64,000 bases of DNA from Notolepis coatsorum. Taxonomy: Eukaryota > Chordata > Actinopteri > Aulopiformes > Paralepididae. Made by a program: the position numbers and the translations under genes. Numbering within the stretch: position 1 is the first letter of the stretch; every line of letters starts with the position of its first letter. Shown here in pieces: positions 1 to 64,000 of the stretch. The stretch is from assembly GCA_963971535.1 (NCBI GenBank), contig OZ020585.1, forward strand, positions 161,701,487 to 161,765,486, in the 5' to 3' direction. The notes beneath the pieces were generated by a model. That model made no database searches. It was not told where the DNA came from and saw nothing but the letters and a program-made list of their open reading frames with translations.

Positions 1-2865
1 TGGGCCGCAGCGGACGCGAGCAGAAGGGTCTTCTCTGACCCGTCATCAAGGACGGCGTAAGTGTCCATGACTTTGTCCCCGTGGCTCAGGAGCACCCTGA
101 CCACTTTGAGGAGCACACGGGGGGTCCCGCTATGCTGGGGGTCTATGTGGAGCACCCCTGTTGGTCGGTTGTCTTGGACCTTCTGGTGGGCTCCGCACCG
201 TGCTGCGCGGTAAGCGGCGCCCGCCCGGGCCGCCTCACGCCACTGGTTCACTTGGACGGGGTTCAGTGTCTTATATTCGGCGCACTGTGCCAGCCAGTGT
301 CCGCCGTCGCAGTAGGTACAGTAGGGAGCGGTCTGGGGGCTCTTCGGTGCTGGTGCCACCGCCTCGGCGTGGTACATGACCGCGACGGGCCCACTCTGTT
401 GTCCTGGCTGACGCTTGTTGAGGTCGTGCAGGACCTCCAGGTGGGTGCCACCGCACCTGCTGCACTTTTTCTTCAGGTGGCACTCAGCTGCTAGGTGGCT
501 GCGCGCGCAGCGGAAGCAGCGGCGGTGGTCCTTGACCCACTGGCTCACATCATCCGTGGTCAGCCTCTTGAAGTCTTCGCACTGATGGAGCCGATGTTCT
601 CCCTCACAGTACTGGCACTCAATCTTCCACTGGTCCTCTTTTGTCGAGGGGGTGTTGTGGTTCTGGTGCTGCGGTACTGACTCTGATTGGTGCATGACAG
701 TCACCGATCTTCTTCCATCATTTATTCTCCTGGGTCCCTCTCTGGAGCTTGGCGTGCTCCGCCCAAATGTATCTAGTCGTAAGCTGCTGACTTCTCTCGC
801 CAGGAAGTCGGCTAGATCAAGGAGGGATGGCTCGGGGCCGTTGGGATCCCGGTAATCCCTCTGCCGCCTAAAGCGCTCCTGTCTTGCGGGTGGCAGCTTC
901 TCCAAAATCCTCTCGACGTTAGAGTTGGCGTATAGCTCATGCATGCCCTTCTCCCGTTGCGCTCCCAGCATCCCTACCAGGGACTGCACTTTGATTGACA
1001 GGTCGTCTAGTGAGCGATTGTCTGTTGCTGGGGGTAAGCGGTCAATATGCCTTATCTCTTCTATTACGTAATCCCATATACGTCCATATCTCTGGTCCAG
1101 CGCCGCTAGGGCCGCTGTGTATGGTGTCGAAGAGGTGGCATAGGCCAGCGCTATATTGTGCGCTCGCGGTACTTTCAGGTGCTTCAGTAATATTGCATAC
1201 TTGTGGCGTTCATCAGCGACATCCACCATCATTGTCTCTAAGCACATCCGGAGCTCCGTGTACTGTGCTCGACTCTCATAGGCGAAGTCTGGAAATGACG
1301 GCGTGGCAATGTATGACGCTGTGGGTGACTGATACATCGGTGAGCGTTGGGGGAGAGGCCTCCTAGGCGAGTCTCCTCTGGCGTGTCGTCTTGGGCTGGT
1401 ACTTGGTGGGTACCGAAGGTCGGGTACCCAGGTGCTGTTCCTCTGGGCTGACGGTGCGTCAAACTCACCCGTGAGTTGAGTCGGGGGTTTGTAGCGCGGG
1501 GCCTCGGGGCTGACTTCTGGGCTGTACTGGACCTCCTGGTCCTGAGTACGTTGCTGCTGGTCGGGGCTGTACTGGGCCTCCTGGGCCAGAGCACGTTGCT
1601 GCTGGTCGGCTTGACACTCCTCCTCTTCCTCCTCCTCTTCCTCTGCTAGGACCTGGAGTCTTCTGTTCAGTCTCTCGGCGTGGTCCGGTTCCGTTACCCG
1701 GTTGCTGGGTCTCGTATGGACCGGCTGGGGAGGGGGTTCAGAGACGTGGACAGGCTCCTCCTGTTGGCGGGGTCCCGGGTCGCTTCGTCGGGTAGGGGAA
1801 TGTGTCCTAGACCCGTGTCTGGACGATCTCTGGGAGCTCCGTGCGGAGTGAGGGGGTGTCGCCATGGCCACCAGTTTGTCCATCAGCTCCGCCTGCAGCC
1901 GGTCGCGCTCTGCCTCGCGCCGGGCATGGGCTGCGTCGCGCGCTGCTTCGCGCTGGGCATTGGCGGCGTCGCGCTGCGCATTGGCGCTGGCCTGGGCAGC
2001 GTCGCGCTGTGCGTTGGCGACGTCGCGCTGGGCGTTGGCGCTGGCATGGGCGGCGTGGAGCTGTGCATTTGCGACGTCGGCGCGGCTTCTCTCGACGCCG
2101 CGCTGGGCGTTGGCGCTGGCATGGGCGGCGTGGAGCTGTGCATTTGCGACGTCTGCGCGGCTTCTCTCGACGTCGCGCTGGGCATTGGCGCTGGCATGGG
2201 CGGCGTGGAGCTGTGCATTTGCGACGTCGGCGCGGCTTCTCTCGATGTTCTCTTCTGTCTGGAGGCGTCTGGTCTCCAGCCTTATGCGGTCGTCTTCACT
2301 CCTTTGTTGCGCCTGGAAGCGCTCTCGCTCACCTGCGTAATGTTCGCGCTCGCACGTCTGTTGCGCTTGAAGTCGATCGCGTTCGGTGGAGGCTGCCAGG
2401 GTGGCGATGAGTGCTTGCGCCAGCATCTTGTCCGCCTCGCTGGGGGAAGACGCCGTTCGGGGCGATCGGCTCCCGGCAGTACTTGTTGGAGATCCGTTCT
2501 CCTGTTGCGTACCGAGGAGATCCGTCTCCTGGGTGCGCGTCTCTGTAGGGTTGTCTTCCTCCCGGAGCTGATCGGGGGCTATTTCTTCGGTATTGTCTGG
2601 GGGTAAAGTCGTGTCAGTTCCCTCCTGGTCCCCACCGTGAGCTTGGTCAGTTACATTAGCACCCACTAGGGCCTCTGTGGTCGGGGTAACCTGGTTGTTA
2701 AGGTCAGACATAATTTTACTTTCTACTTTTTCCGCGTTTAAATTCCCTTTAAAGCTAGGTATTGGACTGACAGAGTATGCCTCTAGGTAGGGAGGTGGCT
2801 GCCGTCTGCGCTGCGGGCGATCTAGCTTAGGAGAACCGTTTGTGGAGTGTTCGTCATCGGCCATG
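1..2865 (-). CDS. BEL/Pao-type gag-protease polyprotein, 5' part
   Basis: An uninterrupted frame of 955 codons starts at ATG 2865-2863, just after an in-frame TAA, and runs off the left edge. In order it shows an acidic N-terminus, an Ala/Arg-rich coiled-coil region with a 25-residue repeat present three times (DNA period 75 bp near 2051, 2126 and 2201), an acidic Glu run near 1620-1650, a globular gag-like segment (about 850-1320), three CCHC-like zinc knuckles (around 600, 500 and 320; the last is CTYCDGGHWLAQC), and at the edge YAVLDDGSEKTLL, which fits the retroviral-type aspartic protease of BEL/Pao polyproteins. The layout gag, knuckles, protease on one frame is typical of that superfamily. 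Reverse transcriptase, RNase H and integrase would lie left of the window. The frame is intact over all that is visible, so the copy may be young. Family assignment is from motif reading and was not searched. Confidence 0.85.
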
Positions 2866-2903
2866 TCAATATTAATATTATATTAATATTACGCTAATTA
2901 TTC

Positions 2904-2923
2904 TCCGGCTATCGAAGGACCAA
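2904..2923 (-). promoter_or_regulatory. Primer-binding site, tRNA-Tyr-like
   Basis: Directly inside the LTR the minus strand reads TTGGTCCTTCGATAGCCGG. TGGTCCTTCGA is complementary to the 3' acceptor end plus CCA of eukaryotic tRNA-Tyr, and GCCGG continues that complementarity after a two-base offset (TA). Position and the TGG start fit a minus-strand primer site. The tRNA identity is from memory of tRNA-Tyr and is an inference. Confidence 0.6.
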
Positions 2924-2924
2924 T

Positions 2925-4165
2925 TGTAACTGAGGGGTACAATTCCCTGACTGTATTAATCAAGTACTGATATCATTAAATCACTACCGTCTATGTACTC
3001 CTGGCCAATACTGTACATAAGTATATTAGATTAGAACACTCCCACAATAACACGGTTTTCCACACAAAATACTCGGTTAGAATATTTATTACATAAAAGG
3101 GATAGTATTACATAATATACTTTGCTTAGATTGCGCTTATAAGGCAAATAGAATGTGCAGGTAAATCAATAATGGATATTAAGTAATTAGATCTAGGTAC
3201 CCTGGGAAAGGGTGTACTACCGGTTGTAAGCCAGCAGAGGGAGGCAAAGCTCTAGGCAAGTCAATGGTTCACGGAGGCGATGTCACCCCTGGAGCAGCGG
3301 GGAGAGGCAGCCTGGTCCCAGGGTGCTCGCTGCGTAGGTGAAAGCTGTGGAGTCTCTGGTACGACAAAGACGGGCTTGAGTGATGTCCCCACGGGCACGT
3401 GGATCCCACAGCAGTGGGTGTAGACGGTTCTCTGCTTCCAGCAGCGTGGTGAAGAATGAAGAATAATAATCCTTGCCGGAAAAGTGGCACGGCTGGCGGG
3501 GTGTAAATCCTCCGTGGTGCTGCTGCTCCTCCGGTGTAGATATCCTCCGGTGCGGTAGTGCACGGTTGACCTTGACGTTACTATACTATTAGCACGGGCA
3601 ATAAGTGCTCTATGTCGACGCACAATTACTCACTCCACGTGGTCTTTGACTCGTAATGAAGGTTTACTAATAAATAGAGAACGATACGACAAACAGACGT
3701 ATTAGGATAACACGAGACTCTATCTTGGGGCAATGCGAGCCCTGCTCTACCCACGTTGCGTAGTGGGTGAGACGTTGCTTGGATAACTGAACCAGACTGA
3801 ACTGAAGGCGAACTGAAAGGGAACTGCAAGGGGGGTTCTACATTTCTTGCGCCCTATTTATATGTACCGTGGACAAATAGTGCCATTCTGCTTTCGGTAG
3901 CCGTATTAGTGGGCAGAAGCTGGGCATGTACAGACATATCTCGTCGGTACCTTTGAAGTCAGCTCGAGGGGGTAAGGCAGTGGCGCCGGGGGATCGCTTC
4001 CAATAGGAGAACGAATATTATGGTCTGTCCTGCTACCAGGTAAAGGGATATTCCGTATATATTGTACAAGGAATATACAGGGGATATCAAACGATATACA
4101 AATATTATACATGGGATCTCAGGCAATAAATATATATATTCGGTTTAATCTGACCCTTTGTAACA
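2925..4165 (-). repeat. 5' long terminal repeat of the BEL/Pao element
   Basis: The proposed LTR reads TGTTACAAAGGG... to ...CCTCAGTTACA on the minus strand (TG...CA ends), next to the primer site. It holds a TATA box (minus TATAAATA, 3855-3862) and a polyadenylation signal AATAAA (minus, 3085-3090) in the right order for U3-R-U5. The outer edge at 4165 was placed where homology to the L2 3' tail (compare 7820-7840) stops. The 3' LTR is outside the window, so neither LTR identity nor the target duplication can be tested, and the outer boundary is less sure than the inner. Confidence 0.6.
3855..3862 (-). promoter_or_regulatory. TATA box of the LTR promoter
   Basis: TATAAATA on the minus strand inside the LTR, about 765 bp upstream of the AATAAA signal and about 990 bp upstream of the gag start. 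Confidence 0.5.
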
Positions 4166-4435
4166 GTTGTCATACAGAAGTACAGAATACTTTTATACAA
4201 AATGCTTCTTACTGTTACGCTCCAGAGACTGTGCAAGACAAGATAAGTATGAAATAAAATAACATAGTATAGCATGTAAATTAGAAGTAAAAAGAATGAG
4301 GTCACAGTGTTCAGTATAGACATATGTACAATGTTCGATGCAGAATAGACGTAACTGAGTTACCATATAATATACAATACTATGCAGTGTACTAATATAC
4401 AATACTATATAGTGCAAGGCAGAAATGGGATGAGG

Positions 4436-5251
4436 TAGGGCTGGGCGATAAAACGATAACGATAACTATCGCGATAAATTATTTCCTCGAAATAAACATG
4501 AAACGTGGTCGCAAAGTTTAGATATATCGATTTTCCAAGCTTGGCTCCGTTCAGCCTCGGCTCAGCTCACTCACTAACAACAACCAACGTTACGTGATGA
4601 CGTGTTTACGCACAACAGCTAACAACCAATCAGTGAAGGAGATGGCCGAGAGCGAAATATACCCGGAAGGAGGTAGGACTCACTCAACAAGGCTTGCTAG
4701 GCTAATTAGCTTGCACGCCGATGTTTTATATATTTACGTGCCGAGTATGTGTGTGACGTGAATTCTGAGGCCACGTTTATAGTAGTGGGGATATACAGTG
4801 GATGTCGTTTCAATATATTGTGGCGGAAGAGAGTATTTTAGTGTAATATTTAGCACATTGTCATGGAATACAGCACTTAGATACTACAGGCTTGCTAGGC
4901 TAATTAGCTTGCACGGCGACGTTTTATATATTTACGTGCCGAGTATGTGTGTGTTTTGAATTCTGAGGCCACGTTTATAGTAGTGTGGGGTATACAGTTC
5001 GTTTCAATATATTGTGGCGGAAGAGAGTATTTTAGTGTCATATTTATTGTCATGAGATACTCCGCTTGCTTAACGTGTAACGTGCGCGGACTGATGACGA
5101 CATCAACTCGACTTGAGACATTCGCAGCAGCATAAGAAGTTAATTAAACTTGACGGACATTATATCGACGATAATTATCGATATCGAATTATATGAAAAT
5201 AATTTTATAATTTTATCGCGATAACGTTTTTGGTCATATCGCCCAGCCCTA
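4436..5251. mobile_element. Non-autonomous hAT element (MITE)
   Basis: An 816-bp element with terminal inverted repeats TAGGGCTGGGCGAT / ATCGCCCAGCCCTA and a perfect 8-bp target duplication GGATGAGG (4428-4435 and 5252-5259), as expected for hAT. It interrupts the 3' UTR of the surrounding LINE. Inside is a tandem duplication of about 195 bp (about 4690-4885 and 4886-5080, both starting GGCTTGCTAGGCTAATTAGC). No transposase frame is present. Confidence 0.92.
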
Positions 5252-5443
5252 GGATGAGGTGCAATTTAGGTACAATTTACAGTAGGTGTACGAGTTGTAG
5301 TGCAAATCCTTTATCAATAAATATAAAGTGTGTTTGTGTGATCTAAAGTGTGGAGAGTGGGTGCTGCAGTGTGTTTTTTGTTTAAGTGAGTGTGTGTGTG
5401 TGGGTGTGTGTGCTGTGTGCATTTGATGGTTGTTGCATAGTGT

Positions 5444-6871
5444 TTATTGTTCGTTTAGCAGCCTGATGGCCTGGGGATAGAAGCTTCTTCCGAGTCTTTC
5501 TGTGCTCGCCTTAAGACTCCGGTATCGCTTGCCTGACCGCAGCAGTTCAAAGAGGCAGTTGTTCGGGTGGCTCGAGTCCTTAATAATTCTCTTAGCCTTC
5601 CCCCTGCACCGCTTGTTGTAAATGTTCTGGAGGGTGGGAAGCCCCCCTCCAATTGTGCGTTCGGCTGAACGTGTCACTCTTTGTAGTCTGCTACGGTCTT
5701 GTGCAGTGCTATTCCCAAACCAGGAGGTGATGTTGCCAGTCAGGATGCTCTCTATTGTACATGAGTAGAAGTTCCTAAGGATCTTCTGACTGACTTGGAA
5801 CTTCCTTAGGCGCCTGAGGAAGTAGAGGCGTTGTCGTGCCTTCTTCACAACACTGTCAATGTGTGTGGTCCATGTCAAGTCCTCGGATATGTGGGCTCCG
5901 AGGTACTTGAAACTGTTCACTCTCTCAACCGGTGCCCCGTCGATGCTGAGGGGGCTGTAGTCCTTGACCCCCGACCTCCTGAAGTCCACAATCATCTCTT
6001 TTGTTTTGCTGACGTTCAGGGAGAGGCAGTTCTCCTGACACCACTGTGACAGATTCTCTACCTCTTCCAGGTAGGCCCTCTCGTCGTTGGCAGAGATCAG
6101 GCCCACCACTACTTTGTCATCAGCAAATTTGATGATTGTGTTGTTGTTCCGCTGTGCCACGCAGTCATGTGTGTACAGGGAGTAGAGGAGGGGGCTCAGA
6201 ACACAGCCCTGGGGGGCCCCTATGTTGAGCGTGATGGATGAGGAGGTGCAGTTGCCTGCTCTTACCACCTGGGGTCTGCCCGTCAGGAAGTCCAGGACCC
6301 ACTGGCAGAGGTCATAGTTCAAGCCCAGGTCCCTGAGCTTGGCTATGAGTTTGGAGGGGACTATGGTATTGAATGCTGAGCTGTAGTCGATGAACAGCAT
6401 TCTCACATAGTTCCCCTGCCTCTTGTCCAGGTGTGATGCTGCTGTGTGCAGCACATGGGCTATGGCGTCCTCCGTGGACCTGTTGGGGCGATATGCAAAT
6501 TGCAGGGGGTCCAGGTTGATGGGGAGGGAGGAACAGATGTAGCCCTTCACTAGCTTCTCAAAGCACTTCATGGCTATGGAGGTGAGGGCTACAGGGCGGT
6601 AGTCGTTGAGGCAAGCGGGCGTAGATTTTTTGGGTACAGGGATGATGGTGGACTTCTTCAGACAGGTGGGGATGACAACCTGTTCCAAGGACAGGTTGAA
6701 GATGTCAGTGAATACCGGGGCCAGTTGGTCGGCACAGACTTTTAGGACGCGGCCGGGGATGCCGTCCGGTCCTGCTGCCTTCCTGATATTCACTTTTTTA
6801 AAGATCCGTCTCACCTCATGCTCTGTTACCCTGAACACTGAGTCTCCATCAGCAGACCCCCCCCCCCCCAA
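5444..6871 (-). CDS. LINE reverse transcriptase (L2/CR1/Jockey-like)
   Basis: A 475-codon frame carries the reverse transcriptase domain of a non-LTR element. Motifs in order: a [11 protein letters not shown] finger motif, [10 protein letters not shown], the first catalytic Asp in [23 protein letters not shown], and the catalytic FADD box. After the thumb comes a C-terminal tail ending in YPQAIRLLN, which is common in fish L2-type elements. The frame has no AUG. It begins next to a 13-base C run (6857-6869). Beyond the run, another frame continues the protein upstream to about 7008 (...NDLNSFYARFEAV...), so a one-base homopolymer change broke the reading frame or is a sequencing error. No endonuclease domain remains, because the 5' end is lost. 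RT core residues are intact. Confidence 0.85.
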
Positions 6872-7008
6872 TTGCCGTGGTTGTTAGGCTGGTGTTGTTA
6901 TTCACAGCCTCAAACCTCGCATAGAAGGAATTGAGATCATTTGCTAAGGAGATGTCACTGTTCAGTTTGAGGGAGGTGCCTTTGTAATCTGTCATTGTTC
7001 TGAGGCCC

Positions 7009-7145
7009 TGTTATGTTGTCTGTTTAAGAAAGAGTGCAATAAATGATTTTATTGAAAAAATATGAATCGTGTGAGAGAATCGTGATCTCAATTCTTAGAG
7101 AGAAAAATCGTGATTCACATTTGAGCAAGAATCGCCCAGCCCTAC
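7009..7145. mobile_element. hAT element end (fragment)
   Basis: The right edge reads ...AATCGCCCAGCCCTA, the same terminal repeat as the MITE at 4436-5251, but no matching left terminus is found. It abuts the truncated 5' side of the LINE. Confidence 0.5.
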
Positions 7146-7392
7146 TCCATGGTCTGGGGTTCTGTGCCACAGTCGCATGCGGTTGGGGTCACTAAGATAA
7201 CCCCATCTGCTCAGGGCTTCCCTGGAAGCGTGTATCGCTTCCGCAACGGAATACGGTTACCGGGTTCGCCTGATTGGCCACGACGGCCACGTGACACGCG
7301 TGGCCCGCCCCCGCATCCAACGCTCTGCCGCTGCCGCTACACGCTGCGCGCTGCTGTGTTGACGCTCACCTGTGTGTTGACGCGCGCCAGTA

Positions 7393-7845
7393 AGAAGCAT
7401 TTGCACTGCAACTTGTACACCTTACTGTAAATTGTACCTCATCCCATTTCTGCTTTGCACTATAGCGTATTGTATATTAGTACATTGCATAGTATATTGT
7501 ATATTGTATGGTAACAGTCTCTGGAGCGCAACAGTAAGAAGCATTTGCACTGCAACTCGTACACCTTACTGTAAATTGTACCTCATCCCATTTCTGCTTT
7601 GCACTATAGCGTATTGTATATTAGTACATTGCATAGTATATTGTATATTGTATGGTAACTCAGTTACTGCATCGAACATTGTACATATGTCTATACTGAA
7701 CACTGTGACCTCTATTTTTACTTCTATTTTACATGCTATACTATTTTATTTCATACTTATCTTGTCTAGCACAGTCTCTAACAGTAACAGTAAGAAGCAT
7801 TTTGGATAAAAGTATTCTGTACTTCTGTATGACAACAATGTATGC
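7393..7845 (+). mobile_element. L2-like LINE 3' UTR fragment
   Basis: Plus-strand copy of the tail found inverted at 4166-5440, with a direct duplication of about 140 bp inside it (two copies from AAGAAGCATTTGCACTGCAA at about 7393 and 7536). It ends CTTCTGTATGACAAC like the minus-strand copy. No coding sequence. Confidence 0.75.
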
Positions 7846-7919
7846 ATTTCAAATGTTAAATGATAAATGATTAAATGATACACACTGAAATCTACGCTCT
7901 CTCTCATCCTGCTTTCCAC

Positions 7920-8240
7920 AACGCGACAATATTATTAAACAAGAGAGCTGCGTCATTGAAGTGGGAAAAGTGATTCTTGACTCAAGATGACTATGTGAAA
8001 AGCGACAATAGCATTAAACAGCAGCTCTGTCATTGAAGTGGGAAAAGTGAGCATTAAACAGCAGCTCTGTCATTGAAGTGGGAAAAGTGATTCTTGACTC
8101 AAGATGACTATGTGAAAAGCGACAATAGCATTAAACAGCAGCTCTGTCATTGAAGTGGGAAAAGTGATTCTTGACTCAAGATGACTATGTGAAAAGCGAT
8201 AGCAGCATTAAACAGCAGCGTTTCTGCACTCAGAAGATGA
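7920..8240. repeat. Tandem repeat, about 77-bp unit with partial copies
   Basis: Repeated blocks GCATTAAACAGCAGCTCTGT, CATTGAAGTGGGAAAAGTGA and CTCAAGATGACTATGTGAAA; about four units, some shortened. Confidence 0.8.
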
Positions 8241-8461
8241 CGCGACAATATTATTAAACAAGAGCGCTCTGGCGTTGAAGTGGGAAAGCGGCAGTGAAGT
8301 CCATGCCGCGTGCGCGTCAACACACAGGCAGCGGCAGAGGCAGAGAGGGGCGTATAGCGGCGTGTGTCACGTGGCCGTCGCGGCCAATCAGGGGAACCCG
8401 GAAACCGAATTCCGTTGCGGAAGCGATACACGCTCCCTGGAAAGGCCAACACCTGAGCAGA

Positions 8462-9400
8462 GACGGTTCAGGCACTTCCATTTTTCCCAGTTGTTATCTC
8501 CTGGTGGGAGGGCTTCAGCATGGGGGGGGGGGGGGGTGAGCATAGTCGAGCTGTGTGGGTGGTTGGACAGCTTTTCCTTTCAGATTTTAAGGTGGGCTTC
8601 AGATGCTGGTCAGGAAACCTCTCTGTGATTTTAGTCGACTGGGGGGCAGGTACATGGCCATGTAGGGGGTGCCTCTCATCTGTGGCTTAGCCTGCGCCGC
8701 TCTGCCCTGCTGCCTGGTTACCGCTCTTCTGATGTCTGGAGGGGGCGACCTGCTGGGGTGGCGACCTGCCAGAAAAAGACGCTAGTATGAATGAACAGGA
8801 AAGGAATCTGGGGTAGCGCTGGAACACGAGACCCCGCGACGACCGGCATGCACGTAGTAGAGCCCTCTCAGTCTCCAGCCAACCAATCCAAGCTCCCCGC
8901 CGGCCTCCGCACCATCGTCCGGGTTCCCAGCTCCGATACCTTGAAATTCCACCACGTCGCCGTGGTGACAACATCCCAGAATACCTCAGGGTCACATTTC
9001 GGCCGAACGTCTGGGGGGGACCTCCCACATGCTTCTCTCTGCTCGTCTTCTCCTCCCTGGGTGTGTGTCCTCTCGCTGTAATCAACCCTGCTAGCTCGCT
9101 GTCTGCCTGTCAGTAGGGACTAAATGGCTCCTTTACTCTGTGTGTGTGTTTAGAGAGAACTACATGGTGATGTAAAGTGGTGATCGAACTGTAATTATTA
9201 CTGTAATTTCCCCTCACGTAGGCTACAGTATTTCATATACTCGTTTTGTGAGATTTTCTTTTAGTCAATATTTGCTCCATGTTGTTCATTTAGTCAACGG
9301 GACTGCATGCGAGGATCTCATAATACCACGGTCTCCTCATGATATGATCCCATTGAAAGACGAGCTGAGTGAATGCCCCCGGGCTCAACTATGCCCCTTA
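8462..9400. other. No gene recognised
   Basis: Mixed-composition DNA with a 13-base G run near 8523-8535. Short open frames on both strands show no motif or codon pattern that I recognise. Confidence 0.5.
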
Positions 9401-9660
9401 GCTATGATATAATAACCATATACCACAACCTGTCATTAGCTATTAGCTGTGAACCTGTCATGGGCTATTAGCTGTGATATAATAACCATATACCCTGACC
9501 TGTCATTAGCTGTGATATAATAACCATATACCATGACCTGTCATAAGCTATTAGCTGTGATATAATAACCATATACCCTGACCTGTCATTAGCTGTGATA
9601 TAATAACCATATACCATGACCTGTCATAAGCTATTAGCTGTGATATAACAACCATACTAC
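9400..9660. repeat. Irregular tandem repeat
   Basis: Repeats of GTGATATAATAACCATATAC followed by TGACCTGTCATTAGC, in units of about 38 and 54 bp. Confidence 0.8.
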
Positions 9661-9790
9661 AACCTGTCAAACGTACCTCTTTGGGCCTAGATTTCAGTTG
9701 ACAGCAGCATCGAATCTTTGAAGGCAATAAAACCGGTTTCCCCCTGAAGTCAAGAAGCTGCTGCTCTGTGAACTGGTGTCTCACCACTGC

Positions 9791-10184
9791 TGTAGTCCTG
9801 CAGTGCTCTGAGGCTCATCATAGTGTAGCTATACTGTAGTCCTGCAGTGCTCTGAGGCTCATCATAGTGTAGCTATACTGTAGTCCTGCAGTGCTCTGAG
9901 GCTCATCATAGTGTAGCTGTACTGTAGTCCTGCAGTGCTCTGAGGCTCATCATAGTGTAGCTATACTGTAGTCCTGCAGTGCTCTGAGGCTCATCATAGT
10001 GTAGCTATACTGTAGTCCTGCAGTGCTCTGAGGCTCATCATAGTGTAGCTATACTGTAGTCCTGCAGTGCTCTGAGGCTCATCATAGTGTAGCTGTACTG
10101 TAGTCCTGCAGTGCTCTGAGGCTCATCATAGTGTAGCTGTACTGTAGTCCTGCAGTGCTCTGAGGCTCATCATAGTGTAGCTGC
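9791..10184. repeat. 44-bp minisatellite, nine units
   Basis: Units begin TGTAGTCCTGCAGTGCTCTG and end GTGTAGCTATAC. Starts fall at 9791 and every 44 bp to 10143. One more partial unit occurs at 27987-28003, on the far side of the transposon nest, showing that the array was split by insertion. Confidence 0.95.
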
Positions 10185-10549
10185 TAGGGGGTGGGAATCA
10201 CCAGAGGCCCCACGATACAATATTATAATGATACTTAAGTCACGATATGATAGTATTGCGATAAAAAATATATTGCGATATTGATATTGCGATATATTGC
10301 GATTTATTACCTTTTTTTCAACTGCGAAGTAAAACTTTGTCAACATGTTTTATCTAATAAAATAAAATTCAGTCTGGGGGGGCGGAGCTGAGCGATCATG
10401 GAGTAGACGTGTTTCACATGAGCTCCCTTCTACCGTGCTGAATATACGTTTCTCCCCATTAGTCTTTATTTTATTTTTATTAGTTTTTTATCAGTTTGCT
10501 AGGTCGTCGTGTTTAGTATACTGTCGTCGACTTTTTTCGACTTTCTGCG

Positions 10550-11455
10550 ATGTCGGGGGTGGAAACCAGAGCCATGAGCGCCCCAACCAGCAAACCACCA
10601 CCGGGACTGGCCGCATCGTCGCCCGGTGTCGGGGAGATAAGCGAAGCTGTGCTCTTGGTCATGACCAAGCTACACGCAGACTCTGAGACATGCTTCGCTG
10701 AAGCACAGAAGAAAGTGTTGGCGGATTTTTGTGTCAACCTCCATCGTGAGATATCAGAAGAAATACGGCTGGCGGTAGTCCCGCTGATAGACAAGATGGA
10801 GTCGATGCACGCTGTCTCCTCGGCTAATGCTAACGAACTAGCCATGCTAACGACGGAGGTATCATTACAGGGCGAGAAGATGGTGGGACTCGAGTCCGCC
10901 CTGCTGGCTAGGCAGGCTGAAGTCAACAAACTACAGTCGGCAATGGAGGAGATGCAGTCCCGGGATAGACGCCACAACGTCAGGATTGTTGGAGTACCGG
11001 AGGCCAGCGGTGAAGGCCGTCTCTCTGAGACCATGCCCGAATTGCTGCAGAAAATACTAGGAACTGACGTCCTCCCCTCGCCTCCTGTCTGTGAGTCGGC
11101 CTACAGGGCGGGCAGGTTTTCTCCCGGCGTGAACAAAGAGCCGAGGCCCATCATAGTCAAGCTGAACAGGCTTCAGCAGAGAGAACTCATCATGCGGTCG
11201 GCTCGTACCAGAAGGGGTAATCTGAGGCTTGGCGATCACAAAGTGGCCATTTTCGAAGACTTTACGCCGGAGGTTCAAGCACAGAGAGGCGAATACAAGG
11301 TGGTCCTGTCTAGGCTATGGAAACTAGGCCTGAGGCCCACGCTATTCGCTCCCGCGAAATTATCTGTGTTGGAGAAGGTCGATGGTCTGCGTTCATTTTG
11401 GTCGTTGGCTAAAGCGAAGGAATATCTCGCGGGGATACCCGAGACTGTTGCTTGA
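10550..11455 (+). CDS. L1-like ORF1 protein (RNA-binding chaperone)
   Basis: A 301-residue frame with the arrangement of L1 ORF1p. A low-complexity N-terminus is followed by a long helical region of probable coiled coil (about residues 60-140, rich in Glu, Lys, Leu and Ala). Next come an RRM-like core starting RRHNVRIVGVPE (about residue 145) and a C-terminal basic domain with RPIIVKL, an Arg-rich RSARTRRGN stretch, and DFTPEVQAQR. In L1 elements this protein trimerises, coats the element RNA and helps target-primed reverse transcription. The start is the first ATG after the GC-rich 5' UTR, and the frame is intact. It lies 1.77 kb upstream of ORF2 on the same strand. Confidence 0.85.
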   Translation: MSGVETRAMSAPTSKPPPGLAASSPGVGEISEAVLLVMTKLHADSETCFAEAQKKVLADFCVNLHREISEEIRLAVVPLIDKMESMHAVSSANANELAMLTTEVSLQGEKMVGLESALLARQAEVNKLQSAMEEMQSRDRRHNVRIVGVPEASGEGRLSETMPELLQKILGTDVLPSPPVCESAYRAGRFSPGVNKEPRPIIVKLNRLQQRELIMRSARTRRGNLRLGDHKVAIFEDFTPEVQAQRGEYKVVLSRLWKLGLRPTLFAPAKLSVLEKVDGLRSFWSLAKAKEYLAGIPETVA

Positions 11456-12287
11456 TATCTATGTCGGGTGAGTGACTTGGCGGTGTGGGCCTATATACAT
11501 TGATAGGGCCGACTATTCACAAATACTTGCTGTCATGCCCAGACACTCTAACTGTCCACTGCCCATCCAACTAGCGGGACTTCCCAATGACTTCTGTTAC
11601 TTGCTAATGCTGACCTCATGATCGTACTTGTGTATCGCCTCTTTGGAAGCTAGCGAGCTAGCTGAACAATGTACATAACAAACTCTAACGTGCTATCCGG
11701 ATTCATCACTAGCTCACGCGCTAGCCTCGGGCTAGCTAGCGGGCTGCGTCTATCGCCTGCGTGGAGTCGCTCGAGACCCGTTAATAGTGACGCACTTTGG
11801 TTGTTGTTGCTGTATAAGTGTGATCGGCTCGCACAATCCAACGGTGGTTGGGTCCTTAACTAAATTCTTGTATGCTGTTATTTTTATATCCATGCTGTTT
11901 TGAGCGTTGGGCTCCGGTAGGAGAAGATCTGTTGAATATGTATATAAACAAGATATGATAACAGGTTTTTGTCGGATATTGCCTATTATCATCCCCGGGT
12001 TAATGAATGTGTTTAATTGTGCCTGATCAGAGGGACTGTTACAGATGTGCACTTTGACCATAACCCCTTTTTCCCCTTCTTATTATTGTCGTTGTTAAAT
12101 GGCATTTGTTTGCACAATTTACCTGGAACCCGATCCTACCTTAGAATACCGGCTGGTATACTCTAATTTAATTTTGTTTCGGATTTTTCCTTTGTCCATT
12201 GGTGCTATAACATTGCGTCATTGATGCGCAGACTCCGAAATAGATGGTTGCAGGGCTGATGTTGAGTTGTTATATAATAATGACTAT

Positions 12288-12321
<34 letters not shown>

Positions 12322-13221
12322 CCATTATAAGTTATCTCATGTTAATTCCTAGGCTCACGGTGGTTTTCGACCGATATCTTTATTGAAACAATAGATGATA
12401 ACGGGTTGTGTCAGATATTGCCTATTTCCATCCTCGGATTAATTAATGTGTTTAATGCTTTTCTTACATAGGTTATGTCATTTCAGCCGTTGTGTGTTAC
12501 AGGGGTGCACTTTGACCATAACCCCCTTTTTTTCCCCTTTCTTATTATTGTCATTGTTTAATTGACATTGTTCACACAATTTTGCACAATTAACCTGTGA
12601 CCCGATCCTGCCTTAGACTATCGGCTGGGATGCTTTAATTTAATTTTGTTTTGAATTTTCCTGTACCCATTTGGGCTATAACATTGCGACGTTGAAGCGC
12701 AGATTCGGAAATAGATGGTTGCAGGTTGATGTGGAGTTATTATTTAATAATGGCTATTTTTACCATTATGGTTGTCTCATGTTGGGGCCAAGGCTCAGGT
12801 GGTTTTCGACCGATATCTTTATTGAATTTTATTTTTATTATTATTTGTGTTTATTGGACTAGTGGGGGTTTACTCAGGGGTTTATCTAGAGGGGGGGTGG
12901 AGTGGGGAGCGTCTTATTGGATCCATGTCTCTAGTGGGAAGTGATAGGAAGATGACCATCCTCAGTGGATGGGGCATAGGGTGGGGACTGGAGAGTGGGT
13001 ATAGGAGGGCTTATAATAGGACGGGTGGGTTAGAGTAGAAGGAGGGGGGGTTGTAGCTGGGGTGGTATTTTTATGTGTTTTATGTACTGTTGTCTTATAT
13101 GTGTGTAATTGTTCCTCCTCTGAACTCCTGGGATTGACCGTCTGGGCCCGCCTGGATCAGCGCCTCTGTACTCAGCCTGGCTGCACTGGTATGTTCTCTA
13201 CGCATTTAGACAAGCTCGACC
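11456..13221 (+). other. Inter-ORF region of the LINE with a tandem duplication
   Basis: Noncoding. Two diverged direct copies of about 436 bp lie at roughly 11954-12389 and 12390-12826. They share GTGCACTTTGACCATAACCC, AACCCGATCCTACCTTAGA and TTTTCGACCGATATCTTTAT. The first copy contains a run of about 28 A (12292-12319). No open frame of interest. Confidence 0.75.
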
Positions 13222-13502
13222 ATGGCTAAATTGAATATTTTAATTTGGAACGCAGGAGGGCTTAACGCCCCACACAAGCGTGCCAGTGTCCTTTGGCTAT
13301 TGAAGAGGAGAAATATTGACCTTGCTCTCCTTAGTGAGACGCATTTATTGGTAGGTGACGTGTCAAGACTGGCAAATCGGCAATATCACGTTATCTCCTC
13401 ATCCTCAGCCGATGATAAGACGAAAAGAGTCGTCATAGTTACAAGACGTAACCTTGATATCAAAATCCTGGACGTATGGTCGGACACGGAGGGAAGGATT
13501 AC

Positions 13503-13981
13503 CCTCTTGCGCCGCCCCTGTGCTTCAAATAGATCCGCTATCAACTCTATCTTTAATTTTTCAAAATGTACAGTTGCTATTGCATGCACTCATCTGTGTT
13601 TCACTACACACATGAGTGCATGCTTACCAACTGTCCGTCTGCAACACTACTATCACCGACATCTAAGAAGGGAGATCCCCCCTTGAACGGCCCTTCTAAG
13701 GTTTCTCTCCTCCACATTGCCTGTGGAGCTTTTTTCCCTATTGTTAGGTTTTAGTGAGTTTTCCTTACCTTCGCGTGGGGTATGTCTGGGAGTGCTTGCA
13801 TTCTTTCATTTATTTGCATTCATCTAAAAAATGTTTGGACCCTATGGTGTTCTTGTTCTGTTCTTGACTTATTGTTATGTTGTCTTCTTGACTTGTTTAA
13901 AGAAGACCTGTACGGCCCATGGGGACATTAACGTGTGTTGTCGGGCCCTATAAATAAATTTGATTTGATTTGATTTGATTT
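13503..13981 (+). mobile_element. 5'-truncated LINE fragment with TTTGA tail
   Basis: Inserted in the endonuclease part of ORF2. GATTAC lies on both sides (13497-13502 and 13982-13987), and the host frame reads on cleanly when one copy is dropped. The insert ends in repeated TTTGA. Its 3' part (from CAACACTACTATCACCGACA) recurs at 42935-43217, and the end alone at 40233-40326. Family not assigned. Confidence 0.8.
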
Positions 13982-15631
13982 GATTACTATAGCAAAAGTT
14001 GAATTCTCGCATAGGAAGATGGCTATAATAGCATTGTATGCTCCTAACACATTTGATTCAGCGTTCTATAATACAATCACGAAGAATATGTTGGAACTTA
14101 ATGGATACGCTCTCATTGTGGGTGGCGATTTTAATGCGTGCTGGGATGCGGAGATGGATAGGTCCGGGCACTCTGAAACGAGCGACCAAAAACGGGCCTC
14201 TAAGGCCCTCAGGATGTGGGCCCAGGACACGGGGCTCACAGACCTTTGGCGCTTATCCAACCCCACCCTCAAAGATTACTCTCACCTGTCAGCCAGACAC
14301 AAAAGCTTCTCTCGAATTGACTATGCATTCGCGTCCCCTAATATGTTTGATAGTTTCGATGTCTCATTGGTTCCCTTGGCTCTCTCAGACCACAAGGGGA
14401 TTTTCCTTACGGCAACCTTTGGCAGGCTCTCCGCAAGAGCTCCCAGATGGCGTTTTAATTCGACCTTGCTAAAGATCGATGACTTCTGTTCTGAGTTCAG
14501 GAGTAAACTAGCTGAATTTTTGCAGATCAACGTTGGCACAGTAGAAGACCCTAGGGTCCTGTGGAACGCATTGAAAGGATTTATCAGGGGTCATGTCACA
14601 CTATTTGCCTCCAATTTGCGAAAATCCCGGTCAAAAAAGCTAGAAGGACTGGAAACATTATATGCGGACCTATACGCATCCTTGCAAACTAACTATAGTG
14701 AACGACTAAACACACAACGTAAGATAGTCAAAAAAGAAATAAACTCCATACTTAAACAACAGTCTGAGTTCTTGATACATAGGACAAGACAAAATTACTA
14801 CTTTCACGGCTCCAGACCTAGCCATCTATTGGCAATGAAAATACGCTCAAATGATCATTTCTCGGATATCCCCTCGATCAGGACGAGCCAGGGTGCAGTC
14901 ACTACTGATTCGAAAAAGATCAATGACACTTTTAAAGAGTTTTACTCACAGTTATATAGCTCAGAGGGTAATCTTGATGACTCTAAATTTGAATCGTTCA
15001 TTGGCGGGCTTGAGATACCCCACATTTCTGAGGAAGAGGCCAAGGAACTGGGGAGACTGATCACTCTCGTGGAATTGAGGGAGACGATTGTTGAAATGCA
15101 GAGGGGTAAGGCACCAGGCTGGGATGGTATTCCACCCGAAGTGTATTTAGCTTTCTGGGACCAACTGGGTCCATTGATGCTCGATATGATCAATTACGCT
15201 ATCGAACAAGGGGAGTTCTCAAGAGATGTCAATATGGCGTTGATTTCTTTACTTCTCAAGAAGGACAAAGATCCCAATGATTGTGGTAGCTATAGACCCT
15301 TGAGTCTTCTCGGGGCCGATTTAAAAGTGTTTGCCAAGGTGCTGGCCCGTCGCCTGCAGAGAGTTATGTCTGTATTGGTACACTGCGATCAAACTGTTTT
15401 TATCCCGGGGCGTCTGGCTGCAGATAATCTTAGGAGGCTGTTGCATGTAATCGATAACAGTAAAGACAATACAACTCCATCCACAGTTCTGTCTTTGGAT
15501 GCCATGAAGGCGTTTGACAGACTTGAGTGGTCATACCTGTGGAAGGTACTTGAGGTCATGGGTCTTGGGAAGAGTTTTATTCATATGATTAAAGTCCTGT
15601 ATGCCTCGCCGTCTGCGATGATACTGACAGG

Positions 15632-16617
15632 TAGGCCTGCCGCGATAAGCAATAAATCGATTAATTGCCGCGATAATTAAAATGAATGCAATGATTTTGA
15701 CGGGCGCGATTAATTGCTATTTGCGCGTTTGTTTTAATGAGGCGGACCCAGTGCCCCTTGTCAGTCACTGTCCGTGTTGGGAGGCGGGCCGCTGGCTTTC
15801 TATTCTACTAGCATTAACGTTACTCATACAAACAGAGTAAACACAGTTTTCAATCAATCAATCAATAACAACATTAACGAGACCCTCGTTGTGTCTATTC
15901 TGCTAACGCTAACGTTACCTCTCATTGTGTCTATTCTACAAGCGTTAACGTTAGCTGTAACGTTACCAGTCGCGTCTATTTGCTAACGTTAGCATTAGGT
16001 AATAACCGGTTTAAAATGGATGGTGATTACCTCACGTTGTGTCTATTCTACTAGCATTAACGTTACTCATACAAACAATCAATAGCGAGTTATATTGATC
16101 ACGCTATGTACGATAGCCATGCTAAAACGCTAGCACAACATTAGCACCTAACCTAACAACAAGCCTTAACAAGTCAGCGATCTTTTTGCGAGACTAAACT
16201 CTCCGCTCGGTGGCAAATTGTGTTGATGTCGGTTTTGTTTAATCAATAAATGAGGCAGAATACACAGTGACTGTATCCTTTGTTTATTGCACTTGTGCCT
16301 GCTGCAAACATAATGCTTATGAAATCCTAGAGACGCGTCTCTATTCTGACCAATCAGTGGTCTGCAGTGTTTCACGTGACTTTTCTGGTACCCAAAGTAC
16401 CTGATAATCGCAACAATACTTCCGGTCCGGTCGGTGGGCTTCAAAATAAAAGTCTAAAACACCGGAAAAGACGGAGCGGTGGGCTTCAAAATAAAAGTTT
16501 TGGGAAATAAATTTCTCCAAAAAAAAAATTCTCTAACCGGTCGCAATAATATCGCTTATCGCGATATTTTCGGGGGCAATTAATCGCCCAGCAAAATGTG
16601 TTATCGTGGCAGGCCTA
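15632..16617. mobile_element. Non-autonomous hAT element in ORF2
   Basis: 986 bp with terminal repeats TAGGCCTGCCGCGATAA / TTATCGTGGCAGGCCTA and a perfect 8-bp duplication CTGACAGG (15624-15631, 16618-16625). Inside are many CTAACGTTA motifs, a paired TTCAAAATAAAAG motif near 16440-16497, and no transposase frame. It cuts the reverse transcriptase between the first catalytic Asp and the YADD box. Confidence 0.93.
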
Positions 16618-19264
16618 CTGACAGGCAAAAACTGTTCCACACTCTTTCCAGTCTCCAGATCTTCTAGACAGGGTTGTCCTCTGAGCCCAGGACTGTTCGC
16701 GCTTTCCCTCGAACCTTTGGCCCAATTTATTAGGCAATCGGAGGACATCGTCCCCATAATGGTCAATAATACTCCACACAAAATTGCTCTCTATGCGGAT
16801 GACCTGCTGATTTTCATGGACGACCCCTCCCGGTCGGCCACAAAATTATTGAGGATAATCGACGACTTTGGTAAATTGTCAGGCTTTAAGATTAACTGGA
16901 ACAAATCAGCCTGCCTACCTCTTAATGAGCTGGCCAAGGCGGTACGACTACCAGCTGATATCCCCATAGTAGAACATTTTAAATACTTGGGCATAGAGAT
17001 ATTCCCCACGCTGAACCAAACTACTAAGTACAACTTCACGGGTACTTATGATAAAATACGCCAGGATCTAGACAGGTGGTCGTCCCTTCCTAACTCCTTA
17101 CAAGCCCGGGCTTCCATAATCAAAATGAACATCCTGCCTAGGATAAATTTTATTAGCTCAATGCTCCCCCTGCCCCCTCCAATAGACCACTGGCGCAAGG
17201 TACAATCGATGGTATCTAGGTTTATCTGGAATAACAAACGCCCGAGAATCAAAAGGGCTACTACTCAACGTAGAAAACAAGATGGGGGCCTCGCAATCCC
17301 TGATTTTAAACTTTATTTCTGGTCCTTTTCACTGAGACCTCTGATGTGCTGGCTAGACCCTGTAGAGGCTGTATCGTGGCACTCCTTAGAAGCGGCTGCG
17401 GTATCTCCGCTAAGATTGCAGGATGTAGTGTACTCCACTGTCTCTATTTCGAAATGCCGGCTGAGGTATGGACCGATCATAACTCATGTGATCCAAACGT
17501 GGCGTAATGTACAGAGGTCGTGTGGGGTTAAATGCCCATGGCACCTGGACTCTCCAATTTTTAATAACCAGCAATTACTTGTTGGGCACAAGCCGGTTAA
17601 TATTCCTCAATGGCAAAGGAGGGGAGTGCATACTCTGGAGGATATTTATGATAAGAACGGCCTCCGTGCGTTTCAGGACTTAAGAGAATTTTATGATCTT
17701 CCCGGCGAGTCCTTCTTTCTTTACCTTCAACTAAGGTCAGCACTGAGGGCGCATGGCGTACCGTGGGCTCAAGCTTTGCACCCACACCCTTTCCTCAGGC
17801 TCATAGTGGACAGGACGACATCCAGAGGGTTTGTCTCAGACTTTTATACGCTCTTAATTCAATCCACGTATAAAAATGTATCATTGGATACAATCTGGCG
17901 TGTGGATATCCCGGAGTTGGACCCCGAGTTTAACTGGGATGATGTTTGGGCAAATGTGGCATTATCTTCCCGCAACCCCAATCACCAGCAAATTAATCAT
18001 AATTATATTCACACCTAGGAGGCTATTTGCTATGGGACTGATAACCGACTCTCGGTGCACTTTGTGCTCTCAAAAGGCCACTGGCACTTATATGCATATG
18101 TATTGGGATTGCCCACCAGTGGCCCGTTTCTGGAGGTCAATAACGGACAAACTTTCAGATCTGTGTGGCTTAACTATCCCATTCACAGCTGTTACGTTAC
18201 TCCTGAACGATATAACGACACTACCCGCGTCCGTACAACTGAAAAGGGTTGTCCTAGCGGGCGTCACAGCAGCGAAGAAGCTTATAGCAATGAGATGGAA
18301 GGAGCCTGAGAAGCTTACAATGATTAACTGGTCCCTAACTCTATTGGATGTGATTTATCTTGAGATATCCACGGCTCGGGTGATTGGGGTGGGGCAGGCT
18401 GGCATTGACCTGTGGTTTGCAGCAGCTGAGAAGGTAAAGACCGCCGTGTGCGGCTGAGCGGGGTTGGGGCGCTTGATCGGGGGGGTCCGGCGGTCTCTGG
18501 GGAGGGGGAGGAGGAAATGTCTTGTCTGTCTTGGTTTTTGTCTTGTCCTTCTTAACTTTGACTGGGGGGATTTTAGGGGGGGTTGATATTTAGCTATTCT
18601 GCGCTATATGTCATTCACATGCCATCTCCCCAAGGGACTAATATTGGCAGACTGATTGACCTGTCAACCAACTTGGAGGAAGATTTTCTTTCTTCTTACA
18701 CTTTACCTTCTGCGAGTTTGGCAGTCTTGAACATGTGTAAGGGACCTAGGCTATCTACAGTAAATCTGCGGAAACACTCTCGTAAACAATCTTTTAAGCC
18801 ACTCCACTTTGTAAAGGTGGGGAAAGGCTGGCATGTTTGAAGACCTTTTTGTTATTGAAGTAGCCATCTATATTTGATAGGTTGGACGCTTTTTCTTTTT
18901 CTTTTTGTCTTTATAATTTATTATTCTGTATTATTATTGGTTGTTATTCTCCTGTGAAGTTATGTTTTTTGTTACTGTGGTTATTGTGTTGTCTTGTTTC
19001 ATGTAATTAATAATAAAAAAAATTGATAAAAAAAAAAAAAAAAAATTCAGTCTGTTCATTTCACTTCAATAATTTTTATTGCAGCTAATGGGATTTTCTC
19101 AAGCAGACGGATGTCAACACTGTAATCTGTGTTGCATGTACCTGACAAACTGAACTGTTTGTATTACAGTAGGGCTGCAACGAATAGTCGACATAATCGA
19201 CGACGTCGATCATAAAAACTCGTCGACGCCGAATTTTTGCAGTGATGCGTCGTATTTTTGCACT

Positions 19265-19426
19265 ACCTATCTTTGTGAAAGTGGCTTCTCAGCTCTGGTC
19301 CAGCTGAAGACAAAGCAGAGGAACAGATTGGACATTGAGCATGACCTCAGAGTTGCTTTGTCTACCATCACCCCAGACTTTGAGACTCTTGTCAGGAGCA
19401 AACAACATCCCCAGTTATCCCATTAG
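19265..19426 (+). pseudogene. hAT transposase C-terminal (dimerisation) remnant
   Basis: A short frame reads TYLCESGFSALVQLKTKQRN followed by DLRVALSTITPDF and ends QLSH before TAG 19424-19426. This is the conserved C-terminal dimerisation block of hAT transposases and the ZBED-like proteins derived from them. The rest of the transposase is missing and the fragment has no start codon. Confidence 0.85.
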
Positions 19427-19466
19427 TTCCCTGGGTTGTTAAGCTAAGAAGTCTGCTAAGAAGGAT

Positions 19467-19469
19467 ATA

Positions 19470-19542
<73 letters not shown>
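19467..19542. repeat. TTA microsatellite
   Basis: About 25 TTA units. It resumes at 27504-27542, so the triplicated unit sits inside this array. Confidence 0.9.
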
Positions 19543-19646
19543 GTGTGGGTGACCTGGCGAAGCCAGGTTGCCACCCACACTATACATATCCATACTCTTT
19601 TTATTAGTGTGGGTGACCTGGCGAAGCCAGGTTGCCACCCACACTA
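19541..19646. repeat. Tandem pair of 42-bp palindromes
   Basis: Two hairpin-forming palindromes at 19541-19582 and 19605-19646, 64 bp apart. Arms are TAGTGTGGGTG...CCTGGC and GCCAGG...CCACCCACACTA with a GAA loop. They open the triplicated unit. Confidence 0.9.
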
Positions 19647-20519
19647 TACATATCCATACTCTTTTTATTATTATTCTTTATTCCACCGATTTTGCAAACA
19701 CTTTGCAACACGTAAGCGTTCGCGCCCCATACACGTGAAAGGTATCAAAACGAGCGGCTTGCCTATGGCAACACCGGTCTCCGATCTCGTAAAGTTTCAC
19801 CGCACCGTCTGGCTACGAATCGACTTTAAACGGTAAAATATCGGTCCCATTGGGAATGCATTGCATTTTAGAGTGTAGCAGCTGAAATAATCTTTTTCCC
19901 CCTACCTTGGGTGAATTGCGAGTGTGATCTCAATTTTGGACGTAGAAATAAAACAAACACATCAAAACGATGACACGGCTGTCAACCCGCTCACAAAAGA
20001 AAAATAAATGGAATTGGACATTTCTATCTCAACTGACGACCATTTGTTTGAAGGTTCTCCTCCCCATTGACCGCCATGCAATCGCACTCTAGAAATCACA
20101 TTTTTCACACTATTTTTTAGCCTTCTGTTCCGATCGCCGAAGGAGTGCCACAATATCGCACGAATGTCACAATATCGCGCACAACCCTTCGCCTACTCGT
20201 TGTAGTGCTCATGTGCGCGTCACAACGCTTCATCTCTTATAGTTTTCTTTTAATCAATGTGACAATGCAGTCATGCATCTGCCTCCATAGAAATGCATTG
20301 GATAGAAAATATGCAAGTCATAGTGATTGCTTCACCTGTGTGGCTCATGGCTCACTCATGATTGGTTCAGCTGTGTGGCTCGTGGCTGAGCTGCCAATGA
20401 CATCATCCACTTAACCCATCATTGGCCATCACTGTGTTGCAGTACTGAATTGCTGACAGCGCCCTCTGTCTTGTGGGTTGTGTCATTGTACTCAGTAGGG
20501 ATATCCTCTTTCATTTTTC

Positions 20520-20965
20520 ATTGGTCCATGTTGACCACCTTTCATTGGTCGATGTTGACCACTCCCCCGATCCTTAGACCACGCCCCCTTAGGCCACACC
20601 CCCTCAGTGTATCTCTTGAACCGTTTGTCGTAGAGACTTGCGGATTGTGCCATTGGTCGATGTTGACCACCTTTCATTGGTCGATGTTGACCACTCCCCC
20701 TGTTGACCACCTTTCATTGGTCGATGTTGACCACTCCCCCGATCCTTAGACCACGCCCCCTTAGGCCACACCCCCTCAGTGTATCTCTTGAACCGTTTGT
20801 CGTAGAGACTTGGGGATTGTGCCATTGGTCGATGTTGACCACCTTTCATTGGTCGATGTTGACCACTCCCCCGATCCTTAGACCACGCCCCCTTAGGCCA
20901 CACCCCCTCAGTGTATCTCTTGAACCGTTTGTCGTAGAGACTTGCGGATTGTGCCATTGGTCGAT
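20520..20965. repeat. Promoter-like direct repeats in copy 1
   Basis: Several units of about 140-180 bp combine ATTGGTCGATGTTGACCA, ACCACGCCCCCTTAGG, CCACACCCCCTCAG and TGAACCGTTTGTCGTAGAGA. ATTGG is a CCAAT box in reverse and CCACRCCCC is a KLF/Sp-type GC box. The same block recurs at 23118-23355 and 26027-26470. Confidence 0.7.
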
Positions 20966-20969
20966 GTTG

Positions 20970-21485
20970 ATCGGAAAAATCCGAAAACTCGAAAAAATCC
21001 CAAAACTCGGAAAAATCTAAAATCCGAAAAAGTTCAAAAACTCGGAAAAATCCCAAAAACCGAAAACTCGGAAAAATCCGAAAACTCGGAAAAATCTAAA
21101 AAGTTCCAAAACTCCGAAAAATCCCAAAACTCGGAAAAATCCCAAAACTCGGAAACATCAAAAATCCGAAAAAGTTCAAAAACTCGGAAAAGTCCGAAAA
21201 TCCGAAAACTCGGAAAAATCCAAAAACTCGGAAAATTCCGAAAACTCGGAAACATCAAAAATCCGAAAAAGTTCAAAAACTCTGAAAAGTCCGAAAACCC
21301 AAAAACTCGGAAAAATCCAAAAACTCGGAAACATCAAAAATCCGAAAAAGTTCAAAAACTCTGAAAAGTCCGAAAACCCAAAAACTCGGAAAAATCCAAA
21401 AACTCGGAAACATCAAAAATCCGAAAAAGTTCAAAAACTCGGAAAAGTCCGAAAACCCGAACACCCGAAAAAATCCAAAAACTCT
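20970..21485. repeat. Purine-rich minisatellite
   Basis: Irregular units such as AAAACTCGGAAAAATCC and ATCCGAAAAAGTTCAAAAAC; present only in copy 1 of the triplicated unit. Confidence 0.9.
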
Positions 21486-21910
21486 GTAATAGTGTAATAG
21501 TGTGTAATAGTGTAATAGTGTAATAGTGTGTAATAGTGTAATAGTGTGTAATAGTGTAATAGTGTGTAATAGTGTAATAGTGTGTAATAGTGTAATAGTG
21601 TGTAATAGTGTAATAGTGTAATAGTGTGTAATAGTGTAATAGTGTAATAGTGTGTAATAGTGTGTAATAGTGTAATAGTGTGTAATAGTGTGTAATAGTG
21701 TGTAATAGTGTAATAGTGTGTACTAGTGTGTAATAGTGTGTAATAGTGTAATAGTGTAATAGTGTGTAATAGTGTAATAGTGTGTAATAGATCATTTAGT
21801 TTGATCTGTGTGTAATAGTGTGTAATAGTGTAATAGTGTGTACTAGTGTGTAATAGTGTGTAATAGTGTAATAGTGTAATAGTGTAATAGTGTGTAATAG
21901 ATCATTTAGT
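21486..21910. repeat. TAATAGTG / TAATAGTGTG array
   Basis: Mixed 8-bp and 10-bp units. A GATCATTTAGTTTGATCTG block occurs at 21789 and again at 21899. Confidence 0.95.
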
Positions 21911-22189
21911 TTGATCTGCCACTTCTTGGACACATGGTGCCATGAGAAAGGGTGAGTATTAAATAATACAACACGAAAGGGAGTTTGTGTTATAGTTAAT
22001 AAAATCACATCTGTAGTCATCTTCAAATGGTCTATGTTGACCACTCCCCCGATCCTTAGGCCGCGCCCCCTTTTTGTATCCTTTGAACCGTTTGTCATAG
22101 AGACTCGCGAGAGACCCTCTCCCCCGTTGGCCGGCGGTGCACAGGCGTCACCCACACTTTCACAATTTCCCCCGCGCGGAATTGTCTAG

Positions 22190-25169
22190 TATATACTTAT
22201 TATCTATATTCTCAGATTTTCCAAACAACACTCGTGCCATAGCGTTCGCGCCCCATACACGTGAAAGGTATCAAAACGACCGGCTTGCTCCAACTCGATG
22301 TGCTATTCGAACTCGTAAAGTTTCACCGCACCGTCTGGCTACGAATCGACTTTAAACGGTAAAATTTCGGAAATACAGTGCAATTTAGAGTTTCAAACAC
22401 TTTGCAACACGTAAGCGTTCGCGCACCATACACGTGAAAGGTATCAAAACGAGCGGCTTGCCTATGGCAACTGCGGTCTTCGAACCCGTAAAAGTTTCAC
22501 CGCACCGTCTGGCTACGAATCGACTTTAAACGGTAAAATTTCGGTCCCATTGGGAATGCATTGCATTTTAGAGTGTAGCAGCTGAAATAATCTTTTTCCC
22601 CCTACCTTGGGTGAATTGCGAGTGTGATCTCAATTTTGGACGTAGAAATAAAACAAACACATCAAAACGATGACACGGCTGTCATCCCGCTCACAAAAGA
22701 AAAATAAATGGAATTGGACATTTCTATCTCAACTGACGACCATTTGTTTGAAGGTTCTCCTCCCCATTGACCGCCATGCAATCGCCCTCTAGAAATCAAT
22801 TTTTTTTTAGCCTTCTGTTCCGATCGCCGAAGGAGTGCCACAATATCGCACGAATGCCACAATCTCGCGCACAACCCTTCGCCTACTCGTTGTAGTGCTC
22901 TTGTGCGAGTCTCAACGCTTCATCTCTTATAGTTTTCTTTTAATCAACGTGACAATGCAGTCATGTAAAGAAATTTCAGAATATGCAAGTCATTGTGCTC
23001 ATGGCTGATTGGTTCAGGCTTAACAGCTGTGAGGCTCAGGGCTCATGGCTGAGCTGACCTGCCAATGACATCATTCACTTAACCCATCATTGGCCATCAC
23101 TGTGTTGCACTACTGAATTGATGTTGACCACTCCCCCGATCCTTAGACCACGCCCCCTTAGGCCACACCCCCTCAGTGTAACTCTTGAACCGTTTGTCGT
23201 AGAGACTTGGGGATTGTGCCATTGGTCGATGTTGACCACCTTTCATTGGTCGATGTTGACCACTCCCCCGATCCTTAGACCACGCCCCCTTAGGCCACAC
23301 CCCCTCAGTGTATCTCTTGAACCGTTTGTCGTAGAGACTTGCGGATTGTGCCATTGTACTCGGTGTAATAGTGTAATAGTGTGTAATAGTGTAATAGTGT
23401 GTAATAGTGTAATAGTGTAATAGTGTGTAATAGTGTAATAGTGTGTAATAGTGTAATAGTGTAATAGTGTGTAATAGTGTGTAATAGTGTAATATTGTGT
23501 AATAGTGTAATAGTGTAATAGTGTGTAATAGTGTAATAGTGTAATAGTGTGTAATAGTGTAATAGTGTGTAATAGTGTGTAATAGTGTAATAGTGTAATA
23601 GTGTGTAATGGTGTAATAGTGTCTAATAGTGTAATAGTGTGTAATAGTGTAATAGTGTAATAGTGTGTAATAGTGTAATAGTGTGTAATAGTGTAATAGT
23701 GTAATAGTGTGTAATAGTGTAATAGTGTGTAATAGTGTAATAGTGTGTAATAGTGTAATAGTGTGTAATAGTGTAATAGTGTGTAATAGTGTAATAGTGT
23801 AATAGTGTGTAATAGTGTGTAATAGTGTAATAGTGTGTAATAGTGTAATAGTGTGTAATAGTGTAATAGTGTAATAGTGTGTAATAGTGTAATAGTGTGT
23901 AATAGTGTGTAATAGTGTGTAATAGTGTAATAGTGTGTAATAGTGTAATAGTGTAATAGTGTAATAGTGTGTAATAGTGTAATAGTGTAATAGTGTGTAA
24001 TAGTGTAATAGTGTGTAATAGTGTAATAGTGTAATAGTGTGTAATAGTGTAATAGTGTGTAATAGTGTAATAGTGTGTAATAGTGTAATAGTGTGTAATA
24101 GTGTGTAATAGTGTAATAGTGTAATAGTGTGTAATAGTGTAATAGTGTGTAATAGTGTAATAGTGTGTAATAGTGTAATAGTGTGTAATAGTGTAATAGT
24201 GTAATAGTGTGTAATAGTGTAATAGTGTAATAGTGTGTAATAGTGTAATAGTGTGTAATAGTGTAATAGTGTAATAGTGCAATAGTGTGTAATAGTGTAA
24301 TAGTGTGTAATAGTATAATAGTGTTATAGTGTGTAATAGTGTAATAGTGTAATAGTGTGTAATAGTGTAATAGTGTAATAGTGTGTAATAGTGTAATAGT
24401 GTAATAGTGTGTAATAGTGTGTAATAGTGTAATAGTGTGTAATAGTGTAATAGTGTAATAGTGTGTAATAGTGTAATAGTGTAATAGTGTGTAATAGTGT
24501 AATAGTGTGTAATAGTGTGTAATAGTGTGTAATAGTGTAATAGTGTAATAGTGTGTAATAGTGTAATAGTGTGTAATAGTGTAATAGTGTAATAGTGTGT
24601 AATAGTGTAATAGTGTGTAATAGTGTGTAATAGTGTGTAATAGTGTAATAGTGTGTAATAGTGTAATAGTGTGTAATAGTGTGTAATAGTGTAATATTGT
24701 GTAATAGTGTGTAATAGTGTAATAGTGTAATAGTGTGTAATAGTGTAATAGTGTAATAGTGTGTAATAGTGTAATAGTGTGTAATAGTGTGTAATAGTGT
24801 AATAGTGTGTAATAGTGTAATAGTGTGTAATAGTGTGTAATAGTGTGTAATAGTGTAATAGTGTGTAATAGTGTAATAGTGTGTAATAGTGTAATAGTGT
24901 GTAATAGTGTGTAATAGTGTGTAATAGTGTAATATTGTGTAATAGTGTAATAGTGTAATAGTGTTGCGGGTTGTGTCATTGCACTCAGTAGGGATATCCT
25001 CTTTGATTGGTCTATGTTGACCACTCCCCCGATCCTTAGGCCGCGCCCCCTTTTTGTATCCTTTGAACCGTTTGTCATAGAGACTCGCAAGAGACCCTCT
25101 CCCCCGTTGGCCGGCGGTGCACAGGCGTCACCCACACTTTCACAATTTCCCCCGCGCGGAATTGTCTAG
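22190..25169. mobile_element. Triplicated unit, copy 2 (unclassified)
   Basis: The same order of parts as copy 1 but diverged. The 5' domain is partly duplicated (GTTCGCGCCCCATACACGTG at 22244, a variant at 22416). The promoter-like block is shorter, and the TAATAGTG array is far longer (23363-24964). It ends with the same GTCACCCACACTTTCACAA...AATTGTCTAG. No palindrome pair at its start. Confidence 0.6.
23363..24964. repeat. 1.6-kb TAATAGTG / TAATAGTGTG array
   Basis: Only two main unit types, 8 bp (TAATAGTG) and 10 bp (TAATAGTGTG), in irregular order with rare variants (TAATATTG, TAATGGTG). The long frames in it are artefacts of missing stop codons. Confidence 0.97.
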
Positions 25170-27502
25170 TTATTTATTTATTCTTTATTCCACCGATTTT
25201 GCAAACACTTTGCAACACGTAAGCGTTCGCGCCCCATACACGTGAAAGGTATCAAAACGAGCGGCTTGCCTATGGCAACACCGGTCTCCGAACTCGTAAA
25301 GTTTCACCGCACCGTCTGGCTACGAATCGACTTTAAACGGTAAAATATCGGTCCCATTGGGAATGCATTGCATTTTAGAGTGTAGCAGCTGAAATAATCT
25401 TTTTCCCCCTACCTTGGGTGAATTGCGAGTGTGATCTCAATTTTGGACGTAGAAATAAAACAAACACATCAAAACGATGACACGGCTGTCAACCCGCTCA
25501 CAAAAGAAAAATAAATGGAATTGGACATTTCTATCTCAACTGACGACCATTTGTTTGAAGGTTCTCCTCCCCATTGACCGCCATGCAATCGCACTCTAGA
25601 AATCACATTTTTCACACTATTTTTTAGCCTTCTGTTCCGATCGCCGAAGGAGTGCCACAATATCGCACGAATGTCACAATATCGCGCACAACCCTTCGCC
25701 TACTCGTTGTAGTGCTCATGTGCGCGTCACAACGCTTCATCTCTTATAGTTTTCTTTTAATCAATGTGACAATGCAGTCATGCATCTGCCTCCATAGAAA
25801 TGCATTGGATAGAAAATATGCAAGTCATAGTGATTGCTTCACCTGTGTGGCTCATGGCTCACTCATGATTGGTTCAGCTGTGTGGCTCGTGGCTGAGCTG
25901 CCAATGACATCATCCACTTAACCCATCATTGGCCATCACTGTGTTGCACTACTGAATTGCTGACAGCGCCCTCTGTCTTGTGGGTTGTGTCATTGTACTC
26001 AGTAGGGATATCCTCTTTCATTTTTCATTGGTCCATGTTGACCACCTTTCATTGGTCGATGTTGACCACTCCCCCGATCCTTAGACCACGCCCCCTTAGG
26101 CCACACCCCCTCAGTGTATCTCTTGAACCGTTTGTCGTAGAGACTTGCGGATTGTGCCATTGGTCGATGTTGACCACCTTTCATTGGTCGATGTTGACCA
26201 CTCCCCCTGTTGACCACCTTTCATTGGTCGATGTTGACCACTCCCCCGATCCTTAGACCACGCCCCCTTAGGCCACACCCCCTCAGTGTATCTCTTGAAC
26301 CGTTTGTCGTAGAGACTTGGGGATTGTGCCATTGGTCGATGTTGACCACCTTTCATTGGTCGATGTTGACCACTCCCCCGATCCTTAGACCACGCCCCCT
26401 TAGGCCACACCCCCTCAGTGTATCTCTTGAACCGTTTGTCGTAGAGACTTGCGGATTGTGCCATTGTACTCGGTGTAATAGTGTAATAGTGTGTAATAGT
26501 GTAATAGTGTAATAGTGTGTAATAGTGTAATAGTGTGTAATAGTGTAATAGTGTGTAATAGTGTGTAATAGTGTAATAGTGTGTAATAGTGTAATATTGT
26601 GTAATAGTGTAATAGTGTAATAGTGTGTAATAGTGTAATAGTGTGTAATAGTGTAATAGTGTAATAGTGTAATAGTGTGTAATAGTGTAATAGTGTAATA
26701 GTGTGTAATAGTGTAATAGTGTAATAGTGTGTAATAGTGTAATAGTGTAATAGTGTGTAATAGTGTAATAGTGTAATAGTGTGTAATAGTGTAATAGTGT
26801 GTAATAGTGTAATAGTGTGTAATAGTGTAATAGTGTGTAATAGTGTAATAGTGTGTAATAGTGTAATAGTGTAATAGTGTGTAATAGTGTGTAATAGTGT
26901 GTAATAGTGTAATAGTGTGTAATAGTGTAATAGTGTAATAGTGTGTAATAGTGTAATAGTGTGTAATAGTGTAATAGTGTAATAGTGTAATAGTGTGTAA
27001 TAGTGTAATAGTGTGTAATAGTGTAATAGTGTGTAATAGTGTGTAATAGTGTAATAGTGTAATAGTGTGTAATAGTGTAATATTGTGTAATAGTGTAATA
27101 GTGTGTAATAGTGTAATAGTGTGTAATAGTGTAATAGTGTGTAATAGTGTGTAATAGTGTAATAGTGTGTAATAGTGTAATAGTGTAATAGTGTGTAATA
27201 GTGTAATAGTGTGTAATAGTGTAATAGTGTGTAATAGTGTAATAGTGTAATAGTGTGTAATAGTGTAATAGTGTAATTGTGTAATAGTGTAATAGTGTTG
27301 CGGGTTGTGTCATTGCACTCAGTAGGGATATCCTCTTTGATTGGTCTATGTTGACCACTCCCCCGATCCTTAGGCCACGCCCCCTTTTTGTATCCTTTGA
27401 ACCGTTTGTCATAGAGACTCGCGAGAGACCCTCTCCCCCGTTGGCCGGCGGTGCACAGGCGTCACCCACACTTTCACAATTTCCCCCGCGCGGAATTGTC
27501 TA

Positions 27503-27503
<1 letters not shown>
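25170..27503. mobile_element. Triplicated unit, copy 3 (unclassified)
   Basis: The first 1.3 kb is almost identical to copy 1 at a constant offset of 5,507 bp (only a few base differences seen, e.g. CCGATCTCG against CCGAACTCG). It then has its own TAATAGTG array (26473-27298) and the common 3' end, followed directly by the resumed TTA microsatellite. Confidence 0.6.
26473..27298. repeat. TAATAGTG / TAATAGTGTG array of copy 3
   Basis: Same two unit types as at 23363-24964, about 0.83 kb. Confidence 0.97.
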
Positions 27504-27541
<38 letters not shown>

Positions 27542-28003
27542 TTATTTCATTGTGTTTTTAGCCCTAGTTACATTTTTGTTGCAACCCCAGTTATCCCATT
27601 AGTTCCCCCAAACTTACTGTCGGTCTGTTATGTTAAGCTAAGAAGTCTGCTAAGAGCCCGGAAAAGGAGCCGCGCCCACAGGAAGCAGAGATGGAGGGTG
27701 TGACAGAAATAATCGTTAGATTAGTCGACTACCAAAATAATCGTTAGTTGCAGCCCTATATTAGTCATATTCCAACTTAACTGAATGCACACGTGTGCGT
27801 GCGTGTGGATTATTGTACTATTACAGGTAATGAAATGAACAATGCAACTTCCTTATACAAAAAAATAATAATATTTTTTTTGCATAATTAAATATCGATA
27901 CTTGGCGTCCTTGTATCGATACAGTATCGCCACGCAAAGTATCGCGATACTATACTGTTGATATTTGCCCCCACCACTAGTAGCTACTGTAGTCCTGCAG
28001 TGC

Positions 28004-28321
28004 TAGGAGCCTCTCGTCTGGCCTGTCTGACTAAACAGGTTGCTGGCTGCTAGTAAATACACAGATATTTTCCTCTGCTCTCCCCCTGAGTCTGACTCTG
28101 TCCCTGTCAACAGATATAATGAGGCCATAACTACTTGTCCTCCTCGTTCCTCCTTTACAGTTGCCTGTGAGGGAGAGGGAGAGAGAGATGGATAGGGAGA
28201 GAGAGAGCGAGGGAGAGAATCTCTTCTGTCGGTCTGCTGACATGTGTTTTGCTCTTGGGCACACACACACATACTCATTCTCCTAGTATGTTCCACGTGT
28301 TCTCCTACTCTCTCTCTCTCT

Positions 28322-28393
<72 letters not shown>

Positions 28394-29105
28394 CACATTT
28401 CACATACACTCAACTACAGTATATGGCATTTCTGAGGCAGTTTTCAGTTTTATCGTTCCCAGAGTTAGACTTCCCTCTGTGTTTGGGCTTCATTGGAAGA
28501 ATTAGAGTTAGTGTGTTTGTGTGTTTTTATGGACAACAAGTGTATTAAATACACAAATCATTACTTATCTACTTTGTTGCCTCGTGGCCAGATGGGATGA
28601 ATTCCCTCTCTGACATGAAATACTGTCACTCTGTCGACTGGCCCATATGCCGTGTGTGTGTTTATGTACTGGTGGTGATTTCTCAGTATCACTGGGCTGT
28701 GTGTATTTGAGGAGGGGTGTGTGTGTGTGGGTGGGTGTGTCTCTGTGTGTGTGTTTATGTACTGGTGGTTGTCAGTATCACTGGGGGATATTTGAGGAGG
28801 GGTGTGTGTGTGTGTGTGTGTGTGTGGGGTTAGGGTGGGGGGGGGCGTGTTGATTCAAGTCTTATGTTTATTTGTGGAGTGTGTTGCAACATGCGTACCA
28901 CTCACACTGTGGTGTATAATGTGTGTGTGTCTTTATCACGAGACCGCATGTTGTAGTAACCAGATTGCGGTGTGTGTGTGTGTCTCCATCCATCCATCCA
29001 TCCATGCAACTGGTTCTCTGGCAGTCACTCGACTGTGTGTATTGGGAAGCGGAATTGACTGAAGTGTTTATTTGTTGGTTTGTGTTTACACATGCATGTA
29101 CACAG

Positions 29106-29144
<39 letters not shown>

Positions 29145-29157
29145 TTTGTAAGATTGT
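28004..29157. repeat. CT- and GT-rich low-complexity DNA
   Basis: A CT microsatellite (28310-28389), GT-rich blocks with a 60-80-bp duplicated GTGTTTATGTACTGGTGGT segment (28650-28850), a CATC run (28985-29005) and a GT run (29108-29142). No gene recognised. The pkp4 exon lies just downstream, so this may be its upstream intron or promoter side. Confidence 0.8.
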
Positions 29158-29165
29158 GGTCCTCA

Positions 29166-29490
29166 TAGGGCTGTACCGAATAGTTCGAAGCTTCATTCAT
29201 AACGTTGACATTCGAATTCTAAATCAATTTATCTATAGGCTACACTAATATTATAGTATATGACTCGTCATAAAATGTTTAATAAAACATGTATCATAAA
29301 TGATGTAGCCTATCTGCATCCGCTTGGCGCTCGGCGCTCCATCAAGACGTCACCATCACCGGTATATATATTTTTTTCTTCTCATGATTACATCATAAAA
29401 TATGACAACAGACATTCGAAGCTTCATTCGAAAACGTCAATGGCAGCTTTGAATGTAAAAAAAAAAAAAAGGACAATCGGTACAGCCCTA
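29166..29490. mobile_element. hAT MITE, 325 bp
   Basis: Terminal repeats TAGGGCTGTACCGA / CGGTACAGCCCTA with a perfect 8-bp duplication GGTCCTCA (29158-29165, 29491-29498). Internal inverted TTCGAAGCTTCATTCG motifs. Its right end is 62 bp from the pkp4 exon. Confidence 0.93.
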
Positions 29491-29552
29491 GGTCCTCACC
29501 AGAGCACCTGTAGTGACCAGATTGCGGTGTGTGTGTGTGTGTGCGTGTGCAG

Positions 29553-29686
29553 GAGGTATGCCAGCTCCTGAGCAGAGCCCAGGGTCGGAGGAGGGGCTTC
29601 TACTGGCCATCAGAGAAGGATCCACCGGTCTCACCATGGAGGCCGACACCACCGCCAACACCATCCTGGCCTCCGTCAAGGAGCAG
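29553..29686 (+). CDS. pkp4: Plakophilin-4 first coding exon
   Basis: An AG acceptor (29551-29552) after a TG-rich tract, ATG at 29558, 43 codons, then CAG|GTAC donor after 29686, phase 0. The peptide starts MPAPEQ, has an acidic linker, and ends TTANTILASVKEQ. The ILASVKEQ block opens the N-terminal coiled coil of the p120-catenin subfamily (PKP4/p0071, ARVCF, delta-catenin). The MPAPEQ start with the TTANTILASVKEQ ending matches PKP4 as I remember it, better than the paralogues. PKP4 is an armadillo-repeat protein of cell junctions and midbody with roles in Rho signalling. No following exon (expected to encode a RLTRELE-type coiled coil) was found in the window, so the next intron must be longer than 34 kb, or the exon is lost or in the gap. 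A hAT MITE and a minisatellite flank it closely. Confidence 0.8.
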
Positions 29687-29699
29687 GTACAGCAGTTCA

Positions 29700-31907
29700 C
29701 CTCCCAGCCTCATCCTCTGTCAGCCTCATCCTCTCTGTCTCCTCCTCTTTGCCTCATCCTCTGTCTCATCCTCTCTGTCTCATCCTCTCTGTCTCATCCT
29801 CTCTGTCTCATCCTCTCTGCCTCATCCTCTCTGTCTCATCCTCTCTGTCTCATCCTCTCTGCCTCATCCTCTCTGTCTCATCCCCTCTGTCTCATCCCCT
29901 CTGTCTCATCCTCTGTCTCATCCTCTGTCTGCCTCATACCCTGTAAGTCTCATCCTATGTCAGTCTCATACTCTGTGAGTCTCATCCTCTGTCTGTCTCA
30001 TCCTCTGTCTGTCTCATACTCTGTCACCCTCATACTCTGTCACCCTCATACTCTGTCACCCTCATACTCTGTCACCATCATCCTCTGTCACCCTCATACT
30101 CTGTCAGTCTCATACTCTGTGAGTCTCATCCTCTGTCAGTCTCATACTCTGTCACCCTCATACTCTGTCACCCTCATACTCTGTCACCCTCATACTCTGT
30201 CACCCTCATACTCTGTCACCCTCATACTCTGTCAGTCTCATACTCTGTCACCCTCATACTCTGTCAGTCTCATACTCTGTCACCCTCATACTCTGTCAGT
30301 CTCATACTCTGTCACCCTCATACTCTGTCAGTCTCATACTCTGTCACCCTCATACTCTGTCAGTCTCATACTCTGTCACCCTCATACTCTGTCACCCTCA
30401 TCCTCTGTCAGTCTCATACTCTGTCAGTCTCATCCTTTCAGTCTCATACTCTGTCAGTCTCATACTCTCAGTCTCATACTCTGTCAGTCTCATACTCTGT
30501 CAGTCTCATACTCTGTCAGTCTCATACTCTGTCAGTCTCATACTCTGTCAGTCTCATCCTTTCAGTCTCATACTCTGTCAGTCTCATACTCTGTCAGTCT
30601 CATACTCTGTCAGTCTCATACTCTGTCAGTCTCATACTCTGTCAGTCTCATACTCTCAGTCTCATACTCTGTCACCCTCATACTCTGTCAGTCTCATCCT
30701 CTCAGTCTCATACTCTGTCAGTCTCATCCTGTCAGTCTCATACTCTGTCAGTCTCATCCTGTCAGTCTCATACTCTGTCAGTCTCATCCTGTCAGTCTCA
30801 TACTCTGTCAGTCTCATCCTCTGTGAGTCTCATACTCTGAGTCTCATACTCTGTCAGTCTCATCCTCTCTCAGTCTCATACTCTGTCAGTCTCATCCTGT
30901 CAGTCTCATACTCTGTCAGTCTCATCCTCTGTGAGTCTCATACTCTGAGTCTCATCCTCTGTCAGTCTCATCCTCTCTGTCTCATACTCTCTCAGTCTCA
31001 TACTCTGTCAGTCTCATCCTCTCTCAGTCTCATACTCTGTCAGTCTCATACTCTGTCAGTCTCATCCTGTCAGTCTCATACTCTGTCAGTCTCATCCTCT
31101 GTGAGTCTCATACTCTGAGTCTCATCCTCTGTCAGTCTCATACTCTGTCAGTCTCATCCTGTCAATCTCATACTCTTGTCAGTCTCATACTCTGTCAGTC
31201 TCATCCTGTCAGTCTCATACTCTGTCAGTCTCATCCTCTGTGAGTCTCATACTCTGAGTCTCATCCTCTGTCAGTCTCATCCTCTCTCAGTCTCATACTC
31301 TCTCAGTCTCATACTCTGTCAGTCTCATCCTCTCTCAGTCTCATACTCTGTCAGTCTCATACTCTTGTCAGTCTCATACTCTTGTCAATCTCATACTCTT
31401 GTCAGTCTCATACTCTTGTCAGTCTCATACTCTTGTCAGTCTCATACTCTTGTCAGTCTCATCCTCTGTGAGTCTCATACTCTGAGTCTCATCCTCTGTC
31501 AGTCTCATCCTCTCTCAGTCTCATACTCTCTCAGTCTCATACTCTGTCAGTCTCATCCTCTCTCAGTCTCATACTCTTGTCAGTCTCATACTCTGTCAGT
31601 CTCATACTCTTGTCAGTCTCATACTCTTGTCAGTCTCATACTCTTGTCAGTCTCATACTCTTGTCAGTCTCATACTCTTGTCAGTCTCATACCCTCTCAG
31701 TCTCATACTCTGTCAGTCTCATACTCTTGTCAGTCTCATACTCTGTCAGTCTCATACTCTGTCAGTCTTATACTTTGTCAGTCTCATACTCTTGTCAGTC
31801 TCATACCCTCTCAGTCTCATACTCTTGTCAGTCTCATACTCTTGTCAGTCTCATACTCTTGTCAGTCTCATACTCTGTCAGTCTCATACTTTGTCAGTCT
31901 GTGTGTG
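29700..31907. repeat. 2.2-kb minisatellite, about 16-bp unit
   Basis: Units GTCTCATACTCTGTCA and variants (ACCCTCATACTCTGTC, GTCTCATCCTCTCT, GTCTCATACTCTT). It begins about 15-20 bp after the pkp4 donor site. Long plus-strand frames reflect absence of stops, not genes. Confidence 0.97.
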
Positions 31908-32120
31908 TGTGTGTGTGTGTGGGCATGTGTGTGGGCGTGTGTGTGTGTTTGTACACTGTGCGTCACGCGCTCTGTCAACACTGCCACCACATCATCCACC
32001 TCTGACGCGATGCCGACCTGAAGCAGGAAATTGTCTATCGATCTGAACCGTCTCCACTCCGCTTACAGCTGGGTTTAATCTGCGCTTTCTGTCGCTGTGA
32101 AGCGGTTTAGAACACGCTTG

Positions 32121-32137
32121 GCTTGGATCGCTGTTGG

Positions 32138-32169
<32 letters not shown>
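32121..32169. repeat. GTT microsatellite
   Basis: Run of about 12 GTT units, adjoining the truncated 5' edge of an L2 fragment. Confidence 0.9.
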
Positions 32170-32170
32170 G

Positions 32171-33480
32171 AGGTGGTCTATTTGAACTGCTGCGGTCAGG
32201 CAAGCGATACCGGAGTCTCATGGCCAGTACAGAGAGACTCCGAACTGCTTCTATCCCCAGGCCATCAGGATGCTCAAGGACAATAACACTATGTAACAAA
32301 CCATCAAATACACTCGCAGCACACACATCCACACGTACACACTCACTTTAAATAAACACTCAACTTACTCACTTCAGACACTTTAACACAATTTATATTT
32401 ATTGGTAAAGAGATTTGCACTACAATTAAAACCTCATTGCACCTTAAGGCCTCTACATGCTACAGCAACTTCAAAGCAACTTCAACACAACATCAGCGCG
32501 ATTTCAGCGCGGTTGTTTTAGAGGGTCTTGTAGACTGTGTTGTGAGGATGTTGCGTACCTTTCACCCAAATCTAACCTAAACAACCGTTGCGTTGATATT
32601 GCGTAGCAGTGATTGGTTGGTTAGCGAATGGGGGCGGGGCTGTCATATAATAATATTGGTCCCGCAGAGAATACCATCCTCCATTGTTGTAGCCAGCCAG
32701 CTAGCGTTGAACTTGATGCTATTCAATGCTCCATCATACCCAACTAACGTTAATGCCATTCAGAATTTATTAACATAGCTACAACAACACACAGTAACGT
32801 TAATATAATTACATGCATCATTGTTTACAATGAGCGGACGGTGGGGCAGTTCGAAAGGACTGGACACGGACAAGTTGTATATTAATTTAATATAATAACA
32901 GGTAGTTCGAGCTGCATTTTCGTGCCTACAACCACAGCCACAGGGATATATCCAGCTTTGACAAGCTCTCTCTCCTCCTGCCGATTAAATTCAGCAGCTC
33001 TTCCTCGACCTCGAGTGCCTGTAGCTGCCAGCTAACGTTAAAACTAACCTAAAGTTACACAAGCAGAATACATCACAAATACTTCCGGTCGGGGGATTTC
33101 AAAATAAAAGAGCGACGTCTAAAAGCACCGGAAATACGTTTATTTTGTACATTGTATTTTGTACACTGTTGCTTTGTCGATGTTGTGGTGCAGTTGCTTT
33201 GAAGTTGCTGTAGCATGCAGAGGCCTTTACCCTAAGTTTGTACCTCATCCCATTTCTGCATTGTACCTCACTGTTACTCTTTTTACTCTGTATTGTGTAT
33301 TGTATGTATATTGACTGAACACTTTATTTTACGTACTTTAGACTTTTTCTATTTGATACTTTTTATCTATTTTTATCTAACACTCCCATGGGGCTCATAC
33401 AGAAAAAAGCATTTCATGATAAAGTATTCTGTATTTTACTATGACAATTAATAAACAAACTTGAAACTTCTAATGCAAAC
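32171..33480 (+). mobile_element. L2-like LINE 3' end, split
   Basis: Starts inside the C-terminal codons (peptide [13 protein letters not shown], as in 5444-6871 on the other strand) with a frameshift after STERL. It continues into the 3' UTR with ACTTTATTTTACG and ends near ATTCTGTATTTTACTATGAC. Interrupted by a TIR element at 32447-33226. Confidence 0.75.
32447..33226. mobile_element. PIF/Harbinger-like non-autonomous element
   Basis: 780 bp with long terminal repeats AGGCCTCTACATGCTACAGC... / ...GCTGTAGCATGCAGAGGCCT (about 35 bp, one or two mismatches) and a 3-bp TTA duplication (32444-32446, 33227-33229), typical of PIF/Harbinger. No transposase frame. It also carries an ACTTCCGGTC...TTCAAAATAAAAG motif seen in the hAT element at 15632-16617. 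Confidence 0.75.
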
Positions 33481-34204
33481 GCAGAGGTGAGGAAGAGAGA
33501 CATAAGATAAGAAAACATAAATATAGGCAATCAAATTTGTATCTGCATATATGAAATATGAGAAAAAAGAAACAGTGTAAGCAAAGGTGCAGATACAATA
33601 AACATTTTTTTTACTCTAGTATATACTATGAGAGTGAAAGTAAACAGTATACACAAGGTGCAGTTTACACAAGGTACCCTAACTGGCAGAGTGTCTCTCT
33701 CTGTGATTCATTCACTCACTCTCACCCACAGTCTCACACTCACTGTCACTCCCAGTCTCACTCCCAGTCTCACTCTCACTCCCAGTCTCACTCTCACCAG
33801 CAGCAACACCTCTCCCTTCCTCTCTGGCTCACTTCCCAGTGCAAACCTCCCATTAGCCAGGATTCCAGAGCTGCCAGGCCTCTATATTAATATTTATGAT
33901 GCTCAGCGTTCCCCCGAGAGACGCCTCTCTGCGCTTCTCCCCGCGTTCAGGTGACGATAGAGAGGATTTGTCAGCTCGGCTAATGGTTTCAAATGGACAA
34001 ACATTGCTCCCGGGCGAGTTCCCTTTTGAACCGCTCTGGCTCTGCTACGTCCTCAGCTCGGTCCCGCTGGGGAGGAGGAGGAGTGCCTGTTGTTTACACA
34101 GGAAGGAGGGAGCACCTGACGATGTCACTTCCTGCCCCCATACTGCTCTTCAGCAGAAAGCGTCCGGCTCGGGGCGGAGAGAGAGAGAGAGAGAGAGCGC
34201 GCAG
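33481..34204. other. No gene recognised
   Basis: Includes a CACTCCCAGTCT-type short repeat (33707-33805) and mixed-composition DNA with two overlapping open frames lacking motifs. The right part is richer in CG and may be a promoter region for the candidate exon that follows. Confidence 0.4.
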
Positions 34205-34242
34205 CCTGAGCTCTGCTCTCAGAATGACTGGCTGGAGACACT

Positions 34243-34281
34243 ATGCCTCGCAGGGAATTCCTGCTGGAGATTCAGGAGACT
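34243..34281 (+). CDS. Possible alternative first exon (weak)
   Basis: ATG CCT CGC opens a 13-codon frame (MPRREFLLEIQET) that runs directly into a strong donor, ACT|GTGAGTTA, in phase 0. It lies after a GA-rich, GC-rich stretch. Phase 0 equals that of the pkp4 exon at 29553-29686, so an alternative pkp4 start is conceivable. There is no homology evidence, and an overlapping ATG (34224) gives another phase. Confidence 0.2.
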
Positions 34282-34500
34282 GTGAGTTAATCACTGTAAA
34301 CCGTCTTTAAGGTAGTTGGAGAGACTGGGGGGGGAAGGAGGCCGGAGGGAGGGGGAGAGGAGGAGGAGGAGGAGGAGGAGGAGGGAGAGAGAGAGGTTTA
34401 TGGAGGTCAGAAACTAGGCTAAAGTGGGCTTCTTCTGCAAGGCTTTCCTGTGACTGAGGAGAGACGGAGGACCATCGAGGGATCTGGCTGCTGCTGTAAA

Positions 34501-34635
34501 CATGCTAGGCTAACGTGCTGGGACTGGGGCTAGGACTGGGACTAGGACTGGGACTGGGACTAGGACTGGAGCTGGGACTAGCACTGGGACTATGACTGGA
34601 GCTCTGACTGGGACTGGAGCTTAGGACGAGTGGTG
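34501..34635. repeat. GGGACTAGGACT-type short repeat
   Basis: About fifteen GGGACT/GGAGCT hexamers alternate with AGGACT/ACT spacers. Confidence 0.8.
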
Positions 34636-34649
34636 AGTAGGTATGCGTT

Positions 34650-35395
<746 letters not shown>

Positions 35396-35911
35396 TGCAT
35401 TACATAGAGTATTTATTTAATTTTTATTTTGTTTCGTCTTCCTCCTTCAGCTCAACTATGTAAATTAAAAGGTTAGAAATTAACTTTACGCCTCTTTCCT
35501 CTCCAATATTTATTATCTCGTAAAATATTCATCCGGCAGACGGTGTGTTTTAGCAGATTATCTTGGACCTGGTTTCTTCTTCTTCTTCTTTTACTCCATC
35601 TGATCACGGTGTGGTGGTGGAGGCGGGAGGCTGAGGCTCAAATCACTTCTTCTCTGCGTTGTGTGGATTCAGCAGGATGGAGAAACTGCTGTGTCTTCAA
35701 CACAGGCCTCACTGTTACCGTGACGCCCTACTGAGACACATGACACCCAGCTTCCTCTGCAGGACAAATTAAAAAGAAAGAAATACCCGCTCCGTTTTAA
35801 TTATTATACATTAAAATAAAATATATACCCTTTCTTAATCTATTTTTCTCAATGTAAGAATGAATTGTATCCATTAAAGAAATTATTCTCTTAGTACAAG
35901 GACCTGTCTTT
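35396..35911. other. No gene recognised
   Basis: AT-rich unique-looking DNA; nothing identifiable. Confidence 0.5.
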
Positions 35912-36300
35912 AGATTAGATTAGATTCTAATGTATTGTCATCATACAGCGCAAGTACAGTACAACTAAAAAGAGGTTTAGCATCCAACCAGAGTGCAAAA
36001 GTAACAGTAAAGTGCAACAGTAATATACAATGTACAGGAGATTAAACTGGGTATACAATATATAAATTAGTAATCGTGTAATAGTGCTAATCAGATGTAA
36101 ATACAGAGTTGTAGTATTAATATGTACAGTGATACAGGTATAAGACACTATGGTATACTAGTAACTTAAGTCGTACTGGCCAGCAGTGTAACTAGTAAGA
36201 GTAGGTGAGGGATATGTATAGATATAGTATCTACAGATATATTAAAAATAAATTATATGCAGGGTATGTACAGATGGATGTGGATAGATATATATCCGGT
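35912..36300 (-). mobile_element. LINE 3' end with AATCT tail (fragment)
   Basis: On the minus strand the fragment ends in AATCTAATCTAATCT. The block CAGTGATACAGGTATAA occurs here (36127) and at 43233, supporting a dispersed family. Rex1/Babar-type is possible but unproven. The upstream part is lost in the assembly gap. Confidence 0.5.
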
Positions 36301-36500
36301 NNNNNNNNNNNNNNNNNNNNNNNNNNNNNNNNNNNNNNNNNNNNNNNNNNNNNNNNNNNNNNNNNNNNNNNNNNNNNNNNNNNNNNNNNNNNNNNNNNNN
36401 NNNNNNNNNNNNNNNNNNNNNNNNNNNNNNNNNNNNNNNNNNNNNNNNNNNNNNNNNNNNNNNNNNNNNNNNNNNNNNNNNNNNNNNNNNNNNNNNNNNN
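36301..36500. other. Assembly gap
   Basis: 200 unknown bases. The round number suggests a scaffold join, so true size is unknown. Confidence 0.99.
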
Positions 36501-36759
36501 TGAGGTTCAAACACTTAGTTTCCTGCATTCTGGTGAACCTTTATGCAACAATTTGAACCTTTTCTACAAGGTTCAAATTATGGTGGAAATGTCTTTATTA
36601 ATACATATAACAATATTATAACCTTCAGGTACCCGCTGACACAAATATAATAGAATATAATGCAGTAAGGCTCTCAGGCATTATGTCCCTGCAACCCCCC
36701 CTAAATCTACCACCTATGCGTCTTAACAATGCAATATGTAACGTGTGGGGGGTGTTCAG

Positions 36760-36955
36760 AGAGGCAGCTCTGTGGGGGGTGTTCCAGAGAGGCAGCTCTG
36801 TGGGGGGTGTTCCAGAGAGGCAGCTCTGTGGGGGTGTTCCAGAGAGGCAGCTCTGTGGGGGGTGTTCCAGAGAGGCAGCTCTGTGGGGGGTGTTCCAGAG
36901 AGGCAGCTCTGTGGGGAGTGTTCCAGAGAGGCAGCTCTGTGGGGGTGTTCCAGAG
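36760..36955. repeat. 28-bp G-rich minisatellite, left part
   Basis: Units GTGTTCCAGAGAGGCAGCTC followed by TGTGGGGGG. It is the same array as 37666-39268, split by the element at 36956-37665. Confidence 0.95.
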
Positions 36956-37072
36956 GCGTGTAGCTTTATGCCAAGCAAGCAGTGCAAAAATTTACCGTAG
37001 TGGCATGCAGTAATGCGCCTTTCATTTTCCGCCGCCCAGCGCCCAGGTCGCGCGGAAATAGGCTGTCTATTG

Positions 37073-37300
37073 CCATTCTCTTTGACAAACTCTAACCTTA
37101 ACCAGCTCCCTTAACAACGCCTAAACTTAACCGTTCTAACCTTAACCAACTCCGAAACCATGCCTAACCTTAACCATAGAAATTATATTGCCATTCTCTT
37201 TGACAAACTCTAACCTTAACCAGCTCCTTAACAGCGCCTAAACTTAACCGTTCTAACCTTAACCAACTCCGAAACAATGCCTAACCTTAACCTTAACTTA
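37073..37300. repeat. Two-copy repeat rich in CTAACCTTAACC
   Basis: Two copies of about 114 bp from TTGCCATTCTCTTTGACAAA (37073 and 37187). Confidence 0.85.
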
Positions 37301-37351
37301 ACCGGCGAAAGAATACACGTTAAAAAAAAATCACGTTAAAAAATATTTTCG

Positions 37352-37431
37352 ATGGATTCGAACTCGCCAGCAAACAAGCCATAGGATCCACAGCCATGTG
37401 TCCTTGCCAATTGAGCTATTGGTAGATACTG
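37352..37431 (-). other. tRNA-like stretch (Pol III A and B boxes)
   Basis: On the minus strand TAGCTCAATTGG matches a tRNA A box and GAGTTCGAATCC a B box, at tRNA-like spacing. The D and T stems do not pair properly, so this is a tRNA-derived or decayed sequence, not a functional tRNA gene. Confidence 0.5.
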
Positions 37432-37665
37432 AATAAGGGGCGGTGACTTATATATATTGAGCTCCGCTCAAGGCGGGGATCTCATGCGCATGCGCGGGCA
37501 CCTCGCGCGAGCACGCCGGCGCACGCACGCACCTGAGCGAGCCACGCCGCCGCCGGTGCACGCACGGTAGCATTTGTCTGAAAAGAAGGGCGCTTTACCG
37601 CACTAGCGTGCGGTGACGAATGCGGAAGCATTTTTGCACTGCTTGCTTGGCATTAACGTACAGGC

Positions 37666-39268
37666 GTTCCAGAGAGGCAGCTCTGTGGTGGTGGTGGGTG
37701 TTCCAGAGAGGCAGCTCTGTGGGGAGTGTTCCAGAGAGGCAGCTCTGTGGGGGGTGTTCCAGAGAGGCAGCTCTGTGGGGGGTGTTCCAGCGAGGCAGCT
37801 CTGTGGGGGGTGTTCCAGAGAGGCAGCTCTGTGGGGGGTGTTCCAGAGAGGCAGCTCTGTGGGGGGTGTTCCAGCGAGGCAGCTCTGTGGGGGTGTTCCA
37901 GAGAGGCAGCTCTGTGGTGGGTGTTCCAGAGAGGCAGCTCTGTGGGGAGTGTTCCAGAGAGGCAGCTCTGTGGGGGGTGTTTCCAGCGAGGCAGCTCTGT
38001 GGGGGGTGTTCCAGAGAGGCAGCTCTGTGGGGGGTGTTCCAGTGAGGCAGCTCTGTGGTGGTGGGGGGTGTTCCAGAGAGGCAGCTCTGTGGGAGTGTTC
38101 TAGAGAGGCAGCTCTGTGGTGGGTGTTCCAGATGAGGCAGCTCTGTGGGGGGTGTTCCAGAGAGGCAGCTCTGTGGTGGGGTTTCCAGAGAGGCAGCTCT
38201 GTGGTGGGTGTTCCAGAGAGGCGCAGCTCGTGTGGTGGGGGGGGTGTTCCAGCGAGGGCAGCTCTTGGTGGGGGGGGTCCAGCGAGGCAGCTCTGTGGGG
38301 GTGTTCCAGCGAGGCAGCTCTGTGGGGAGTGTTCCAGAGAGGCAGCTCTGTGGGGGTTGTTCCAGCGAGGCAGCTCTGTGGGGGGTGTTCCAGAGAGGCA
38401 GCTTGTGGGGGGTGTTCCAGAGAGGCAGCTCTGTGGGGAGTGTTCCAGAGAGGCAGCTCTGTGGGGGGTGTTTCAGAGAGGCAGCTCTGTGGGGGGTGTT
38501 CCAGAGAGGCAGCTCTGTGGGGGTGTTCCAGAGAGGCAGCTCTGTGGTGGGTGTTCCAGAGAGGCAGCTCTGTGGGGGTGTTCCAGCGAGGCAGCTCTGT
38601 GGGGGGTGTTCCAGAGAGGCAGCTATGTGGGGGTGTTCCAGAGAGGCAGCTCTGTGGGGGGTGTTCCAGCGAGGCAGCTCTGTGCGGGGTGTTCCAGAGA
38701 GGCAGCTCTGTGGGGGGTGTTCCAGAGAGGCAGCTCTGTGGGGGGTGTTCCAGAGAGGCAGCTCTGTGGGGGGTGTTCCAGCGAGGCAGCTCTGTGGTGG
38801 TGGGGGGTGTTCCAGCGAGGCAGCTCTGTGGGGGGTGTTCCAGAGTGGCAGCTCTGTGGTGGTGGGGGGTGTTCCAGCGAGGCAGCTCTGTGGTGGTGGG
38901 GGGGGTGTTCCAGCGAGGCAGCTCTGTGGTGGTGTGGGGGGTGTTCCAGCGAGGCAGCTCTGTGGTGGGGGGTGTTCCAGCGAGGCAGCTCTGTGGTGGT
39001 GGGGGGGGGTGTTCCAGCGAGGCAGCTCTGTGGGGGGGGTGTTCCAGCGAGGCAGCTCTGTGGTGGGGGGGGTCCAGAGAGGCAGCTCTGTGGAGTGTTC
39101 CAGAGGGGCAGCTCTGTGGGGGGTGTTCCAGCAAGGCAGCTATGTGGAGGGTGTTCCAGAGAGGCAGCTCTGTGGGGGGTGTTCCAGAGAGGCAGCTCTG
39201 TGGGGGGTGTTCCAGAGAGGCAGCTCTGTGGGGGGTGTTCCAGAGAGGCAGCTCTGTGGGGGGTGTTC
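37666..39268. repeat. 28-bp G-rich minisatellite, right part
   Basis: Units GTGTTCCAGAGAGGCAGCTC + TGTGGGGGG, with G-run length variation, CAGCGAGG variants and GTGGTGGTGG insertions. Open frames on both strands are repeat artefacts. Confidence 0.97.
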
Positions 39269-40232
39269 CAGATGCCTAATTGCCTCCAGGAATAGAATGT
39301 AACACTTCATTCACAGGTTTTGTGTTGAATGGTCCAACTGTAGTATTTGAACACACCTGACGACCTGAGCTATTGTTATGCAAAGTAGCCAGGTGGGTAC
39401 TTGGCGCAGAGTCGAGTGGAACACATTCTTCTGTGCAAGCACGTGCACATCATCCATGCATGTGCGTGCGCATGCTCCTGCTCAAAGAGGTGGAATGGCG
39501 TGCAACCCCGTCCTATGACCACTGCATCACTGGTGGTGGGTGTTCCAGCGAGGCATCAATGAGTATGAGGTCAGAGCCTGTAAAGAGCGTTCCAGCCAGA
39601 GTCGCCAGGTCCTGCGTCCTCCGACAGCTGGAGGAAGGAGGCCGTTAAGATCAGGCCATCTCTCGCTTCATCCTACCGCACGCGCGCCGACTAATGTACA
39701 CACACATCTCCATGTGCCTATTTATAGCCGCGTCGGCGGGGCTGGGGAGGCGAGGGCGACAGGGGGCTAGGCCTGTCGGCGAGGCGACTCTGGCTGGTGA
39801 TGTGGGCTGACAGTCGCGCCTCGCTGGAGAAAGCGGACGTACGTACAGCCGGCAGGCGGGATGACCCGCTTCTCACGGCCCACGCGGGAAATGATTGACT
39901 TAACCCTTGAGATGTCAAGGCTTCCTCCGAGGGAAGAAAAGCACACATTGCCGCCGGGCTATAAAGTGTCCAGCATAAAGGAGGGGATTGTGAGAGAGAG
40001 CGAAGTGCGCTGGTTGTCTTCCTGTGTTGATGTCAGAGGTTGACAGCCTTATCCTGCTGAGAGGAGCGGCTGGTTAAAGTCCTGGGTCAATGGCACTTCA
40101 GGCTCCTCAGTGTGGTTCAGGAGGGGGGGGGGGGTCCTTGGGAACAGGCGTCATTGCCGTCACATTTGTTTTTTTCCGCTGCTGCACGCTTACTGTGATT
40201 CTCCGTTAAAAGCATCTAAAAGGTCGATACGA
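39269..40232. other. No gene recognised
   Basis: Mixed-composition DNA with a G run at 40122-40134. GGTGTTCCAGCGAGGC at 39538 is a stray minisatellite unit. No coding motif seen. Confidence 0.5.
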
Positions 40233-40326
40233 TTTTATTGTGATGTTTCTTCTTGACCTGTTTATAGAAGACTTGTCCAGCCCATGGGGACATTAACGGC
40301 TTTACAAATACATTTGATTTGATTTA
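40233..40326 (+). mobile_element. LINE tail fragment (TTTGA end)
   Basis: Same 3' end as 13900-13981 and 43120-43217: GAAGACTTGTCCAGCCCATG, GGGGACATTAACG, then ATTTGATTTGATT. Confidence 0.75.
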
Positions 40327-40427
40327 AGTTTAGGTTTCCAAACCAAGCGGCAATAGAGAAGGTTAAAAGAGATTCCATGAACCTTCTGTGAAAGAGTCGT
40401 AGTGTGAAGGAGATACTTCACACACCA

Positions 40428-40700
40428 TGTCGTTGATGACCGTGGATGCTTTTAAAAAGGGCCTCACATCGCATCTTTTTAATAAAGCTTTTTTGTAGAT
40501 TTTTATCTAGTTTTAGCCCCACACATTTTATGTTCTTTTACTAGTTTTAGCCCTTCTTATGTTATGTTCTTTCTACTCTCTTTTGGCACAAAGTACATAT
40601 GAAATGCTTGGTTCTGTACGAGCCCCCTAAGATTGTGCTTCATACAGTAAAAACATTTTCTTCTACACTGTAGCGCCTTGAGATTTGTTTAATATATTAT
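40428..40700 (+). mobile_element. LINE 3' fragment, L2/CR1-like (tentative)
   Basis: The first codons read TVDAFKKGLTSHLFNKAF, a C-terminal peptide style of fish L2/CR1-type reverse transcriptases. It is followed by a UTR with GCGCCTTGAGATTTG. Confidence 0.5.
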
Positions 40701-40993
40701 TATTATTAGACTACACGCACCATATTGTTAATGTTCTTGTAAATTGGTGTAGCAAGTTTGTCATCTGTGTCTTGTTCAACTATACAGTATGCCATTATTC
40801 ATGTGTCACAATAATTCAGCACTACATTAATTTCAAAGCTTAAAACAGTAATTGGACTTTTCTTCTCCGGGGTTAATTGATGCAGGTGCTCTTCATTGGT
40901 TGATCAACCAAGCCTTGATTTAAAATCAGGTGTGTTCATGCTGACTTAGTACCTGCCAAGGGGTGTTTGTAACTTGCTTTTTATGGACATTAA

Positions 40994-41276
40994 AGGAACA
41001 CGCCAACATTTTGGGAAATTAGCTTACCGCCTTCTCCAAAGAGAGACAAGAAGATGGATACCAGTTTCCTCTCTGTGCGTTGAGTAGAAAGCTATCTGGT
41101 TGCACGTTAGCCTAGCTTAGCACAATGAATGGAAGCAGACAGTGCCGATTAGCCTTCAGGAGAGGTGTTAGTTGGACAATGCCTAGGCTAACCGGCACTG
41201 TCTGCTTCCATTCATTGTGCTTAGCTCTCTCTGGAGAAGACGATAAGCTAATTTCCAAAAATGTTGGCGTGTTCCT
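40994..41276. mobile_element. Foldback MITE with TTAA target duplication
   Basis: 283 bp, nearly palindromic (AGGAACACGCCAACATTTTG ... CAAAAATGTTGGCGTGTTCCT; also GGCACTGTCTGCTTCCATTC inverted inside). TTAA on both sides (40990-40993, 41277-41280). The TTAA site suggests piggyBac-type mobilisation. Confidence 0.85.
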
Positions 41277-41523
41277 TTAAAGACTATATTTTTGTAGGAA
41301 TGCTTCTCATTGTGTTTTAAAGCTTTTCAGTGCACAAGGTGTGGCCAGCCGTGTCAAACGTCATCTCAGTAGAAGACGAGTAAACATGTTTCTCAGGGAA
41401 GAAAAGTCTTAGCTGGACCTAGTGTCAACATGGGATTTGAAAACACAGCTTGTTATTAATACCTGTGTTAACAAAACCCAAGTATGTGTAGCTCCACTAG
41501 GTCAACGCCAACACCCTTTTATT

Positions 41524-42870
41524 CAGTGATGGGAATAACGGCACTATAAGTAACTTCGTTACTAACGGCGTTCGTTTTTTCAGTAACGAGTAATCTAATG
41601 GATTACTCTTCCAATCTTAATAACGTCGTTACCGTTACTACAAAAAAATGCGGCGCGTTACTATGAATGAACCTGTTTCTTTCATCAGACATATCTCTGC
41701 GCCGAGAGGCAATAATAATGTTCTTCCTTGTTTAGTGGACAGTGCGCGAGCCAAGCATACATGCTGACGATTGGCTGAGGTTGAATACAATGTCATGGTA
41801 AGCCAATCAGAGGTGGAGGTGGGCGGGTGTCTAAAGCATCCAGAGTCTGACACACAGCGCGACAAGACAAGCGATCACTGATCAGTCAGCATGAGACCGC
41901 GGTCCGTGTAGTGTACGTTTTGAGCTCAAAAACGAATCCAACGAACAACACAATGTCAACATGAGACCGCGGGTCCTTGAGCGTTTTGTGTTCAGTGTTC
42001 ACTCTTTGCAGCGCAGGGCACTGAGTGGCTATACTGCAGTGCTGACAGCCTTATCAACAGTGCTGCACTTCCTGGTTTAATAGCACAGGCTTCAGCTGCT
42101 CAGAGATATATATATATCTGTATGTCATGCATGTCTTAAATGTAATGATTAGATTAGTTTAGATGATTCGATTAGATTCTTATATCTGTATGTTGTGTAT
42201 GTCATTGATTGATTGATTGAAAAGTTTATTAACAGATTGCAGAATGGGTACAGTACAGTACAGCTCAATACATACAATTGTTAAGGGGATGCAGACCAGA
42301 GAAAGACTTTCGTCATAAATGTCATGAATTGAAAATGGGGGACCCTGATGTAAACAAGACGAAACTCTTTCTCTGGTCTGCATCCCCTTAACAATTGTGT
42401 GTATTGAGCCGTACTGTATTGTACCCATTCTGAAATCTGTTAATTAAAATGTTCAATCAATCAGTATATATTTGTTATTTATTTTTGGTATAGTGCTTAA
42501 CAAGCATAATTTAATGTTGCCCAGTTGTGGCCTGTTGAGGGGCAATACATATCAAAAGTTCCAAAACATCTATTCTGTTTGTATTTGTATGATCCACTAT
42601 ATAAACATAGTAATTATAATATCTACATAGCCTACACATGGCATTTGATTGGAGGCTAGTCTCACTTTGTCCCACAGCAACATTAAAATAGTTTAGATTT
42701 GTGTATGTTGTTTATGTAAAAAAAAATCTTGAAAGTAACGCAATAGTTACTTTCTGAAGTAACTAGTTACTTTTATAATTTGTAACTGAGTAAGTAATTT
42801 AGTTACTTTTTGGAAGAAGTAACTAGTAACTGTAACTAGTTACTTTTTTAAAGTAACTTGCCCAACACTG
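41524..42870. mobile_element. hAT-like element with CAGTG...CACTG ends
   Basis: Left end CAGTGATGGGAATAACGG, right end AGTAACTTGCCCAACACTG. Subterminal AGTAACTAGTTAC and GTAACGAGTAA motifs. Flanks CTTTTATT (41516-41523) and GTTTTATT (42871-42878) give an 8-bp duplication with one mismatch. A palindrome (42207-42467) lies inside. A deleted relative is at 47929-48327. Confidence 0.8.
42207..42467. repeat. Long palindrome, about 110-bp arms
   Basis: Left arm ATTGATTGATTGA...CCAGAGAAAG, spacer about 40 bp, right arm CTTTCTCTGGTCTGC...CAATCAAT inverted. Arms are highly similar (e.g. GCATCCCCTTAACAATTGT). Confidence 0.9.
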
Positions 42871-42934
42871 GTTTTATTACACGTATATGTACATACATAC
42901 CAACTATTTGCCTGTTTTATTCTCCACCCATCCA

Positions 42935-43217
42935 TAGCAACACTATTATCACCGACATCCAAGAAGGGGGATTTATCTCCTCCACATCGCCTGTGGTGCT
43001 TTTTTCCTATTGCTATAGGTTTTTCCTTACCTTCGCTGGGGTATGTCTGGGAGTGTTGCATTTATTACTTTACATTTATTTTGGATTTCATGGTGGTTTT
43101 TTGTTCTTGATTTATTGGGATGTTTCTTCTTGAATAGTTTAAAGAAGACTTGTCCGGCCCATGGGGACATTAACTTGTGATTTTGGGCTTTACAAATCAA
43201 TTTGATTTGATTTAATA
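42935..43217 (+). mobile_element. 5'-truncated LINE fragment with TTTGA tail
   Basis: Begins CAACACTATTATCACCGACA like 13641 and ends AATTTGATTTGATTT. The fullest outside copy of the family inserted in ORF2 at 13503-13981. Confidence 0.8.
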
Positions 43218-43227
43218 TGCATTTATA

Positions 43228-43380
43228 TGTCCAGTGATACAGGTATAAAGACACTATGCTCAGGCACTCTACTACTGGCCCCTGAGCAGCTAACTCTGGA
43301 GCGGTTAAAGCTGAGGTGCCTTGCTCAAGGGCACAGCGAGCAGGCACATGCACACATAGAGCCCGACGGGTACACAAACT
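43228..43380. mobile_element. SINE/LINE-derived fragment (tentative)
   Basis: CTACTGGCCCCTGAGCAGCT and GTGCCTTGCTCAAGGGCACA are words common in dispersed fish repeats. No ends defined. Confidence 0.4.
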
Positions 43381-43497
43381 AAAAACCGATATTGTCTGAA
43401 TTACTAGAAGAAAGAAATGCACCACCTTTGGCTGATAGTAATTTATTAATTTCTTAGGATTTCTTTTGGTCTAATAAATGTGTAAGGTTCTTAGATG

Positions 43498-43802
43498 GAT
43501 CTCCTGCTGCCTCCTCCTCCTCTTCCTCCTCCTCCTCCTCCTCCTCCTCCTCCTACTCTTCCTCATCTTCCTCCTCCTCTTCCTCCTCCTCCTCATCCTC
43601 CTCCTCTTCCTCTTCCTCCTCCTAATCCTCCTCCTGCTCCTCCTCCTCTTGCTCCTGCTCCTCCTCCTGCTCCTGCTCCTGCTCCTCCTCCTCCTCATCC
43701 TGCTCCTCCTCCTCCTCCTCCTGCTCCTCCTCCTCCTCCTAATCCTCCTCCTCCTCCTGCTCTTCCTCCTCCTCCTCCTCCTGCTCCTCCTCCTCCTCCT
43801 CC
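43498..43802. repeat. TCC-rich microsatellite overlapping klhl10 3' end
   Basis: Imperfect CCT/GCT triplets. On the minus strand they read as Gly- and Ala-rich codons continuous with the last klhl10 exon. Confidence 0.95.
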
Positions 43803-44099
43803 ACGGGGAGCAGCGTACTGGCTCATGTAAAATGGCAGGCCATGTATTATGCAGCAGCTTAGGCCACTGCGCTGGATCTTCATGTCCTCGGCTACAGTCC
43901 ACTTGTTGCTGCTTTGGTCGTAGCGCTCCACGTTGGAGAGGGTGGTGGAGCTTCCGACCACGAAGAGCAGGTCGTCCAGCACCGCGATGCCAAAGCTCCA
44001 GCGGGAGGTGAGCATGTCGGGCAGGGCGCTCCAGGAGTCAGTCAAGGGGCTGTAGGCCTCCGCGCTACGCAGGCTGTTTCTACCGTCAAACCCTCCCAC
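43695..44099 (-). CDS. klhl10: klhl10 last exon (kelch 5-6, Gly-rich tail)
   Basis: Acceptor CTCAG|GTGGGA gives VGGFDGRNSLRSAEAYSP. After LSCCIIHGL the frame enters GGA/GCA repeats and ends at a TGA inside them. The true terminus could differ if the repeat is intronic or recently expanded. Confidence 0.75.
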   Translation of the reverse strand: MGGFDGRNSLRSAEAYSPLTDSWSALPDMLTSRWSFGIAVLDDLLFVVGSSTTLSNVERYDQSSNKWTVAEDMKIQRSGLSCCIIHGLPFYMSQYAAPRGGGGGGAGGGGGGRAGGGGGLGGGGGAGGGGGGAG

Positions 44100-45433
44100 C
44101 TGAGGACAGGAGTCACAGGACACATGAGAGGAATGTTTTAGTGTGTGGCTCAGGCAGGCAGACACTGTATTAATCCATTTAGGGCATCACAGCAGCATTG
44201 AAAGTCAAATGATACATATCTATAGAAATATCTAGTATAAAGCATTTGTCTCCGTGTGCACCTACCGCATAGACGTGTTCTCTGTATGCAGCGACTCCCA
44301 GTCCGTAACGCCTGCTGCTCATGGGGGCGATCAGAGTCCACTGGTCGGTGTCTGGGCTGTAGCACTCAGCTGTGAGCAGAAACGCTGCCTCGTTCCAGCC
44401 ACCACAGATGTAAACCTGTAATAAGAAAGAATATTCTAATTTAGTTTATATATTCCATTTGATTTCATTCTACTTTAATTGTCGTTTAATATGTTGATGC
44501 ACCAAAGGACCCAGACACATCTTTTGTATGTGCAAGCTTACTTATATAAATAAATAAAGACATTTATGATATTCTGATCTAACGTTCCTTGTGTTCATCT
44601 AGCACCCTGTGTCCCTCAGTTCCACCCACCTTGCCCTGGAGGGGTGCTGCCCCGGCCCAGATCCTGTGCTCCAGCATGGGTGAGATCACTGTCCACTGGT
44701 TGGTTTCAGGCTGGTAGCGCTCGGCGGTGTTCAGTACCACGTGTCCGTCCCACCCTCCCATGGCGTAGATACAGCCGTCCAACACCACCACGCTGAGGCT
44801 ACTGCGGCGTGAGTGCATGGGAGCCGCCTGCAGCCAGCTGCGAGTGACGGGGTTGAACCTGCTCACACTGCTGAGACGCTCTACGCCGTCCCGGCCGCCG
44901 ACGCAGTAGACCAGACCGTGGAGATAAGCGGTGGCGTGGTGGAAGACCCGGGAACTCTCCCCCTCAACGCTCACGTCCATCCATCCACCGGCTCGGATAT
45001 CGTAAGCCTCCATGGTCAGGATGCCGCCACCGCGTCTTCCGATGGCCAATAGGACCTCCTGGGGCCGGCGTGGACGCATCAGGGGGTTTGGGAGCCTGTC
45101 GGAGCCAGGTGGGTTCAGGACGCTGAGGATGAGGGCCCTGCAGTCGTGGCTGTCCCTCACCACAGGGTTGTTCTGGACGTTGTTCCTGAAGTAGTCAGGC
45201 CTCATCAAGCCCATGCGAACCTGGGAAGAGACAAGCAGACAGCGGGTACAACTTAGACATCGGTTGTAGACGGTTTCTGTTGCTAGGGAACAGTTTGGAC
45301 CCAAATGTTTGAGAACCACTGTACTAGGGAACCTAGTGTTGTTTTAATGTAATGCACAGTAATACATTTTTTTTTTTTTATAAATGTTTTTCTTTTCTTT
45401 TCTTTTCATACATAAAACAGAACATAACAGTAC

Positions 45434-45531
<98 letters not shown>

Positions 45532-47344
45532 TGACAACAATGACAACAGGGACGACAACAATAATAACAGTAACATGAATCATAATGACCTTGACAAGAG
45601 ACAGACAAACAAGAAAAAGTAAAATAATAAAAATTAAATTAAAAATAAATGTGGCTCAGGTTCTAGCAACCATGTTTGTGTATCCGTAATACAATTAGTT
45701 ACCTTGGGCAGCAGCAAAGGGATGTGTGTTTTACGCTCCTCACGGGAGTGGTCGATCCAACGGCGGACGGCCTCGAACACTGTCTCCTCGCTCTTCACGT
45801 TCAGGTCATCCCTCTCGATGATGTCCACCAGTTGCTGCGGGGACAGCTCCACAAACTCCTGTGAGACGTGCAACATCTCCTCAAAGTGGCACACGATGCA
45901 GAGATGGGCCTTGCACCTCAGGTCAGGGCAGCAGTAGATGTCCGTGAACCTCCAGATGCCAACACAGTTTTCCAGAGACAGCTGGCCCTCTAGGAAGTCA
46001 GAGCACGCTCCTACTATGCCAGTGACGCGAAGCTGGTCTGCAGCCACCAGAAGCTCTTCCACGTTCTCTGCTGTCACCAGCACAAAGCGTGTGTAGGAGT
46101 ACTCTATGATGAGCTGCATCATACCCGGGGACACCCCAGGGATAGCGTAGACTGCTTTCTCTGAGTCGCTCCAGCGAGTGAAGAGGGCTCTGTGGGACGC
46201 AGAGTATAGAGATATCTGATGAGTAAACAGTAAGCAACATTCTGTCCTGTGTAGTAATTAAGGCTGAGTCAACTAATCGGTCGAAAGGAGCCGTAGTCGA
46301 CTGCCAACCTCTTAGAAGCGTGGCTAACGCTAATGGCATGCATACCAGAGGCCAACTGCCTAAGAAAACAGGCACAGAGGCACTGAAAGAGGATTTCACC
46401 AATCTAATGAACACACTAGACTAGACAAATATCAAGATGTATCCATCAGTGGACCAATTGCATGCTTTTGCAGAGGACAACAAGCCTTCAGTCGACTCCT
46501 TCAGACATTAAGCACCCCCCACAGCCCAAATGGAATGATAAAATAAAAAATATATATATATTATACTTTTATTTTTTATTTATTTTTTGTCGACTAATAG
46601 TCGACTAATGGCACATTTTGGCCAATCATAGTCGACTATCCAAATCCTTAGTTGGGGACAGCCCTAGTAGTAATATATTTTCACTGTAGAAGTATAGGGT
46701 CTTAGCACAGTAGAAGTATAGTATCTGTTTACAGTAGAAGTAGAGTATAGTATCTGTTTACAGTAGAAGTACAGTATATTATCTGTTTACAGTAGAAGTG
46801 CAGTATAGTATCTTTTTACAGTAGAAGTACAGTATAGTATATGTTTACAGTAGAAGTACAGTATAGTATCGGTTTACAGTAGAAGTACAGTATATGTGTA
46901 CAGTAGAAGTACACTATAGTAAATTTTTACATTCGAAGTACAGTATAGTATCTGTTTACAGTAGAAGTACAGTATAGTATCTGTTTACAGTAGACGTACA
47001 GTATAGTATCTGTGTACAGTAGAAGTACAGTATATTATCTTTTTACAGTAGACATACAGTATAGTATTTTTTACAGTAGACATACAGTATAGTATCTGTT
47101 TACAGTAGAAGTATAGTATCTGTTTACAGTAAAAGTACAGTATGGTATCTGTTTACTAACCAAGCTAACCTGAACCAAGCTAACCTGAACCAAGCTAAAC
47201 TTACCTGAAATAGTCACTGCAGTCACACAGGAGGGCCTTGTGGGCATTCAACTCAGTGCTGTTGACTTTAATAACCACATCACAGAGCCTTCCCTCCAGA
47301 CGCAGCTCATTAAGGATTGTACAGGACATTGTTTCCTTTACCAT
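43695..47344 (-). CDS. klhl10: Kelch-like protein 10 (five exons)
   Basis: A spliced minus-strand gene of about 590 codons: exons 47344-47205, 46189-45703, 45220-44630, 44415-44266 and 44099-43695, all joints GT-AG and phase-consistent. Order: BTB/POZ (ELRLEGRLCDVVIKV), BACK (CHFEEMLHVSQEFVEL), then kelch repeats with typical GG doublets (YAMGGWDG, VYICGGWN, VGGFDG). The peptides match KLHL10 along their length, and human KLHL10 is 608 residues. KLHL10 is a testis-enriched adaptor that links CUL3 ubiquitin ligase to substrates in spermatids. Oddities: the last kelch blade has VVGSS where VVGGFNG is expected. The C-terminus after SQYAAPR runs into a Gly-rich microsatellite and stops at 43695-43697. 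Internal MITE and microsatellites enlarge the introns. Fish have several klhl10 copies and I cannot say which this is. Confidence 0.88.
44266..44415 (-). CDS. klhl10: klhl10 exon 4 (kelch 4)
   Basis: 50 codons, phase 0. VYICGGWNEAAF to REHVYA. Donor GCG|GTAGGT. Confidence 0.9.
44630..45220 (-). CDS. klhl10: klhl10 exon 3 (BACK end, kelch 1-3)
   Basis: 197 codons in phase 0. Starts VRMGLMRPDYF, has LMRPRRP before the propeller, and kelch units with VYCVGGRDG and YAMGGWDG. The first unit reads IGRRGGG where KLHL10 has IGGWSGG. Confidence 0.92.
45434..45528. repeat. AAT microsatellite in klhl10 intron 2
   Basis: About 31 ATA units followed by degenerate ACA/GACAACA words. Confidence 0.95.
45703..46189 (-). 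CDS. klhl10: klhl10 exon 2 (BTB end and BACK)
   Basis: Acceptor CACAG|A. Begins ALFTRWSDSEKAVY, covers the rest of BTB and most of BACK (FTDIYCCPDLR, AVRRWIDHS) and ends LLLPK before AAG|GTAACT. Confidence 0.9.
46259..46666. mobile_element. hAT MITE in klhl10 intron 1
   Basis: 408 bp with ends TAAGGCTGAGTCAACTAATC and GGACAGCCCTA and a perfect 8-bp duplication GTAGTAAT (46251-46258, 46667-46674). Many TAGTCGACTA words. A relative in the other orientation starts at 50349. Confidence 0.88.
46680..47155. repeat. Minisatellite of about 30 bp in klhl10 intron 1
   Basis: Units TTACAGTAGAAGTACAGTAT + AGTATCTGT, about sixteen copies with deletions. Confidence 0.95.
47205..47344 (-). CDS. klhl10: klhl10 exon 1 (BTB start)
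   Basis: ATG 47344 followed five codons later by a second in-frame ATG (47329), then the BTB start LNELRLEGRLCDVVIKV and HKALLCDCSDYF. Donor CAG|GTAAG; leaves two bases of an Arg codon. Confidence 0.82.
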
Positions 47345-47480
47345 GTGGGGATTTTAAATTGTATCTACAAAATATATTCAAGCTTACAGACAACTAGCCG
47401 GAAACAACAAGTGAGACCTTCACTTGTCTTCTGAGATCTGATATCTTCTGAGAGAATTGTTGAATATATACTGTACCAAA

Positions 47481-47924
47481 TGTTCTAGAATGTTTGATTA
47501 TGACATCATACTGTGACATCACAAATGTTCTAGAATGTGCTATTAAGACATCATACTGTGACATCAAAAAAGTTTTAGAATGTTTGATTATGACATACTG
47601 TGACATCACAAATGTTCTAGAATGATTGATTATGACATCATACTGTGACATCACAAATGTTCTAGAATGTTTGATTATGACATCATACTGTGACATCACA
47701 AATGTTCTAGAATGTTCTATTATGACATCATACAGTGACATCACAAATGTTCTAGAATGTTCTATTATGACATCATACTGTGACATCACAAATGTTCTAG
47801 AATGTGCTATTATGACATCATACTGTGACATCACAAATGTTCTAGTATGTTTGATTATGACATCATACTGTGACATCACAAATGTTCTAGAATGTTTGAT
47901 TATGACATCATACTGTGACATCCA
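47481..47924. repeat. 45-bp minisatellite with CRE-like motifs, 5' of klhl10
   Basis: About ten units TGTTCTAGAATGTTTGATTA + TGACATCATACTGTGACATC + ACAAA. Each holds TGACATCA twice, one base from the cAMP-response element TGACGTCA. The array begins about 140 bp upstream of the klhl10 start codon. Confidence 0.95.
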
Positions 47925-47928
47925 GTTA

Positions 47929-48327
47929 TTATTAACGGCGTTACTAACGGCGTTAGTTTTTTCAGTAACGAGTAATCTCGTATTTAATGTTGCCTGTTGA
48001 GGGGCAATATACATATCAAAAGTTCCAAAACATTTATTGTGTTTGTATTTGTATGATCCACTATATAAACATAGTAATTATAATATCTACATACATGGCA
48101 TTTGATTGGAGGCTAGTCTCACTTTGTCCCACAGCAACATTAAAATAGTTTAGATTTGTGTATGTTGTTTATGTAAAACATTTACTTGAAAGTAACGCAA
48201 TAGTTACTTTCTGAAGTAACTAGTTACTTTTATAATTTGTAACTGAGTAAGTAATTTAGTAACTTTTTGGAAGAAGTAACTAGTAACTGTAACTAGTTAC
48301 TTTTTAAAAGTAACTTGCCCAACACTG
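47929..48327. mobile_element. Deleted hAT-like copy
   Basis: Relative of 41524-42870 with a truncated left end and a large internal deletion. The right end AGTAACTTGCCCAACACTG is kept and followed by CTTTTATT. Confidence 0.8.
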
Positions 48328-49440
48328 CTTTTATTACAGTTGGCCGCAGGCTTTAATGGTGACTTTATGAAATACAATGTTCGTGTCTTTTTGTTTTTGG
48401 CACATTTAGACAGAGGCGAATCATCGCTCCAAGCCACAAAGTCACAATCCTGTTCCTCCCCTTCAAGAAGGCTAAAAATAACAAGAGTCATCAGCGAACT
48501 TTAAGATGTGTCTGTTGTCACAGTTGCAGTGGCACTCATTAGTAATGTACAATGTAAAAAAGAGTGGGGAGAGACGGCAGCCCTGAGAAGAACCGGTTAA
48601 AAAGTCCATTATCCAACAATCGGGTTAGAGTTTAAAATGACAGATGAGCCTCTCTGTGAGTAGGAATGGATGGTATTGAATACCAAATAGAAATCAATAA
48701 ATAAAAGTCTGGAGCGGCTAGGTGGCGCAGTGGGCAAGGCGCTCTCCACCAACGCAGGAGATGCTGGGTTCGAGCCCAGCTCTCGGCGTTGCTACCAGCT
48801 TGGCTGGTCGTTCATACTAATACAATTGGCAGTATTAGGGGGTGGGAAGCTGGTGGGTGGGGATCGGACGTTGTGGACAGCGACTCCTACAGGTCTGTTG
48901 GTGCGCCTGCGCAGTAGAATCAGGAAGCGACGAGGGTGGCGTGTCCCTCCCACGCAGACCCTCGCCGCTGAGAGATCGCGCTGTGCAGGTGAAAAGATGC
49001 GACGGCTGCCTCCTCGAGTACCGGAGGGGACACGTGATGCAAGGCTTCGTCCACATTGCAGCCGGCTTGTTGGAGGCATGGCCTAACAATGTTCGAGACA
49101 GGGGAGGGTAGAATTGGACAATACAAAATTGGGGATGGGAGAAAAATGGGGAGAAAAAGTAGATCAAAAAAATAAATAAAAGTCTGAGTCTCGAGGCTCC
49201 AAACGCTGGTACAGAAAGTTTTAAGAGACGGCCTCTAACGGGCCTGTATGCAAATTGTAAACTGTTCTAGCCGTTCCTCTACCTGCACTGAAACATCCTT
49301 CATGAGCTTCTTCATCGCTAAAGACGTCAAAGCTACTGGCCTGAACTCATTCAACACATCAGGGGCTTTTACTCTCAGCCACTGGGACAATAATGGAACG
49401 TTCCCAAAGCTTGGGGACCTCCTGCAGCTTAGACTACGAT
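48328..49440 (-). pseudogene. LINE reverse-transcriptase relic, split by a SINE
   Basis: Minus-strand codons at 49440-49187 read NEFRPVALTSLAMK, and at 48711-48328 TGSSQGCRLSPLFFTLY and FADDS followed by SLLEGEEQ. These are the reverse transcriptase motifs of an L2/Rex1-type LINE in correct order, with frameshifts and stops. The hAT relic at 47929-48327 truncates its 3' side. Confidence 0.75.
48712..49170 (+). mobile_element. tRNA-derived SINE with 16-bp target duplication
   Basis: 459 bp. Head with A box (TAGGTGGCGCAGTGGGCAAG) and B box (GGGTTCGAGCCC), a body of unknown origin, and an A-rich tail. AATAAATAAAAGTCTG flanks it exactly (48696-48711, 49171-49186). It sits in the LINE relic. Confidence 0.92.
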
Positions 49441-49487
49441 TAAACCACTGGATTAATCCACTAACCGACTTGAGTCCAGCAGCAGCC

Positions 49488-49615
49488 TGGCTGGGTGTTT
49501 TAAAGTGCTCCAGTGTACCAGCAGCCTGGCTGGGTGTTTTAAAGTGCTCCTCTGTACCAGCAGAAGCCTGGCTGGCTGGGTGTTTTGAAGTGCTCCCACG
49601 TACCCAGCAGCCTGT
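49488..49615. repeat. Three-copy repeat, about 48 bp
   Basis: Copies of CCAGCAGCCTGGCTGGGTGT + TTTAAAGTGCTCC. Confidence 0.85.
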
Positions 49616-49899
49616 CGCTTGTCATGAGGGCCGTGCCCTCTGAGCAGTAGGGCTGTTATTATCTGTGCCTGGGCATGCCTAGCCACCACAGAGAGAGATA
49701 GCCTGGCTGAGAAAGAGAGAGAGAGATAGCCTGGCAGAGAGAGACAGAGCCTGGCAGAGAGAGAGAGAGCCTGGCAGAGAGACCGGCCTCCTCCTCCTAG
49801 ACATGCCCACCATGCCAACCGGTTACTCAACCTCGCTAGAAAACACCGCAGTGGAATGTTCCCACTTTTTGATGGAGTTCATGACACACAGTCTTCTCT

Positions 49900-50174
<275 letters not shown>

Positions 50175-50348
50175 TTTTGTGCACTGTTCCTGGTTGAGAC
50201 TGTGTTGTGAAGACCTAGCTTTGAGACTGTTGTGAAGACCTGGCTTTGAGTGTTGAAGACCTCAATGGCCTCTTCAAGTACTGATTATGAAGCGTCTATA
50301 ATATCAGCCACTACTAGAGGTCCCTGCTGTTCCTCTCTTGCACTGTTC

Positions 50349-50699
50349 TAGGGCTGTCCCCGACTTGGATTTGGATAGTTGACTTTGATTGGCCGAAATT
50401 TGCCGATAGTCGACTGGTAGTCGACTATCCCCCTGAATGCAAAAAGAAAAAACTATATATATATTTTTTTATCATTCCATTTGGGCTGTGGGGGGTGCTT
50501 AATGTCTGAATTAGTCGACTGAAGGCTTCTTGTCCTCTGCAAAAGCATGCAATTGGTCCACTGATGGATACATCTTGATATTTGTCAAGTCTAGTGTGTT
50601 CATTAGATGGGTGAAATCCTCTTTCAGTGCCTTCAGTGTTTTGTTAGGCAGTTAGCCTCTCTGGTATGCCATTAGTGTTAGCCACACTTCTAGGCCTCT
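50349..50699. mobile_element. hAT MITE relative, one end only
   Basis: Starts TAGGGCTGTCCCCGACTTGG and matches the MITE at 46259-46666 in reverse (GCATGCAATTGGTCCACTGA, TGGATACATCTTGATATTTG). The far terminus is not preserved. Confidence 0.8.
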
Positions 50700-50917
50700 T
50701 TGCTTTTGGAAAGAATGATAAAAAAAAAATTAGGAGATAGCTCCAGGTTTGAGGAGACAGCTATAGCAGCGGTTGGGGTTTGCCTCATGTTTTCATGTTT
50801 TGTGAAGCTTAATAAGCGCAGGAGAAAAGGTTGAATTTGCTTAGCTGGTGATAGCCGCCGTTCCACCTCTGTAGGTGACGTAAAGAGTTCTTATTACAAC
50901 GGACCGGCTGTTTCCCC

Positions 50918-51686
50918 CTCTTCTCTTCTCCCCCCTCCTCTCCTCTCCTCGTCTCCCCTTCTCTTCTCTTATCTCCTCTCCACTTCTCTTCTCTCCTCTC
51001 CACTTCTCTCCTCTCCCCTTCTCTTCTCTCCCCTTCTCTTCTCTCTTATCTTCTCTCTTATCTTCTATTTTCTCTACTCGTCTCTCCTCTCCCCCTCTGT
51101 TCTCTTCTCCCCTCCTCTCCTCTTCTCTCCTCATCTCTTCTCTTCTCTACTTATCTCTTCCTTTCTCTTCTCTCCTCTTCTCTCCCCCCCCCGCATTCTC
51201 TCCTCTCCTCTTCTCCCCCTCCTCTCCTCGTCTCTCCCCTTCTCTCCCCCCCCCCATTCTCTTCTCCCCTCTCCTCCTCTCTCCACTCCTCGTCTCCTCG
51301 TCTCTTCTCTCCTCTCCTCGTCTCTCCCCCTCTCTTCTCTTCTCCCCCCTCTTCTCTTCCCCCCCCATTATCTCCTCTTCTATCCCCTCCTCTCCTCTTC
51401 TCTCCTCTCCCCTTCTCTTCTCCCCCCTTCTCTTCTCCCTCCTTCTATTCTCTTCTGCCCTCTTCTCTTCTCTTCCCCCCATTTTCTCCTCTCCTCTCCT
51501 CGTCTCTTCTCTCCTCGTCTCTCCTCTTCTCTCCCTCTCCTCGTCTCCTCTCCTCGTCGTCTCTCCTCGTCTCTCCTCTTCTCCCCCTCCTCTCCTCTTC
51601 TCCCCCTCCTCTCCTCTTCTCCCCGTCTCTCCCCCTCCTCTCCCCCTTTCCTCTCCTCTCCCCCTCCTCTCCTCTGGGGCTTATCT
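50918..51686. repeat. Polypyrimidine tract, 0.77 kb
   Basis: Almost only C and T (TCTCCTCTCC, TCTTCTC) with rare CG and TTATC. Long minus-strand frames of Arg/Glu/Gly are artefacts. Confidence 0.97.
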
Positions 51687-52314
51687 GACTTTCCACTGCT
51701 GCTGTGACACAGGCAAGGAGAAATCTTGAGGCATAAGCATTCTGGCCTCGATTATAGTCATAAAAAAGGAAGCCCGGCTCAGAGCAATTACCCCATGGGG
51801 GAGAAGGAGGGGGAGAGAGATACGGAGAGGAGGAGGGGAGATACAGGGGAGGGAGAAAGCCTGAAGACTCAAGGGGGGAGGTGGAGGGATGCAGAGGGGA
51901 AGAAAGGACAAACAGAAGTAAGTGAGAGAGGGATGGAGAGAAGGGAAGCTGTTCTGTTTGCTGTGGCAGAGAGAGGGGGGAGGAGGAGGTGATGCAGTCC
52001 CAACGTGACATGATGTGAAAGGAGCGTGCGGCAGGGGCTGACACAGTGCTGTCTGTCCTGGGATCTCTCCTCCACCCCTCCTGCTAATCCACATCATCAT
52101 CACTGTCATCATCATCATCATCGCTATTGCTGTCATCGGCCTGCTCAGAGCCTGGACCGGGGGGGGGGGGGGGGGGGGTCGCTCCTCTGAGGAGCGGGAG
52201 GCGTGCAAGCGGTGTGTGTTGTCAGGTCGTCCTTGGAGCGGAGAGCTCGTCCTCCTCCTCCTCCTCCTCCCGGGGGCGCTGAGGGAGTGGACTCAGTGCT
52301 GGGGTGGATTACAG
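51687..52314. other. No gene recognised
   Basis: Purine-rich stretch (51800-51990), a CATCAT run (52095-52125) and a 22-base G run (52160-52181). Confidence 0.5.
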
Positions 52315-52575
52315 GCGAGCGTTCTGGCTCTCTGATCAGGGGTTCTGGCTCTCTGATCAGGGGTTCTGGCTCTCAGATCAGGGGTTCTGGCTCTCTGATC
52401 AGGGGTTCTGGCTCTCTGATCAGGGGTTCTGGCTCTCTGATCAGGGGTTCTGGCTCTCAGATCAGGGGTTCTGGCTCTCTGATCAGGGGTTCTGGCTCTC
52501 TGATCAGGGGTTCTGACTCTCAGATCAGGGGTTCTGGCTCTCGGATCAGGGGTTCTGGCTCTCAGATCAGTGGTG
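52315..52575. repeat. 21-bp minisatellite, about twelve units
   Basis: TTCTGGCTCTCTGATCAGGG + G; because 21 is a multiple of 3, all frames stay open (seven-residue repeats). Confidence 0.97.
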
Positions 52576-52579
52576 CTGG

Positions 52580-53170
52580 CATCGGGATAAGGCAGAGTTG
52601 TAGTGGGCAGCCAGACCATCCACCAGGGTGCTGGGGGGGGGGGGTCAGCCCAGGGGTCAGCCCAGGAAGTACAGCCCGATGTATTACAGCCCCGAAAAGG
52701 ATCCGACGTACGTCATCGTCGGTCTGACGGCAGGAAAGCCAGCGAGTCGCAGGACGGAATGATTTCCATGAAATGCATGTGGAAAGCTGTAGGAAACTGT
52801 TTCAATTGTATTCAAAACCTCGGCTGCAGAATTTGCTTAGACAGCAGCTCTCTCTCGACAGCCCTCTGTGAAGAGTGGCTTCTTCATCTTTTTCTTTCTA
52901 TGTGCGGCTACATATAGCTGACGGTGTCATTTAGCTGACGTGTGTTTTAGCACCAACCGCAAACGTCCTTGTGCACGTCCCATAGCCCGCTTGGCAAATA
53001 AAGCTTATTCAGATTTTGAGAAAACTAAATCCAAGTTTGTTCCCGTCTGTCCAAAGTGCTGCTTCAATTAGCCACATTCACACGGCAGCCATTTTGCTCT
53101 TATGTCATCATGCTCGGGTTGGCATTCCTTTTCACCCTGTTCCCACCTTGGGAGCCGGATAAGGGCCAGC
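52580..53170. other. No gene recognised
   Basis: Mixed-composition DNA with short frames lacking motifs. An AATAAA at 52998 has no evident gene. Confidence 0.5.
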
Positions 53171-53425
53171 GTGTGGTAAATGGTAAATGGTGCATTATTA
53201 TTATTTTGTTCCTCACATTCACTCATTCACTCGCACATTCACACACCGGCGGCGGAGGCGACGATCATGCAAGGTGCCGACCAGCTCATCAGGAGAGCAG
53301 TTAGGGGTTAAGTGTCTTGCTCAAGGACACTTCCACACGCTGCCCGGGAGGAGCGGGAATTGAACCGGGAACCTTTTGCGATTACCAGACGACCACTCTA
53401 CCTCCTGAGCCACTGTCACCCCCGT
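53171..53425 (-). mobile_element. tRNA-derived fish SINE
   Basis: Minus strand: head GTGACAGTGGCTCAGGAGGT with A box, GGTTCAATTCCCG B box, then GTGTCCTTGAGCAAGACACT and GTGTGTGAATGTG, words typical of a widespread teleost SINE family, and an ATT-rich tail at the left. Target duplication not clear. Confidence 0.8.
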
Positions 53426-53879
53426 GTGAAAACGGTTGGCGGGCTGCCTTACTCTCCTGGGTCTTGTTTGTTTACATTCTTGTAGCGCGACACACCCGCA
53501 TCCAGAGGTTAGTCACCAGCATCAGCTGCTAACGCCTGTCTCGATGAGTAAACAAGGCACTGAGAAAAACCGTCAGACTCCGACGACTGTCGGAAGTCCC
53601 TGGTGACCCTCTGCATCTGGTACTCAATCAAAGCAGTCTTTCCAGACGCTGTCACGCTCATTGAGCCAAAGGAAAGACAAACATCACTCACAACCAACCA
53701 TCTGTCAATTTGTCCCAGGAGGCGGGGATTTCATCTGTAACGGGAACGTCAACACGGATACGGTCGTACAGTCTGGTCAGGACCTTTCTGACGGGAAGCC
53801 TACAGTCTGGCGGATTCTGACAGGAATCTCTTCTTCCTTTCCTTCCTTCCATCACTTTCTCTTGCTCCCTCTCGCTCTC

Positions 53880-53899
53880 TTGTTCCCTCTCGCTCTCTT

Positions 53900-53979
<80 letters not shown>

Positions 53980-54151
53980 TGTCTATCTTTCTCTCTCTGT
54001 CTCTCTTTCTCTCTCTCTCTGTGTCTATATCTCTCTTTCTCTCTCCGTTTCTCTTTCTCTCTCGCTCCCTCTCTCACACTCTCTCTGTCTCTCTCACTCA
54101 CTCACTCTCTCTCTCTTGCTCTCTCTCTCTTTCTCTCCCCTCTCTCTCTTG

Positions 54152-54189
<38 letters not shown>

Positions 54190-54225
54190 TGCTCTCTCTC
54201 TCTTTCTCTCTTTCTCTCTCGTCCG
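53880..54225. repeat. CT microsatellite with CTTT variants
   Basis: Pure CT (53898-53972), then TCTTTCTCTC mixtures. Confidence 0.97.
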
Positions 54226-55295
54226 TGTCATGCCATGCCAGGTGCCGGGTGTCACACCAGCCAACAGACACACGGATGGCAGCTTCTTTTAATGGCTTTT
54301 TAATGACCAGGCCGAGGCTCCACTTCCACTGTCATGTGCGGAACAAGAGAGAGGATGACAACAGAGCAGCGGTCCGAGGCCTGGCGCCCGCGTTTCATCT
54401 CAAACGGAGCAAAGCGGCATTTCTGCCTGACAGACGAGTCTTATTTCCTCCACCGAGCTGAAAATTAATCTTATGCTAATGTGAACTGCGAGTGCTCTGT
54501 ACGCCGGTTAATTACCGTAATGATTAACTCTCTTTCCAAAAACGCAAGATATTTTAAAGGCGGTCGGATTTGGCGCTGGGAGTTTTTTTTTTTTACAGCC
54601 GTCTTCCATTGGCAGCACATTGCCGTGGCAACAATACGCTTACTGTGTACAGTAATAATAATCGGCGTTGGATTCGTGGAGAGGACTTTTTCATTTAAAT
54701 TCTCCGGAGACGCACAGGAGTCGGGGGGGGGAACGGAGATGGAACCATATAGGAACCATATTATCTCTCTTCCTATTGGCTATAATTCCTATAATCTTTC
54801 CTACCAGAAGTGAACACTTCTAGTACTTTCTGTCTGCCTGTGTAAGCTCCCTGCTATAAAAGCTTGTCGATCAGCATTAGGAACCTGCAGAAATGATGTT
54901 GTATTGTAACGTTGCTTATCCATTATCCGTGTGAATTAGAATTTGTTTATATTCATGGCTGGCCGTTACTTATCGGCCTGCCATATAACACTCTAGTGCT
55001 GCAGTGGGCGTCGAGCAGCCCTCTCCCACCGAGTCCTCTCACAGTTCCCCCTGTAGCTGCACCCGCCAGAAAGTGCTCCGTCACCACGCTGGGGCACTTT
55101 AATTTCACCCTGCTATTTAACGCTGCTTTCTCTCCCATTATTCCCAGCGGCGTTGTGCCGCACCGCTGTGACTTAAGCCTGTTTAGCTTAAAACCTCTGT
55201 ATTTTGTTAGCAAGGTGACTTTGCTGCTGTTTCAGTGAATAATCAGGCTGCTTGGTTCCTCCAGGCCTGGTCACACACACACACCTCCTTCCCTC
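54226..55295. other. No gene recognised
   Basis: About 1.1 kb of mixed-composition DNA with short frames and no motif. T run at 54583-54592, G run near 54725. Confidence 0.5.
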
Positions 55296-58200
55296 AGTCT
55301 CCTGCCTCTCCTCCTCCCTCAGCCTCCTCCCTCAGCCTCCTGCCTCTCCTCCTCCCTCAGCCTCCTCCATCAGCCTCCTCCATCAGCCTCCTGCCTCAGC
55401 CTCCTCCCCTGCCTCTCCTCCTCCCTCTCCTCCTCCCTCAGCCTCCTCCCTCTCCTCCTCCCTCAGCCTCCTGCCTCAGCCTCCTCCCTCAGCTTCCTCC
55501 CTCTCCTCCTCCCTCTCCTCCTCCCTCAGCCTCCTCCCTCAGCCTCCTCCCTCAGCCTCCTCCCTCAGCCTCCTCCCTCTCCTCCTCCCTCAGCCTCCTC
55601 CCTCTCCTCCTCCCTCTCCTCCTCCCTCAGCCTCCTCCCTCAGCCTCCTCCCTCAGCCTCCTCCCTCAGCCTCCTCCCTCTCCTCCTCCCTCAGCCTCCT
55701 CCCTCTCCTCCTCCCTCAGCCTCCTCCCTCAGCCTCCTCCCTCAGCCTCCTCCCTCTCCTCCTCCCTCAGCCTCCTCCCTCAGCCTCCTCCCTCAGCCTC
55801 CTCCCTCTCCTCCTCCCTCAGCCTCCTCCCTCTCCTCCTCCCTCAGCCTCCTCCCTCTCCTCCTCCCTCTCCTCCTCCCTCAGCCTCCTCCCTCTCCTCC
55901 TCCCTCTCCTCCTCCCTCTCCTCCTCCCTCAGCCTCCTCCCTCTCCTCCTCCCTCTCCTCCTCCCTCAGCCTCCTCCCTCAGCCTCCTCCCTCAGCCTCC
56001 TCCCTCTCCTCCTCCCTCAGCCTCCTCCCTCTCCTCCTCCCTCAGCCTCCTCCCTCTCCTCCTCCCTCTCCTCCTCCCTCAGCCTCCTCCCTCTCCTCCT
56101 CCCTCAGCCTCCTCCCTCAGCCTCCTCCCTCAGCCTCCTCCCTCTCCTCCTCCCTCAGCCTCCTCCCTCTCCTCCTCCCTCTCCTCCTCCCTCAGCCTCC
56201 TCCCTCAGCCTCCTCCCTCAGCCTCCTCCCTCTCCTCCTCCCTCAGCCTCCTCCCTCTCCTCCTCCCTCAGCCTCCTCCCTCTCCTCCTCCCTCTCCTCC
56301 TCCCTCAGCCTCCTCCCTCTCCTCCTCCCTCTCCTCCTCCCTCTCCTCCTCCCTCAGCCTCCTCCCTCTCCTCCTCCCTCTCCTCCTCCCTCAGCCTCCT
56401 CCCTCAGCCTCCTCCCTCAGCCTCCTCCCTCTCCTCCTCCCTCAGCCTCCTCCCTCTCCTCCTCCCTCAGCCTCCTCCCTCTCCTCCTCCCTCAGCCTCC
56501 TCCCTCAGCCTCCTCCCTCTCCTCCTCCCTCTCCTCCTCCCTCAGCCTCCTCCCTCTCCTCCTCCCTCAGCCTCCTCCCTCAGCTTCCTCCCTCTCCTCC
56601 TCCCTCTCCTCCTCCCTCTCCTCCTCCCTCAGCCTCCTCCCTCTCCTCCTCCCTCTCCTCCTCCCTCTCCTCCTCCCTCAGCCTCCTCCCTCTCCTCCTC
56701 CCTCAGCCTCCTCCCTCTCCTCCTCCCTCTCCTCCTCCCTCTCCTCCTCCCTCAGCCTCCTCCCTCTCCTCCTCCCTCAGCCTCCTCCCTCAGCCTCCTC
56801 CCTCTCCTCCTCCCTCTCCTCCTCCCTCAGCCTCCTCCCTCTCCTCCTCCCTCTCCTCCTCCCTCTCCTCCTCCCTCAGCCTCCTCCCTCTCCTCCTCCC
56901 TCAGCCTCCTCCCTCTCCTCCTCCCTCTCCTCCTCCCTCTCCTCCCTCAGCCTCCTCCCTCTCCTCCTCCCTCTCCTCCTCCCTCTCCTCCTCCCTCAGC
57001 CTCCTCCCTCTCCTCCTCCCTCAGCCTCCTCCCTCTCCTCCTCCCTCTCCTCCTCCCTCAGCCTCCTCCCTCTCCTCCTCCCTCTCCTCCTCCCTCTCCT
57101 CCTCCCTCTCCTCCTCCCTCAGCCTCCTCCCTCAGCCTCCTCCCTCTCCTCCTCCCTCAGCCTCCTCCCTCTCCTCCTCCCTCTCCTCCTCCCTCTCCTC
57201 CTCCCTCAGCCTCCTCCCTCTCCTCCTCCCTCAGCCTCCTCCCTCTCCTCCTCCCTCAGCCTCCTCCCTCAGCCTCCTCCCTCTCCTCCTCCCTCTCCTC
57301 CTCCCTCTCCTCCTCCCTCAGCCTCCTCCCTCTCCTCCTCCCTCAGCCTCCTCCCTCTCCTCCTCCCTCTCCTCCTCCCTCAGCCTCCTCCCTCAGCCTC
57401 CTCCCTCAGCCTCCTCCCTCAGCCTCCTCCCTCTCCTCCTCCCTCTCCTCCTCCCTCAGCCTCCTCCCTCTCCTCCTCCCTCAGCCTCCTCCCTCTCCTC
57501 CTCCCTCTCCTCCTCCCTCTCCTCCTCCCTCTCCTCCTCCCTCAGCCTCCTCCCTCTCCTCCTCCCTCAGCCTCCTCCCTCTCCTCCTCCCTCTCCTCCT
57601 CCCTCTCCTCCTCCCTCAGCCTCCTGCCTCAGCCTCCTCCCTCAGCTTCCTCCCTCTCCTCCTCCCTCTCCTCCTCCCTCAGCCTCCTCCCTCAGCCTCC
57701 TCCCTCAGCCTCCTCCCTCTCCTCCTCCCTCTCCTCCTCCCTCAGCCTCCTCCCTCAGCCTCCTCCCTCAGCCTCCTCCCTCTCCTCCTCCCTCTCCTCC
57801 TCCCTCAGCCTCCTCCCTCTCCTCCTCCCTCAGCCTCCTCCCTCAGCCTCCTCCCTCAGCCTCCTCCCTCTCCTCCTCCCTCTCCTCCCTCAGCCTCCTC
57901 CCTCTCCTCCTCCCTCTCCTCCTCCCTCAGCCTCCTCCCTCTCCTCCTCCCTCTCCTCCTCCCTCAGCCTCCTCCCTCAGCCTCCTCCCTCTCCTCCTCC
58001 CTCTCCTCCTCCCTCTCCTCCTCCCTCAGCCTCCTCCCTCAGCCTCCTCCCTCAGCCTCCTCCCTCTCCTCCTCCCTCAGCCTCCTCCCTCTCCTCCTCC
58101 CTCTCCTCCTCCCTCAGCCTCCTCCCTCAGCCTCCTCCCTCTCCTCCTCCCTCAGCCTCCTCCCTCTCCTCCTCCCTCAGCCTCCTCCCTCAGCCTCCTC

Positions 58201-58960
58201 CCTCTCCTCCTCCCTCAGCCTCCTCCCTCTCCTCCTCCCTCAGCCTCCTCCCTCAGCCTCCTCCCTCAGCCTCCTCCCTCAGCCTCCTCCCTCTCCTCCT
58301 CCCTCTCCTCCTCCCTCAGCCTCCTCCCTCTCCTCCTCCCTCAGCCTCCTCCCTCAGCCTCCTCCCTCAGCCTCCTCCCTCTCCTCCTCCCTCAGCCTCC
58401 TCCCTCAGCCTCCTCCCTCAGCCTCCTCCCTCTCCTCCTCCCTCTCCTCCTCCCTCAGCCTCCTCCCTCAGCCTCCTCCCTCTCCTCCTCCCTCTCCTCC
58501 TCCCTCAGCCTCCTCCCTCTCCTCCTCCCTCAGCCTCCTCCCTCAGCCTCCTCCCTCAGCCTCCTCCCTCAGCCTCCTCCCTCAGCCTCCTCCCTCTCCT
58601 CCTCCCTCAGCCTCCTCCCTCAGCCTCCTCCCTCTCCTCCTCCCTCTCCTCCTCCCTCTCTTCCTCCCTCAGCCTCCTCCCTCTCCTCCTCCCTCAGCCT
58701 CCTGCCTCTCCTCCTCCCTCAGCCTCCTCCCTCAGCCTCCTCCCTCAGCCTCCTCCCTCTCCTCCTCCCTCTCCTCCTCCCTCAGCCTCCTCCCTCAGCC
58801 TCCTCCCTCTCCTCCTCCCTCTCCTCCTCCCTCTCCTCCTCCCTCTCCTCCTCCCTCAGCCTCCTCCCTCTCCTCCTCCCTCTCCTCCTCCCTCAGCCTC
58901 CTGCCTCTCCTCCTCCCTCAGCCTCCTCCCTCAGCCTCCTCCCCTGCCTCTCCTCCAGCT
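55296..58960. repeat. 3.66-kb polypyrimidine minisatellite, 13- and 12-bp units
   Basis: Two unit types alternate irregularly: CCTCCTCCCTCAG (13 bp) and CCTCCTCCCTCT (12 bp), about 290 in all. The plus-strand frames of 1,286 and 1,329 codons are artefacts of a strand without stop codons. The 13-bp unit ends in a perfect polypyrimidine-CAG, the shape of a 3' splice site. Confidence 0.98.
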
Positions 58961-59430
58961 CCCTGCCTCTGCTGTGTACAGTACACGTCTATGGCTCCTT
59001 CTGTATATATTATAAGGTTATGGTCCCTGCTGCATATAGTACAACTCTATGGTCCCGGCTGTATACAATACAAGTCTATGGTCCCTGCTGTATAATTATC
59101 TCGTCCCTGCTATATATAATACAACTATGGTCCCTGCTGCTGGCCACCTCCTTTAACCTCTGTAGTCTCTCTCCCAGCATGCACTGTGGGGCTGGGGCCC
59201 TGGTCTGTGTGCGTCTGTCAGTGTGCCGTGCTCTGCAGTGAGAGAGCAGAGCTGTGAAGCCTCATTGCCACTTAATGAACAAACATATTTCCAGTGGATT
59301 CTTGTCCTCAGTAACGGCGGGCAAGCCATCTGCTCTGGTTAGCATCCCTAATGAACACGTAGTCGTTTCCACCCAGCATCACCCCTGTCCAAGTATGACA
59401 GCTAGCTAACCATTACTACTAACCAGACAG
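58961..59430. other. Short CTATGGTCCC repeat, then nothing recognised
   Basis: 58985-59135 has five loose copies of TCTATGGTCCCTGCTGTATA. Confidence 0.6.
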
Positions 59431-60116
59431 CTCATAACAGGACCTCTCCTGCCTGCTAACATAACATTACTACTAACAGCTCATAAGGGGCCCTCTCCTG
59501 CCTGCTAACATAACATTACTACTGACCAGACAGCTCATAATAACAGGCCCTCTCCTGCCTGCTAACATAACATTACTACTGACCAGACAGCTCATAATAA
59601 CAGGCCCTCTCCTGCCTGCTAACATAACATTACTACTGACCAGACAGCTCATAACAGGCCCTCTCCTGCCTGCTAACATAACATTACTACTGACCAGACA
59701 GCTCATAATAACAGGCCCTCTCCTGCCTGCTAACATAACATTACTACTGACCAGACAGCTCATAATAACAGGCCCTCTCCTGCCTGCTAACATAACATTA
59801 CTACTGACCAGACAGCTCATAACAGGCCCTCTCCTGCCTGCTAACATAACATTACTACTGACCAGACAGCTCATAATAACAGGCCCTCTCCTGCCTGCTA
59901 ACATAACATTACTACTGACCAGACAGCTCATAATAACAGGCCCTCTCCTGCCTGCTAACATAACATTACTACTGACCAGACAGCTCATAATAACAGGCCC
60001 TCTCCTGCCTGCTAACATAACATTACTACTGACCAGACAGCTCATAACAGGCCCTCTCCTGCCTGCTAACATAACATTACTACTGACCAGACAGCTCATA
60101 ATAACAGGCCCTCTCC
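59430..60116. repeat. 57/54-bp minisatellite, left part
   Basis: Units AGGCCCTCTCCTGCCTGCTA + ACATAACATTACTACTGACC + AGACAGCTCATAATAAC, some lacking AAT. Continues at 61311-61720. Confidence 0.97.
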
Positions 60117-61310
60117 TAGAGCCATATGAAATCCGCGATCACGGAATCGCGGACGGAATCGCGGAATTGAGCAATAAAAATGGAATTACCTGTAAAACGT
60201 GGAATATTGCAGAATTTGCCATAATTTTGACTGTAATTCCGTTTTCGGGATAACGGTGGAACGTTTGGTGCAAAGCAAACATGACCGGGACGCTAAAGCG
60301 TGTTACACCGCGCGCGTCACTTCCACACTGCTTCACAACAACACAGCAATGTCCAAGCGTGTAGCTGCTCCGGTATTAACAGCATCCAAAAAGCTACGAA
60401 ATACCACACTAAACCCTAAATTCAGAGCAGAGCAGTATCCTAATGACTTTTATGCCTCCGGTGATAAGGTGTTTTGCTAATTCTGTCAACGTTCCGTGGA
60501 CTGGACCCGCAAAAAAATAAATAGCTATAACGTTAGGTCATGATAGCTTCTAGCTAAATCTAGTGCACCCATCCATTTGTTTAATGCAAACGATTGTCAT
60601 TATACACTGCCCTTTATAAACTAAATACACTTAAATAGCTATGTAACGTTATAGGACTATAGATGGAAATGATAGCTTCTAGAAGTTCTAGCTAAATCTG
60701 GTGCACCCATCAATTTGTTTAATGCAAACGATTGTCATTATACACTGCCCTTTATAATCTAAATAAACTTAAATAGCTATGAAACGTTACAGTACATAGG
60801 ACTATAGATGGAAATGATAGCTTCTTGCTAAATCTAGTGCACCCATCCATTTGTTTAATGCAAACGATTGTCATTATACACTGTCCTTTATAAACGAAAT
60901 AAACTAAACTAAAGGTGCCTAAATTATGCATTACTATATTTCATCACAATATAATAGATATAGCTAGGTTACTGACATTGTCATTGTGATAATGTCAGTA
61001 GTAGCTAGCTGTATCTATTGTTTACACTTGAAATATGTATTTTTATTTTGTCACAATATTAATTGAAAAATATTGTGTAAAATTGAACTGTATTTCTGAG
61101 TTGCAGCACTTAAAAACATTAAATGGACTGTTATATCTTATTCAATTGTGGACATTTATTCATTCCCACTTATTAGACACTATTTCTGATGGTAAAATGA
61201 GCATAAAAAGCAAAATACAGAATTCTGAAATATTAAAACGGAAAAAATGGAATTTGGGAAAAAATAAAATGGAATTTGGAAAATAATAAAACGGATTTCA
61301 TATGGCTCTA
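60117..61310. mobile_element. hAT element with BED-finger remnant
   Basis: 1,194 bp with ends TAGAGCCATATGAAATCCG / CGGATTTCATATGGCTCTA and a perfect 8-bp duplication CCCTCTCC (60109-60116, 61311-61318). Inside: a transposase N-terminal frame (60199-60480), three diverged copies of an about 130-bp TAGTGCACCCATCCATTTGT block (60540-60900), and AT-rich DNA. Confidence 0.93.
60346..60530 (+). pseudogene. hAT transposase N-terminus, BED-like finger, broken
   Basis: From ATG 60348 the peptide reads MSKRVAAPVLTASKKL, then EQYPNDFYASGDKVFC, a stop (TAA, 60478-60480), and FCQRSVDWTRKK in the same frame. The C-x-x-C of a BED-type zinc finger is split by the stop, and the downstream ligands are missing. 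The pattern resembles the CGGBP1-like N-terminus of hAT transposases. Confidence 0.6.
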
Positions 61311-61720
61311 CCCTCTCCTGCCTGCTAACATAACATTACTACTGACCAGACAGCTCATCATAACAGGCCCTCTCCTGCCTGCTAACATAACATTACTACT
61401 GACCAGACAGCTCATAATAACAGGCCCTCTCCTGCCTGCTAACATAACATTACTACTGACCAGACAGCTCATAATAACAGGCCCTCTCCTGCCTGCTAAC
61501 ATAACATTACTACTGACCAGACAGCTCATAATAACAGGCCCTCTCCTGCCTGCTAACATAACATTACTACTGACCAGACAGCTCATAACTGGACCTCTCC
61601 TGCCTGCTAACATAACATTACTACTGACCAGACAGCTCATAATAACAGGCCCTCTCCTGCCTGCTAACATAACATTACTACTGACCAGACAGCTCATAAT
61701 AACAGGCCCTCTCCTGCCTG
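61311..61720. repeat. 57/54-bp minisatellite, right part
   Basis: Same units as 59430-60116. Confidence 0.97.
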
Positions 61721-62270
61721 CCTCCAACACTGCGTCACGTGGGCCGCTGCCTGGCACGGCTGCGCTGGAGGAAATGAGACATGTAATGTAACAGATAAGA
61801 TCTGTAGTTGTAATTAACGGTGGGACTTTTTGGAAATGTACTGCCAGGGATGATGAGGCAGAGAGAGAGTCCTGCTGTAGATGCCTCACATTCCTTTCTG
61901 CTCACGCATGTAGAGAGAGAGTCTGCTGCTCATCCATGTACAGTCACTCACTGGCCCACATGGTTTCTACATGTGGCAGGTTGTCGGTTCAATAAGGGAA
62001 ATGCTGCTTTTCCTGCGTTTCCTTTCAACTGGATGTCAATACAATTATTCAATAAATAACAAGTAACAGTGTTCAATTGTCTTCCAACAAAATCATCTGC
62101 AAACAAAATCACTTGTCGATCAAGTTAGTATATAATCATTAACAGTTAATAAATAGAAAGTTATTGTGCAAACAATAGGCTAATGTTTTTAGAAATCAAA
62201 AGGAAATCTGCTGACTAGATCAGAACTGTAACACATTAAGACAAGTCAATAATTTCAACATCTCCATTAA
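61721..62270. other. No gene recognised
   Basis: Mixed, AT-rich to the right; no motif seen. Confidence 0.5.
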
Positions 62271-63081
62271 TGAGAGTTACAACCTCCCTCCTCTCTACTG
62301 TACCTTTCTAGAATCACTCTGTTGTATTAATGAGTTACAACCTCCCTCCTCTCTACTGTACCTTTCTAGAATCACTCTGTTGTATTAATGAGTTACAACC
62401 TCCCTCCTCTTTACTGCACCTTTCTAGAATCACTCTGTTGTATTAATGAGTTACAACCTCCCTCCTCTTTACTGCACCTTTCTAGAATCACTCTGTTGTA
62501 TTAATGAGTTACAACCTCCCTCCTCTCTACTGTACCTTTCTAGAATCACTCTGTTGTATTAATGAGTTACAACCCCCCTCCTCTCTACTGTACCTTTCTA
62601 TAATCACTCTGTTGTATTAATGAGTTACAACCTCCCTCCTCTTTACTGTACCTTTCTAGACTCACTCTGTTGTATTAATGAGTTACAACCCCCCTCCTCT
62701 TTACTGTACCTTTCTAGAATCACTCTGTTGTATTAATGAGTTACAACCCCCCTCCTCTTTACTGTACCTTTCTAGAATCACTCTGTTGTATTAATGAGTT
62801 ACAACCTCCCTCCTCTTTACTGTACCTTTCTAGAATCACTCTGTTGTATTAATGAGTTACAACCTCCCTCCTCTTTACTGTACCTTTCTAGAATCACTCT
62901 GTTGTATTAATGAGTTACAACCCCCCTCCTCTTTACTGTACCTTTCTAGAATCACTCTGTTGTATTAATGAGTTACAACCTCCCTCCTCTTTACTGTACC
63001 TTTCTAGAATCACTCTGTTGTATTAATGAGTTACAACCCCCCTCCTCTTTACTGCACCTTTCTAGAATCACTCTGTTGTAT
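62271..63081. repeat. 58-bp minisatellite, about fourteen units
   Basis: GAGTTACAACCTCCCTCCTC + TTTACTGTACCTTTCTAGAA + TCACTCTGTTGTATTAAT; few variants (CCCCCCTCC, CTGCACC), so recently homogenised. Confidence 0.97.
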
Positions 63082-63790
63082 TTCATTCTGAAATGTATGA
63101 CGTTTTTGCTCAGTTCAATTCCGTCCTCTTAATCTATTCCAGAGAGTCACCCCACAAACGGAAATACACATGCTTTGAAATACACATGCTTTTAAGAGTA
63201 GTGCGGACTGCTTAAAATCACACACTTACTAGATGGGAGGCGAGCAAAAGCCCTGCTCTTGTTCAAATGCTTTACAGTTTAGACGAGAACATTCTACATC
63301 ACACAGTGAAGCGTCTTCATGTTCCTCCCCCCAGCGTCTCCTCAGAAACGGTTCAGACGCCGGCAGAAAGAGGGTTTGTGTTGTTTACAGTCTGCTGTAC
63401 AACTGCTGTTCGCTCCATTGATCATGCGTTTGTTTCCAAAGCTGTGATTACAAGCGCGATCACAAGGGTTTCTGTCTTTTATCTCCTCCTGTCTTTCTAG
63501 CTGTGCAGAATCCTCGTGTCTTTTAAGGGAAAGAGTACAGTCTGTATCATGTTCCATTTTTTAAGTAGAGGGGAAAATCCCCCCCCCCCCCCCACACACA
63601 CACACACACACACACACACTCGGTTCTTCACAAGCCAAACCCACATAGCCACCAAAGCATTAGATATGCATTCAATTGCGTCGGAATAACATATCCGAGC
63701 GTTTCTCCGGGAACTGAAAAGTTGTAACATTTCCAGAAAGCTTCAAGGAGAAGAAGAAAGACACACTGGGGTCAACTATTTGACCTCCGC
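63082..63790. other. No gene recognised; C and CA runs
   Basis: A C run (about 63580-63592) followed by a CA run (63593-63618). Otherwise unremarkable. Confidence 0.5.
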
Positions 63791-63794
63791 GCTG

Positions 63795-63796
63795 TT

Positions 63797-63871
<75 letters not shown>
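63795..63871. repeat. GTC microsatellite, about 25 units
   Basis: Uninterrupted GTC/CGT triplets. CpG-dense, next to a CG-rich block to the right edge. Confidence 0.97.
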
Positions 63872-63875
<4 letters not shown>

Positions 63876-64000
63876 GGAAACTTTTCCCCCCTTTTTCTGA
63901 AACAACATTCTTGTCTCCTCCGGTCTCTGGCTCGGGCTCAGGTGCGCCGGCGGTTTGGCCAATTAGTGTGAGGAAGATGTTTGGCACCCGGGAGGAAGTG

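Follow-up and report, generated by a model that had tools for sequence, protein, structure and literature searches.

A palindrome-ended repeat block in Notolepis coatsorum is very probably a HINE inserted at TT, most likely mobilised by a Helentron, with one element probably nested inside another

The window analysed here is a 64,000-nucleotide stretch of Notolepis coatsorum DNA that lies within contig C6 of a 3.42-Gb genome, and it contains at 19541-27503 the block of repeats that is the subject of this report. Elsewhere in the window, remnants of LINE-type reverse transcriptases (RVT_1) are found at 5444-6883 on the reverse strand and at 13974-18018 on the forward strand, the second with an endonuclease, and likely exons of a BTB-BACK-Kelch protein gene occupy 44579-46257 on the reverse strand. 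A 4-kb array at 55211-59241, open in all three forward frames for about 1300 codons and composed of PPPSASSLS-like repeats, is a tandem repeat rather than a gene.

The block and its surroundings are described throughout on the forward strand. They are enclosed by a 12-bp exact inverted pair, TAGGGCTGCAAC at 19170-19181 and GTTGCAGCCCTA, as read directly, at 27747-27758, which we take as the left and right terminal inverted repeats of a hAT-like host element. An earlier note on this DNA, made from the sequence alone, had placed the block inside a hAT element; the inverted pair agrees with an enclosing element of this sort, but its assignment to hAT is unproven because a 51-aa coding remnant of the host matches no Pfam family and no clear 8-bp target duplication was seen around it. 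Two flanks within the host, at 19406-19461 and 27582-27655, are near-identical over ~56 bp in direct orientation with two indels, perhaps reflecting an older duplication in the host element. The note had also set the block within a TTA microsatellite, and TTA repeats are present at about 19468-19542 and 27504-27546: the left target flank (about 19468-19541) has TT at the insertion point and the right target flank (27504-27546) begins with TT.

An exact-motif scan of the window located the 12-mer AGTGTGGGTGAC at 19542 and 19606 and its exact inverse, GTCACCCACACT, at 22147, 25127 and 27461. The block consequently opens with the 12-mer (19542-19553) and closes with its inverse (27461-27472), as had been noted before, and the further claim that one tail ends all three copies holds to the letter, a 31-bp tail with a hairpin and CTAG being identical at 22159-22189, 25139-25169 and 27473-27503. 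Each right end (22147-22189, 25127-25169 and 27461-27503) comprises this tail together with a 3' subterminal inverted repeat (subTIR), which sits 31 bp from the element end, and the sequences that follow the three tails are all different. At the left, a palindrome previously given as 42 bp occurs in two exact copies, as stated, each of which measures 40 bp (19542-19581 and 19606-19645) and belongs to a 64-bp repeat unit (2.1 copies at 100%); its first 12 bp, preceded by TT, constitute the 5' subTIR. Folding of the first palindrome, which is identical to the second, gave a z score of -6.0 with 0 of 200 shuffles as good. The 3' hairpin alone, ACAATT..AATTGT with CC/GG, folds no better than chance (z -0.8; 36/200 and 41/200 shuffles equal it), is constant among sampled copies and directly abuts CTAG. 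No exact 5' palindrome is present in copies 2 and 3 of the window.

Between these ends the order is left module, 132/172-bp repeats, A-rich array, GTGTAATA/GTGTGTAATA array and right module. After the second palindrome (19606-19645) comes a left module (19646-20522) that is repeated genome-wide and whose scanned ORFs match no protein family, and the repeat scan then delineated the internal 132/172-bp repeats that had been called 'promoter-like' modules (20523-20970), an A-rich CGGAAAAATC-type array found in the first unit only (20971-21484) and the first of three central arrays built of 8- and 10-bp GTGTAATA/GTGTGTAATA units (21485-21916), with the first right end beyond it. A second unit begins at the joint CTAG|TATATACTTATTATC with a diverged left module lacking the 5' palindrome (22190-23356) and continues through the second GTGTAATA array (23363-24964) to the second right end. 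The third stretch, 25170-27503, is made up of a T-rich tract, a palindrome-less left module, internal repeats, the third GTGTAATA array (26473-27298) and a right module that closes with the third right end. Six ORFs of the block, all between 19962 and 21364, were scanned without finding a Pfam family, and we thus saw no coding capacity there.

Three tandem copies had been proposed for this arrangement, and three tails are indeed present, but the copies are unequal: the body at 19664-20959 is 99.7% identical to that at 25173-26466 over 1296 columns, the middle body reaches about 86% identity, and palindromes are missing, such that a nested parse fits better. The three 'copies' are best read as an inner element, a two-unit composite at 19606-25169, lying inside an outer element whose left piece (19542-19605, a 40-bp 5' palindrome with its subTIR and a 24-bp T-rich spacer) continues at 25170-27503. 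When 19542-19605 is joined to 25170 onward, the alignment of the joined flanks departs from an uninterrupted left end only by 7 additional T-rich bases, and the alternative joint at 22190 fits worse. If palindromes are taken to open and tails to close a bracket, the locus would read outer( inner( unit ) composite unit ) outer unit ). The event was probably recent given that bodies 1 and 3 are 99.7% identical. Against the nested reading, none of the tracts seen is an exact, uninterrupted equivalent of the T-tract remainder of the outer element.

The block is one of many. Searching the genome with the 43-bp right end at up to 3 mismatches returned 2328 matches, 1085 forward and 1243 reverse, and the same pattern read backwards as a control returned 0. 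The left module gave 1060 first-look candidates, and when 40 of them were scored, 21 tied at the top score with 100%. What the earlier note would have held against its own reading, namely copies with random ends or a unit confined to this one locus, is accordingly not what the genome holds, since right ends are abundant and the copies examined have constant ends. For isolated copies we used 20 right ends picked by eye among the first 100 places listed, all on contig C1. CTAG is followed by TT in 19 and by TG in one; all 20 flanks differ from one another over bases 151-200, and in three of them (L031, L032, L047) the first 69 flank bases consist of TTA repeats only. Twelve of these loci were extended ~4.4 kb leftward, which recovered the 5' palindrome in eight, each at a TT|AGTG border, the palindromes of L051 and L060 being diverged. 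No palindrome was found in the remaining four extended loci: L050 is array throughout the fetched stretch, L052 has left-module sequence at about 82% without the palindrome, the match of L053 is limited to 125 bp of the right module, and that of L059 to the 43-bp end and pieces of the 132-bp repeat. At L059, which is the same place as L045, the exact 43-bp right end closes a different body with a long minus-strand frame and a CCHC-like end, which may be a captured piece or belong to a second family of passengers.

Pooling these isolated copies with outer borders elsewhere, we found TT|AGTG at 13 of 13 outer 5' borders (eight isolated loci, L005, L021, L024, L025 and the window) and CTAG|TT at 22 of 23 outer 3' borders (20 isolated loci, L011, L025 and the window), the exception being one CTAG|TG. 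The left count sets aside L024 at 1678 and L026 at 11, both TT-preceded, as stacked joints, and the right count sets aside the composite joints CTAG|TA (L013, L016, L017, L023 and the window) and the aberrant L006 tail CTAT|GT as internal. The lack of a TC start is thereby confirmed, and the constant A/T junction after CTAG that had been put forward as a sign of a Helitron is replaced by TT as the target. One insert, L057, lies inside a TTCTAACTC-type array in which the T-runs before CTAACTC are exactly TT in 61 of 61 cases (41 left, 20 right), and it carries TT on both sides; therefore, a single TT at the empty site became two on insertion. The TTA repeats that surround the copy in the window and L025 lead to the same reading. 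A further insertion, at L056 1-24, lies in a TTA tail after AGGTGCTATATAAATAAAG, which we take to resemble the 3' tail of a SINE or LINE, and tails of this type may be favoured landing pads. As expected of a eukaryotic repeat, the hairpin tail had no match in viral_contigs or genome_contigs and the left module had none among phage records; a literature search with three end motifs yielded no transposon paper by title among the matches listed.

Arrays of these elements occur on several contigs. Loci L001-L028 were fetched as the best matches to the left module, and their homogeneity is partly a product of that selection; tails and palindromes within them were located by Hamming distance. In the 20 ten-kb loci among them (L009-L028) there are 46 tails, with one orientation per locus and no inverted tail. 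Three types of joint were found. Where a tail is directly followed by a palindrome, the joint reads CTAG-TT-AGTGTGG, head to tail, in 22 of 22 cases (L001-L028). At the second type, counted over the window and L001-L063, CTAG is followed by a T-rich tract and a palindrome-less left module (27 joints, 12 distinct tracts). The third, CTAG|TATATACTTATTATC, is shared by the window with L013, L016, L017 and L023, and the unit that carries it looks like an amplified composite in that, over the 250 bp around the joint, comparison with the window shows only 2 to 4 differences and no gaps for L013, L016 and L017 (L023 has 71). Stacks of two to five palindromes are frequent, mostly with a 64-bp step, and several identical joints recur among arrays. 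Separately, an aberrant tail at L006 1393 ends in CTAT and is followed by right-module sequence, and at L019 5062 a palindrome without its left half follows an internal array. Together, the copies examined are dispersed, have constant ends and a TT target, and form arrays with defined joints and a single orientation.

A candidate for the autonomous partner emerged from a search with the PF14214 (Helitron_like_N) profile, which has 65 matches in the genome, all above the cut-off, and 0 in 14 control genomes. By table count, 42 of the 65 have a match uninterrupted by stops inside a frame of 2700 codons or more, and several share clusters with arrays of the block's family. On C1, within the stretch spanned by the 100 right ends listed, a co-oriented right end lies beyond each of three full-length matches, at 6581, 6614 and 7032 bp, and two weak partial loci near 40.27 and 77.70 Mb have no right end nearby. 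We examined one copy, at 73.38 Mb of C1, which has DUF6570 in an open 1000-aa stretch and a domain that matches 8add_A at 3e-37, its sole PDB match at E 0.01. According to excerpts of PMC9741609, 8add_A is DrT1-VTD2, the deubiquitinase domain of a zebrafish Helentron. In the 2771-codon frame of this copy, the Rep domain (PF14214) follows the deubiquitinase-type domain and an AP-type endonuclease (PF03372, 7e-16) forms the C-terminus, after which the frame stops. A Pif1-like stretch before the endonuclease may represent the helicase. About 2.6 kb after the frame lie a right module and exact tail that equal the window's third right end in 187 of 189 ungapped columns. The link between frame and right end is incomplete because ~2 kb of the interval and the left end fall outside the sequence read; it is nonetheless good, and we consider this Helentron the likely partner of the block, with a border possible within the ~2-kb gap.

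We are highly confident in the overall explanation of the block as a HINE, the passenger of a Helentron, with TT as its target and an inner element nested in an outer one. Weighing against it are the chance-level fold of the 3' hairpin, the single CTAG|TG border, the four extended loci where no palindrome was found, the diverged palindromes of L051 and L060, and the gap in the partner link. Judging by domains and ends, its mobilising element is most probably a Helentron, of which copies with long frames are still present in this genome. The earlier suggestion of a non-autonomous, rolling-circle-like, satellite-forming family with variable arrays between constant ends is supported. In the mechanism we propose, an enzyme with Rep, an AP-type endonuclease and a deubiquitinase domain would recognise the palindromic subTIR at the left, stop at the right hairpin-CTAG and insert the copy at two Ts of one strand, leaving TT on each side. 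With a target no longer than TT, resident copies would offer landing pads in their flanking TTs and inner T-tract, usable in one orientation only. Insertion beside a resident copy would produce the exact CTAG-TT-AGTG joint, and insertion into the inner T-tract would pile up palindromes on the left side and leave bodies without one on the right, such that one rule, TT on one strand, could yield the exact joint, the fixed orientation, the stacks and the palindrome-less bodies. The two right ends of the inner element at the window would reflect an earlier transposition that ran past the first terminator, and the outer element would itself have inserted in the TTA repeat of the hAT-like element. 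Rolling-circle transposition through circular intermediates, with a 3' hairpin terminator that can be bypassed, is described for Helraiser in excerpts of PMC4778049. More tentatively, we propose that the element serves as its own landing pad and that nested, co-oriented insertion, with its bracket grammar, builds satellite DNA without recombination, composites travelling as units; this general claim is a reasonable one that could well be wrong.

We infer mobilisation by the Helentron enzyme, read-through and, for the arrays, an origin by nesting in preference to multimer replication. The strongest competitor, which we regard as rather unlikely, would have arrays made at a single stroke when rolling-circle replication overruns the terminator, the multimers integrating as a block and the stacks and palindrome-less bodies arising as by-products of slippage or of partial rounds. 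The 22 exact joints fit this account, as do head-to-tail joints of tandem Helitrons (PMC5876387), plant arrays with many 5' ends (PMC12628747) and the terminator bypass of Helraiser (PMC4778049), all as reported in passages of those papers. However, insertion at the TT next to a copy predicts the exact joint just as well. Among stacks of the common type, 17 of 18 spacers are of equal length, as slippage would also give. Multimers offer no reason for the 27 palindrome-less bodies after CTAG and a T-tract, and they leave unexplained why 16 stacked-palindrome steps stand against a similar number of palindrome-less bodies, 19, in L009-L028, where four composite joints were also counted. These similar counts fit nesting and are suggestive only, many loci running off the fetched stretch and having been picked by similarity. 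Equally unexplained by multimers is a mixed stack in L024, in which a first palindrome with an L049-type spacer is cut at TT and followed by a common palindrome, an arrangement that would be simple to obtain by insertion and hard to get by slippage. Comparing T-tract remainders with uninterrupted tracts, a strict rule accounts for 17 of 27 joints and for 5 of the 12 distinct remainders; other offsets account for 0 to 3 distinct remainders, one still reaching 16 of 27 joints, and the comparison is thus only suggestive of self-insertion. As multimer replication does explain the exact joint and the orientation, it is a possible contributor.

Far less probable is that an ordinary repeat, its ends mere unit borders, was multiplied by segmental tandem duplication or unequal crossing-over: arrays on several contigs and the recurrence of identical joints speak for this, but both ends recur on isolated copies at TT sites that are unrelated, which rejects it as the sole cause, and three different sequences follow the window's three tails. 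As a secondary expander of arrays, such a process may have acted. Least credible is a canonical non-autonomous Helitron (Helitron1), which shares with the block a 3' CTAG preceded by a hairpin but is rejected under the definitions in excerpts of PMC4067079 on its 5' end, target and hairpin position, the block having no 5' TC, TT in place of an A/T target, subterminal repeats in inverted orientation, its hairpin directly against CTAG where the Helitron1 CTRR has one about 11 bp upstream, and a likely partner with an AP-type endonuclease. Helitron2, which has asymmetric terminal inverted repeats, a hairpin at each end and a Rep/helicase without endonuclease, was also rejected: the ends fit, yet the likely partner carries the PF03372 endonuclease.

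What is at stake is how rolling-circle transposons become satellite DNA. Because Helentrons with long open frames occur in this genome together with passengers whose right end matches, isolated insertions at readable TT sites and array joints in which order is recorded, counting ends can separate multimer replication from self-targeted insertion. As a HINE, the block would belong to a kind already known. Excerpts of the literature on HINEs and Helitron arrays contained no description of bracket-like self-nesting, for which we make no claim of its being unpublished.

Among known systems, the block is closest to HINE/DINE-1 elements as set out in parts of Thomas, Vadnagara and Pritham 2014 (PMC4067079), which have subTIRs of 12-15 bp, the 5' one 2-4 nt from the end. 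Shared features are palindromic subTIRs, a 3' stem-loop, central repeats, a Helentron partner (for the block, a likely one) and a T-rich or TT target with Ts at both borders; the block itself has a 12-bp subterminal pair, a short 3' palindrome, TT borders and no Pfam family in its scanned ORFs, and its candidate partner has the Helentron hallmark of Rep fused to a C-terminal AP endonuclease. Unlike the elements in those parts, the block's 5' arm belongs to a 40-bp hairpin and its end is CTAG, and its 3' subTIR lies 31 bp from the end as against 38-60 bp in mite HINEs, a figure that is no general criterion. Satellite-like centres are known from HINEs of flies, mites and oyster (excerpts of PMC4067079 and PMC7492417). 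By its description in the latter, Cg_HINE of the Pacific oyster is likewise dispersed and resembles the block in a left module with a subTIR, complementary inverted repeat and microsatellite, a satellite-like centre, and a right module with a subTIR and palindrome; the arms of the block's 5' hairpin are 20 nt apart instead of 1-12, and stacked palindromes, found in the block's family, go unmentioned in those excerpts. By domains, the candidate partner resembles the zebrafish Helentrons DrT1/DrT2 in its tegument-like deubiquitinase domain, alongside Rep and an AP-type endonuclease (PMC9741609, in part). For the arrays, sections of PMC12628747 offer two points of comparison: plant tandem Helitron arrays (Xiong et al.), which likewise grow from rolling-circle elements and of which many have multiple 5' ends and a single 3' end, whereas here 3' ends are kept and many 5' ends are missing, and dimers of transposable elements that McGurk and Barbash attribute to insertion-site preference.
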